Below, in pieces: positions 1 to 64,000 of a stretch of DNA of 64,000 nt. Numbering within the stretch: the stretch's first letter is position 1; every line of letters begins with the position of its first letter. The DNA comes from Membranipora membranacea (Eukaryota > Bryozoa > Gymnolaemata > Cheilostomatida > Membraniporidae): positions 9,253,501-9,317,500 of the forward strand of contig OU612074.1 of NCBI GenBank assembly GCA_914767715.1. Reading direction: 5' to 3'. The notes under the pieces are model-generated. The model saw nothing but the letters and a program-made list of their open reading frames with translations, did not search any database and was not told the origin of the DNA. The translations under genes and the position numbers were made by a program.

Positions 1-215
1 GTACGAGTACCTAACATGTACCCGACCCTAATTAGTAAAATTTAACTCCAGTTGTCACACAATTCATTATGATGGTACTCATGCTACTTGAATAAGTTCA
101 CTCTCTATCGATCAGAGATATACATGCAATAGTATATCACATGATCAGTGTGATCTTTGTGTAGCAGAGATTTATCTTGCATAACGGTTTATTGGGAGGC
201 CGATCCATTTTCTAT
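1..215. repeat. Dispersed intronic repeat, copy 1
   Basis: Shares blocks such as TACCTAACATGTAC, CTCTCTATCGATCAGA and TACATGCAATAGTATATCAC, in the same order, with 9605-9815. The family lies in or beside introns of the NUP205 gene. No ORF or clear terminal repeats were seen; it is probably a short non-autonomous element. The rest of the sequence up to the first exon (215-494) shows nothing recognisable. Confidence 0.6.
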
Positions 216-494
216 ACTGGCCAATGGAGTCATATAAATTGGATGTTTTGATCATTTAGTTGTTGTGAAGAGTGCCCAAAGACCACCCAACAATTATCTC
301 AACATAAAGTAGCTTGGCATTGTTAGATACTTCGTCAGTTAACATCAGTATAACTGATCGTTAGATAACTATACAATACAGAACTATCTCGAAACAGAGC
401 CATCAGGATAATTGTTGGTACCAACTCTTTCTTTTCCTTCTCAAACTCAAACACATAATAATAAAAATAAAGATTGTTTTGTGTGACGTAACAG

Positions 495-3400
495 GTGCTG
501 ACACAGTGTGAGCACCAGCAGCCAGATACAGGACTGGTAGCTGTGAATGTACCACAAGTACACAGGCTACTCATGTCAGAGGTAAACATGGCGGCCGCTC
601 AGCAAGGAGCTAATACTGGTCCTCCTACTCACAGAGAAGCACTCATCAAGGTAACTGAGAATTAAAAATTTTTAAAAGAGTTTTAAATATATGTCGGTGT
701 AGTATTCATTGAAATAGTAGTTGGGTTGATGTGTTTGATAAAGTTCTGCCATTCAATTCATTTTGAGAAGGGAATTCATATTGCCTGTTGGAATTCCATA
801 TCATACGTGCAAGTTGATTGCTATCTACCTGTCATGAAGATGGATTCTGGCCTCGGAGTCAGCTGGCATTATTTTGCGTCCCTTCTGGTCTGAGCCATGC
901 GCTTGATATATCTTTCATGGCTATTGTAGTTATTCTTATTTCCATGCGACTCAACTTTGCAAAACAATCATTTTAAGAGGTAACCAGGGGCCAAGATTAC
1001 TAGTGTCACTGCTGATAAATATAACATCTTGGTGATTCTGAAGCAACAGTTCCTTTAACAATTACGCAGCTGTTCTTTTAAAGGCTATATGACAAATGCA
1101 GGGTCACCATGATTATACCATTTTAAACAGCTCAAAAAGTTCTCAAGATGCTGACAAGTTCTCTGTAATTTCAAGAAATTTTGGAAATTTGGAATTTGAT
1201 TTCAAAGCTGTTCCTTTAAAGTTTACGCAGTTGTGCCTTTAATGATTACCCAGAATGCTCTGTTCTGCTCTGTAGGAGGTGAGAGATATATTACAGTACG
1301 CAGTAGAGTGGAACACTATAAGAGAGAATGTACACACCAGACTACAGGCGTTTGACTCATGGAGACAGGTGGCTGAGATAATACTGACAGGATGTCCTGA
1401 GGAGTCTGTACAGGGAGAGCAACGACGCAGCGTCATCATAGAACTACTCAACGCCCTTATCAAAAAGGTCAGATAGATGGATGGGCTTGCTTTGTATGAA
1501 ATTGCCTCAGTATGATAATATCCTATTTAAGAACTTGACACAGTCATCTAAAATCATGTATGTAGATCAGCTGGGTTTGATTATGCACTTACTGCGAGGG
1601 CTGTGAAATCCCTTAAACAAATCTGACATCATTATTCAGAGTTTGAAGTTGAAGGCTCTAAAAATCTGCCTCTAGTATGCTGTGGTTCCACCTCACACAC
1701 AGGAAAGTACAGAATGAGCCATCTTGTGATTAATTAGTCTCCAAACTTCGGGTTTTTTTCTATAGCTTGTTTCTGGAGTTGTCTTTATTTGCTGAGAACT
1801 CTTTGAGTACATTTTAACATTGTTTTCTTTCCTATTAGTGCCTGAGAGATGGCTCACTGGATGATTTAATCAGCCCAGCATGTGGAGTTATGCTCACTCT
1901 AATGGCTAGTCTGAGACAGGCTATGTTTGGAGAGGCCGCACACGAAGAGACATCTACTAAACTCAGCCTACAGCAAGTTCTCAAAGGCATACTCAATCTC
2001 ATAGTCACAAGCAGTAAGTCGAACTTATTTAACTGGCTGGTACGTTGCGGCGCTTAAAGACTATCCAAATATCAAAGCATGTTATAGTCAGGCAGTTACT
2101 TAGGATAGGATAAAGTTGTGTCAGATTTGCATGGTCCAAAAGTTCAATGCTCTACTTGGCATGAATTAATTATGGTGGAAAGCGTGCCTTCCATAACGAA
2201 AGGTAGCTCCAATTCTCTGCATTATGATGTCACAATCGTCTCTCGGAAGTGATTGTATCTTGTATTGCACATAAGTAACTGCCTGACTATAACATGCTTT
2301 AGTCTTTTATGTTGGTTAAAGTCGCAAGGTTCAGTCACTAACCACATTCCGAAGAAATTATTTTGTTTATATGATGGCCACACCATTAGATCTATATATG
2401 TGATGATTTCTCCGTTTTACAGGCAGCTCTTTACAGAGAGCCAGAGCTAACCTGTATGGTTCTCTACTATACTATCTACAGATATCAGAGCCTCCTCTCA
2501 CAAAGAGCACCGATCCTTGTAAGTAATTAAATAGTCAGGCCAACGTAGTGTGAGTGTAAGGTAATACTCTCAGCTGAGGTGACCTCGTAATGATGTATGG
2601 TTTACTTCAAAAGCACCACTTAGAATTTCCGATATATGTTTAAGACAAAGGTCCTCAAATCAGAGTGTAAGTTAGCTTCTGTCTGTGTAAGGCAGAGGAT
2701 TGTCAACCGAGCACACTGACATTGAGATTACACTATTAGGATGTGTATCTCTGATCATAAGAGAACCTCATCAGCGCCTGCATCTTATTCTGGAAAGAGA
2801 ACATGGGCTGTCACATCAAATTCCTTGTGATGGCACTAAAGGTAAACAGGGTAGTTCACTGTCTATTAATAGGAGATATGCTACAATAGTGCGATCAGTG
2901 TCGCCAATTAATACACCTTACCTCAGTGATTTACAGTTTTCTTCGAAGCACCACTTACTTACTTACTTATGTTACTCTAAGTCAGGTCATGAGTTAAATT
3001 CTGTATCTCTTTATTAAAGTTGGTAGAAATGACACTTTCCACTGAAAACATTTGAGGTTTTCGAGCTCCTGTGTTTTTTATATATAATTGAAATGTTTAT
3101 TCAACTACCACCACCAATGATAATCTCCAAGTATATTGATATGAAATGCTACTTTTACAGTACAAGATGGAGGCATTGCTGCAGCAGTGATTGGACGAGA
3201 GCCGACCAATGAGAGGCTAGCTAAGGAGAGTCTCGCTGTAATCAATGGATTTGGAGACGCACTGTTAGAGGCAATATGCAGAGATGCTTTTGATGGTCTC
3301 AATGTTAGCAGAGTAAGTATTGAGATTGCACTAAAATTTGACGTGCTTATTGCTTGCTGTATAACTGGATTTGAAAATTATGAACTTTTTGTAGAATATA

Positions 3401-6400
3401 GGAATTCTGTCTTGTTATTTCATCCTACATAATTGTCTATCTTCTAATTGGGCAGACTGGTTAGTTACATGTCGATCCATATCGCATTGCGCTTCGATTA
3501 TTAAGCAAACAAAGTTCTCACTAAGAGTTTTACACAATATCAGGCCCTCTTATAGTGTGTGGTAAATTAGTCATCCTCAATCGTAGCCTGACGATGGTTT
3601 ATTGGGTGGGAGGGGGACCAGGTCCTGACTTTTGCTACCCGATTAACAAATCAAGCATTGCAAGAAAGACTACCTAAAAGTGGTTGTGAGGGTGCTATCC
3701 ATGGGTTCTATCTAACAGTGTTTTGTTTTCACAGCGTTACTGACAGGACACATTTTTAGCGAGCGTTGGAGTTGTGTTCTCCTTGAGGTAATAGTTCAAT
3801 GAGATAACAACTCCCTATTTTGCTAGCGTTTCTGACATCGCATCAAAATGAGTGGTTTTACAATAATAATTTCATAATTTGATATATTCGTTTAATTACA
3901 GATGCTGGCGCTGTCTTGTCTGGATAGTATAATAGCCCTGGATACATCCACACATCAGGTCCTGAGATTTATAACAGCACACGGATATATGAGGCATCTG
4001 GTCGAATCACTCGTAAGTAACAGTAATAATATCTGCAATTAGATGTCTTATACTCACATGATTAATTTGAAAGCGTTTTTTTGAATTATTACATTTAAAG
4101 GAGGCTTATGTGGAAAAAGACAGTTTTGATCCAAGTTGCCACCGGCTGGATGGGTGCAACTTAAAATGGAGGCAAATTGGATCATACTGTTGGACTGCCA
4201 TCCAAGTGGTGACACAGGTGTATTTTGATTCCTAGGAAACCATTTCTTAGTTCATTGTCCGTTCCAACCCATTGCACCCTCAGCTGTCGATAGTTCTAGT
4301 TGTAGCTCTAGTTGCTAGCTAGTTATGATATTGAAAACCGTTTGATTATCTAATGTTAGCTCTAGTTATATTTGAAGAAATGCAATGACCCGTTTGGATG
4401 TTGTGTGTAAATCATGTTTTGTGATGTCTGGTGATCACCTCGTAAAAATAGGATGGGACAACTTTCAACTCCCAGAATTCAATTGCGAATGAAATGAATT
4501 CCCATTCCTTTCATGCAGAATTATATAATCTTGATACAGTCAGCCTGTACGTCATTGTGTGTGTTTATAGGTACAGTCGGATAAGGTGTTACTTCGGAGT
4601 CTGAATCCCTCTGAGCCTCTCAGGCATCTGTACATATATGAGAGCACAATGTCTCTACTAACAAGGCTGGCTATGTCGGCCCAGGGAGCATCCGCCCTGC
4701 TCGGGTCAAGCCTCATGAACAAACTTGCGGAATGTGCCGTGTACGACGCCAGGCCTAACGCCTCACATCACAGGTATGAATACAAACTTGCGGAATGTTT
4801 GAATTGCTGCAGAGCCAAACAGGAGTTTCTGTATGTATCGATCATGGTGTGGTTGTTGTAGTATTGTTGCTTAGGTTAGCTCAAGTCAGCAAAGATCTAC
4901 AAAAAGCCTGGAAAGCCCTAGCTGTTTCGCAGGAATGCCTTGATTTATAATTGGACTGAGTACCCATACTTCTTGATGAGGAACCTGGAAGTGGACCTCC
5001 TTATCCAAGCAACTTTGTTGCCATTTGGTACACAAGTGTAAAGCAGAGGCCACATGATCGTGCAAATTTCCACTAATTCTTGCAAATTAAATTTCGTACA
5101 AATATTAGTCTGCCACACATGATTGTCAATTTCACAAATTCGTACTAATGATTTATGGGTGTAATCTTACTTTAATCCTCCTCAGCCAATCTTAACCATA
5201 GGCCTACAGTGATAAATAAAAAATTGAACCAAGGAGAAGTTGTTTCTTCTTGTTTATTATACCAACCAGTCCAGTGATTCAGCTTCTGGATATGCTTAGG
5301 CTCAACTATCTCCTCATATTTATTCAATTTGATTCCCCATTAGTCATTGTATCCCTTCTCCCTCTTTCTCCAGGTCCAAATCAATGAGAAGCTCAACATA
5401 TTGATCAACCATTCCATCTTTTTAACCTAAGTTGCTTAAATAGATATGGCCTTGACTTATCAATCAAAACAGACAGGAAATCAATCAAATCTGACAGCCA
5501 ATCAGATAACATTTCGTGCAAAATTACACGATTCGATTTGGATTCGTGCATCGTGAACATCCAACGTTTCACCAAATCGTGGGAATTCCTAACGTACAAA
5601 AGTGAGAAATCAACCAAGTGTGGCCTGTCCTTTACTCTTGAAGCCAGATCATTAAGTTGACTAATGACACAGTGGAGTTTGGAGTGGTCTAATGATCTTT
5701 TAGGTCCATGTTCAATTCCCGGCGCAGGAAGTCATATCTATTTTTTACTGGCACACCATTCATCCTAGCCAGGCCTTGCGGATTTGGACTAAAAATACAG
5801 GAGGTCCATTGTGTGTTGTACACCCCACTAAAAAGAACCACCTCTGCCTCTTCGATATTAAGAGTAGCCGGGTTTCCAGCAGGCATCGGTATAGGTAGCG
5901 GCATGAGAAGTATAGGTCCAGGCACCTGTACCAAAGAGCGAATACCTCCGTGCTAAAGAGATGACGATGACACATATTCATGTCCCTTGTTTTATTGTTA
6001 CCTTCACAGTATGTCAGGAGAGGATGATTCTATGTTAGACTATGAAGGATTTGCCCCCTCAGTGAATACTCGATACAGACAGATAATGTTACCATGTCTC
6101 AAACTCTGTCAGACTATACTCGTATCTCTGGGTACTGAGAACGAACACGCTGCTAATCAGGTATGTGTGAGGCAGTCAAGAAATAACGGCCAGAAGGCCT
6201 ATATAATAAGAGTCTGCCTTACTCAGAGATAACCTTAAAAACTAACTGTGTCATAATGTCAAGAATTTTTGGGCCTCGGGTTCGGAAATATCATTTTGAT
6301 AACAATTTCATTAAAGCTATAAAACAATCGGTTTGTAATTTAAGATACTATACTATATTATAAGAGATCATGCGACTTGTTTTTGCCGAGTTTTTGGTGA

Positions 6401-9400
6401 ACCATCTATACCATCATATTTGCAAGAGTACCAGATGTAAAGACTGCATAAAGATGAGTTCAACTCTTGACATTGACTTAGCGCCAACCATTTATTATTT
6501 GAACCATTGTGCTTCATTGTGACTTATATTCTAGAATATCAATCATTACTATTAACCAGGTGATGAAGTTTATAGTTAGCCACTCAGATGTATTTTATAA
6601 CACACTAAGAGATCAGACTGTGGAGACATGTGAATCATTAGAGGAGTTATCTCTGCTTACTGCTGTACTCTGCAGGGCTGCTGCATACAACGCAGGTATT
6701 GTAATGGACAGGTCAAACTTGGGTGTAGGTAGAAACAACGTGATTGGACAAAATAAGTTCCTACTGTTTTCCAATATTTATAATTATGCTACTGTTTTTC
6801 TCTTATATTATTTGAATCCATACAAATATAATCAACTATGGTTGTGCTGCTGCGTCTGTGTTACCTATGTCTGCTATGAACAAGAGCTCATTGGTACAAG
6901 GGGGATAGTAGGCCAGTTAGGTTACAAATTTGTAATACATAGCGCTCAAAGCTCACCCACTAATTTTCATGATGATGGCCTATAATAAACACTCGCTGAT
7001 ATGAGCTCTTGCACCGTAGCAATAAGTAACATGATTTTTCAATCTGTGCCGCTCAATTTTTTACACCCTCTTGACACTTGACACATAGTATATTATCTCT
7101 CCAACTGTAAATTGTAATTTGACATAGACAGTCTTATTGGGCAGAAATTAACGTTAGATTTTCTTACCTCCTGTAGGTGAGAGCAGTGAGGGTGATCAGG
7201 AGGGAGAGTTGATGTACAGAGGACAGGTATCTCGTATACAGAGAAGGCTCGGAGGTCTGCTCTCTAAATATCTACTACTGGATGACTGGAATAAGAGAAT
7301 CAAATCTAAAGAAGGTCTCAACGATCAACAGCGTCATCAGGTCAGTAGGATATGTACTAACTGTCTAATAACGCGATCTGAAAACACATAACACAATAGC
7401 ATAGCCTATACGTAATTTATATACAAATCTTTTAAAATATATTCATGAACACATGTTTTTTATCTATATAAAATGTAATTACATTTAAATAATCACCGCA
7501 GTAACCAAGATATTGTTGTTTTCTCCGCATCTACTGCCTTTTGGAGTGGCCTTTGTCAGGTCTACCTCACTCAATAAAGGGGCGATCGGATACTGGTTTT
7601 GACAGTTTTCAATTCCCATCATCCCTGGCAAGCAACCAAATTTGTTAATTCAAATAAACTTACGGCGTGAATACTTTGGTGTGGACAGTATCTTGCTTCA
7701 CAGTTCCAGTGTAGTTTCTTCATCAAGCAGGAGCTCATGCAATTTTTCCTCTTTTTTGCAGATGATGGTTTATATACACGAGATAGCCGCTAATATCTCC
7801 AGTTATTGTCGTAACGTTCTATCTAACAGCTCACACGACTTTACGTACTGTCGTGTGCTGTTTGGTCCTAGTCTGAGTGAAGCTCTCAGCCCTCATGAAA
7901 TACACAGTAAAGCCTCCACTGTCCTAGGTGAGTGACACAATGATCTCTCATGTATGTCAGCATCTGATACAACAGCTCAAATGCATGAATCATATACACA
8001 CTGCTTGCAGATCGACTCTGTGATACAAGTCTGCAACAACTCTGCACCATAGCGACAGTGCCACCAATCGGCCCAATTGACATAATTACGTTTTGCCTAT
8101 AGAAGCCAACTTTTATCCATTTCGGGTGGGGTATTTTTTCAGTTTGAGAACTCAAGCACATTTGGGTCAATCCAAACGCAACGGTGCAAAGATAACCAAC
8201 CTGAATTGATAGGTGCACATGTGCAAAGTTGATCACATAGCCTTAGTATCTGGAATAGGGACTTGGTGTGACCCATAGAGTGGGGGGATAACTCTATGGT
8301 GTGACCACCCCCAAACACATTTCAGGGCAGTCATATATGAGGCCTATAATAATATCTTTGTGCTAATAGTGTGCCCTCAAATTCAGTGCTGATGTGTTCA
8401 GGAAAATCACACAGAGTGACTGCCTCTGCCGAATTGTTACAACATCACAAAACAGATTGTGCTGTTTTAATGGGAACCGTAAACAATCACTCTACCACTG
8501 CTGTTTATATGAAAGGAATGTTAGAATGTTTGTCATGTTTATTATAAGAGGGGCAAAATAATTTGAGTGTTTGAAAATATCACACCAGGTTTGTGCGAAA
8601 TCACAGAGCTGTTTGTTTAATTTTAAAACCCTCTCTGCAGTGTAATAAACAACTACCCTTCATATGTGTAGTACTTACATGATTGTTGTCCATAGGTATA
8701 AAGAATGAATTGTTCTTATCATTCTGCTTTGTAGATTATACGCAGAACACAAACTTGGCGCCTCCTAACTTAGGTCTGATGGTTGTACAGCTAAAACAGG
8801 CCTCTAGTAAGATACTGGACACTCTGGATGAACATAAGAGACTGTCCACTCGACTAGATAGTCTACCAGATGAGTCTACGGTCTCCAATACAACATACCA
8901 GGTACCTCTTAGCTGGACTATTACAGGAAAAGTCATGCTTTGTCTGAAATCTCAATGATGCAGCAACTGTTTGTAACTGTCAGTCATTTTCACTGTTGAG
9001 TTTAGAACTAGCGTACTTCGTGTTCTATTGCCGCAGCACTTTTGTCAAAACGCTATGGTCAATAATAGATATAGTATTAACATCAGAGCACTCCCATCCC
9101 AACTCTTTCCGTGAATGAAGATATTACACTCATAACCATAATGAAATTAATAAGTAATTGGATTTTAATCATCGACTGAACCTAATTTCTATCGTACTCA
9201 AACTTAACATAACCATGAGTGCTCATATACTTCTTGCTATAGAATGAAACTAAAGATTAATTGAGTGTTTATAGCCATCCGAAATTGACATTATAAAACT
9301 CTCGCCATCAACCTAAAACCATGTTGTTGTTTTTTTTATCTTGTAGAACATCCCATCATCTGAAGGCCATCACAGTGAGAGCCGACAGTCCCTAACAGCG

Positions 9401-10816
9401 TCCCTAGAGAGACAGACGCATATTATACATTTACTATCCTCTATAATAGAGAACTGCCTCTATGTTGTGTGGAAACACTTAGACTTTTACTTAGTAAGCT
9501 GCGTGCCGTTAGATCAGGACACGACGTTATTCCAGAGCCATCACCAGCTGAGTAATCAGACCGGCAGCGCTGCCAATCAGAGCAGTATGAGGAAGCTAAC
9601 AGGTATGACATCGAGACTACACTATTATCATGTGTATCTCTGATCATTAGAGTCAATGTAGTAGCAGTACCTAACATGTACAAGCCTCTAATAAGTAAAA
9701 TTGAAGACGGGTCGTCACAATAAATTCCTTGTGATGGTACTCATGCCAAGTCAAATCACTCTCTATCGATCAGACATATACATGCAATAGTATATCACGT
9801 GATTAGTGTGGATTTGGACTTGAGGTGTATAGTCTATCCTAGACCAAGTTTGGTCTATTTTGCCTGCATGCTAGTTGCTCCCCTCCACTGGTCACGCCGC
9901 AGGGAGCAACTAGTGTGCAGGCAAACTGGATCACCTTGTTCTAATTCTATCCATAAGAAATTACTGCACATTTCCGAGAAATGAAATAGCTTCACAGACT
10001 TAATAGACTGAAACCATCAAGGTTACATGACTCTGTGACAAGTTCTATGTTAGCATCATCATGATATTACTTTATTTTACCCCATCGTTTGTAATCTGAG
10101 GATTTCCTAGTGACCTGATAATTTCACTGATTCAGGAGGTCTTTTAATTTAAAAACGCCAAAATTGCTGTCTGATTGCTCAAAAAATCTCACTCCCTGCT
10201 AGAGGCCTTGTCCCCAAAACCCTCACTTATATACGAGCTGAGTGAATTCCGATTTTGGAATGAAAATATGTCCAATTGAAAGACAACATGAGCGATAACT
10301 TTGAGCTAAGTGTTAACTAACTGATAATTTGATTTAAAAGCCACGCCTCATTCTAATTTAAAGACCCCAAGCAATATATTCTATGTGATCTATATTTGTC
10401 ATTTTTACAGAGTCTTCCTTCCATACACAAAAACCTGGTGGTGTTACTAAGGGACAGTCATTTAAATCTAGCGGAGTCTCGAGAGATGAAATACAACAAC
10501 TTAAAGAGACAACCCCCAGGGCTATCAATGAATCTGTGCTGGCTAAACTGGCTGAAATAGAACAGGTAAGGCCCATTGTCACACTTCCAACCAGCTTTGT
10601 GCGCTAATTAGACAAGTTTATTTCGTTAAAAACAAATGCTGCATTGCAAAAAAAGTGTTCTAAACATTCAAGAACAAACATCTTATTATGATAAATGATA
10701 TAATATATAATATGATATATCTATTTTAGTGCTATTCCAGTAAAAGAACACACTACGGATACATGTCAGCACTAAGCAGAAGATTGAAAAGACTTATCAA
10801 TATTCACTGCTCCTGA
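495..10816 (+). CDS. NUP205: Nucleoporin NUP205, C-terminal part (15 exons, 5' partial)
   Basis: Large alpha-helical scaffold protein of the inner ring of the nuclear pore. Exons: 495-650, 1276-1467, 1839-2013, 2423-2518, 3161-3312, 3902-4012, 4571-4773, 6010-6160, 6560-6695, 7177-7340, 7762-7927, 8735-8901, 9347-9602, 10411-10565, 10730-10816. All junctions are GT-AG and phases match, giving 2367 nt, 788 codons plus TGA. Recognised from family-like stretches such as VPQVHRLLMSEVN, SWRQVAEIILTGCP, GVMLTLMASLRQ and ICRDAFDG. The family is about 2000 residues, so roughly 60% lies upstream; the first listed exon begins in phase 0 after an AG. No lesion was seen. The recognition is from memory of the family; the next best option would be its paralogue NUP188. 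Confidence 0.88.
2705..2930. repeat. Dispersed intronic repeat, copy 2 (diverged)
   Basis: Begins with an ACACTATTAGGATGTGTATC block that matches 9618 onward, followed by a TTCCTTGTGATGG block also found near 9725. It is an older relative of the repeats at 1-215 and 9605-9815, inside a NUP205 intron. Confidence 0.5.
5041..5620. mobile_element. Probable non-autonomous DNA transposon, copy 1
   Basis: About 480 bp here recurs at 37625-38100 in the same orientation, for example the block AACCAAGGAGAAG followed by TATACCAACCAGTCCAGTG. The outer ends, AGGCCACA near 5047 and its complement near 5620, suggest short terminal inverted repeats. It sits in the NUP205 intron between 4773 and 6010. No transposase frame was seen. 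Confidence 0.5.
5640..5960 (+). mobile_element. Possible tRNA-derived SINE
   Basis: The tRNA-like B box GTTCAATTCCCGG at about 5710 follows a weak A-box-like stretch near 5675. About 200 bp of unrelated body follows. Only one copy is visible in the window, so the assignment rests on the B box alone. Confidence 0.35.
9605..9815. repeat. Dispersed intronic repeat, copy 3
   Basis: Same family as 1-215 and 2705-2930, starting directly after the 5' splice site of NUP205 exon 13. It links the two other copies by sharing one half with each. Confidence 0.6.
9859..9925. repeat. Long hairpin in the last large NUP205 intron
   Basis: Two 24-nt arms, 9859-9882 and 9902-9925, are complementary at 22 of 24 positions around a 19-nt loop. 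The core is CTAGTTGCTCCC pairing with GGGAGCAACTAG. It directly follows the dispersed repeat at 9605-9815. Confidence 0.8.
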
Positions 10817-10854
10817 GATAAATATGTGTGTTTAGTCTTAGCTAAAACGAAAAC

Positions 10855-10860
10855 AATAAA
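10855..10860 (+). terminator. Poly(A) signal of NUP205
   Basis: AATAAA lies 39 nt after the NUP205 stop codon, on the same strand, at the usual distance for a short 3' UTR. Confidence 0.6.
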
Positions 10861-12653
10861 CGATGTAATCTTATGATTTGCAACTTATGTTGTGATTTCC
10901 ATCCATAGCAGTTTGAATCTATTGCTACCAACAAAACCTTTGTTCTTTTTTAATATTCATTATGAATAAAATGCTATCGAAAACTGTAAGTTAATAGTAG
11001 TTGAGCAGTTCAGATAACTTCCATATAATTATTATTCATAATTAAATGTTTTAATATGTAATAAATATAATAAATATTAGCTTTCCAGAACACACCCTAT
11101 TACTATTGGTTTGAATGTCAAGTCTTGCTTGATTATGTCCAAAAAAAACTGATCAATGGTCAGTGAACAATATGATGGCAAACAGTGCCCTTTGCTTCCT
11201 TTTTTGCCAGGCAAAGGTTTAATGCAAGGTGGTGTGGCCTTAAAAAGTAATCCTCACGTATATTTTCAGTTGCTGCAATTGGCGACAGTTGGATCAAAGA
11301 GTTACTCAAACTTCTTGATTGAATCCAGTATATTGGCAAAGTGTCCCTTATTATTCCAAGAAGAAATCTGACCATACTATCATTTCATTACAGCTGAGAA
11401 AACTTGAGAGCCTGATTTACAACAATCTTGAAATTGTTTGACAGGCCTCCAACTTCAATCAAGAACGTTTCAATTTGACGAGTAGAAATTCGGAAGTTTT
11501 ATGACTGTATTTGCCGTTAGTTTGTAGCAGTTAATAGTCCTTTCGTTATACCCCTGGAGAGTGCTAAATCCCTGTTTGTGAAGGTGTGACTGAGACATGG
11601 ATTCCCCGGCTCTTACCTTCAGCTGTGGTGTTGACTTTCATGGCACAGCTACATTGTGATAATTTTTTTTCTGTTTCAACTTGGGCAAGGAATCTGCAAA
11701 TGAAGGTAATGAACTCATCGGAAATTTATCTTTTAAGTAATTATTAACATAAAGTCAGAATTCAATATTACGGTAATAGTTCAAATAGAAATACTGCGGT
11801 TTAGCAATTGTGATTTTATGCCACTGTTGTAGGTTCCACAGTCGCTGTTGATTGATTTAATTTATTGAATAATCAATATTAAAATAAGTTTATTTTGGAC
11901 TTCCACTCTCTAAAAAAAATCTCATTTACTTACGGTTTCAGTTGCTGCTGAAACAATAGCCTTCTCAGCAGTACACTGGCGACACTTGTCGATACTGCTT
12001 TCAGACAGCAGACCAGAAGTTTGAGGAGTAGCACTAATTTAACCTGTTTGATGGTATCCTGAGCTCTACTGTTCTGGCTGTCATGGATAGCATTAGCAAC
12101 AGAGGGCTCTTGAGCATTTATAATTTTTGCTTAGCACTTGCAGAGGTCTTTTTTCAACAGTATATCTTTCGTATTTATTTTCAAGCAACCACGGAAAATG
12201 CTGTTGTGTCGGGGTGGGTTTGGTGGTGAGGGGGTCCCCCCTCCCCATCCGCCCACCCCCGACACAACAGCCTGCCCAGGCTACATGGAAAAGCCAATGT
12301 GAGAGCAGTACCAGCAAAATGTCGTCCCTAAGAGTCCCATACTACATGCTTTGATTGACCAAGTGTTGATATTTAAGCATGATGTTTCAACCAATATATT
12401 TGTGTGCCTTATAAGATGTAATATTATTTTAGATTACTTATCACAACAGACTCATAGATAGGGCAGTCTTAGCAACATTCCTGTCTTATCTACTGGGACA
12501 GCGAATAACTCGAACCAGTAGCTAAAATGGATGATGGAATATAATGTTATGGTGCTATCAAGATAAAATATTTATTAGGTTATCTCTGCACATTTAACAA
12601 TTCTAAATTTCTAAAATTCACAAGTAGTCATTCGGAAGCAAACTGTTATCACA
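10861..12653. other. Intergenic region between NUP205 and the vWA-ShK gene
   Basis: AT-rich DNA without a supportable exon. The longest open frames, around 11160-11375, are short, present on both strands and show no recognisable domain. The only clear structure is the GC-rich hairpin at 12200-12271. Confidence 0.6.
12200..12271. repeat. GC-rich perfect-type hairpin
   Basis: The left arm 12200-12218 (GCTGTTGTGTCGGGGTGGG) pairs with the right arm 12252-12271, which has one extra C. The loop is itself G-rich then C-rich (GGGGGTCCCCCC), so the stem could extend almost to the centre. It stands out sharply from the AT-rich surroundings. Confidence 0.8.
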
Positions 12654-13319
12654 ATGAGATCATATCGTATGACTATCTTTGTATCAGGTGAGGGCTTTTA
12701 AATATTCTCAAAGATCTGATAATGTTAAGCAATCAATTTTTGAAAGAGGCAGTTGCAGAGAGACTTTCGAATCAACTGTAAAACTGACAGTTTAACCAGG
12801 GAGAATCTTCCTGGTTTAACACACATTCTAGTTACGATTGCGATGCCAACATATTATTGTTATTGTTAATTGTTATATGATGTTACAACCCAAACTGCCA
12901 ATTGTGTTGCTGGATTTGTAAGATGGGACTGTTTACTATATTTATTTAGTAAGATTTCAAATAATATATACTGGATGTTGGATTTCCATTAATTGCAGCG
13001 CTAATCCTATGTGTGGCAGCAGCGGTGGTTTCAGCAGATAATGAATGTGTCATACAGCCAGCTGATATTGTACTTATTGTTGATGGTAGTGGCAGTGTTG
13101 GGGACGATGGATGGACTAAGGTAACAATTGCATAAATAACATCACCTTCAATTGTGTGTTGTATTACCTCCAGAGTAGGAACACAATCACTGTTTCCATA
13201 TGTTGACACGACGTTGGTTTTAAGCCCAATCGATACATGGGTTTAGCATTTATGTCAACTTTTGCATGCATCGATAGTAGGAATTTCTTTATGCGATACT
13301 GTTTTGAATCACACAAATG

Positions 13320-13500
13320 TATAAGGTGGCGTGGATGAATGGATGGATCGTGCGCTTGCACATGTTGACTTCTATTGGCAATGACACCGGAGGCCTGGGT
13401 TCAAATCCCAGCTGTGGCAGATGTCTTTTCATGTTTATTCCATCATGGAAATCGTAAGCATTCATCATTCGTAATGGAAGTAGACCACTCATCTCATTCG
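13320..13500 (+). mobile_element. tRNA-derived SINE in vWA gene intron 2
   Basis: A B box GGGTTCAAATCCCAG at about 13394 lies some 65 bp after an A-box-like GGATGAATGGATGG. It is intronic, between exons 13120 and 13617. It cannot be folded into a clean tRNA, so it is a SINE head and not a tRNA gene. Confidence 0.55.
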
Positions 13501-14252
13501 AAGCATGGAATTGAAGTGAATGTGGAATGTCTTATGTATGCTTATGAAAGATGTGGTTGCTGTCAGACTTTATTGTTTTACATTACTATACCCTAAATGT
13601 TGTTCTGTTGTTTCAGTCTCTTAAGTTCATGGCTGGCCTTGTCAATGGATTCAATGTTGGTAGAAACAATGTACGTGTCGGGATGATCCGTTTTAGCAGT
13701 GAGAGTGATATTATCTTTAAACTAGACAGTTATTACAAAAATTCGGATGTGACCGAGGCTATTCTAAAGCAAAAAAGACGGTTATCGGGTACCTATACCT
13801 TCAAAGCTCTTAACCAAGCCAGAAGCACATTATTTCAGACAAAATATGGAATGCGGTAGGTTGCTTGGTAGAGTAGAGGTAAAGAATAAAGAAAAACAAA
13901 ATTTTACTTGACATCTCCTGGCCCATGTCTTTGATGGTTGTGATTTAGTAGTCAAAGTACTAATATTTGACCTTGCTTGTTGATGTGACCATGAAAATAT
14001 GATTATATTAGTGGAGTATAGGCACATAGAACATTTAATATGTTTTGCAGACCATATACCCCAAATATAGTGATTGTCATGACAGATGGACAGAGCCAAG
14101 ATCCAGCTAAGACAAAGCAAGCGGCTATGAGGTTAAAGGCTGAGAATGTAACAATCTTTGTCATTGGTGTGAGCAAAGGAGTTGAGGAGCGAGAGCTCAT
14201 AGCCATAGCATCCGATGTATCTAATGTTTACAAAATCACAGACTTCTCCAGC

Positions 14253-14667
14253 CAGGGGCGTATATTCTAAAAAATTTCACTCACTGACTTTTCAGAGATG
14301 AGCATAATAATCGGGCGCAGCCCGATCCACACGCCGTAGGCGTGGCGGGGAGGGTGTGGGAGGGGCGCTTAAGCGCCCTCCCACCACGGAAATTTTTGCA
14401 TATCGGTAGCAAAATAGTGCAAGCAGAGAGGTATTTCAATAGCTCACTGCGCTGTTGGGTACTTTCAGAAAACAACTCAATAGCAGTAGAAGATTACGGT
14501 AAAAATGCTCCAGTTATAAAGCACCCATTTGAAAACAAACTGTCCTTGATGGGATTCGAACCCACGACAATCTTATTAACAAAGATTGTGAGGCGGACGC
14601 TCTACACACTGAGCTATTCAGCCACTCACGGAAATCTGTGGGCCGTGAGTGGTAATATACGCCACTG
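14253..14667 (-). mobile_element. hAT-like non-autonomous element carrying a tRNA-like SINE segment
   Basis: 415 bp inserted in vWA exon 4. Ends are CAGGGGCGTATATT and the complement of CAGTGGCGTATATT. The flanks are exact 8-bp duplications, TCTCCAGC at 14245-14252 and 14668-14675; CAG-type ends with an 8-bp duplication fit the hAT superfamily. On the minus strand it holds an A box (TAGCTCAGTGTGTAGAG) and a B box (GGTTCGAATCCCA) near 14550-14640, then a GC-rich multi-hairpin module at 14310-14390. A second, end-truncated copy lies at 32170-32516. Confidence 0.8.
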
Positions 14668-15032
14668 TCTCCAGCCTTGCTGCCAAACAGACAAAGCTGC
14701 AAGATAAACTCTGTAAAAGTAAGGAATCTTCTTGTCTTATTCAGTGAACATTTTATAACTACATAGCATGTAATAAATACATAAATTTGATGTTGTTCCT
14801 CCCTCGAGCCGCTCATGAAAATACACCATGATTAAAGAAATTTGAAAACTGTAGGACACACTTCGCAGTGGCTCTGATCGATTGAGATATCCAAATAATT
14901 AGATGCTATTTTGGATTTGAAAAATTTTGAATAACACTGCACAAAATCCCAAAATGTTGTTTCTTTTTGCATGCCCTCCATGTATTGTTGTATCAGTTTT
15001 TATTAAACCTTGTAGAAGTTGCTGTTTTGTAT

Positions 15033-15165
15033 CCAACCACCACCACAACAACCACAACAACCACAACAACAACTACAACAACTACAACCACAACACCAAC
15101 AACAACACCAACCACAACATCGATCACAACACCATCCACAACGCCAACCACAACACACCCATTGC
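15033..15165 (+). repeat. ACA/ACC microsatellite encoding the Thr-rich linker
   Basis: An impure CAACAACCA-type repeat in frame with exon 5 encodes a run of about 20 Thr followed by TPTTTPTTTSITTP. Such linkers are typically O-glycosylated spacers in secreted proteins. Repeat length is likely to vary between alleles. Confidence 0.85.
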
Positions 15166-15454
15166 CTTGTGATAAGGATTGTTACGACAAAGCAACCAGC
15201 TGCGACAACCATAACAATGATTACTGTAAGAACAAACAATATGAGCCGTTCCTCAAATTGAGCTGCGCAAAGACATGTGGCTTTTGTATACCAAAGGATG
15301 AATGTAAGTGGTAGGCTAGTGATAAAAATTAGCAACCCTGTTACTTCTTGCATATGTCATACTCCGATCAAATGTTGCGCTTTGTTTGTCCCAATAGCTC
15401 TCCAGCAATTCGTTGGTTAAAAAAAATGTTGGTTAAAATCACGGTCCAGCCATG

Positions 15455-15600
15455 CACCTCATTCTGAAGAATGGGACACGATATAGGGTGTGCCGCAAGT
15501 TTTGCGCCAATTTGCTCTCAGTTTGTAGGCAGGTCGTAGCACACCTGGGGATCCTACAAGTCCCAGTAGTCGGTGGACTTCAGTGGGACTGTTTCACCTT
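15455..15600 (-). mobile_element. Partial SINE, same family as 22990-23200
   Basis: Blocks such as TTTGCGCCAATTTGCTCTCAG, read piecewise, and GTAGGCAGGTCGTAGCACACC match the complement of the SINE body at 23120-23190. The tRNA-like head is absent, so this is a fragment in a vWA-gene intron. Confidence 0.6.
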
Positions 15601-15803
15601 GCTTTTGAAAAACAAAAATGTGTATCTGTGCAGTATCTGTTTGTCTTCAGGTAGATCTATACCATCATCCTGTGTCGATAAGGAGGATTGCTCGGTGTAC
15701 TTTTATTCAGCCTGTGTCCAATTCAAGCAGTGGGCCTTAGATATGTGTCCTAGGAGGTGTGGTGTATGTGATCGGCTTCTAGCAGGTAAAGTTAGACACT
15801 TTA

Positions 15804-15875
15804 CTTGAAGCAGCCCATGGTGCAGTTACCTGTATTGGTCTTGAAGCAGCCCATGGTGCAGTTACCTGTATTGGT
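15804..15875. repeat. 36-bp tandem duplication in intron 6
   Basis: Two identical 36-bp units, 15804-15839 and 15840-15875, each beginning CTTGAAGCAGCCCATGG. They lie just after the 5' splice site of the second ShK exon of the vWA gene. Perfect identity suggests a recent slip or an allelic difference. Confidence 0.85.
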
Positions 15876-16293
15876 TGGAGCAATACTTTATTTTAATGAT
15901 GGACTGAACTTGATTGTTTGGAAGACAAAGACAGATCCGACCTCGGTAGACTCAGCATTGTGAAGGGAGGTGTCTCAATGTTTGTACATGTCTGTTAAAC
16001 ATAGTTTACTGTCACTCTGTCACTTATGAAACAAACATCGTACTTATTTTTCTGTCTATTGTAGCCGAACAGACATGTGAGGACAGTATTGCAGAGTGTT
16101 CTGTTTATGGTAGATCTATCTGTACATATGATGTCAACTGGTCAAAGAAGAACTGTGCTCGTTACTGTGGACATTGTACTGTTTATAACGCTGTGGTCGG
16201 ATAACTAATTATTAATATTGTGCAAACACATTCTTTATTGTTGTTGTTATTTGTTTGTTTATAACATACTCACTACATTTACATGAGAACTTT

Positions 16294-16299
16294 AATAAA
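16294..16299 (+). terminator. Poly(A) signal of the vWA-ShK gene
   Basis: AATAAA lies 90 nt downstream of the TAA stop at 16202-16204, on the same strand. Confidence 0.55.
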
Positions 16300-17850
16300 A
16301 ACGCATCATAACCATGATAATAATAATAAATCTGCAGAGCAACTTTCATCGATACAAGTTCTTCGGCTAGCTGTCTGATGCTTTTTGTGTCGACTTTTTG
16401 CCAAAGCTTCGGGCTTTATAAATCAATGTAATTGATTTCAAATTGAGATGCTCTGATGCCAAGTGGCCTTCTCACGGGGCCACTTTTCCGTTTTAGTTGG
16501 GTACTGAAACTTAAACACAAAAAGTGTCCACTCAACAAAGGCTACATTTCAAGAGTTTGTTTCTCATGCGATAAGAACAGATTTGTAGTCAGTAGAGAGA
16601 TTGAGGCAGACGCTGATAAGCTACTGTTTTAGCTTTGGAGGCTTGGGCTTTGCCTCAGACCCTGCAAGAACCTTACAAGACCCCCTCCGGGTATTACTCT
16701 GCACCCACAAGGATTTTTGGCTCCTCTACCATTTATTTCTAATGCCAACAACGCTACTGAATAAAAGGCACATGTTTGCTAAATCTTAATTAAATATTCT
16801 ACGCTTTGTCTCAAGCTCTCTTTCAGAAGATAATATGTCTGGGGATCAGATGCTCAGACTTACCACCAAGATGCTGATAATAACGATCGATTATAAGCTT
16901 AATCCATTTGCGGAAGTATTTTGATTTATGATTTTTATGCCATTTCAAGAAGTGGGGTTTATAACAACCTCCCTTGTGGTCCTCAAACCCCCCAGTGGCA
17001 GTGCATTATTTTCTGATATCTGTTATTTCATGAGATGCGCTGATACGAAGTTGATATTCAATACAAATAATCTCAAACTCAATCTTTTACACCTGGATCA
17101 TAATAATACACATAAATGTTGTATTGACCAATTTGTTGGCTGTGATTGGCTGGTGGGAGGACCCTACACAACAGTGAATAAGATCAGAGCCAACCATAGA
17201 TACAAATACAGAACAATTCACAAAAACATAACATGACTGAATCACTTTACTCAACTTTACCTTTAATAATGTTAACCTTATCGGAAAGTGTCCAATGAAA
17301 GTAGGCCAAACTGAGTAAAACGACTTCCAAACCAACCACATTGTGGTAGGTCATTGGCTGATAGGTCATTTTATTGACAGTCACGTGATACCCAGCCTTA
17401 TGGTCTAGATTGCTTATATTCCTAGATCTGAGGCTAATGTAGCTATAATATTATTGGATAGACAGGAGCACACAATGACCTATCTATACTTTTTTTATAT
17501 CTATGGAGCCAACACATTCGTTATGGTTGCATCACTTACATGAGATGAAATTAAGACAAATTGCAACTGATGTAAAAGGAAGCAAGTTTTATTGTTGTAG
17601 GACTATGAATTTTTAAAATGAATGTTGCAGTCATTGTATAAATTGGAAAGTATTTTTTAAGTTACCAGTATTGTTTTTGAGTCTCAGAAAAAAGGTCAAA
17701 TGCCTCTTTTTTAAAAGGAGGAGGGAATGTTGATTGTAATCTAACTGTTAATAGTTAGAACAACTTTTATAGAAAATATATAGAAAAAGAACCCATTTGT
17801 GAATGGCTGTAGAAACCTCAAGCTAATTAGTTGTTACTATTTCAATTTAA
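16300..17850. other. Intergenic region between convergent genes
   Basis: Lies between the 3' ends of the vWA-ShK gene (plus) and the EGF-like gene (minus). A small hairpin (AAGTGGCC...GGCCACTT) occurs near 16460-16490. Otherwise I see only short chance frames and no exon, SINE head or terminal repeat. Confidence 0.5.
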
Positions 17851-17854
17851 TAAA

Positions 17855-17860
17855 TTTATT
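17855..17860 (-). terminator. Poly(A) signal of the EGF-like gene
   Basis: TTTATT on the plus strand (AATAAA on minus) lies about 50 nt beyond the stop codon of the minus-strand EGF-like gene. Confidence 0.5.
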
Positions 17861-17910
17861 CCACAAGTATACAGTTTTCAGTCTTGAAAACTCTGATACT
17901 TTTTCGTTTA

Positions 17911-20719
17911 TTAGTACACAGACTTGGAATCAGAGGTGACCTCACATCTTTTACCAATATGGTCGACACTAAGAGCAGAAACCTCTCCGCAGTCACACCA
18001 GAAATCCTGACACTGGTTGAAGCAAGTACCACCATTCAAACATCCGCCAGCCATATCACACCAGTTTTGCTCTGGAGCGCCATTGATACCTGAAAAATCA
18101 AAGGAACTGAATGAATGAGAACAAAGAAATCGATCAAAACCAGATAATTGATATTCAATAGAGAGCATGGCTTGTATTTTTAAATTGACAATCCGATTCT
18201 ATTTACATGTTTTACGTGAGTGAAACTGTAGATATATTAAACTCTAAATTCTACAAAATAATGTGGACAAAAAAACAAAAAAACTATATAGTAATAGTCC
18301 TATGATGTTCAGCTGAGAAGATCATCCACAACTCTGAGAAAAATCTGGACATCAAATTCTACAAGCAATTTTAGGATGTGCATTATGTTTTTGTTGAAGT
18401 CATGAATGTTTGGACCACCTAGTAAGCTAACTATGGCAACTCGATCACAACAAAGAGAGGTCTGCCAAATTGCTTAATTTCTCTTTTTTGTTCTAGGTTA
18501 ATGCTGTCAATTATTTTCATACAAGTGCCCAGTGACATGAATGTTTTGAAACACTGATTGAATAAAGTTCCTTTTTGCTCAATTTTTGAACTCTTCTGTT
18601 TCAAGCGTGGAGTGTTTAAAATCTTTTTTTCTTTCATTGTTATAGTCTCTTTTTTTTTCTTTTTTTCTATATTTTTGTTTGGGCACTAAATATAAGAAAA
18701 TTTCATCATCGTTTAATTGTTAAATTTCTTGTGTAGACTTCTTTGATCATGTATATTAGGAATCCCCAAGAAAAAATTTGGCGAGGCGTGACCTTAACTT
18801 TAAAAGTATTGAAAATATATGAAACTTACAGATGTTACTTTGTGGAGGCAGACCGTTAGATTTCATTGTGGGTAGGCTGCAGTCAAAGTTTCCCTGCCAT
18901 GTCTCTGGGCAGACACACCAGCAGATGTTAGCCTCAAACACTGCAGTACCTCCGTTGAAGCACTGAGTGTTAGAAGCACAGCTAGGTGGGCCAACCATAG
19001 CTGGATTCTGTCTTCTACATGGGTTTGAGCTACCTAAAATCAAAATGTTGCTCAAATATGTTGATTGAAATCGCTAGGCAAAATTAGTTGGTACATGAAC
19101 AGTGAAGTATGACTGTGATTTCATTTCTTTGTTGAATGAATGAAAAGGAAATTCGCCTAGGTTTTTGTGAAAGTAAGGAAACTTTTGTCATCATGAACCA
19201 ACAGCACTAGATTCCATGAAATAAACACCTTGATATAACTTTCAAAAACTTGTAGTTTAAAGAGGGTATAGGTGTTTTGCAACAATGATGATATGGGTTC
19301 AGGAAATAACTTTTTTTTTGCCATGTCAGCGAAAGAAAATGTTTTATTTGTTATCAATGTGATCGTATTTTTACTACCGCTGGACAGAAAAGGCCGCCTG
19401 GAAAATGAGGATAATAAATGTATAAATTAGAAAAAAGTGCAACATATTGCATAGCTTCTTTAGTATAAATAATTTAGTATACCTAAAACGTATAATCCCA
19501 TACACTATATATTAGTATTGAATATGATGTTGACCAGAAAATATTTCTCTATATTGTATTTACAGAGGCCTAACTACTTGATTTACCACATGGTCTTATA
19601 TGTACATGCTTGATCATTGAATAAAGTGGATAAATAAATAAAAGGATAGATTTTAGTATAGATGATGTCAACGAAAACTCACTCAGATAAGATCCAACTC
19701 CCAAGTTGATGGTACATGGATTGTACATTCCGGTGGTGAAGAAGTCGCTGACTTTGGACATCCAAGCGCAACGTCTTGGCAGCCATTGAAGACCTCCATT
19801 AGCGTTATGTACACACTTATAGAACCAGCACATGTTGTTGTCATCAGCAGCCATCATTCCTTCCTGTGTACATGCATCTGCGAGGTGAGAGAGAAATTTT
19901 TTGAAATTTAAAAAAAACTAAGTTAAAAGTTTATATGAACACACTCTTTTATTTGGCAGACGATATCACATGTTGATAGAATTACGACCAAAGGTGGGGG
20001 AAATGAAAAAAATCGTTGTTTCGTGTTTGGAGAATTGAAATTTACTTGATTCCTGTCCCTATTACAAGGTTGTTAATCATGGAGGACAGCAATACATTCC
20101 CTTTACCAAATGGGGCTGAAATATATGCATAGTGTTTTATCTATCACCCTGATTCACAATCCTTTTATTCCCAGTTTTAGCAAATTTGTGTCTCTAAAAA
20201 TTCGAAAACATAATGTTTTCATAGAATAAAACTATAATAATCTAATACTTACCAGCAATTTAATTGGGTAAGTTTTAACAAAAAGCTTTTTCATTTGATT
20301 TTTGTAAGTCTAGTTCACAGTTAATCATTAATTAACTAAAGGCAAATCTTTTTACACTTTCAGCACCTAGATGTGACTCAAAATAATATTATGTACCTAT
20401 GGACCTTTGGGAGCGTCGCAATGATGCAAATACGGAGTTAGCTGGTTTGTTCAGGCTCTATAATTCAGAACTCTTGTTAATTCAGACAAGAAAATTGATC
20501 CCTTCAGCCAGATCTCGATGCATTCTAATGTCACTTAATTCAGACTCGGCTTAATTTGGACAAATTTTTGTGCTCCCAAGAGGTTCAAAATTAAATGTAC
20601 TGCACTGTATTTACTGCAAACTTACTGCCAATAAGAGGATTTGAAGGTCCACCTCCTCCGAGAGAATATCCACTAGCCACTATGGCCAGGCAGCAAAGCG
20701 CTGTTATTATCTTCATCAT
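17911..20719 (-). CDS. Secreted Cys-rich protein with two EGF-like modules (4 exons)
   Basis: Coding exons in transcript order: 20719-20626, 19877-19683, 19033-18830, 18089-17911; all introns are phase 1 with GT-AG ends. The 672 nt encode 223 residues. A signal peptide (MMKIITALCCLAIVASG) precedes a Gly/Pro stretch. Exon 2 encodes a Cys module (CTQEG...NNMCWFYKC...RRC...YNPC) whose spacing only loosely resembles peritrophin-type chitin-binding modules. Exon 3 encodes an EGF-like module (QCFNGGTAVFEANICWCVC). Exon 4 encodes a second EGF-like module (GGCLNGGTCFNQCQDFWCDC) ending at TAA 17913-17911. One module per exon with uniform phase is typical of shuffled extracellular proteins. The start is the first of two adjacent ATGs, just after an acceptor (TTTTGACAG), so a 5' UTR intron is likely. 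Specific function unknown. Confidence 0.8.
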
Positions 20720-20952
20720 TGTGTTGCTGTCAAAAGAGAAGGATAATTAAGCGATCTATATTTATTTGTTTCAAAGGTTGATGTATGAATGTTTGTGTAT
20801 GGCAGAACAAGAATTTTCCTAAGTCAAAGTTCAGATAACTTATTGGAACTTGAACATAATTTTTATATGCTGTTTCAAAATTATTATTCACACACCGAGT
20901 TTATGAACGATAGAACAAAATTTAATAAAAAAATCAGCTCAAGATATCTTAC

Positions 20953-21041
20953 CTGAACAATTATGCGAAAATCGCCAGATGTATTCCAACACACTCTCTC
21001 TTTGTTACTGACACTCATTTTCAAGGCAGCTCCCATTTATA
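20953..21041 (-). promoter_or_regulatory. TATA box and 5' UTR exon of the EGF-like gene
   Basis: Read on minus, TATAAATGGG at 21041-21032 is followed about 30 nt later by a probable start site near 21005. A non-coding exon then ends at 20953 with a TTGTTCAG/GTAAGA donor. This pairs with the acceptor just before the start codon. Confidence 0.55.
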
Positions 21042-22750
21042 TTGAGCGATACTTATCTTGAGGCTGTTCCACCAAAATGATGTTATAACTGGAAGCTATG
21101 AACCTAAATAAGTTAACATAGTTGAAAGTCTTTCCCATGATCAGACTATTTTAGCCTTAGGCTGTCGCAAAACGCAGACTGATACTTTTGTTGTTTGGAA
21201 ACAGTCTGCGATGTTGGAGATATTAATCGTTGTCTAAGACTAAGTTATAATTATGATGTGTTCGGGGGCAAAGAAGGTTCTACAGATAACATCTGCATAA
21301 GATCTTATTACATAAGTGTGACAGTCACGGTTTTTGCTGATCGTTCATTAAATTCAGATAATAAGTAAACGCCTTCAAAGCAAGGATGATGTCATTTGTT
21401 GAGATACGAATCTCATAGGCCATTAGTTTCCCTCAGGCTAGGAACAGCAGAGACCACATTATAAACCTTTTGTTCAGAGGTCATTTTGGCATTACATGGT
21501 GAGTAATTTGTAATCTCTATCTGATTCCTTCGCCTAGCTGGCTAAATTATGTCCATAATCATTCGGACTGGCAGACGGTTTTAAGTCACTCATACCCTGA
21601 GGAATACATAACATAAAATTATGATTTCTCAATGACTTGCAGAAGGACCAAAGTTGAAACCACTGCAAACTTGTGGTTAGGCTAGGCCAGACTCAATTGC
21701 AAACTCTCTTCCATCATGTTGTTTCAATGTCTGATTTACTCAAGATGATTGGCCAAGTGATTAAATACTCTCAAAGGAATACATTACACGAAAAAAAGTG
21801 TAAAGATTTCTAGAAATACAGCAGTTACCTTATGTATCTCGTAATCTTAATACATAAACAATAATATCAAATACAATAATATCTACAAAAACAGCATAAA
21901 TGCTCACAATAAGTAATAATTCCACGTTTGCTATGAGATTATAAGCAAAACATATAGCATCGGCATTCCGTACAAGAAAACCCCAACTTATCCTTGGATA
22001 AACTATACCATCAAGAAAACAATAATTGCTGACTTTGTTTACAGCTGTTGAGATTTAAGATATACTAGTGTGCGATAGAATAATTTCTGTCTCCCCCATC
22101 AAATACCATTCATTCATGGCAAGATGGTAAATTTCGTATAAAGTGCATTGTGTCCTTGAATTCAAACTAAATATCCAAGGTCGATCAGAAACATGCACCA
22201 GAGTTGAGGAATCAACTTATTAATTACCAAATTATTTTACCTTGTTTTCACACACAGTCTGTCAGCAATCGTCATTCCCTGTGGCGATGACATTGCAGAG
22301 TAGGCCCTATATATTTTCTCTCTAAATTACAAGGTTCCAGACTAATTGAAGATCAGTATCATACTGACTGCATTCTATTTGAGGAATTTGTCTTGAGGAA
22401 AATAATTTGTTCTGTCTATATCAGATAATCTAACACATTTCTACCTCTGGGTATTGTAAATGCCTATCCGAGACAAAAAAAAAGATTTTCAATTACAGTC
22501 ATGTAACAGATACAGCTGTGCTTGTAAAAATTCCTTGCACACACCTGGGAATAGAAAAGAACGGCATAATTGTTCTGGTTGCCATATATGTGAGATATAT
22601 TTTCCGAAAATGAAAAAAAACTCACTAAATTCACATATTAGGAATTGTGTTCCTTTGCATTTCAGTGCCTAGGAATAATGGAAGAAATTTAATCCCATCA
22701 AAAGTTGTAGGTTAGCAAGTGATACATTCCATGATTGCAAGGCAGATGCA
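21042..22750. other. Intergenic region upstream of the EGF-like gene
   Basis: AT-rich sequence with no supportable exon. One 70-codon plus-strand frame at 22460-22672 contains a CxxC...HxxxC zinc-finger-like pattern, but it has no visible promoter, intron or partner and may be a chance frame or transposon relic. Confidence 0.45.
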
Positions 22751-22989
22751 GTACCTTACTCTAAGCCAGCCTTGAATATCAATAACCAGGGTATTTTCTG
22801 TAGATTTTTAGGAATTAGAAATCAAAGTTTATTTCCACAGAGCGCACATAGCTACCGTTTTTGAATTAGGTATTAAAGTAAATGGTGTAATGGTGGTACT
22901 ATGATACGACATTCCACTGTAAAGTAAAGTCTTATAGTCATTGGTACCCAGTACTCAGAGTGTTATTCATCACATGTTATAATTGTGTA

Positions 22990-23205
22990 AGGTTTTAACA
23001 AGGGAGTGGGAGGTGGTTCAGTTGGTTAAAGCACCGTTCCTGTAGCATGGAAATGTTGAAGGTCGTCGGTGCGAATCTCACTGCAGTCCATCTACTACTG
23101 GGGTTTTGTTGGGCCTAAGGTTTGCTCCGACCTGCCTGCCAAACAGAGAGCAACTTGGCGCAGATATTGTGCCCATGCTTCGGGATATGGTGTCTGATAT
23201 GACAA
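22990..23205 (+). mobile_element. tRNA-derived SINE in unit A
   Basis: An A box (GTGGTTCAGTTGGTTAAAGC) at about 23013 and a degenerate B box (GGTGCGAATCTCA) near 23069 head a body containing GCTCCGACCTGCCTGCC. The same body occurs complemented at 15455-15600 and 63805-64000. Unit B lacks it. Confidence 0.75.
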
Positions 23206-23353
23206 CTGATTTTAATTAACCATTTTATTTTTCTTTATCAACCAATATGATGATGCTATAAGTTATCGAAAACAAAGTTGAAAATCTTGAAAGACTCCCA
23301 CAGCTTTGTACACGTTTGTTTCTTTTTTCTAAATTGAAAAGTTATAGGCAATT

Positions 23354-23764
23354 TTGTACTGCAGTCTTAAGCTGCATTGCATTCAGGTTGCTCACTGCTA
23401 TCGACGACGTAAAATACCAAGCTTTGATTACGTGAAGCAGCAGAATTTTGAGATTAAAATTCTTATGCCCTCACACTATAGATTTCTACTATCATTTTTC
23501 TGTCAAAAGGGATTATATGAGAGAAAACTGACAAGATGCGAAGATCTGGTGACACAATGCCAAGACAAAGGTTGGAATTGCGAATTATTCGCAGTGGAAG
23601 TTGGCTGCCGTGGGTTCATGGCTAGATCAGCTACCAAATCTCTGACTAGAGTTGGGCTGTCAGGCAGAGAACTCAAACAAGCCACAAAAAGCATAGTACA
23701 TGAGGCAGAAAGCGCATCTGCATGGATTTGGCAACAGCACTGTGTGAAGACAAAAGCTAAGTAA
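23354..23764 (+). mobile_element. LINE reverse-transcriptase C-terminal relic
   Basis: The open frame contains YERKLTRCEDLVTQC, a GCRGF motif and a block like KSIVHEAESASAWIW. This combination is familiar from the C-terminal end of non-LTR retrotransposon polyproteins in animals. No catalytic FADD-type motif is visible upstream, so it is a 5'-truncated fragment. It ends immediately before the LTR-like sequence at 23768. Confidence 0.6.
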
Positions 23765-23767
23765 TCC

Positions 23768-24590
23768 TGTTGCTCGTAAGCTGGGGTTTAACACACTCAC
23801 TTCGTTTTGTGGAGTTGGCCAGCATTTAATTCCTTTGTTTATAATCCTTGTGAGGATTAGATTGAGGGGATTAAGTGATGATTAGCAAACTGCTTGGGGT
23901 AGAAGGCTAAGTGAGATTATGCCTTTAATACTCAAATTAAAGTAGTTTAATCTCTGCAGCGTGAAAAATCAAAGTGAGTCTGAGTTAGATCTAAGGCATT
24001 ACAAACATAGGATTAAAAGCTTGGCCATCATATAAAAAGGAGGCAGAGCGAGACAGGAGATCACAGTCGACCCACTGGCTGTAGGGCAAACAAGTCATCT
24101 ATCTGACTTGTGTATGAGTTGTACTATGCTCAATGTGGTCAATTTGAGTAGTGAACTATGGCACGAGGGGCGGGTGCCTTGACGATTAGCGATGTTGCGC
24201 CGATGAGTTGATGGAAAGCAAACCTCCCTGCACTGGTTTGGCTTAGAGTATAAGCATGAGAGTGATGGGGCGAACATTGTTGCACTGAAACAATGACGAG
24301 TTGGCAGCCTCCCTGGTTTCGCAACAGCGTAAACACACCAATTATGTCAAACCACAGAAACTTACAAAATGCACTGAGGGATTGATGAGGTTGATTGAGA
24401 TGCTCATCAACACACAGGGGTGGCTTCATGCTGCTGGGGCCGGCCATGAGGAGGTTGTACTAGAGAAGGCCTCGAAACAGTCCTTGACTCATGGTTTCTA
24501 GCTGAAGACCTGTGTGTTTTGCAGTGGTACGCGCACCACTGTATGTTGTATCTCGTAATAAAAGCTGTAGTTCTACATTTGTAGACAACA
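23768..24590 (+). mobile_element. Candidate solo LTR
   Basis: Bounded by TGTTG and CAACA, with a TATA box (TATAAAAAGG) at 24031-24040 and AATAAA at 24557-24562, the arrangement expected of an LTR. No clear 5-bp target duplication was found. A partial inverted copy lies in unit C at 54627-55357. No adjacent gag or pol is visible. Confidence 0.4.
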
Positions 24591-25875
24591 ATTATGATAT
24601 TTGCTGAAAATTTAAGGGTAATTATCAGATTAATGTCCCTTTTACTAAGGATGTTTATTAATTATAAATTTGTGTAAGTAGGATTAGAAGAGGATGTAAA
24701 CCAATCTCTTATGCATAATGTCTAGAGTGGTGACGAATTTTATGAACACAAAATAAAATTCCTGCCAGCTATATCATCGAAATATGTTGCTATGTTATTA
24801 TAGTATGAATCCCTTCGTAAAACTTACAACAGGATAGAGAATCTGGTTTCATTGCAGTGAATCTGGTGATTTCACCAAAATATCAGTAGATGAGAGCTGC
24901 GTTGGCTGTCAAACAGAATCAGAAGTGTATTGTTCCTTTAAACATAGTTAGTTTCTCAACTCACTCATGATAACCTCCCTGACATAGCTGCAAGGTGACG
25001 GATTTGATGTCCTCTTTAGAAATACTCTCACTATCATGATAATTTTCTCAGTAGTTTTGTATGTATGCAAAAAACATTATTTTAGCTTCATGACCTAATA
25101 TTGCTTGGTTGGGGGTCTCACTAAATATGAAACATAATTTAATCCCATTATGTTTTAATATTTTAATGTATATCTTTTGGATGTCATGTTCCTTTTATGT
25201 TATCAATGCACCAAACAAGACAGAAGGTAGCTGATTCCTTGTCAAAATTGATGTTCCAATACACACTTTTTCTATTTGTTTACCATCACTTCCATTGCTC
25301 TATAAGGCTAGGGGAGATTTTGCAATCGAAGGTCATGGGATAGCCACTCTCTATTGATTGTAAAATGGCTAGTTTCAGAATATGTTTTGGCCAATAAGGC
25401 AGTATTTACAAAGTGAGCTTGGTTTAGGTAGTATGACTCGAACTATTTGGTTACGTAGATCGGGTCTTGTAGCCTAAGAGTGTGAAGCGTTGAAATGCAG
25501 AATTCAAAATGCCGAAGCAGTATATAGTATTTTCACTGATCATGGGTATGCAAGAGTTACATTGGACCCTGCCTGGTGTCAATTGCAAGTTAATTGTACA
25601 TAAGAAATTAAAATAGTCATTCATCGACACGAACCACAACGGAAAATTTAAAGATGAGCATGTTAACCAGTTTTGAAGTATGCGGTCCTGCTTTTCTTGG
25701 CATGATAGATGATGGCATGAAGTTTTCTGCTGAAATTTGATTGATGAGTTTTCAACCAAATCAAAACTCGAAGGCCAATCAAAATTAAAGACATAACTTT
25801 CTTGAACTCATCCACGATAGCCTAGAAAGTAGAACTAAACTTGTAAGCGGAAAGGACTTTTTTGATAGGCTATCG

Positions 25876-25881
25876 TTTATT
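25876..25881 (-). terminator. Poly(A) signal of lectin A, at the foot of a hairpin
   Basis: AATAAA on minus. The adjoining ACGATAGCCTA (25814-25824) and TAGGCTATCGT (25866-25876) can pair as an 11-bp stem whose foot touches the signal. Unit B (33777-33782) and unit C (53393-53398) keep the same arrangement. Confidence 0.7.
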
Positions 25882-25956
25882 GTGTTTCAGTAAGAACAAA
25901 GCAACATAATTAAAGCATTTTTCAATGGTGGTGTGTGAAGATCACTGGATCAGCTC

Positions 25957-28423
25957 TTATATCCTCTTCTCACACATGAAGCTGTATTTTTCCCCGCATG
26001 CCTCGTCACACCATTGTACATATCTGGCCTCTGAATCTCCCCAGATAGCTAGACAATCCTGGTTCCCATGACGGTTGTTTGGTTGGTCGGGGCCCCAGAA
26101 TCCGCCAGCCTGTAATGGAGTCCATCCAGATCTATCTTGCCAAAACCACTTTCCCCCTGCTAGTTTCTTGCCTCCCATCCACATATAGGGCTTCCCTGGT
26201 AATAGAAAATATGAATAGGATTATAAAATGATCAATGGATTACAATGTTATGGACAGCCAAAAATGATTTGTACACTGACTGCTTAGCGAAGATTAAAAT
26301 ATTTGCGCCAAAGTTTAACAGCCGGACTTTTAACATATTTATGTAGATTGTAAACCCACTTGACACTATGCTTGAGCAATCTTAAATTCACCTCCACCTC
26401 ACACCAGTCTCGGGGGGGCCCCTGAGGGCACCCGAAGGAGAGGGTGACCCAAAGAGACTTAGCGGAGAACCAAGCTTAAGCAGATGAATGTGCACAACAT
26501 TAAGTTGTGAGCAGAGGCTGGCGAGATGACGAGAGATCGGGCTAGATAAAAGGAGAAGGCGATTCTGGCGCAATATTCCACTATACTAGGAGTTCTGCAA
26601 CATAAGTCAATTAAGTCAAATTCACCTACCCAGAAATACCATTTTGTATCCGGTCACAAATATCAGCTCATCGGGAGTTCTAATTGTTGCCAAAGTAGCG
26701 CCATGGGCTTCACAGCTTTGTTCAGCAGTAGCCCAGTTAACCCTGGATTCAAATAGTTTATAGCAAGTTCTTCCAGTCGCAGACTCGACGTGCACCCAAC
26801 CATCTCCACATTCAGCACCTATGTAATGATAAATAAAGTTTTTGGTACAAAAAAGATCTTTTCTGCTCTTATATCACTCTCCTTGTCTTGGCAATCAGGC
26901 TCAAGACTTGAAAAATACCCAGGTCAACTAGAATGAGAAGTTGCCCTCCCTCAACAAACTAAGGCAAACCTAATGGTAAGGAAAACTTAGAACTATTGTT
27001 AAAAGCCAATGATAGGCTTTATGTTTTTCACACCGTTCCTTCAATCAGAAATCTGGTCAGCATGCCAGTATTGAAAGAAAAAAGTCTGTTCAACCAAGCG
27101 TGGTCGGGATAAAATGTCTAAGGTTATATCAGTAACAAGTATAATGCACTGCTGTCAATACTCAATTTTTTAATTTGTGATTATAAATTTCTGACTGATA
27201 TTTGGATGGGGACGGGGGGGGGGGGGGGAGAGGCAAAGAATATGGCAACTCATGGGAAACAGACATAAAATAATTGATCTGATTGCAGGCATCTCACCAG
27301 TAGAATTGAAATCACCAAAAAGCAGGCAAATTAGATCAAACTTGGTCAATGCAAATAATCTGGCGCGGTTGTGTTATTAACTGTACTCTGGTTATCTTGA
27401 ACATACTAAAACTGATTTTGAGAATGACAACGAATTTATTTCAGTAACAATGTCAGAGACACATTACAATTAAGACGCTCTCTGTGATTTGAAATATAGA
27501 GTGACATCAGTCATTTAATACACGAATACTGAAATGTACAACACTATCAAAAAATATTTTCGCCTTTAGCATTCTATAGAATTTACGATTAGTCTCATAG
27601 CAGCGGTGCATGTGCTGTGCAGACATGGGAAGGATCAGCAATAAAAATAATTTGGTTTTATGTACAGTATTCCTCAAATAAAAATTGATATCCAAGACAT
27701 AATTTTTCTCTTCTGAAACGGTTTAGTCAGCTTTTTTTTCTGCTCATTAGTAGCAGAGTCAAACCACAGTTACAGTTGTATGTTAAAACAGGCTTAATCA
27801 GGCTTTGAATGAAATAGTGTTTCTAATGGCTATATCTGGTTTAAAATAGTTGAGCCTGGAAAATGCATAAAAACGCTGCTTCAGCTTTTCATGGACATAT
27901 TTTGTGTTGGATAGCCATTTTAAATTGACATCAAAATAAATACCTAAATTCTTGATTTTAAAATGTTTAGGATGGTAAAAAAACAACCACTGTTCATATT
28001 AAAGCTTTCCCATAGCAATGAACAAAAAAACCAAATTAACTTGCATGAGTACATTATTGAAGGATGTAATCTTATTCAAAGTGCTTAAACCCAGGGTCTA
28101 GAAGGGTCTAGAGTATGTTATCTCCCCTGTAACAGAGCATGATCAAAGATATCTTGATGTGAAACTGTGACAGGGGAGATAACCTCCTCTAGACCCTTCT
28201 AGAACCCGGGTTTTCAAACTTTAAATAACTACCTTTTTTTTATCCATAGCCCTGGCAAAGCTTTGATATGAACAGTGGTTGTATTTTGTTTTCCTAAACA
28301 ATTTAAACAAAATGGAAACTTTTCAGCTGCAACATGGAATATTTTTAAGGAGTTGTTTCACTTACCTGAGCACGCCACAGTTACAGCACAGATAACCGCG
28401 AGTACAGCATATTTATGAGCCAT
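25957..28423 (-). CDS. C-type lectin A (secreted, single CTLD)
   Basis: Coding exons in transcript order: 28423-28366, 26818-26630, 26195-25957; phase 1 introns; 486 nt, 161 residues. The signal peptide MAHKYAVLAVICAVTVACSG is followed by one C-type lectin domain: AECGDGW, CYKLF, WATAEQSC, WMGG (the usual WIGL-type core), and a C-terminal FMCEKRI. The sugar-binding loop reads GPDQPNN, that is QPN in place of EPN or QPD, and the WND position reads WCD, so calcium and sugar specificity cannot be assumed. Secreted CTLD proteins of this size often act as pattern-recognition lectins. The start is the ATG nine codons after the CDS-side acceptor's nearest upstream frame would allow; the acceptor TTTATAG just before it marks a 5' UTR intron. 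No lesion seen. Confidence 0.88.
26394..26617 (+). mobile_element. SINE-like insertion beside the exon 2 donor of lectin A
   Basis: 224 bp flanked by a 10-bp duplication, AAATTCACCT, at 26384-26393 and 26618-26627. It ends in a CATAAGTCAATTAAGTCAA tail. On the lectin strand the insertion begins a few bases inside the intron, next to the 5' splice site. Unit B carries it at 34295-34518 and unit C at 52657-52880, so it predates the amplification. Confidence 0.75.
27211..27227. repeat. G-run in lectin A intron
   Basis: An almost uninterrupted G tract follows GGGGAC. Unit C has the complementary C run near 52040-52060, while unit B is interrupted and shorter. It is a likely slippage site and potential G-quadruplex. 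Confidence 0.7.
27507..27986 (-). mobile_element. LINE reverse-transcriptase fragment in lectin A intron 1
   Basis: Minus-strand frames read IKNLGIYFDVNLKW...YAFSRLNYFKP and, after a stop or frameshift, a tail ending SIRVLND. These resemble the thumb region and C-terminus of non-LTR retrotransposon ORF2 (KNLGVxFDxxLxW ... IRLLN). Equivalent fragments occur at 35406-35885 (unit B) and 51286-51767 (unit C). Confidence 0.65.
27983..28281. repeat. Long imperfect palindrome in lectin A intron 1
   Basis: The outer ends CAACCACTGTTCATAT and ATATGAACAGTGGTTG are inverted copies. The inner halves carry AGAAGGGTCTAGAG...GTTATCTCCCCTGT against its complement. Unit A has lost about 49 bp from the right arm relative to unit B (35883-36219) and unit C (50951-51288). 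It abuts the truncated end of the LINE fragment. Confidence 0.75.
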
Positions 28424-28613
28424 TATCCTATAAACACCATACATCCAACATGAGCAATAGTAATGGATGACAGTAATTAACATGAGCAAAAAGATTGACA
28501 AATTCTGTAAATAATTTCTAATCTTGGTTTCTATTTGATGATGATCCAGCAATAAATGACCCAAAATATTTCTCGGTTCAATCAGACATTATAGAACTAG
28601 TTTTGATACGTAC

Positions 28614-28701
28614 CTTCTGATAAATCAGTAATAAGCAGACAGATTGCAGTCAGTTCCCTGTATGAGTTTGATCGATTACTTTCCTAACACTGATTTATAT
28701 A
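28614..28701 (-). promoter_or_regulatory. Lectin A TATA box and 5' UTR exon
   Basis: TATATAAAT on minus at 28701-28693. The transcript probably starts about 30 nt downstream, and the UTR exon ends at 28614 with CAGAAG/GTACGT. The matching acceptor (GTTTATAG) lies just before the ATG. The same layout is kept at 36631-36639 (B) and 50531-50539 (C). Confidence 0.65.
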
Positions 28702-28869
28702 CTATCAGCAGAGAAAATTTTAGACACCAGTTAGCTGAAATTTTCAGACACATCCAGGTATTTAGGTATTTGGCCCAAATATTCGATAATAAGAGCTAAA
28801 GCTTAGAGAGAGCTTAGCTTAGAGTTGCGAGAGTAGCACGGTTAATTAAGGATAACTGCAACAGGATTT

Positions 28870-29520
28870 AAGTATTATCTCGTCACTAGGAGGTTATAAA
28901 ACCAGTCATATCTGACTTGTGGTGCCGGCATCACAAATTAATTAGAAATTCCTACAGTGATATTTGATGGTAGTAACTGTAATTAATTAATTGCTGAGGT
29001 AAATACTCTTGTGCGTAGATTATGATCTTATCTTGTTGCAGCTATCTTATATTGACTACAATCCACATGCAATGCTAACCCAAACATCACCTCCATATAA
29101 TTCTAAAATGCTTTAGCACAAACGAAGGAGGATGTAAAACCAGTTGTAGATGACTTGCGGTGACGAAAGGACAAAAAATAGAGATATCATCCATGATAAA
29201 TAAGGGCAGCAAATGTGAGACGAATACTCCAGTGTTCAGATTATGCTCTTATACTATTGCAGAATCCCTCGTATGACTACCATCCACTTTCAAAGCTGAA
29301 CTTCAAATCACTTACATTTTATTCTCACTTAATAGGGTACTATAAAATAAGGATGTAAAACCAGTCATATCTGTCTTGTTTATCCAAATCACAAAAACTA
29401 GAGATTCCAACCATGATGAAAAAGGGGTAGTAATTGATTATTGGCGAGAATAATATAGTACGTAGAATGTGCTCTCTCTCTCAGACCTCACAGATCATGT
29501 GTCTGCACAATCAACAATAA
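28870..29520. repeat. Degenerate tandem array of ~230-bp units upstream of lectin A
   Basis: At least three diverged units begin near 28893, 29130 and 29352, each with a TAAAACCAGT(C/T)(A/G)TAT-type start, then an AGAGATTCCA-like block, then a GTGCGTAGATTATG-like block. Related single units occur near 30190, 31010-31380, 41850-42160, 46890-47260, 48600-48880, 49790-50340 and 61910-62280. Confidence 0.65.
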
Positions 29521-32160
29521 GACCATCCCTGACTCTTCCAAGATTCCCTATGCTGTCAATAATTACAAATCTGACCACTCAGTGGTTCCACTAAATGAAG
29601 AGCCGCAAAAATTAGAAATAGTGGTTAATAAAAAACACCCTATGAAGACAGCAGGTTGTCCACTTTGTTGATAAAGATAGATGCATAACAAAAATACAGA
29701 CCAATGAATTTCATAAAATTATTCTTCAAAGTTTGCATTTAATATTGGAATGTATTCAATCATGGCAATCGTTGAGCTCAATTGGCAGATTTAGGATAAA
29801 GATCATAATATCAAAAACCACCTTGTAACGCTGAACAAATTTAGACTTTTCTTTCAAAAAATTTACATTTTACAATGAACACCGGATGATTGATATGCAA
29901 ACATAGCAAACTGCTCTGCCTTTTGAATTACTCGCTTGCAGGAATAGGGCAAAGCAACTGTAAGAACTTGAAGTAGAAAAATGATCTATTTTTGTTTTGT
30001 GAAAGTGCTGCTTGAGCAGTAAGATGAAGAATATGCCTACTTGGAAAACTACTGTGTATGCCTACACATAATTATTACAGTACGAATTGTTATTTATCAT
30101 GATATAAAGTTAGATATTTTCAGACATTGTTGTACTCATAAACCACTTTCAATTCTGCCTGATTGCTCAAGATGGTAGCACATGTAGGTAGTTATTGGTG
30201 AGACAAAACCTCTAGTGCGTAGATTATTATCTTACATTGTTGCCATGATGTATCACTACCTCAGCTGTACCATTTGATGACTGATAGCACTTGTTCATTT
30301 AAGACTCCATGCTGCTCACTCAAGTTTTTCGATTCATTTCTATTGTTACTGCTGGATAAGTGAAATTGTGATTCTATTTATATGGACATACAGTAAAAGA
30401 ATTTAGTTGGTACCCAGAAAGCTACTTTTCCATGATGTCAAATACTACGCACTTGATATTTTTGAATCCCATAGTCCATTCACTTTTTTAATATTATTAT
30501 AATGTGTTGGTAATATTTTCAAACAGAAATCACATGGTTAAAGAGAAAGCCACACATAACCATCCATTTTTGGAAATAATTTGAGGGCGCCAAAATTGAC
30601 CAAAGACTAGTTTTTACTGCACATTCGTAACATATTGTGAATCTAAACTCCTTGGTAGATAGAATTTACCATTCAAAAATTTGAAATTGGCTCTTTATAT
30701 GAGAAAGGTTGGGAACCCAGGGAATTGGGAATGACAGTAAGCAGAAGCCACCAAGCACCAAATCCTACTTCATAGCATATTGCACCAGGACTTTGTGTTC
30801 TATGTTAGGCAATATTACAAGGGAGAGTATCTGTTGGGTACAAAATGCCTACGCTGAAGAGTAACTCTGTGAGGTATGGCGAGATATCACAATCACACTG
30901 ATTGACCCCAGATGTGTCTGGCACAATGAAATACAGCCGCTCTCATCACATATCATGGTAGAGATTTCTAAATTTTTGTGAATTCTGTACCATTACTCAG
31001 ACAGGGCTGGTTTCATATCCTCTTCTCATTGCGCCCAATTATTTGAGAATTAGATGCAAGAGAGGTGTAGTTTGGCTAAAAGTATAATAGTCAACTGGTG
31101 CGACATATGCAATTAGGATACCAGCATCATCTACTCCCTAGAGTTTAGTCTAGCCAATACTTGATTACAGTTGTCAATCAAGTATAATGCTAGGAATTTC
31201 TAATTATTTTTTTATATTTTTGTACCGCAATGCAGACATGACTATGTCTGGTTTTATGATCATCCTTATAAAGAAGAAGAAAGAGAGAGGGTTAACTCAG
31301 CCTCGCAAGAGGATATTATTCAACTAGTGTATAATATTAACAGCAAGAAATCACCTGTATGCTAGTGTGTTTATCGCATTGTATGACCAACTGTAGGTAT
31401 AAAAAAGGTCCATGATAATCAGTGGAGTCTCAAAACAGTAAGCCCCCAACAATGCTTACCTTACTCGTGTGAGGGAAGGTTACCTCATCATATATTTTTC
31501 CTGTTGGTACAGCTTTTCTATTTAGGTTTAGGCACTCTTTCAATTTGTTTAACTACACACAATTGCTTTGCGGTGTTTTCCAAAAGAAGAAAGAAACATC
31601 TGAACCCTTAACCATCAGAGTACTGCTGACTGCTGTGAGGTTCACTATACTGCCAATGATTATCTCACCACTATGAGTATCCACTGAACTCAACAGAAAA
31701 AAGGGATAAACATTAAAAATCATCGCAAGCATACAGGCCAATCAATTGATATTTTGCATAGCTCAAAACTAAACCTGTTTTGGCTTCATATGCCAAAAGA
31801 GAATAAGAGTGATCAAAAGGCCCATTGGAGGATGTGGATCATATTACAAGCCCAATTAAAACCTAAGCGAATTGAGACTCATCTTCATTCAGCAGCGCCA
31901 ATATTTTCCATTGACCGCAAAAACAGCCCATGTCGCAACACACTCTAATGTAATAATAATAATGACAATGTTGCAGTTCATCTAGGTAGATGATGACTGC
32001 ACCGAGGTGCTGCAAGGAAGAGGTTTTTTATGGTGATGACTAGGGTTCCGAGTTGTTAGTGCCACTTTTCAACCACTGACAGCTTTAACCAAGTGTGAAG
32101 CATAGAGCTACAAGGCTGGAGCTGCAGTGGCAAGATGACGGCATCCTCCTGTATAGAGCT
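29521..32160. other. Unit A non-coding flank
   Basis: No exon is supportable. The sequence is shared with 39670-41290 (unit B) and, inverted, with 47760-49800 (unit C). Short frames that recur in all three copies (for example near 31754-31948) show no domain and carry no splice context. Confidence 0.55.
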
Positions 32161-32169
32161 ATACCATAT

Positions 32170-32516
32170 GAATAGCTCAGTGTGTAGAGCGTCTGCCTAT
32201 AAATCACTGTTAATTATATTGTTGTAGGTTCGCATCCCATCAAGGCCAGTTTTTTTCAATTGGGTGCTTTATAACTGGAGCATTTTTACCTTAATTTTCT
32301 ACTGCTATTGAGTTGTTTTCTGAAAGTATCCAACAGCTCAGTGCTCACCTCTCTGCTTACACTATTTTGCTACCGATATGCAAAAATTTCCGTGGTGGGA
32401 GGGCGCTTCTCCCACACCCTCCCCGCCACGCTTACGGCGTGTGGATCGGGCTGCGCCCGATCATTATGCTCATCTCTAAAAAGTCAGTGAGTGAATTTTT
32501 TTAGAATATACGCCCC
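32170..32516 (+). mobile_element. Second copy of the tRNA-bearing hAT-like element, at the A/B unit junction
   Basis: Contains the A box (TAGCTCAGTGTGTAGAGCG), a B box (GGTTCGCATCCCATC), the GC-rich hairpin module (about 32395-32462) and the terminal GAATATACGCCCCTG. The left terminal repeat seen at 14653-14667 is missing. The sequence to its left is unit A flank and to its right starts unit B, so it sits exactly at the tandem-duplication joint. Confidence 0.75.
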
Positions 32517-33857
32517 TGCTTACTCTAAGCCAGCCTTGAATATCAATAACCAGGGTATTTTCTGTAGATTTTTAGGAATTAGAAATCAAAGTTTATTTCC
32601 ACAGAGCGCACATAGCTACCGTTTTTGAATTAGGTATTAAAGTAAATGGTGTATGTGGTGGCACTATGATACGACATTCCACTGTAAAGTAAAGTCGTAT
32701 AGTCATTGGTACATTGGTATCCAGTATAGTATGAATCCCTTCGTAAAACTTACAACGGGATAGAGAATCTGGTTTCATTGCAGTGAATCTGGTGTTTTCA
32801 CCAACGTATCAGTAGATGAGGGGCCAAAATCTGAATTGTTAAAAGAGTGAGTTTCTCAACTCACTCATGATAACCTCCCTGACATAGCTGCAAGGTGACG
32901 GATTTAATGTCCTCTTTAGAAATACTCCCACTATCATGATAATTTTCTCAGTAGTTTTGTATGTATGCAAAAAACATTATCTTAGCTTCATGACCTAATA
33001 TTGCTTGGTTCGGGGTTTCACTAAATATGAAACATAATTTAATCCCATTTAGTTTTAATATTTTAATGTATATCTTTTGGATGTCATGGTCCATTTATGT
33101 TATCAATGCACCAAACAAGACAGAAGGTAGCTGATTCCTTGTCAAAATTGATGTTCCAATACACACTTTTTCTATTTGTTTACCATCACTTCCATTGCTC
33201 TATAAGGCTAGGGGAGATTTTGCAATCGAAGGTCATGGGATAGCCACTCTTTATTGATTGAAATAATGGCTAGTTTCAGAATATGTTTTGGCCAATAAGG
33301 TAGTATTTACAAAGTGAGCTTGGTTTAGGTAGTATGACTCGAACTATTTGGTTACGTAGATCGAGTCTTGTAGCCTAAAAGTGTGAAGCGTTGAAATGAA
33401 AAATTCAAAATGCCGAAGCAGTATATAGTATTTTCACTGATCATCGGTATGCAAGAGTTACATTGGACCCTGCCTGGTGTCAATTGCAAGTTAATTGTAC
33501 GTAAGAAATTAAAATAGTCATTCATCGACACGAACCACAACGGAAAATTTAAAGATGAGCATGTTAACCAGTTTTGAAGTATGCGGTCCTGCTTTTCTTG
33601 GCATGATAGATGATGGCATGAAGTTGTCTGCTGAAATTTGATTGATGAATTTTCAACCAAATCAAAACTCGAAGGCCAATCAAAATTGAAGACGTAACTA
33701 TCTTGAACTCATCCACGATAGCCTAGAAAGTAGAACTAAACTTGTAAGCGGAAAGGACTTTTTTGATAGGCTATCGTTTATTGTGTTTCAGTAAGAACAA
33801 AGCAACATAATTAAAGCATTTTTCAATGGTGGTGTGTGAAGATCACTGGATCAGCTC

Positions 33858-36361
33858 TTATATCCTCTTCTCACACATGAAGCTGTATTTTTCCCCGCAT
33901 GCCTCGTCACACCATTGTACATATCTGGCCTCTGAATCTCCCCAGAGAGATAGACAATCCTGGTTCCCATGACGGTTGTTTGGTTGGTCGGGGCCCCAGA
34001 ATCCGCCAGCCTGTAATGGAGTCCATCCAGATCTATCTTGCCAAAACCACTTTCCCCCTGCTAGTTTCTTGCCTCCCATCCACATATAGGGCTTTCCTGG
34101 TAATAGAAAATATGAATAGGATTATAAAATGATCAATGGATTACAATGTTCTGGACAGCCAAAAATGATTTGTACACTGACTGCTTAGCGAAGATTAAAA
34201 TATTTGCGCCAAAGTTTAACAGCCGGACTTTTAACATATTTATGTAGATTGTAAACCCACTTGACACTATGCTTGAGCAATCTTAAATTCACCTCCACCT
34301 CACACCAGTCTCGGGTGGGCCCCTGAGGGCACCCGAAGGAGAGGGTGACCCAAAGAGACTTAGCGGAGAACCAAGCTTAAGCAGATGAATGTGCACAACA
34401 TTAAGTTGTGAGCAGAGGCTGGCGAGATGACGAGAGATCGGGCTAGATAAAAGGAGAAGGCGATTCTGGCGCAATATTCCACTATACTAGGAGTTCTGCA
34501 ACATAAGTCAATTAAGTCAAATTCACCTACCCAGAAATACCATTTTGTATCCGGTCACAAATATCAGCTCATCGGGAGTTCTAATTGTTGCCAAAGTAGC
34601 GCCATGGGCTTCACAGCTTTGTTCAGCAGTAGCCCAGTTAACCCTGGATTCAAATAGTTTATAGCAAGTTCTCCCAGTCGCAGACTCGACGTGCACCCAA
34701 CCATCTCCACATTCAGCACCTATGTAATGATAAATAAAGTTTTTGGTACAAAAAAGATCTTTTCTGCTCTTATAACACTCTCCTTGTCTTTGCAATCAGG
34801 CTCAAGACTTGAAAAATACCAAGGTCAACTAGAATGAGAAGTTGCCCTCCCTCAACAAACTAAGGAAAACCTAATGGTAAGGAAAACTTAGAACTATTGT
34901 TAAAAGCCAATGATAGGCTTTATGTTTTTCACACCGTTCCTTCAATCAGAAATCTGGTCAGCATGCCAGTATTGAAAGAAAAAAGTCTGTTCAACCAAGC
35001 GTGGTCGGGATAAAATGTCTAAGGTTATATTAGTAACAAGTATAATGCACTGCTGTCAATACTCAATTTTTTAATTTGTGATTATAAATTTCTGACTGAT
35101 ATTTAGAGGGGGACGGGGGGGGCTGGGAGGGGCAAAGAATATGGCAACTCATGGGAAACAGACATAAAATAATTGATCCGATTGCAGGCATCTTACCTGT
35201 AGAATTGAAATCACCAAAAAGCAGGCAAATTAGATCAAACTTGGTCTCTGCAAATAATCTGGCGCGGTTGTGTTATTAACTGTACTCTGGTTATCTTGAA
35301 CATACTAAAACTGATTTTGAGGATGACAATGAGTTTATTTCATTAACAATGTCAGGGACACATTACAATTAAGACGCTCTCTGTGATTTGATATATAGAG
35401 TGACATCAGTCATTTAATACACGAATACTGAAATATACAACACTATCAAAAAATATTTTCGCCGTTAGCGTTCTATAGAAATTACGATTAGTCTCATAGC
35501 TGCTGTGCATGTGCTGTGCAGACATGGGAGGGATCAGCAATAAAAATAATTTGGTTTTATGTACAGTATTCCTCAAATAAAAATCGATATCCAAGTCATA
35601 ATTTTTCTCTTCTGAAACGGTTTAGTCAGCTTTTTGTTCTGCTCATTAGTAGCAGAGTCAAACCACAGTTACAGTTGTATGTTAAAACAGGCTTAATCAA
35701 GCTTTGAATGAAATAGTATTTCTAATGGCTATATCTGGTTTAAAATAGTTGAGCCTGGAAAATGCATAAAAACGCTGCTTCAGCTTTTCATGGATACATT
35801 TTGTGTTGGATAGCCATTTTAAATTGTCATCAAAATAAATACCTAAATTCTTGATTTTAAAATGTTTAGGATGGTAAAAAAACAACCACTGTTCATATTA
35901 AAGCTTTCCCATAGCAATGAACAAAAAAACCAAATTAACTCGCATGAGTACATTATTGAAGGATGTAATCTTATTCAAAGTGCTAAAACCCAGGGTCTAG
36001 AAGGGTCTAGAGTATGTTATCTCCCCTGTAACAGAGCATGGTCAAAGATATCTTTATGTGAAACTGTGACAGGGGAGATAACATCTTCTAGACCCTTCTA
36101 GAACCTGGGTTTTCAAACTTTAAATGAGGTTACATCGTTCAATAATGAAGTTTTATGAAATAATAACTACCTTTTTTTTATTCATAGCCCTGGCAAAGCT
36201 TTGATATGAACAGTGGTTGTATTTTGTTTTCCTAAACAATTTAAACAAAAAGGAAACTTTTCAGCTGCAACATGGAATATTTTAAAGGAGTTGTTTCACT
36301 TACCTGAGCACGCCACAGTTACAGCACAGATAACCACGAGTACAGCATATTTATGAGCCAT
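33858..36361 (-). CDS. C-type lectin B (secreted, single CTLD)
   Basis: Coding exons in transcript order: 36361-36304, 34719-34531, 34096-33858; 486 nt, 161 residues, the same architecture and splice sites as lectin A. Differences from A seen by eye are few. The signal peptide has VLVVIC in place of VLAVIC, and in the last exon CLAIW becomes CLSLW through two adjacent amino-acid changes (A to S, I to L) in the loop after the QPN motif. Its TATA box is at 36639-36631 and its AATAAA at 33782-33777. The gene looks intact and lies head to tail with A, 7901 bp apart, as expected after unequal crossing-over. Confidence 0.88.
34295..34518 (+). mobile_element. SINE-like insertion in lectin B
   Basis: Orthologous to 26394-26617, with the same 10-bp duplication (34285-34294 and 34519-34528). 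Confidence 0.75.
35406..35885 (-). mobile_element. LINE fragment in lectin B intron 1
   Basis: Counterpart of 27507-27986, with the same stop-separated frames. Confidence 0.65.
35883..36219. repeat. Long palindrome in lectin B intron 1
   Basis: The more complete version of the palindrome in A: each arm is about 165 nt and the right arm keeps the GGTTACATCGTTCAATAATG block missing from A. Confidence 0.75.
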
Positions 36362-38182
36362 TATCCTATAAACACCATACATCCAACATGAGCAATAGTA
36401 ATGGATGACAGTAATTAACATGAGCAAAAAAACTGACAAATCCTGTAAATAATTTCTAATCTCGGTTTCTATTTCATGATGATCTAGCAATAATTGACCC
36501 AAAATATTTCTCGGTTCAATCAGACATTATAGAACTAGTTTTGATACGTACCTTCTGATAAATCAGTAATAAGCAGACAGATTGCAGTCAGTTCCCTGTA
36601 TGAGTTTGATCGATTACTTTCCTAACACTCATTTATATACTATCAGTAGAGAAAATTTTAGACACCAGTTAGCTGAAATTCTCAGACACATCCAGGTATT
36701 CAGGTATTTGGCCCAAATATTCAATAATAAGAGAGAGCTTAGCTTAGAGTTGCGAGAGTAGCACGGTTAATTAAGGATAACTGCAACAGGATTTAAGTAT
36801 TATCTCGTCACTAGGAGGTTATAAAACCAGTCATATCTGACTTATGGTGCCGGCATCACAAATTAATTAGAAATTCCTACAGTGATATTTGATGGTAGTA
36901 ACTGTAATTAATTATTGCTGAGGTAAATACTCTTGTGCGTAGATTATGATCTTACATTGTTGCAGTTATCTTACATTGACTACAATCCACATGCAATGCT
37001 AACCCAAAACATCACCTCCATATTATCCTAAAATGCTTTAGCACGAACGGAGGAGAATATAAAACCTGTTGTATATGACTTGCGGCACAAAGGACAAAAA
37101 ATAGAGATTCCATCCATGATAAATAAGGGCAGCAAATGTGAGACGAATACTCCAGTGTTCAGATTATGCTCTTATACTATTGCAGAATCCCTCAGATTGA
37201 CTACCATCCACTTTCAATCATGGCAATCGTTGAGCTCAATTGGCAGATTTAGGATATAGATCATATCAAAAACTCCATGATGTCAAATATTACACACTTG
37301 ATATTTTTTCCATCCCATAGTCCATACTAGTGATGGCAAATTGTCAGATTTTGGCGAGACGGGACGAGACCGAGACAACAAGAAAATTCGGGACGAGACC
37401 GGGACGAGACCGAGACATATAACGATGCCGATAAAACATTCTTCGATATCACAATTTAAAAGAATGGTGGATATTCATTCACTATCACTAGTGCAATCAG
37501 CTTATAGTACATTTGATTCAAGTTGTAACTTATGATCTATAGCAATAAGGATCTATGTTGAAACCAACTCCTTGTTGAAACCAAGTTTCATCAAATTCTG
37601 TCAAGTATTTATTGAATTATAGAAAGCCACACGCTCGTGCAGATTTCCACTAATTCTTGCAAATTAAATTTTGTATGAGTATCAGCCTGCCACACATGAT
37701 TGTCATTGCCCAAATTCATACTCATGATTTATGGGTGTAATCCTTCTGTAATCCTCCTCAGCCAATCTAAAACATAGGCCTATAGTGATAACTAAATAAA
37801 ATAGTTAAACCAAGGAGAAGCTGTTTCTTCTTGTTTATTATACCAACCAGTCCAGTGATTCAGCTTCTGGATATGCTTAGGCTCAACTATCTCCTCATAT
37901 TTATACAATTTGATACCCCATTAATCATTGTATCCCTTCTCCCTCTTGCCCCAGGTCCAAATCAATGAGAAAGCTCCACATTGATCATCCATTCCATCTT
38001 TTTAACAGAAGTTGTTTACATAGATATGGCCTTGACTTATCAATCAAAACAGACAGCCAATCAATCAAATCTGACAGCCAATCAGATAACATTTCCGTTA
38101 AATAATTGCAGCAAAAGCATGACTAAAAACTATCATTCCATTATATCATAGTCAGAAATTCATGCGATATCATATAATAACC

Positions 38183-38345
38183 GTGGTGTAGTGGGTAAGA
38201 GCATGGACTGCTGATCACTAGGTCACTGGTTCGAGTCTGGGTTAAGGCAATGTTTTGACCAGCTACTACCATTTATAATGCCAGTAGTCTCGACCTGTAG
38301 TAAGAGTTGTCTGTCTCGACGAGACGACCCAGCCGGCACAGCTGT
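38183..38345 (+). mobile_element. tRNA-derived SINE nested in the hAT element
   Basis: Head reads GTGGTGTAGTGGGTAAGAGC (A box), then B box GGTTCGAGTC near 38229. It differs from the other SINE heads in the window and so represents a separate family. Confidence 0.65.
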
Positions 38346-39000
38346 ATCTAAACTATGTTGAAAAGATGTTTACCTTAGAGGCTGAACCACGTCTGCCTAA
38401 TGTGGCAATCTGTCACGCTATTATACGTTGGAATGGTGCATTTTATTAGATATTGTTACGATATATAAACTGCCTCTGCTACACATCTAACTAGAGGCTT
38501 GGATATACAGTAACCATGCGTTTTCTACACAGCAAATTTATACACAATATATCATACCTCAGTATTTATTTCATTTTCATTACCATTTATTAGATTTAAT
38601 ATCAATTAGCATTTAGGAGGGTGTTTTACTCATAGTGATTCAGTCCACTGTGGATGTTGAGTAGTAGGCCCATTAGACCATTGGACTTCTACTAGTGTAG
38701 GGTAAGTCATTGAGTCATTCGCAGTATAACTCTTGAAACTTATTTTGAATGCAATCTGGTTCAACTTTATTCGCAAAGAACATTAAGTGGTGCTTAATGC
38801 AGGTAATCTAAACCCTGGCTATTTATTAACCAATTTCAAAATACTGACATGTATTAATGTTTCAAAGTTATTGAATAATGGTTTATTTAAATAATTATAT
38901 TGCACTGTTGTGTTGTCACAAGGGCTTACCAAACGTTAGCAGCTTACCAGGGGAGATAAATGCAAGTAATGCATACAAATTCAACAGCTACGCAGTCATG

Positions 39001-39500
39001 AACGCATCGTTCCCATGCAGTTTAGAGACTAGATTTGATTTTAAGAAAATGGAATACAACAGTGCAAAATAGAATTGTACACGATTTGGAGCCACACAGG
39101 GTGTTAGCGAACAGATTGCAAAGCGTTTTTTTCCCATATGATGCCAGTATTCTTGCAAATTACTCTCTAGTAAAGTAGCTGTAGTTACTGCGCAGTTACC
39201 ATATTGCAAAAAACTGTGTTGCTTTTTATGCACCATTTATGCCTCTACGTGGTCATAAACGCATCATTCCCATGCGGTCTAGAGACTAGATTTGATTTTA
39301 AGAAAATGGAATAAAACAGTGCAAAATAGAATTGCACACAATTTGGAGCCACACAGAGTGTTAGCAAACAAATGGCAAAGCATTTTATCACATATAATGC
39401 CAGCATTCTTGCAAATTACTCTCGAGTAAAGTAGCTGTAGTTACTGCGCAGTTACCATATTGGAAAAAACTGTGTTGCTTTGTATGCACCATTTATGCAT
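39001..39500. repeat. ~257-bp tandem duplication inside the hAT element
   Basis: Two units begin at AACGCATCGTTCCCATGC (39001) and AACGCATCATTCCCATGC (39258) and stay alignable to about 39500. Differences scattered between the units show they are not recent. Confidence 0.8.
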
Positions 39501-41299
39501 CTACAAGATATTGAATGTTAAACGTGTACCATGCAACACAGAAACAACCCAATTGCGACATTGGAAACATGTTGCCGCATACAATGTGCCCGCTGGGGAG
39601 ATACTGTCTCGAGGAGACAAGTCTCGCGAGACCGGGAATTGTCTCGTCTCGTTGCCATCACTAGTCCATACAGTTTTATATAATGTGTATGTGTATAATG
39701 TGTTGGTAATATTTTCAAACAGAAATCACATGGTTCAAGAGAAACTCACGCAAACCATCAATTTTTGGATATAATTTGATGGCGCTAAAATTGACTAAAG
39801 ACTAGTTTTTACTGCACATGCGTACCATATTGGGAATCTAAACTCCTTGGTAGATAGAATTTACCATTAAAAAATTTGAAATTGGGAATGACAGTAAGCA
39901 GAAGCCACCAAGCACCAAATCCTACTACATAGCATACTGCACCAGGACTTTGTGTTCTATGTTAGGCAATACTACAAGGGGAGTATCTGTTGTGTACAAA
40001 ATGCCTACGCTGAAGAGTAACACTGTGAGGTATGGTGAGATATCACAATCACACTGGTTGACCCCAGATGTGTCTGGCACAATGAATTACAGCCGCTCTC
40101 ATCACATATCATGGTAGAGATTTCTAACTTTTTGTGATTTCTGTACCATTACTCAGACAGGGCTGGTTTCATATCCTCTTCTCATTGCGCCCAATTATTT
40201 GAGAATTAGATGCAAGAGAGGTGTAGTTTAGCATTGCTAAAAATATAATAGTCAACTGGTGCGACATATGCAAATAAGATACCAGCATCATCTACTCCCT
40301 ACAGCTTAGTCTAGCCAATTACTTGATTACAGTTGTCAATCAAGTATAATGCTAGGAATTTCTAATTATTTTTTGATATTTTGTACCACAATACAGACAT
40401 GACTATGTCTGGTTTTATGACCATCCTTATAAAGAAGAAGAAAGAGAGAGGGTTAACTCAGCCTCGCAAGAGGATATTATTCAACTAGTGTATAATATTA
40501 ACAGCAAGAAATCACCTGTATGCTAGTGTGTTTATCGCATTGTATGACCAACTGTAGGGATAAAAAAGGTCCATGATAATCAGTGGAGTCTCAAAACAGT
40601 AAGCCCCCAACAATGCTTACCTTACTAAGGGAAGGTTAACTGATCATATTTTTTCCCGTTGGTATAGCTTTACTATTTATGTTTAGGCACTCTTTCAATT
40701 TTTTTAACTACACACAATTGCTTTGTGGTGTTTTCCAAAAGAAGAAAGAAACATCTGCACCCTTAACCATCATAGTACTGCTGACTGCTGTGAGGTTCAC
40801 TATGCCGTCAATGATTATCTCACCGCTATGAGTATCCACTGAACTCAACAGAAAAAAGGGTTCTGATAAACATTAAAAATCATCGCAAGCATACAGGCCA
40901 ATCAATTGATATTTTGCATAGCTTAAAACTAAACCTGTTTTGGCTTCATATGCCAAAAGAGAATAAGAGTGATCAAAAGGCCCATTGGAGGATGTGGTTC
41001 ATATTACAAGCCCAATTAAAACCTAAGCGAATTGAGACTCATCATCATTCCGCAACGCCAATATTTTCCATTGACCGCAAAAAACAGTCCATGTCGCAGC
41101 ACACTCTAATGTAATAATAATGATAACAATGTTGCATTTTATCTAGGTAGATGATGAAGAGGTTTTTATAGTGACGACTAGGGTTCCGAGTCGATAGTGC
41201 CACTTTTCAACCACTGACAGCTTTAACCCAGCGTGAAGCATAGAGCTACAAGGCCGGAGCTGCAGTGGCAAGATGACAGCATCCTCCTGTATAGAGCTA

Positions 41300-41504
41300 A
41301 ACCATACAGGAGGGTTCTTTTATCTGCATGCACAATGTTATTGTACATACAGAAGACCTTCTTTGTTTTCAATCCTGTTCCGAAGGGACTGTGTGATCAG
41401 TCAAAGCCGAAGTGACTTTTGGGTTCCAATTGGGGTTCGAAACCCACAACCGGCTTGTCAAGTGGCAGAAGTGTTTACCACTGAGCCAAACTGACTGTCC
41501 CTAA
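41300..41504 (-). mobile_element. tRNA-derived SINE in unit B
   Basis: On minus: A box TTTGGCTCAGTGGTAAAC and B box GGGTTTCGAACCCC, then a body ending near CCTCCTGTATGG. Unit C carries the inverted counterpart at 47543-47755. Confidence 0.7.
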
Positions 41505-44500
41505 TGTAAACACAGCAAATTCCATAGGTATTTATTATGCAAGTTAAAGTCTTTCGTTGCAAAAAAATGGCAAGGCAATTGTAGTTAGCAATTAGAAAGG
41601 GTGCCTACACCAAAATATAAAAACACCATACCAACTGAAAAGGGACAGTTGGCCTCATCAGGTGACCTTCCTTTTTAAGAGAAAGGTCCCTATTGCAAAC
41701 AGCTGTCTGTGTTGAACCTTCACTGATGAGCATGTACTTTTACGACAGCTACAGTTGATCATACAATATGCACACAATCATACAGGTGGTTCCTTTCGTG
41801 TAGATTATAATTCCTGACATCTTGCAAGGCTGAGTTACACCTCTCTCATTTATTTTTCACAAAGAGCATGATAAACCAGACAGAGTCATATATGTATTGC
41901 GGTACAGAAATTAGATATAAATTCCTGCCATGATATCTGATGGTAGTAAATGTACTTAATTATTGGCAAGACATAGACTCTAGCGCGAAGTATATTGTAT
42001 GAATAGATTCTGTTGCAGATTCTCTCTAATTGAATACCATACTCTCACAATGCTGAACTAATAAAACTAGACGTATCTGAAGCTGGTTCAGAAATCACAA
42101 AAAATAGAGATTCCAACCATGACAAATAAGGGTAGCAACTGTAAATAATTAATTCATACAATATGCACACAACATCATACAGGTCATATATATTCTGAGG
42201 TTGCCTGCAAGCAATTATGGTGAGTATCTTTGCCTGGTTTTCAGAGATGATATATTTTTCTTTTTAACACTTTTATTGACATCGATCATTATCTAAAAGA
42301 TGCTCTTCCAAGTATGTCAATTAAACAACAACAACAAAACATAATAAAGTATGATAAAAGACAAGGTCATATGAATGAATTTGAGCATAATAATAATAAT
42401 AAAAAGGAATTGAAGCATAAGAGTGATTTGAAATACTTGAAGGCTGTTGACAGAAAGAAATCTTCTGTCTTTGGTAGGTCTAAGAGTGCCAGTTTACAGG
42501 CAGGAGTATAGAAGTGATACATATATATACGCTACCGGCCTGCCGTCTCTAGAGCGATTCTCAGCCTGTTTCTGGTTCTACGGGGAGATCGATCACACTG
42601 CTATTCGTACAGATGCATTCTTAAGCATTGCTACTGAAGGTATGAGAAACTGTGTTCGCCATTTAAATCTTTGAAGTCAACATGTTATTTTGAATTCACT
42701 AATTTCTTTTATAATCCTTTAGGAGACCTCAATAAAAAATCTAACTAGCATGATAAACTTTAACCCTATCGATACCTTAGGCTTGAGGAAGGCTCAGTAA
42801 GCCTTTTTATAGACACTGGCAAAATTATAAGCTGAGACATCAATGTTTACTGACACAGAAGTTTCTATTGTCTCACTGTCTTTTGACATAATGAAAGGTT
42901 GAACTTAAAGTAGAAGACAACACCGGCACCACTAAATACGTATCAAGATGCAATGAACCTTCACCAGTAGGCAACAAACTCAACAATAGAAATCCTAGGT
43001 ATAAGCTTGGATCTGCACCACAGGGCAGTCAGTAGCCCCTCCACCCCATGGCTGCAGTAAGCTGAATAAAGTTGAGAAGCTATTGTAATCTCGAAGAAAA
43101 TGCTTAGTGTTTGTTATTGATAGCAATAATATTGTTTTTGTGGATGATTTTGTAACTGAGATGACTGTTTATATATTTTGATATACACAACTAAAGATAG
43201 CTGCTTCGACTAATGAAAAAATAATTTCACACATCATTATTTTCCAATAATATATTTATTTGGAGAGTACGGGTATTTGTGTTACTAAAACAAAATGGTG
43301 GAAGAGACTTTGTAATTGAAATAATTTTTAAATATTTTAACTTTTATTTAAGGAGGAGTACATCATTACACATCAAATATCAAAATATTACTTTTGTGGT
43401 TGTCTTCCACTTTAAGGGTGTTTTCCTCAATGCATTTTGTATAAGTGATAGGGTCATTGATATGAATTTATGGATCACTGGTATTTGTGGAGATTTTACG
43501 TGATGTATTGGTTAACGTCCCAGTAACAACCTTAAAAAGCTCAGCCAAGCTACTTGACAAAAGTTAACAAGGGTCAGCTATTATCAATGAATGGAAATGC
43601 GGTCCAGCAACCATACATTAATAGCCATACGCTTGCTCCGCGTCAGATATGTTCTTCTCATCCATATAATACACATCGGATAGGGTATTCTCATCTGATT
43701 GAAAGAGAGTGAATTAGTTCCCATAGCTTTAGTAGAAGTACCATCAGGATTTGGTTTGACCCACGGTCAGATTCAATAATCATGGGTTTGAACATTTTTG
43801 GGTACTGTACTGGTATTTGTGTGAGAACAATTAGGGTTAATGAATTTCATAGAAATGTTTGACTGCTTCTGCTACTTATTCTTTATCAAGTAATGTTAAT
43901 AAATGCATGTCATATTAAAATAATTACAAACCTCTTTCCAAAGATGAGACAAGATGAATTTGCACCAGAATCATTCTCTGAGGCCCACCATTGCACTGAC
44001 AAATTGTATTTTCAATTTCAGAATCTGAGAACGAGTTTTTAGTCGAATTCACAGACAATGGCAGACTATTAGTAACCCATCGGGGCACACCAAGACTACT
44101 GATTGTAGCAGACAGTTCAGATGCAATCAATGCTAGATTTCTCGGCTGGAACAAGCATTGCTTCACATTCAAAAGTGATAACCAATTCAAAGTAAGTTTT
44201 TTTGAAAATCCACAATTAAGAAATTTTTTGATGATAAAATTTGCATGTCTCACATTGGATATTATCGCAATTACACTCTTGCAACCTGAACTGGAAGAGG
44301 AGAACGAAAGTTAGCTTTGATGACATTTTGTACAACTGGTTGGCACCGCTCATATCAGGAATGTTGTGTTGAGTTTCTGATTTGATGACAGTGATTTATG
44401 ATGTTTATTTCAAACATTGTCCCTGACACATTTTGAAATTAAAAAAACTCTAGTTGAATAGGTATTTTTTTGTCTGATAACTTAAGTTTCTCACATAGAA

Positions 44501-45329
44501 AATTCCACAATTGATGGTTTTGTGGCTGAAAGCAGCCAACACAATTCTTATCCCACAACAACGCAACCCAGCCGGATGATAAAGCTCATACATGGACTAA
44601 CAAATAATTATACGTCTTTACAATCCTTAAATTTGTTGCAATAATCATTGCAGTGGTATACTAAATCACTTGATGCTAATCATGATATGGAGTTGTAGTC
44701 TACTGTGGATGTGACCGATCAAATCATCAACGATGGCGGAACAATTGTCCTGCTTCAGGATCAAGACACACTTCGTAAGTTAAAATCAGCCATGATGATC
44801 TGAGATGAAACTTTACACAACTATGAGTGATGTAAACAACTTCAAACTGGATTCTAATTTTTTAATAGAAATATTTTTTATTTCAAAATATATTTTTCTT
44901 TAAATTTAGATATTTGCCATACAAAAATTGTTTAATGATTGAAATATTAAAATGTTTTTTATATTTGAATATACTATTAAAATATCTTTTTTAATTTTGT
45001 TATTGAAGGATTTGCAGCCAAAATTTGTTGGAAATTGGATTTGAACAATTTAAAAATTATGACATGACAAGACAAGAAGTGATTAAGTTTACATAGTTTA
45101 TTCTTTCCAGTTGGAGGCTTCAGTCGCCGTCAAACTGCTGTTGGAAGGCTTGCATTGTTCAATTTTTGGGGCTATGAGATGACATTGGATGAGATAATAG
45201 ACGTCAACTGTCTCACACATGGTGATATTCTTAGTATGGATGACCTGATTATTGGTGGCCCTGCAATCTTTGATGTGGAAGATGTCCCTTGTGAAGCAAG
45301 TACGACATAATTAATAAATAATAAATAAA

Positions 45330-45352
45330 TATATATATATATATATATATAA
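45330..45352. repeat. (AT)n microsatellite in the last Ptx1 intron
   Basis: A pure AT dinucleotide run; Ptx2 has the matching run at 60540-60566 with a different length. Confidence 0.9.
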
Positions 45353-45561
45353 TTAGAGTAGCAGTGCTTTGGTTTAGAAGTTCCATGATTCGTTGTTTGT
45401 AATTTTGTGTAGTAAGGAAGGGGCGGGCCTGACATGCCTTGTCTTGTCTTTGAGAAGGGGCTGGCAAAGGTAACTCGAATCAACCTGGTTTCAGGTGTCA
45501 AGGACCCATAGAACTCAACTGAACCGCATTCAAATTGAGGAAAACTGGGTGCTGTAAATGC

Positions 45562-45761
45562 TTGACTTACTTGACTTATGATGCTGAATGTCTCGTGACA
45601 CATAGCGGCTCCCATAACAGCTTCCCAGTTGCTTTCCACTCCTCCCTATCTTTCGCTATATTTGCTGCCTCATTCCAGGTCTTCACACCAACTGTCTTCA
45701 ATCGCTTCATAACCACTCTCCTCCAAGTTTCTTTCGGTCTTCCTGGCAGTCTCTTTCCTTC
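45562..45761 (-). mobile_element. LINE 3' end inserted in the last Ptx1 intron
   Basis: 200 bp with a 10-bp duplication CTGTAAATGC (45552-45561 and 45762-45771). Ptx2 has the uninterrupted site. Read on minus it encodes LPGRPKETWRRVVMKRLKTV and an RExWKA-like block, typical of the C-terminus of a non-LTR retrotransposon, then a stop. It ends with CATAAGTCAAGTAAGTCAA, the tail also carried by the lectin-intron SINE. It is absent from the sister copy, so it arrived after the pentraxin duplication. Confidence 0.8.
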
Positions 45762-47542
45762 CTGTAAATGCAGCCTCCCTATAACAAGAAAAATATCATC
45801 ATTAGGCTGTCCAGCACACCTACTTAATTTAAAGGATTAGCGAATTATTTTTGATCTGACCTTGGAGTAGAGAATAAATCCCGATGCCTTGATTCTGGTT
45901 GGTTCATCCCTTTCTTGACAATTAAGATAAAATGTTGAATAACGTCAAATTGATGCAGCAGCAATGACTCATAATTATATTTATTTTTATTAAGCGAGAA
46001 GAGAGACCCACTTTCAACCACAGTTCAGTTTCCACAGAGTTGTTGGGAATAATAAGCTGGAGGATGTAATTGCTTCCATACCAGATACACGACGTGCCAT
46101 CAGATGTTTGGTCCAGTGTACAAGGAGTAACCTATGCTTCTCTATTGGCTACAATGTAACTACTAAACTCTGCACGCTTTATAGAAACTACCAAATACTC
46201 GAGGATGACTTTGGAGGCTCGCTTGACAATTTGAGAAGATATAATCGTGTTGCTGCTGGGTTTTAGAGATTAGATAAAGGTCCAAGCTTGTTGATGCAAG
46301 TTGATAACTTAAATTTCATAAGGATAATTGCATTAGCATTTAGCCTTAACATTGTGAAGTCGGAACAAAAATCCTTGTCCCACACTAAAATAATCTTAAA
46401 TATATACCGAAAATTTATTCGGGCGAAAGATTCGTTGGGTGCCTGTAACCAGTACATAACCATGCCATCCAATGACTTACCTGGTCTAGGCAAGACCTTT
46501 TATTCCAGCAATACAAAAAGTTCAGTGACTAGCTGGTTTTTGTCTTGCTGATACAGGGACCATCCTAATTTATACAGGTAATGCAGTACCAAATTTCACA
46601 AACTAAAATCCTGGAAAGATAGAAAAGGAAAATTCATTTATATGTAGTTAGCAAATGGAAGGGTCGATGTTAGTTTTGGGAAATTCTCTAAGCGTCGATT
46701 GAAGACACTTGTTGTCATAGCTTACAAGGTAGCAGACTCCATGAAAAGTATGTGTTCACTGTTAGAATGACATTACCAGGTGTCTGCCATGTAAGACTAT
46801 CTGACAGAAACAGTGAAATATGGTGTGATATTGCACTGGATAAGCCCAGCTGGATAACCTCATATTTGAGCATACTGTCTAGCATATTAATTAATTATTT
46901 ACAGTTGCTACCCTTATTTGTCATGGTTGGAATCTCTATCTTTTGTGATTTCTGAACCAGCTTCAGATACGTCTAGTTTTATTAGTTCAGCATTGTGAGA
47001 GTATGGTATTCAATTAGAGAGAATCTGCAACAGAATCTATTCATACAATATACTTCGCGCTAGAGTCTATGTCTTGCCAATAATTAAGTACATTTACTAC
47101 CATCAGATATCATGGCAGGAATTTATATCTAATTTCTGTACCGCAATACATATATAACTCTGTCTGGTTTATCATGCTCTTTGTGAAAAATAAATGAGAG
47201 AGGTGTAACTCAGCCTTGCAAGATGTCAGGAATTATAATCTACACGAAAGGAACCACCTGTATGATTGTGTGCATATTGTATGATCAACTGTAGCTGTCA
47301 TAAAAGTACATGCTCATCAGTGAAGGTTCAACACAGACAGCTGTTTGCAATAGGGACCTTTCTCTTAAAAAGGAAGGTCACCTGATGAGGCCAACTGTCC
47401 CTTTTCAGTTGGTATGGTGTTTTTATATTTTGGTGTAGGCACCCTTTCTAATTGCTAACTACAATTGCCTTGCCATTTTTTTGCAACGAAAGAGTTTAAC
47501 TTGCATAATAAATACCTATGGAATTTGCTGTGTTTACATTAG

Positions 47543-47755
47543 GGACAGTCAGTTTGGCTCAGTTGTAAGCGCTTCTGCCACTTGACAAGCCGGTTGTGGG
47601 TTTCGAACCCCCAATTGGTACCCAAAAGTCACTTCGGCTTTGACTGATCACACAGTCCCTTCGGAACAGGACTGAAAACAAAGAAGGTCTTCCCTTCTGA
47701 ATGTACAATAACATCGTGCATGCAGATAAAAGAATCCTCCTGTATGGTATAGCTC
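47543..47755 (+). mobile_element. tRNA-derived SINE in unit C
   Basis: Counterpart of 41300-41504: A box TTTGGCTCAGTTGTAAGC, B box GGGTTTCGAACCCC. Confidence 0.7.
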
Positions 47756-50530
47756 TATACAGGAGGATGCTGTCATCTTGCCACTGCAGCTCCGGCCTTG
47801 TAGCTCTATGCTTCACGCTGGGTTAAAGCTGTCAGTGGTTGAAAAGTGGCACTATCGACTCGGAACCCTAGTCGTCACTATAAAAACCTCTTCATCATCT
47901 ACCTAGATAAAATGCAACATTGTTATCATTATTATTACATTAGAGTGTGCTGCGACATGGACTGTTTTTGCGGTCAATGGAAAATATTGGCGTTGCTGAA
48001 TGAAGATGAGTCTCAATTCGCTTAGGTTTTAAGTGGGCTTGTAATATGATCCACATCCTCCAATGTGCCTTTTGATCACTCTTATTCTCTTTTGGCATAT
48101 GAAGCCAAAACAGGTTTAGTTTTGAGCTATGCAAAATATCAATTGATTGGCCTGTATGCTTGCGATGATTTTTAATGTTTATCAGAACCTTTTTTCTGTT
48201 GAGTTCAGTGGATACTCATAGTGGTGAGATAATCATTGGCAGTATAGTGAACCTCACAGCAGTCAGCAGTACTCTGATGGTTAAGGGTGCAGATGTTTCG
48301 TTCTTCTTTTGGAAAAGACAACAAAGCAATTGTGTGTAGTTAAAAAAATTGAAAGACTGCCTAAACCTAAATTGTAAAGCTGTACCAACGGGAAAAAAAT
48401 ATGATCAGGTAACCTTCCCTCACACGAGTAAGGTGAGCATTGTTGGGGGCTTACTGTTTTGAGGCTCCACTGATTATCATGGACCTTTTTTATACCTACA
48501 GTTGGTCATACAATGCGATAAACACACTAGCATACAGGTGATTTCTTGCTGTTAATATTATACCCTAGTTGAATAATATCCTCTTGCGAGGCTGAGTTAA
48601 CCCTCTCTCTTTCTTCTTCTTTATAAGGATGATCATAAAACCAGACATAGTCATGTCTGCATTGCGGTACAAAAATATCAAAAATTAATTAGAAATTCCT
48701 AGCATTATACTTGGTTGGACTAAGCTGTAGGGAGTAGATGATGCTGGTACCCTAATTGCATATGTCGCACCAGTTGACTATTATATTTTTAGCTAAACTA
48801 CACCTCTCTTGCATCTAATTTTCAAATAATTGGGCGCAATGAGAAGAGGATATGAAACCAGCCCTGTCTGATTAATGGTACAGAATTCACAAAAAGTTAG
48901 AAATCTCTACCATGATATGTGATGAGAGCGGCTGTATCTCATTGTGTCAGACACATCTGGGGTCAACCAGTGTGATTGTGATATCTCACCATACCTCACA
49001 GAGTTACTCTTCAGCATAGGCATTTTGTACACAACAGACACTCTCCCTTGTAATATTGCCTAACATAGAACACAAAGTCCTGGTGCAGTATGCTATGTAG
49101 TAGGATTTGGTGCTTGGTGGCTTCTGCTTACTGTCATTCCCAATTCCCTGGGTTCCCAACCTTTCACATATAAAGAGCCAATTTCAAATTTTTAATGGTA
49201 AATTCTATCTACCAAGGAGTTTAGATTCCCAATTTGGTACGCATGTGCAGTAAAAACTAGTCTTTAGTCAATTTTAGCGCCATCAAATTATATCCAAAAA
49301 TTGATGGTTTGTGTGAATTTCTCTTTAACCATGTGATTTCTGTTTGAAAATATTACCAACACATTATAATATCATAAAAAAACTGTACGGACTATGGGAT
49401 GGAAAAAATATCAAGTGTGTAATATTTGACATCATGGAGTTTTTGATATGATCTATATCCTAAATCTGTGCCAATTGAGCTCAACGATTGCCATGATTGA
49501 ATACATTGCAATATTCATTGCAAACTTTGAAGAATAATTTTATGAAATTTATTGGTCAGTATTTTTGTTATGCATCTATCTTTATCAACAGAGTGGACAA
49601 CCTGTTGTCTTCATAGGGTCCTTTTTTATCAACCACTATTTCTAATTTTTGCGGCTCTTCATTTAGTGGAACCACCGAGTGGTCAGATTTGTAAAGCATA
49701 GGGAATCTTGGAAGAGGCAGGGATGGTCTTATTGTTGACAGTGCAGACACATGATCAACGAGGTCTGAGAGAGAGCACATTCTACGTACTATAACATTTT
49801 CGCAAATAATTAATTACTACCCCTTTTCATCATGGTTGGAATCTCTAGTTTTTGTGATTTGGATAAACAAGACAGATATGACTGGTTTTACATCCTTCTT
49901 TTATAGTACCCTATTAAGTGAGAATAAAATGTTAGTGATTTGAAGTTCAGCTTTGAAAGTGGATGGTAGCCAATCTGAGGGATTCTGCAATAGTATAAGA
50001 GCATAATCTGCACACTGGAGTATTCGTCTCACATTTGCTGCCCTTATTTATCATGGATGGAATCTCTATTTTTTGTCATATACAACTGGTTTTACATCCT
50101 CCTTCGTTCGTGCTAATGCATTTTAGAATACTATGGAGGTGATGTTTGGGTTAGCATTGCATGTGGATTGTAGTCAATATAAGATAACTGCAACAAGATA
50201 AGATCATAATCCACGCACAAGAGTATTTGCCTCAGCAATAATTAATTACAGTTACTACCATCAAATATCACTGTAGGAATTTCTAATTAATTGGTGATAC
50301 CGGCACCACAAGTCAGATATGACTGGTTTTATAACCTCCTAGTGACGAGATAATACTTATTTCCTGTTGCAGTTATCCTTAATTAACCGTGCTACTCTCG
50401 CAACTCCAAGCTAAGCTCTCTCTAAGCTTTAGCTCTCTCTTGTTAGTGAATATTTGGGCCAAATACCTAAATACCTGGATGTGTCTGAGAATTTCAGCTA
50501 ACTGGTGTCTAAAATTTTCTCTGCTGATAG

Positions 50531-50618
50531 TATATAAATGAGTGTTAGGAAAGTAATCGATCAAACTCATACAGGGAACTGACTGCAATCTGTCTGCTTA
50601 TTACTGATTTATCAGAAG
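50531..50618 (+). promoter_or_regulatory. Lectin C TATA box and 5' UTR exon
   Basis: TATATAAAT at 50531-50539; UTR exon ends at 50618 with CAGAAG/GTACGT. The acceptor at 50804 precedes the coding ATG by four bases. Confidence 0.65.
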
Positions 50619-50808
50619 GTACGTATCAAAACTAGTTCTATAATGTCTGATTGAACCGAGAAATATTTTGGGTCAATTATTGCTGGATCATCATGAAATA
50701 GAAACCGAGATTAGGAATTATTTACAGAATTTGTCAATCTTTTTGCTCATGTTAATTACTGTCATCCATTACTATTGCTCATGTTGGATGTATGGTGTTT
50801 ATAGGATA

Positions 50809-53317
50809 ATGACTCATAAATATGCTGTACTCGTGGTTATCTGTGCTGTGACTGTGGCGTGCTCAGGTAAGTGAAACAACTCCTTAAAAATATTCCATGT
50901 TGCAGCTGAAAAGTTTCCATTTTGTTTAAATTGTTAAGGAAAACAAAATACAACCACTGTTCATATCAAAGCTTTGCCAGGGCTATGAATAAAAAAAAAG
51001 GTTGTTATTATTTCATAAAACTTCATTATTGAACGATGTAACCTCATTTAAAGTTTGAAAACCCAGGTTCTAGAAGGGTCTAGAGGATGTTATCTCTCCT
51101 GTCACAGTTTCACATCAAGATATCTTTGACCATGCTCTGTTACATGGGAGATAACATACTCTAGACCCTTCTAGACCCTGGGTTTAAGCACTTTGAATAA
51201 GATTACATCCTTCAATAATGTACTCATGCAAGTTAATTTGGTTTTTTTGTTCATTGCTATGGGAAAGCTTTAATATGAACAGTGGTTGTTTTTTTACCAT
51301 CCTAAACATTTTAAAATCAAGAATTTAGGTATTTATTTTGATGTCAATTTAAAATGGCTATCCAACACAAAATATGCCCATGAAAAGCTGAAGCAGCGTT
51401 TTTATGCATTTTCCAGGCTCAACTATTTTAAACCAGATATTATGCCATTAGAAAAACTATTTCATTCAAAGCCTGATTAAGCCTGTTTTAACATACAACT
51501 GTAACTGTGGTTTAACTCTGCTACTAATGAGCAGAAAAAAAAGCTGACTAAACCGTTTCAGAAGAGAAAAATTGTGTCTTGGATATCAATTTTTATTTGA
51601 GGAATACTGTACATAAAACCAAATTGTTTTTATTGCTGATCCTTCCCATGTCTGCACAGCACATGCACAGCAGCTATGAGACTAATCGTAATTTCTATAG
51701 AACGCTAAAGGCGAAAATATTTTTTGATATTGTTGTACATTTCAGTATTCGTGTATTAAATGACTGATGTCACTCTATATTTCAAATCACAGAGAACGTC
51801 TTAATTGTAATGTGTCCCTGACATTGTTACTGAAATAAACTGATTGTCATTCTCAAAATCAGTTTTAGTATGTTCAAGATAACCAGAGTACAGTTAATAA
51901 CACAACCGCGCCAGATTATTTGCATAGACCACGTTTGATCTAATTTGCCTGCTTTTTGGTGATTTCAATTCAACTGGTGAGATGCCTGCAATCGGATCAA
52001 TTATCTTATGTCTGTTTCCCATGAGTTGCCATATTCTCTGCCCCTCCCCCCCCCCCCCCCGTCCCCCTCTAAATATCAGTCAGAAATTTATAGTCACAAA
52101 TTAAAAAATTGAGTATTGACAGCAGTGCATTATACTTGTTACTAATATAACCTTAGACATTTTATCCCGACCACGCTTGGTTGAACAGACTTTTTTCTTT
52201 CAATACTGGCATGCTGACCAGATTTCTGATTGAAGGAACGGTGTGAAAAACATAAAGCCTATCATTGGCTTTTAACAATAGTTCTAAGTTTTCCTTACCA
52301 TTAGGTTTTCCTTAGTTTGTTGAGGGAGGGCAACTTCTCATTCTAGTTGACCTGGGTATTTTTCAAGTCTTGAGCCTGATTGCCAAGACAAGGAGAGTAT
52401 TATAACAGCAGAAAAGATCTTTTTTGTACCAAAAACTTTATTTATCATTACATAGGTGCTGAATGTGGAGATGGTTGGGTGCACATCAAGTCTGCGACTG
52501 GAAAAATTTGCTATAAACTATTTGAATCCAGGGTTAGCTGGGCTACCGCTGAACAAACCTGTGAAGCCCATGGCGCTACTTTGGCATCAGTTAGATCTCC
52601 CGATGAGCTGATATTTGTGACCGGATACAAAATGGTATTTCTGGGTAGGTGAATTTGACTTACTTGACTTATGTTGCAGAACTCCTAGTATAGTGGAATA
52701 TTGCGCCAGAATCGCCTTCTCCTTTTATCTAGCCCGATCTCTCGCCATCTCGCCAGCCTCTGCTCACGACTTAATGTTGTGCACATTCATCTGCTTAAGC
52801 GTGGTTCTCCGCTAAGTCTCTTTGGGTCACCCTCTCCTTCGGGTGCCCTCAGGGGCCCACCCGAGACTGGTGTGAGGTGGAGGTGAACTTAAGATTGCTC
52901 AAGCATAGTGTCAAGTGGGTTTACAATCTACATAAATATGTTAAAAGTTCGGCTGTTAAACTTTGGCGCAAATATTTTAATCTTCGCTAAGCAGTCAGTG
53001 TACAAATCATTTTTGGCTGTCCAGAACATTGTAATCCATTGATCATTTTATAATCCTATTCATATTTTCTATTACCAGGAAAGTCCTATATGTGGATGGG
53101 AGGCAAGGAACTAGCAGGGGGAAAGTGGTATTGGCAAGATAGATCTGGATGGACTCCATTACAGGCTGACGGATTCTGGGGCCCTGACCAACCAAACAAC
53201 CGTCATGGGAACCAGGATTGCCTAGCTATCTGGGGAGATTCAGAGGCCAGATATGTACAATGGTGTGACGAGGCATGCTGGGAAAAATACAGCTTCATGT
53301 GTGAGAAGAGGATATAA
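50809..53317 (+). CDS. C-type lectin C (secreted, single CTLD, diverged coding sequence)
   Basis: Coding exons 50809-50866, 52456-52644, 53079-53317; 486 nt, 161 residues, splice sites and phases as in A and B. The signal peptide is MTHKYAVLVVICAVTVACSG. The CTLD keeps AECGDGW, WATAEQTC, WMGG, QPN and WCD. Compared with lectin A by eye, the first CTLD exon has ten base changes, nine of them amino-acid changing, and the second has eight, five of them changing (P/S, K/E, F/Y, G/D, G/W). Neighbouring intron sequence looks less diverged. Its AATAAA is at 53393-53398, within the same hairpin as in A and B. Intact. Confidence 0.88.
50951..51288. repeat. Long palindrome in lectin C intron 1
   Basis: Same structure as 35883-36219, complete in both arms. 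Confidence 0.75.
51286..51767 (+). mobile_element. LINE fragment in lectin C intron 1
   Basis: Counterpart of the fragments in A and B. Here a small deletion shifts the frame after NYFKPDI, so the first part ends MPLEKLFHSKPD. Confidence 0.65.
52657..52880 (-). mobile_element. SINE-like insertion in lectin C
   Basis: Counterpart of 26394-26617. The duplication copies are 52647-52656 and 52881-52890, the second with one change. Its tail, TTGACTTACTTGACTTATG on plus at 52655-52673, is identical to the LINE tail at 45562-45580. Confidence 0.75.
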
Positions 53318-54626
53318 GAGCTGATCCAGTGATCTTCACACACCACCAGTGAAAAATGCTTTAATTATGTCTCTTTGTTCTTACTGAAACACAATAAACG
53401 ATAGCCTATCAAAAAAATCCTTTCCGCTTACTTTCTAGGCTATCGTGGATGAGTTCAAAAAAGTTATGTCTTTAATCTTGATTGGCCTTCATCTATCATG
53501 CCAAGAAAAGCAGGACCGCATACTTCAAAACTGGTTAACATGCTCATCTTTAAATATTCCGTTGTGGTTCGTGTCGATGAATGACTATTTTAATTTCTTA
53601 CGTACAATTAACTTGCAATTGACACCAGGCAGGGTCCAGTGTAACTCTTGCATACCCATGATCAGTGAAAATACTATATACTGCTTCGGCATTTTGAATT
53701 CTGCATTTCAACGCTTCACACTTTGAGGCTACAAGACTCGATCTACGTAACCAAATAGTTCGAGTCATACTACCTAAACCAAGCTCACTTTGTAAATACT
53801 ACCTTATTGGCCAAAACACATTCTGAAACTAGCCATTATTTCAACCAATAAAGAGTGGCTATCCCATGACCTTCGATTGCAAAATCTCCCCTAGCCTTAT
53901 AGAGCAATGGAAGTGATGGTAAACAAATAGAAAAAGTGTGTATTGGAACATCAACTTTGACAAGGAATCAGCTACCTTCTGTCTTGTTTGGTGCATTGAT
54001 AAGATAAAAGGAACATGACATCCAAAAGATATACATTAAAATATTAACATAACATAACAATAAACATAATGTGATTAAATTATGTTTCATGTTTAGTGAA
54101 ACCCCGAACCAAGAAATATTAGGTCATGAAGCTAACATCAAGTTTTTTGCATACATACAAAACTACTGAGAAAATTATCATGATAGTGAGAGTATTTCTA
54201 AAGAGGACATAAAATCTGTCACCTTGCAGCTATGTCAGGGAGGTTATCATGAGTAAGTTGAGAAACTAACTATGTTTAAAGGAACAATACACTTCTGATT
54301 CTGTTTGACAGCCAACGCAGCTCTCATCTACTGATGCATTGGTGAAATCACCAGATTCACTGCAATGAAACCAGATTCTCTATCCCGTTGTAAGTTTTAC
54401 GAAGGGATTCATACTATAATAACATAGCAACATATTTCGATGATATAGCTAGCAGGAATTTTATTTTGTGTTCATAAAATTTGTCACCACTCTAGACATT
54501 CTGCATAACAGATTGGTGTACATCCTCTTCTAATCCTACTTACACAAATTTATAATTAATTAACATCCTTAGTAAAAGGGACAGTAATCTGATAATTACC
54601 CTTAAATTTTCAGCAAATATCATAAA

Positions 54627-55357
54627 TGTTGTCTACAATAAATGTAGAACTACAGCTTTTATTACGAGATACAACATACAGTGGTGCGCGTACCACTGCA
54701 CAACACACAGGTCTTCAGCTAGAAACCATGAGTCAAGCGGTGTTTCGAGGCCTTCTCTAGTACAAACCTCCTCATGGCCGGCCCCAGCAGCATGAAGCCA
54801 CCCCCGTGTGTTGATGAGCATCCCAATCAACCTCATCGATCCCTCAGTGCATTTTGTAAGTTTCAGTGGTTTGACATAATTGATGTGTTTACGCTGTTGC
54901 TCAACCAGGGAGGCTGCCAACTCGTCATTGTTTCAGTGCAACAATGTTCGCCCCATCACTCTCATGCTTATCTCAAGCCAAACTAGTGCAGGGAGGTTTG
55001 CTTTCCATCAACTCATCGGCGCAACATCGCTAATCGTCAAGGCACCCGCCCTCGTGCCATAGTTCACTACTCAAATTCACCACATTGAGCATAGTACAAC
55101 TCATACACAAGTCAGAGAGATGACTTGTTTGCGCTACAGCCAGTGGGCTGACTGTGATCTCCTGTCTCGCTCTGCCTCCTTTTTATACGATGGCCAAGCT
55201 TTTAATCCTATGTTTGTAATGCCTTAGATCTAACTCAGACTCACTTTGATTTTTCACCCTGCAGAGATCAAACTACTTTAATTTGAGTATTAAAGGAATA
55301 ATCCCGCTTAGCCTTCTACCCCGAGCAGTTTGCTAATCATCACTTAATCCCCTCAAT
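54627..55357 (-). mobile_element. Truncated LTR-like sequence in unit C
   Basis: Inverted copy of 23860-24590 with the TATA-like box near 55190 and the AATAAA complement near 54656. It is cut off just before the transposon at 55366. Confidence 0.4.
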
Positions 55358-55365
55358 CTTCCACA

Positions 55366-56247
55366 CATGGGCGTCAGAAGGGGTGCTCAGGGTGCTCAAG
55401 TGAGCACCCCTTGGGAGGTTTAAAACTTTTTTTTAACAATTGGAGTTGTTTATCCTTGTTAGTGTCAGAGGAACTCCTTGTAGCCAATAACTGGGCCAAT
55501 CATTTTGCCCTGTTGTTGTTGTTGCCCAATCAACATAAATTCTTAATAGTTCATCTGATCAATTATCCACATTTATCAAACTTTTTAAAAAAAAAAAAAG
55601 TTGTGTGGGAGAGGAAGATGTGTGAGCATAGTGTAGTTACTGGCGCTAAATAACTATCTCAGGCGAACACAGACATCCCAAAGGCTCGATTCTCTGGCCC
55701 TCATTAACATCCACTGCTCTGATGAGGTAGACGTGGGCCAGGTAATCGATTCCTTTTCCAGGCTACACAGCAGAAAACTGGAGCTGGGTACGATTGAACC
55801 ATTCTGCAATGTCAATGACTAATAATCAATCAAATAAGGCCTAATAAATAATGGTCTTGCAGGTGCAAGAATGCTGTATGTATTTACTGGTAGTTCACTA
55901 AGTACTCTTTGGTCTGTTTTTAATCCAACCATTTTTTAAATTTGTTCACGAATAAACTATCTATCTAGGCTACTACCAGGGAACTCAGTGTTTTCTTTTA
56001 TCGCTAGAACTTTCAATCGGGGCCCGGGCAAGAGGCTGTTGCTGTTAAATACTTTTGGTATCATGCTTGGTGTTGCTCATCCATAAAAGTTGGCTGGTAT
56101 GTACCAGAATGTCTCTTTTTGGGTCTCGAATTTCAAAAAATTTCCCTCGGCGGGAGGGCGCTTGGGCGCCCCTACCGCACCCTCCCCGCCACTAACTACT
56201 CCACAGCTAAAAGAAGCACCCCTTGGTAAATCCTTCTGACGCCCATG
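55366..56247. mobile_element. DNA transposon with CATGGGCGTCAGAAGG ends
   Basis: 882 bp bounded by CATGGGCGTCAGAAGG and its exact complement. Inner sequence repeats (GGGGTGCT...AGCACCCC) extend the inverted ends. No transposase frame was found. A GC-rich hairpin module at about 56150-56200 resembles that in the element at 14253-14667. It lies between unit C and the Ptx2 promoter. Confidence 0.75.
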
Positions 56248-56889
56248 GAATGGAAGCCTATTTGACTGAGTACATTTTCTTGAACAGTTGCTATTTTAGT
56301 CCAATAATATCAATAGGTTTTGGCTTTATAAAATTGTAACTGGAAAAGCTTTTAGATAAATTGCATTGCTTCCTGCTGTAGAGACATGACATTTCTCAAT
56401 ATCGTATACTTTGAAATAAAGTCAGCGAAATATGGAAGACATGTCAATTGCAAACAAAAGGCTGAAGCTTTATGTAAGCAGGGTCAAAGTACCCAGCAGC
56501 ATGCAGTAAACGAGAATGTACAAAATTAATTAAATTGGTGTTGCTGATACGTATTTGCTTTTTCCTATAGACATTTTCTGAATTTAATTTGCTGATGGCT
56601 CAGTGAATATACATAGATTGAATTTGCTGACTTGAATCACAAGACATATCAGTCATCAGCGAGATGGGTCTTCGTTTCAAGAAGGCTTTATACTTAAGCT
56701 GTAATGTTCTCTTCCTCTTATATATTCTGAGGTTGCCTGCAAGCAATTATGGTGAGTTTCTTTGTCTGGTTTTCAGAGATGATATATTTTTCTTTTTAAC
56801 ACTTTTATTGACATCAATCATTATCTAAAAGATTTTCTTCCAAGTATGTCAATTAAACCACAACAACAAAAAATGATAAAATATTCGAG
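56248..56889 (+). repeat. Extra copy of the Ptx promoter and signal-peptide exon
   Basis: Duplicates the sequence about 669 bp downstream, including an intact 88-nt exon (56664-56751) with the same GTGAGT donor. The joint lies near 56882, where the copy switches to the native upstream flank (TTCGAGCCTTTGCC). Ptx2 thus has two candidate first exons with near-identical signal peptides. Confidence 0.8.
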
Positions 56890-57332
56890 CCTTTGCCAAG
56901 GTAGTGTGTAATGATTGAATGGAAGCCTATTTGACTGAGTACATTTTCTTGAACAGTTGCTATTTTAGTCCAATCATATCAATAGGTTTTGGCTTTATAA
57001 AATTTTAGCTGGAAAAGCTTTTAGATAAATTGCATTGCTTCCTGCTGTAGAGACATGACATTTCTCAATATCGTATACTTTGAAATAAAGTCAGCGAAAT
57101 ATGGAAGACATGTCAATTGCAAACAAAAGGCTGAAGCTTTATGTAAGCAGGGTCAAAGTACCCAGCAGCATGCAGTAAACGAGAATGTACAAAATTAATT
57201 AAATTGGTGTTGCTGATACGTATTTGCTTTTTCCTATAGACATTTTCTGAATTTAATTTGCTGATGGCTCAGTGAATATACATAGATTGAATTTGCTGAC
57301 TTGAATCACAAGACATATCAGTCATCAGCGAG

Positions 57333-60300
57333 ATGGGTCTTCGTTTCAAGAAGGCTTTATACTTAAGCTGTAATGTTCTCTTCCTCTTATATATTCTGAG
57401 GTTGCCTGCAAGCAATTATGGTGAGTTTCTTTGTCTGGTTTTCAGAGATGATATATTTTTCTTTTTAACACTTTTATTGACATCAATCATTATCTAAAAG
57501 ATGTTCTTCCAAGTATGTCAATTAAACCACAACAACAAAAAATGATAAAATATGATAAAAGACAAGGTCATATGAATGAATTTGAGCATAATAATAATAA
57601 TAAGGAATTGAAGCATAAGGGTGATTTGAAATACTTGAAGGCTGTTGACAGAAAGAAATCTTCTTTCTTTGGTAGGTCCAAGAGTGCCAGTTTACAGGCA
57701 GGAGTATAGAAGTGATACATATATATACGCTACCGGCCTGCCGTCTCTAGAGCAATTCTCAGCCTGTTTCTGGTTCTACGGGGAGATCGACCACACTGCT
57801 ATTCGTACAGATGCATTCTTAAGCATTGCTACTGAAGGTATGAGAAACTGTGTTCGCCATTTAAATCTTTGAAGTCAACATGTTATTTTGAATTCACTAA
57901 TTTCTTTTATAATCCTTTAGGAGACCTCAATAAAAAATCTAACTAGCATGATAAACTTTAACCCTATCGATACCTTAGGCTTGAGGAAGGCTCAGTAAGC
58001 CTTTTTATAGACACTGGCAAAATTATAAGCTGAGACACCAATGTTTACTGACACAGAAGTTTCTATTGTCCCACTGTCTTTTGACATAATGAAAGGTTGA
58101 ACTTAAAGTAGAAGACAACACCGGCACCACTAAATACGTATCAAGATGCAATTAACCTTCACAAGTAGGCAACAAACTCAACAATAGAAATCCTAGGTAT
58201 AAGCTTGGATCTGCGCCACAGGGCAGTCAGTAGCCCCTCCACTCCATGGCTGCAGTAAGCTGAATTAAGTTGAGAAGCTATTGTAATCTCGAAGAAAATG
58301 CTTAGTTTTTGTTATTGATAGCAATAATATTGTTTTTGTAGATGATTTTGTAACTGAGATGACTGTTTATATATTTTGATATACACAACTAAAGATAGCT
58401 GCTTCGACTATGGAAAAAAATAATTTCACACACCATTATTTTCCAATAATATATTTATTTGGAGAGTACGGGTATTTGTGTTATTAAAACAAAATGGTGG
58501 AAGAGACTTTGTAATTGAAATAATTTTTAAATATTTTAACTTTTATTTAAGGAGGAGTACATCATTACACATCAAATATCAAAATATTACTTTTGTGGTT
58601 GTCTTCCACTTTAAGGGTGTTTTCCTCAATGCATTTTGTATAAGTGATAGGGTCATTGATATGAATTTATGGATCACTGGTATTTGTGGAGATTTTACGT
58701 GATGTATTGGTTGACGTCCCAGTAACAACCTTAGAAGCCTCAGGCAAGCTACTTGACAAAAATTAACAAGGTTCAGCTATTATCAATGAATGGAAATGCG
58801 GTCCAGCAACCATACATTAATAGCCATACGCTTGCTCCACGTCAGATATGTTCCTCTCATCCATATAATACACATCAACGGATAGGGTATTCTCATCTGA
58901 TTGAAAGAGAGTGAATTAGTTCTCATAGCTTTAGTAGAAGTACCATCAGGATTTGGTTTGACCCACGGTCAGATTCAATAATCATGTGTTTGAACATTTT
59001 TGGGTACTGTACTGGTATTTGTGTGAGAGCAATTAGGGTTAATGAATTTCATAGAAATGTTTGATTGCTTCTGCTACTTATTCTTTATCAAGTAATGTTA
59101 ATAAATGCATGTCATATTAAAATAATTACAAACCTCTTTATTTCTCTTTCCAAAGATGAGACAAGATGAATTTGCACCAGAATCATTCTCTGAGGCCCAC
59201 CATTGCACTGACAAATTGTATTTTCAATTTCAGAATCTGAGAACGAGTTTTTAGTCGAATTCACAGACAATGGCAGACTATTAGTAACCCATCGGGGCAC
59301 ACCAAGACTACTGATTGTAGCAGACAGTTCAGATGCAATCAATGCTAGATTTCTCGGCTGGAACAAGCATTGCTTCACATTCAAAAGTGATAACCAATTC
59401 AAAGTAAGTTTTTTTGAAAATCCACAATTAAGAAATTTTTTGATGATAAAATTTGCATGTCTCACATTGGATATTATCGCAATTACACTCTTGCAACCTG
59501 AACTGGAAGAGGAGAACGAAAGTTAGCTTTGATGACATTTTGTACAACTGGTTGGCACCGCTCATATCAGGAATATTGTGTTGAGTTTCTGATTTGATGA
59601 CAGTGATTTATGATGTTTATTTCAAACATTGTCCCTGACACATTTTGAAATTAAAAAAACTCTAGTTGAATAGGTATTTTTTTGTCTGATAACTTAAGTT
59701 GCTAACATAGAAAATTCCACAATTGATGGTTTTGTGGCTGAAAGCAGCCAACACAATTCTTATCCCACAACAACGCAACCCAGCCGGATGATAAAGCTCA
59801 TACATGGACTAACAAATAATTATACGTCTTTACAATCCTTAAATTTGTTGCAATAATCATTGCAGTGGTATAATAAATTACTTGATGCTAATCATGATAT
59901 GGAGTTGTGGTCTACTGTGGATGTGACCGATAAAATCATCAACGATGGCGGAACAATTGTCCTGCTTCAGGATCAAGACACACTTCGTAAGTTGAAATCA
60001 GCCATGATGATCTGAGATGAAACTTTACACAACTATGAGTGATGTAAACAACTTCAAACTGGATTCTAATTTTTTAATAGAAATATTTTTTATTTCAAAA
60101 TATATATTTCTTTAAATTTAGATATTTGCCATACAAAAATTGTTTAATGATTAAAATATTAAAATGTTTTTTATATTTAAATATACTATTAAAATATCTT
60201 TTTTAATTTTGTTATTGAAGGATTTGCAGCCAAAATTTGTTGGAAATTGGATTTGAACAATTTAAAAATGATGACATGACAAGACAAGAAGTGATTAAGT

Positions 60301-61270
60301 TTACATAGTTAATTCTTTCCAGTTGGAGGCTTCAATCGCCGTCAAACTGCTGTTGGAAGGCTTGCATTGTTCAATTTTTGGGGCTATGAGATGACATTGG
60401 ATGAGATAATAGACGTCAACTGTCTCACACATGGTGATATTCTTAGTATGGATGACCTGATTATTGGTGGCCCTGCAATCTTTGATGTGGAAGATGTCCC
60501 TTGTGAAGCAAGTACGACATAATTAATAAATAATGAATGAATATATATATATATATATATATATAATTAGAGTAGCAGTGCTTTGGTTTAGAAGTTCCAT
60601 GATTCGTGGTTTGTAATTTTGTGTCGTAAGGAAGGGGCGGGCCTGACATGCCTTGTCTTGCCTTTGAGAAGGGGCTGGCCAAGGTAACTCGAATCAACCT
60701 GGTTTCAGGTGTCAAGGACCCATAGAACTCAACTGAACCGCATTCAAATTGAGGAAAACTGGGTGCTGTAAATGCAGCCTCCCTATAACAAGAAAAACAT
60801 CATCATTAGGCTGTCCAGCACACCTACTTAATTTAAAGGATTATCGAATTATTTTTGATCTGACCTTGGAGTAGAGAATAAATCCCAATGCCTTGATTCT
60901 GGTTGGTTCATCCATTTCTTGACAATTAAGATAAAATGTTGAATGACGTCAAGTTGATGCAGCAGCAATGACTCATAATTATATTTATTTTTATTAAGCG
61001 AGAAGAGAGACCGACTTTCAACCACAGTTCAGTTTCCACAGAGTTGTTGGGAATAATAACCTGGAGGATGTAATTACTTCCATACCAGATACACGAAGTG
61101 CCATCAGATGTTTAATCCAGTGTACAAGGAGTAACCTATGCTTCTCTATTGGCTACAATGTAACTTCTAAACTCTGCACGCTTTATAGAAACTACCAAAT
61201 ACTCGAGGATGACTTTGGAGGCTCGCTTGACAATTTGAGAAGATATAATCGTGTTGCTGCTGGGTTTTAG
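57333..61270 (+). CDS. Ptx2: secreted pentraxin-PAN protein (6 exons)
   Basis: Exons 57333-57420, 57676-57837, 59234-59403, 59866-59986, 60323-60511, 61044-61270; 957 nt, 318 residues; all introns GT-AG, phases consistent. Residues 1-28 form a signal peptide (MGLRFKKALYLSCNVLFLLY...). Residues 35-240 read as a pentraxin/LamG beta-sandwich: FSACFWFYG, WNKHCFTFKS (the conserved Cys pair), GGTIVLLQDQDTL, then GRLALFNFWGYEMTLDEI and a C-terminal VPCEA. The last exon encodes a PAN/apple-like module (CLIQCTRSNLCFSIGYN...LCTLY). Pentraxins are calcium-dependent soluble recognition proteins; PAN modules bind protein or sugar. AATAAA lies at 61369-61374. The frame is intact. The exon 2 acceptor (TTTGGTAG) was chosen because it alone keeps phase with the signal exon. 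Confidence 0.85.
60540..60566. repeat. (AT)n microsatellite in the last Ptx2 intron
   Basis: AT run matching 45330-45352 in Ptx1. Confidence 0.9.
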
Positions 61271-62283
61271 AGATTAGATAAAGGTCCAAGCTTGTTGATG
61301 CAAGTTGATAACTTAAATTTCATAAGGATAATTGCATTAGCATTTAGCCTTAACATTGTGAAGTCAGGAATAAATATCCCTGTCCCACACTAAAATAATC
61401 TTAAATATATACCGAAAATTCTGGCGAAATTCGTTGGGCACCTGTAACCAGTACATAACCATGCCATCCAATGACTTACCTGGTCTAGGCAAGACCTTTT
61501 ATTCCAGCAATACAAAAAGTTCAGTAACTAGTTGGTTTTTGTCTTGCTGATACAAGGGACCATCCTAATTTATTCAGGTAATGCAGTACCAAATTTCACA
61601 AGCTAAAATCCTGGAAAGATAGAAAAGGGATATTTATTTATATGTAGTTAGCAAATGGAAGGGTCGATGTTAGTTTTGGGAAATTCTCTAAGCAGTGAAT
61701 TACAGAATTTAGACCAAATGGGTCGATTGAAGACACTTGTTGTCATAGCTTACAAGGTAGCAGACTACATGAAAAGTATGTGTTCACTGTTAGAATGACA
61801 TTACCAGGTGTCTGCCATGTAAGACTATCTGACAGAGACAGTGAGATATGGTGTGATATTGCACTGGATAAGCCCAGCCGGATAACCTCATATTTGAGCA
61901 TACTGTCTAGCATATTAATTAATTATTTACAGTTGCTACCCTTATTTGTCATGGTTGGAATCTCTATCTTTTGTGATTTCTGAACCAGCTTCAGATACGT
62001 CTAGTTTTATTAGTTCAACATTGTGAGAGTATGGTATTCAATTAGAGAGAATCTGCAACAGAATCTATTCATACAATATACTTCGCGCTAGAGTCTATGT
62101 CTTGCCAATAATTAAGTACATTTACTACCATCAGATATCATGGCAGGAATTTATATCTAATTTCTGTACCGCAATGCATATATGACTCTGTCTGGTTTAT
62201 CATGCTCTTTGTGAAAAATAAATGAGAGAGGTGTAACTCAGCCGTGCAAGATGTCAGGAATTATAATCTACACGAAAGGAACC

Positions 62284-62790
62284 AGGAAGAGAAGATTACA
62301 GCTTAAGTATAAAGCCTTCCTGAAACGAAGACCCATCTCGCTGATGACTGATATGTCTTGTGATTCAAGTCAGCAAATTCAATCTATGTATATTCACTGA
62401 GCCATCAGCAAATTAAATTCAGAAAATGTCTATAGGAAAAAGCAATACGTATCAGCAACACCAATTTAATTAATTTTGTACATTCTTGTTTACTGCATGC
62501 TGCTGGGTACTTTGACCCTGCTTACATAAAGCTTCAGCCTTTTGTTTGCAATTGACATGTCTATCATATTTCGCTGACTTTATTTCAAAATATACGATAT
62601 TGAGAAACGTCATGTCTCTACAGCAGGAAGCAATGTAATTTATCTAAAAGCTTTTCCAGCTAAAATTTTATAAAGCCAAAACCTATCGATATGATTGGAC
62701 TAAAATAGCAACTGTTCAAGAAAATGTACTCAGTCAAATAGGCTTCCATTCAATCATTACACACTACCTTGGCAAAGGCTCGAATAATTC
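62284..62790 (-). pseudogene. Detached promoter and first 53 coding nt of Ptx1
   Basis: On minus, the start codon at 62336-62334 is followed by 53 coding nt, ending abruptly at 62284. The sequence beyond 62336 matches the Ptx2 upstream region to about 62770 (CCTTGGCAAAGGCTCGAA). Joined to 42185-42219 it makes an 88-nt exon like that of Ptx2 with only a few substitutions and an open frame. This is the other half of the exon cut by the inversion. Transcription from here would now run into unit-flank repeats. Confidence 0.85.
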
Positions 62791-63800
62791 CTTTTCTTTA
62801 CCTTTATTTTTCAAATTCATATGTGCGACCATAATATAATGTGATCCCTGCGTAATGTAGGCTCTGCTAATATACGATGTATGATATGAGTATACCAGCT
62901 ATACCGTGAATGGGTAATTTGAGTGTTAATTTCCCTAGAGTGGACCTTTACATTAGTCTTGTACTGCTACCTGTACTACTGATGACAAGACATGTGATGT
63001 ACATGATTTGCTCTCCTTAAATGGAGGTAGCTTTTGCCAGTACCTTGCTGCTATGGCTCTATATAAAGCACATCAGAAACACACTTGTACCCATAGATTA
63101 GATATTTTCATTTCCCTCATTGATAAGTGATTGATAATGTGATACCACTAACTCGCATTTCAGCTGTCTGAGCACTTAGACTATGGTAGAAGTGGTATTT
63201 GAAATGCAGCTGGATTTGTATCTTACAATTAATATGTATACCAGAATACAAACGGCAGGTCGGTTATGTTGGCAACCCACAATGCATCAAGTTAAATGCA
63301 TGATAATAATATGAAAAATAGATCAAATAGGTCTGAAAATAATTTGTTTAAATCTTAAATAAAAACAAATACCTCAGCAGTCACAAAGGGGTGTATTGTA
63401 CCAAACTTCACTATAATAGTGAAAAAATATTGCTAATTGATAATTAGGAAACGGTAACGATCTACCACTTTCCGGTCTTCAAGATAGCTCTAACAGTGAT
63501 ATATCCTTGGTCAAACACTTCAAATAATCTCTGAACAAAAGGCAGCGTAATAAATACTTATATATAATATATATTTATAAATACAAATATATTTATAAAT
63601 ACTCTTATATAAACAATATAATAAATCAAAATGTGGACAAGAAAGTAACAAGTAACCTTGTCACAGTGGGGACAGGCTTAGTTCTATTGCGTTAGTGGTT
63701 AGATTTGGCCAACGCAACAATATCTGGTCATAAAAAAGTGAAGCAGAACTGTGCTTGATTATAAAAGGTTGATTAAAATCATGGTGGTTATATCAAACGC
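62791..63800. other. Intergenic region after the cluster
   Basis: No exon seen. An AT-rich, nearly palindromic block (TATATAATATATATTTATA-like) lies at 63555-63605. Confidence 0.5.
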
Positions 63801-63804
63801 CACA

Positions 63805-64000
63805 TCCTGAAGCATGGCCGGCAAAATATTGGTTGCCTTAGGGTCAAGGTCGTAATTTCTGCGTCAAGTAGCTTTCTGTTGCATGCAGGTCGGAGCACAC
63901 CTGGAGGCCAATTGAGGGACTGCAGTGGAATTTGAACTCTCGACCTTCAACACTTACATGCTGAGGACCAATGCTGTAACCAGCTGAGCAATCTCTCTAT
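63805..64000 (-). mobile_element. tRNA-derived SINE at the window edge
   Basis: On minus: A box TTGCTCAGCTGGTTACAGC near 63980, B box GAGTTCAAATTCC near 63930, then a GCTCCGACCTGCATGC body. Same family as 22990-23205. The 5' end may extend past the window. Confidence 0.7.

Follow-up and report, generated by a model that had tools for sequence, protein, structure and literature searches.

A 20-kb segment of a lectin and pentraxin-like gene cluster with the anatomy of an inversion through a signal exon

The window, i.e. the whole 64-kb stretch of DNA that was analysed, has a GC content of 37.4% and contains no N. The frames found in it include C-type lectin and PAN sequence as well as sequence weakly resembling pentraxins, which gives it the look of animal DNA. 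Three paralogous units of about 8–15 kb were distinguished, each with a C-type lectin gene and two with a pentraxin-like/PAN gene. Unit 1 (23846–32168) and the left part of unit 2 (32725–42158), carrying the exons of lectins A and B, respectively, on the minus strand, were delimited by self-alignment and by similarity. The inverted part of unit 2 (56245–62283), determined from the alignment of the reversed window, holds the pentraxin-like/PAN gene with intact first exons. Unit 3 (42185–55370), also inverted, comprises a start-less pentraxin-like/PAN gene followed by lectin C on the plus strand. The self-alignment of the window listed no match between the pentraxin-like part and unit 1. Unit 1 ends in a repeat (32169–32712; inverted match at 14253–14620), which is followed by a copy of 22755–22947. 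At 14931–15314 there is a threonine-rich frame in which Pfam recognises a ShK domain (E 4.6e-7). The flanks (10 kb on the left, 20 kb on the right) gave only 10 repeat alignments of 176–361 columns at E ≤ 1e-20 and no unit copies. When the genome (339 Mb, 18 contigs) was searched with two junction queries of 200 and 424 nt, all long near-identical matches fell inside the window.

Lectin C (52380–53314, plus strand) consists of two C-type lectin frames, 52380–52649 and 53054–53314. The second was assigned to the C-type lectin family PF00059 with E 1.6e-7 and 32.5 bits (cut-off 22.6), and the first, with E 0.0017 and 19.5 bits, was under the cut-off. Lectins A and B were recognised by their similarity to lectin C only. 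The Pentraxin family (PF00354) was below its cut-off of 25 with about 12 bits (E 0.16–0.18) using an incomplete exon model, and the gene is therefore named pentraxin-like. Only two PDB sequences were found at E ≤ 10, both neuronal pentraxins with E values of 0.12 and 0.21. When the concatenated pentraxin-like and lectin sequences were used in protein searches, 207 and 17 candidates were obtained, respectively, none of them at E ≤ 0.001.

To follow up the initial annotation, which had read 42185–62283 as an inversion and proposed a self-comparison as a check, the window was aligned with itself as assembled (E ≤ 1e-30, word size 16) and after reversal of this 20,099-bp segment (E ≤ 1e-20, word size 11; the thresholds thus differ slightly). 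As assembled, the window gave 22 self-alignments with a length of 150 nt or more; 18 had at least 90% identity, half of them direct and half inverted. The paralogous units appeared at 23846–32168, 32725–42158 and, inverted, 55370–46885, and a second pair, 42184–47256 with 57385–62284, was direct in this order. Reversal resulted in 24 alignments of this length, 16 direct (all at least 90% identical) and 8 inverted (all below 90%). A single flip thus removed all nine inverted alignments of at least 90% identity (0 of 16 compared with 9 of 18), more than would be expected by chance. The residual inverted alignments were seven repeats at 67–77% and one repeat pair at 89% (14253–14620 and 32169–32518), the latter situated outside the flipped segment. 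In the reversed window, a direct alignment of 3.9 kb (43693–47589 with 58907–62789) runs through the signal exon breakpoint and another of 1.5 kb (42154–43702 with 57184–58706) through the boundary between two sequences designated L and S.

At the left junction, 42184/42185, CATCATACAGGT is directly followed by CATATATATTCTG; at the right junction, 62284/62283 in the minus reading, CTTCTCTTCCT is followed by GGTTCCTTTCGTG. Both are as the initial annotation had described them. The last 35 nt of a signal exon, belonging to the pentraxin-like gene of unit 3, lie at 42185–42219 on the plus strand and are followed by GTGAGT. The first 53 nt with the ATG lie at 62336–62284 on the minus strand and run into GGTTCC, where the frame reaches a stop after five extra codons, the first of which is hybrid. 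When rejoined, the halves form an 88-nt exon with an open frame and a GT donor (GTGAGT). This exon differs by three substitutions and no indels from each of the two intact signal exons of the unit 2 gene, found by alignment at 56664–56751 and 57333–57420 on the plus strand, and so the earlier claim of an exon restored with no base lost was confirmed.

Both sites have a T before the cut, leaving an ambiguity of at least one base in the cut position. All 49 combinations of shifts from −3 to +3 at the two cuts were compared, the exon side being scored over 120 nt. The seven combinations in which the shifts cancel had 5–7 mismatches per 120 nt and the other 42 had 41–51; those seven fix the cuts to within a few bases and no closer. 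The 5' region of the split gene (62284–62789, minus strand) is paralogous to 56879–57384, with 10 mismatches in 505 nt (2.0%), and had 15 mismatches in 485 nt (3.1%) against 56210–56715, at the other first-exon copy of unit 2. Over its first 500 nt, the inner half diverged from unit 2 by 2.8%, and over 3.4 kb the inner flank diverged by 1.7%. The outer and inner divergences of 2.0% and 2.8% are as expected of one locus, and the two flanks look like the halves of a single old one. Single-strand DNA folds of the three intact 121-nt sites were no better than those of shuffled sequences, giving no sign of hairpins at the break sites (z = −0.07 for the exon at 57325–57445, and 1.74 and 1.04 for the L/S boundaries of units 2 and 3, respectively).

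The split exon belongs to the unit 3 gene, which is separated from its promoter side, its ATG and its first 17 codons; the unit 2 gene was inverted whole and kept its two intact signal exons. Upstream of the second exon half the frame is open only back to 42153. This open frame (42153 to 42185) contains no in-frame ATG, and a rescue of the decapitated gene by an extension of this frame into the new upstream sequence was rejected. We infer that the copy has lost its function. Its PAN domain lies in an open frame at 45994–46263 on the plus strand (PF00024, E 2.6e-5, 24.4 bits, cut-off 21.4). Three later stretches of the gene were compared with unit 2 and all were open: 77 residues were identical in one, a single residue differed in a shared frame, and 6 of 90 differed in PAN. 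Thus, either the loss of the start was recent or the sequence is still constrained. In unit 2, 56245–56884 and 56914–57553 form a 669-bp tandem duplication of 99.2% identity with two identical 88-nt signal exons and their GT donors; the first exon of the surviving pentraxin-like gene may be present twice.

The site of the left cut was compared with its undisturbed paralogue in unit 3 (47626–46885, minus strand), where L, S and a third sequence, M, each occur once. Unit 2 carries an extra 397 nt at 41788–42184, seen as a 397-nt gap in the alignment of units 2 and 3. The first copy of S (367 bp) is located at 41788–42154 on the plus strand near the left breakpoint, and the second, inverted, at 61917–62283 on the minus strand, starting exactly at the right breakpoint; a 367-bp inverted duplication therefore flanks the inversion in the present order. 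Between the first S and the left breakpoint, at 42155–42184 on the plus strand, there is a second copy of about 30 nt of 41759–41787, the end of L that precedes S, with a 2-nt insertion relative to it. After reversal, a tandem duplication whose copies are spaced 397 nt apart remains in unit 2; its junction is about 30 bp from the break. The two S copies of unit 2 differ from each other at four sites; the first differs from the S of unit 3 at two sites and the second at four. Site 368 of the listing, excluded from these counts, already belongs to the adjoining 30-nt copy as its first base.

These data modify two details of the initial annotation. The partner sequence placed at 41780–41800 is indeed intact, as TACAGGTGGTTCC at 41781–41793, but it is an extra copy and not the vacated site; the sequence is also intact in unit 3 (47262–47250, minus strand, cut point 47256/47255). 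The inversion had been called clean, which holds for the joins, made without gain or loss, but not for the left breakpoint as a whole, beside which the 397-nt duplication lies. The duplication may belong to the same event as the inversion.

L-S is part of an old dispersed repeat family, inverted copies of which have about 67–89% identity (40379–40712, 41562–41983; L020, L021), and the end of S falls within about 4 nt of the end of several family copies. Around L-S-M (41491–42158 plus 61653–61981 against 46653–47552), the identity of units 2 and 3 was 98.7–99.3% in three windows of 300 nt; it was 94.7–98.0% in six windows to the left and 95.7–100% in the windows to the right. The raised identity around L-S-M gives a weak hint of gene conversion.

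The junctions are reciprocal and reversal restores both sites, as in a two-break inversion; since one reversal also restores collinearity at both ends, the initial reading of 42185–62283 is supported and we consider it highly probable that the inversion is real. Lectin C was inverted whole, and the inversion explains, as had been proposed, why lectin C is on the plus strand and lectins A and B are on the minus. The long inverted paralogues at the locus could also suggest an assembly artefact, either a contig placed in the wrong orientation or switching from one near-identical inverted arm to the other, the latter having been named in the initial annotation as the case against an inversion. Arm switching, however, joins homologous positions, and here the exon halves abut, reciprocally and without gain or loss, sequence with no detectable homology. 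Homology of the exon with L or S is undetectable beyond about one base and, therefore, an arm switch is unable to create these joins; as an artefact they could have been made only by chimeric molecules, reciprocally. With no N in the window, neither site is a gapped scaffold join. Judged from the anatomy of the joins, arm switching is unlikely, and we regard an artefact of any of these kinds as very improbable. An inverted segmental duplication, in which the copy that became unit 3 was inverted from the outset and never direct, would agree with the inverted units of about 95% identity, but it is the least probable reading, leaving unexplained both the complementary exon halves of 53 and 35 nt lying 20 kb apart and the collinearity regained at both ends by one flip.

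The assembled order is, by the sequence comparison, the derived one, since the exon is intact twice in unit 2 and the L/S boundary is unbroken in unit 3, beside the breakpoint and on contig C2. The copy on C2 (L019) is a diverged repeat of 85% identity over 359 columns which spans L/S; its S side accounts for about 58 nt. As it continues across L/S, the left breakpoint is suggested to lie inside an old repeat and not at a repeat end; for the same reason, S as a transposon with its end at the cut site was not favoured. The 4 differences in 367 positions between the S copies, compared with 1.7–2.8% between the units nearby, are too few to show that the inversion is younger than the duplication of the units, and the order of events consequently rests on anatomy. 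Three direct units would first have formed a tandem array. Two non-homologous cuts would have followed, one between L and S of unit 2 and the other inside the pentraxin-like signal exon of unit 3, and the segment would have been rejoined in reverse orientation, presumably through end joining, moving lectin C and both pentraxin-like genes to the plus strand.

The left cut would be tied to the 397-nt duplication in one of two ways. The duplication is not expected from a simple blunt inversion, nor is a filler that stops precisely at the base preceding S expected from a simple staggered model. According to the first possibility, which we give about an even chance, the 397-nt tandem duplication was already present and a blunt, cut-and-paste inversion with two cuts took place inside it afterwards. 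This explains why the copy of about 30 nt ends exactly at the base before the S start on the other side, but it requires the coincidence of a cut about 30 bp from the duplication junction. The second possibility, for which the chances are somewhat short of even, is a single event with staggered cuts 367 bp apart, whose fill-in would have created the two inverted S copies and during which about 30 nt of local templated filler would have been added. It accounts for an S inverted at both ends of the inversion and single in unit 3, and matches the footprint of staggered breaks described in PMC7584159. There, an inverted duplication is given as this footprint, although repair alone could also produce it, and blunt breaks as leaving a footprint without duplications. 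The end of the filler at the S start needs an added reason, such as copying up to the end of a broken template. The prior duplication fits as well as the staggered cuts, with a slight edge for the former in view of the end of the 30-nt copy at precisely the base that precedes the S start.

The S copies, which differ at 4 sites, now constitute near-identical inverted repeats of 367 bp that are oriented towards each other over a distance of 19.8 kb; inverted lectin units of kilobase length lie next to them. That this immune-type cluster now flips repeatedly by homologous recombination and segregates in several orientations is improbable; if it does, flips between the S copies would bring back the old gene orientation with the exon still split, a searchable signature. 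If polymorphic, the inversion would be a marker of cluster turnover. It also exemplifies one route by which tandem lectin/pentraxin-like arrays lose gene copies. The inversion is readable almost to the base, and the window itself still contains the undisturbed sites in paralogous form, so that no reference individual is needed for work on the mechanism of the inversion. A literature search combining inversion with lectin, pentraxin or cluster found no report.

Among known systems, homologous recombination between inverted repeats has in common with this locus the long inverted paralogues now present, but the breaks here fall outside the homologous arms or on their edge, and the sequences that they join are unlike. 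The breakpoints do not lie inside inverted homologous sequence, the homology detectable between the junction partners being limited to about one base, and recombination between the S copies, which would flip 42155–61916 and leave the exon uncut, was rejected. The cut-and-paste inversions made by blunt double-strand breaks, as described in PMC7584159, are alike in that both joins are without gain or loss; in contrast to them, one break here adjoins a 397-nt duplication. The staggered-break (isochromatid/chromatid) inversions of Drosophila, described in the same source, where one breakpoint has duplicate pairs of 59 bp and 534/540 bp, likewise have non-homologous joins. Unlike these, the present inversion is 20 kb long, lies in a tandem gene array with one breakpoint in a coding exon, and has an extra copy of about 30 nt beside one duplicate. 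It is an ordinary, known kind of chromosome rearrangement in which both cut sites can still be read.
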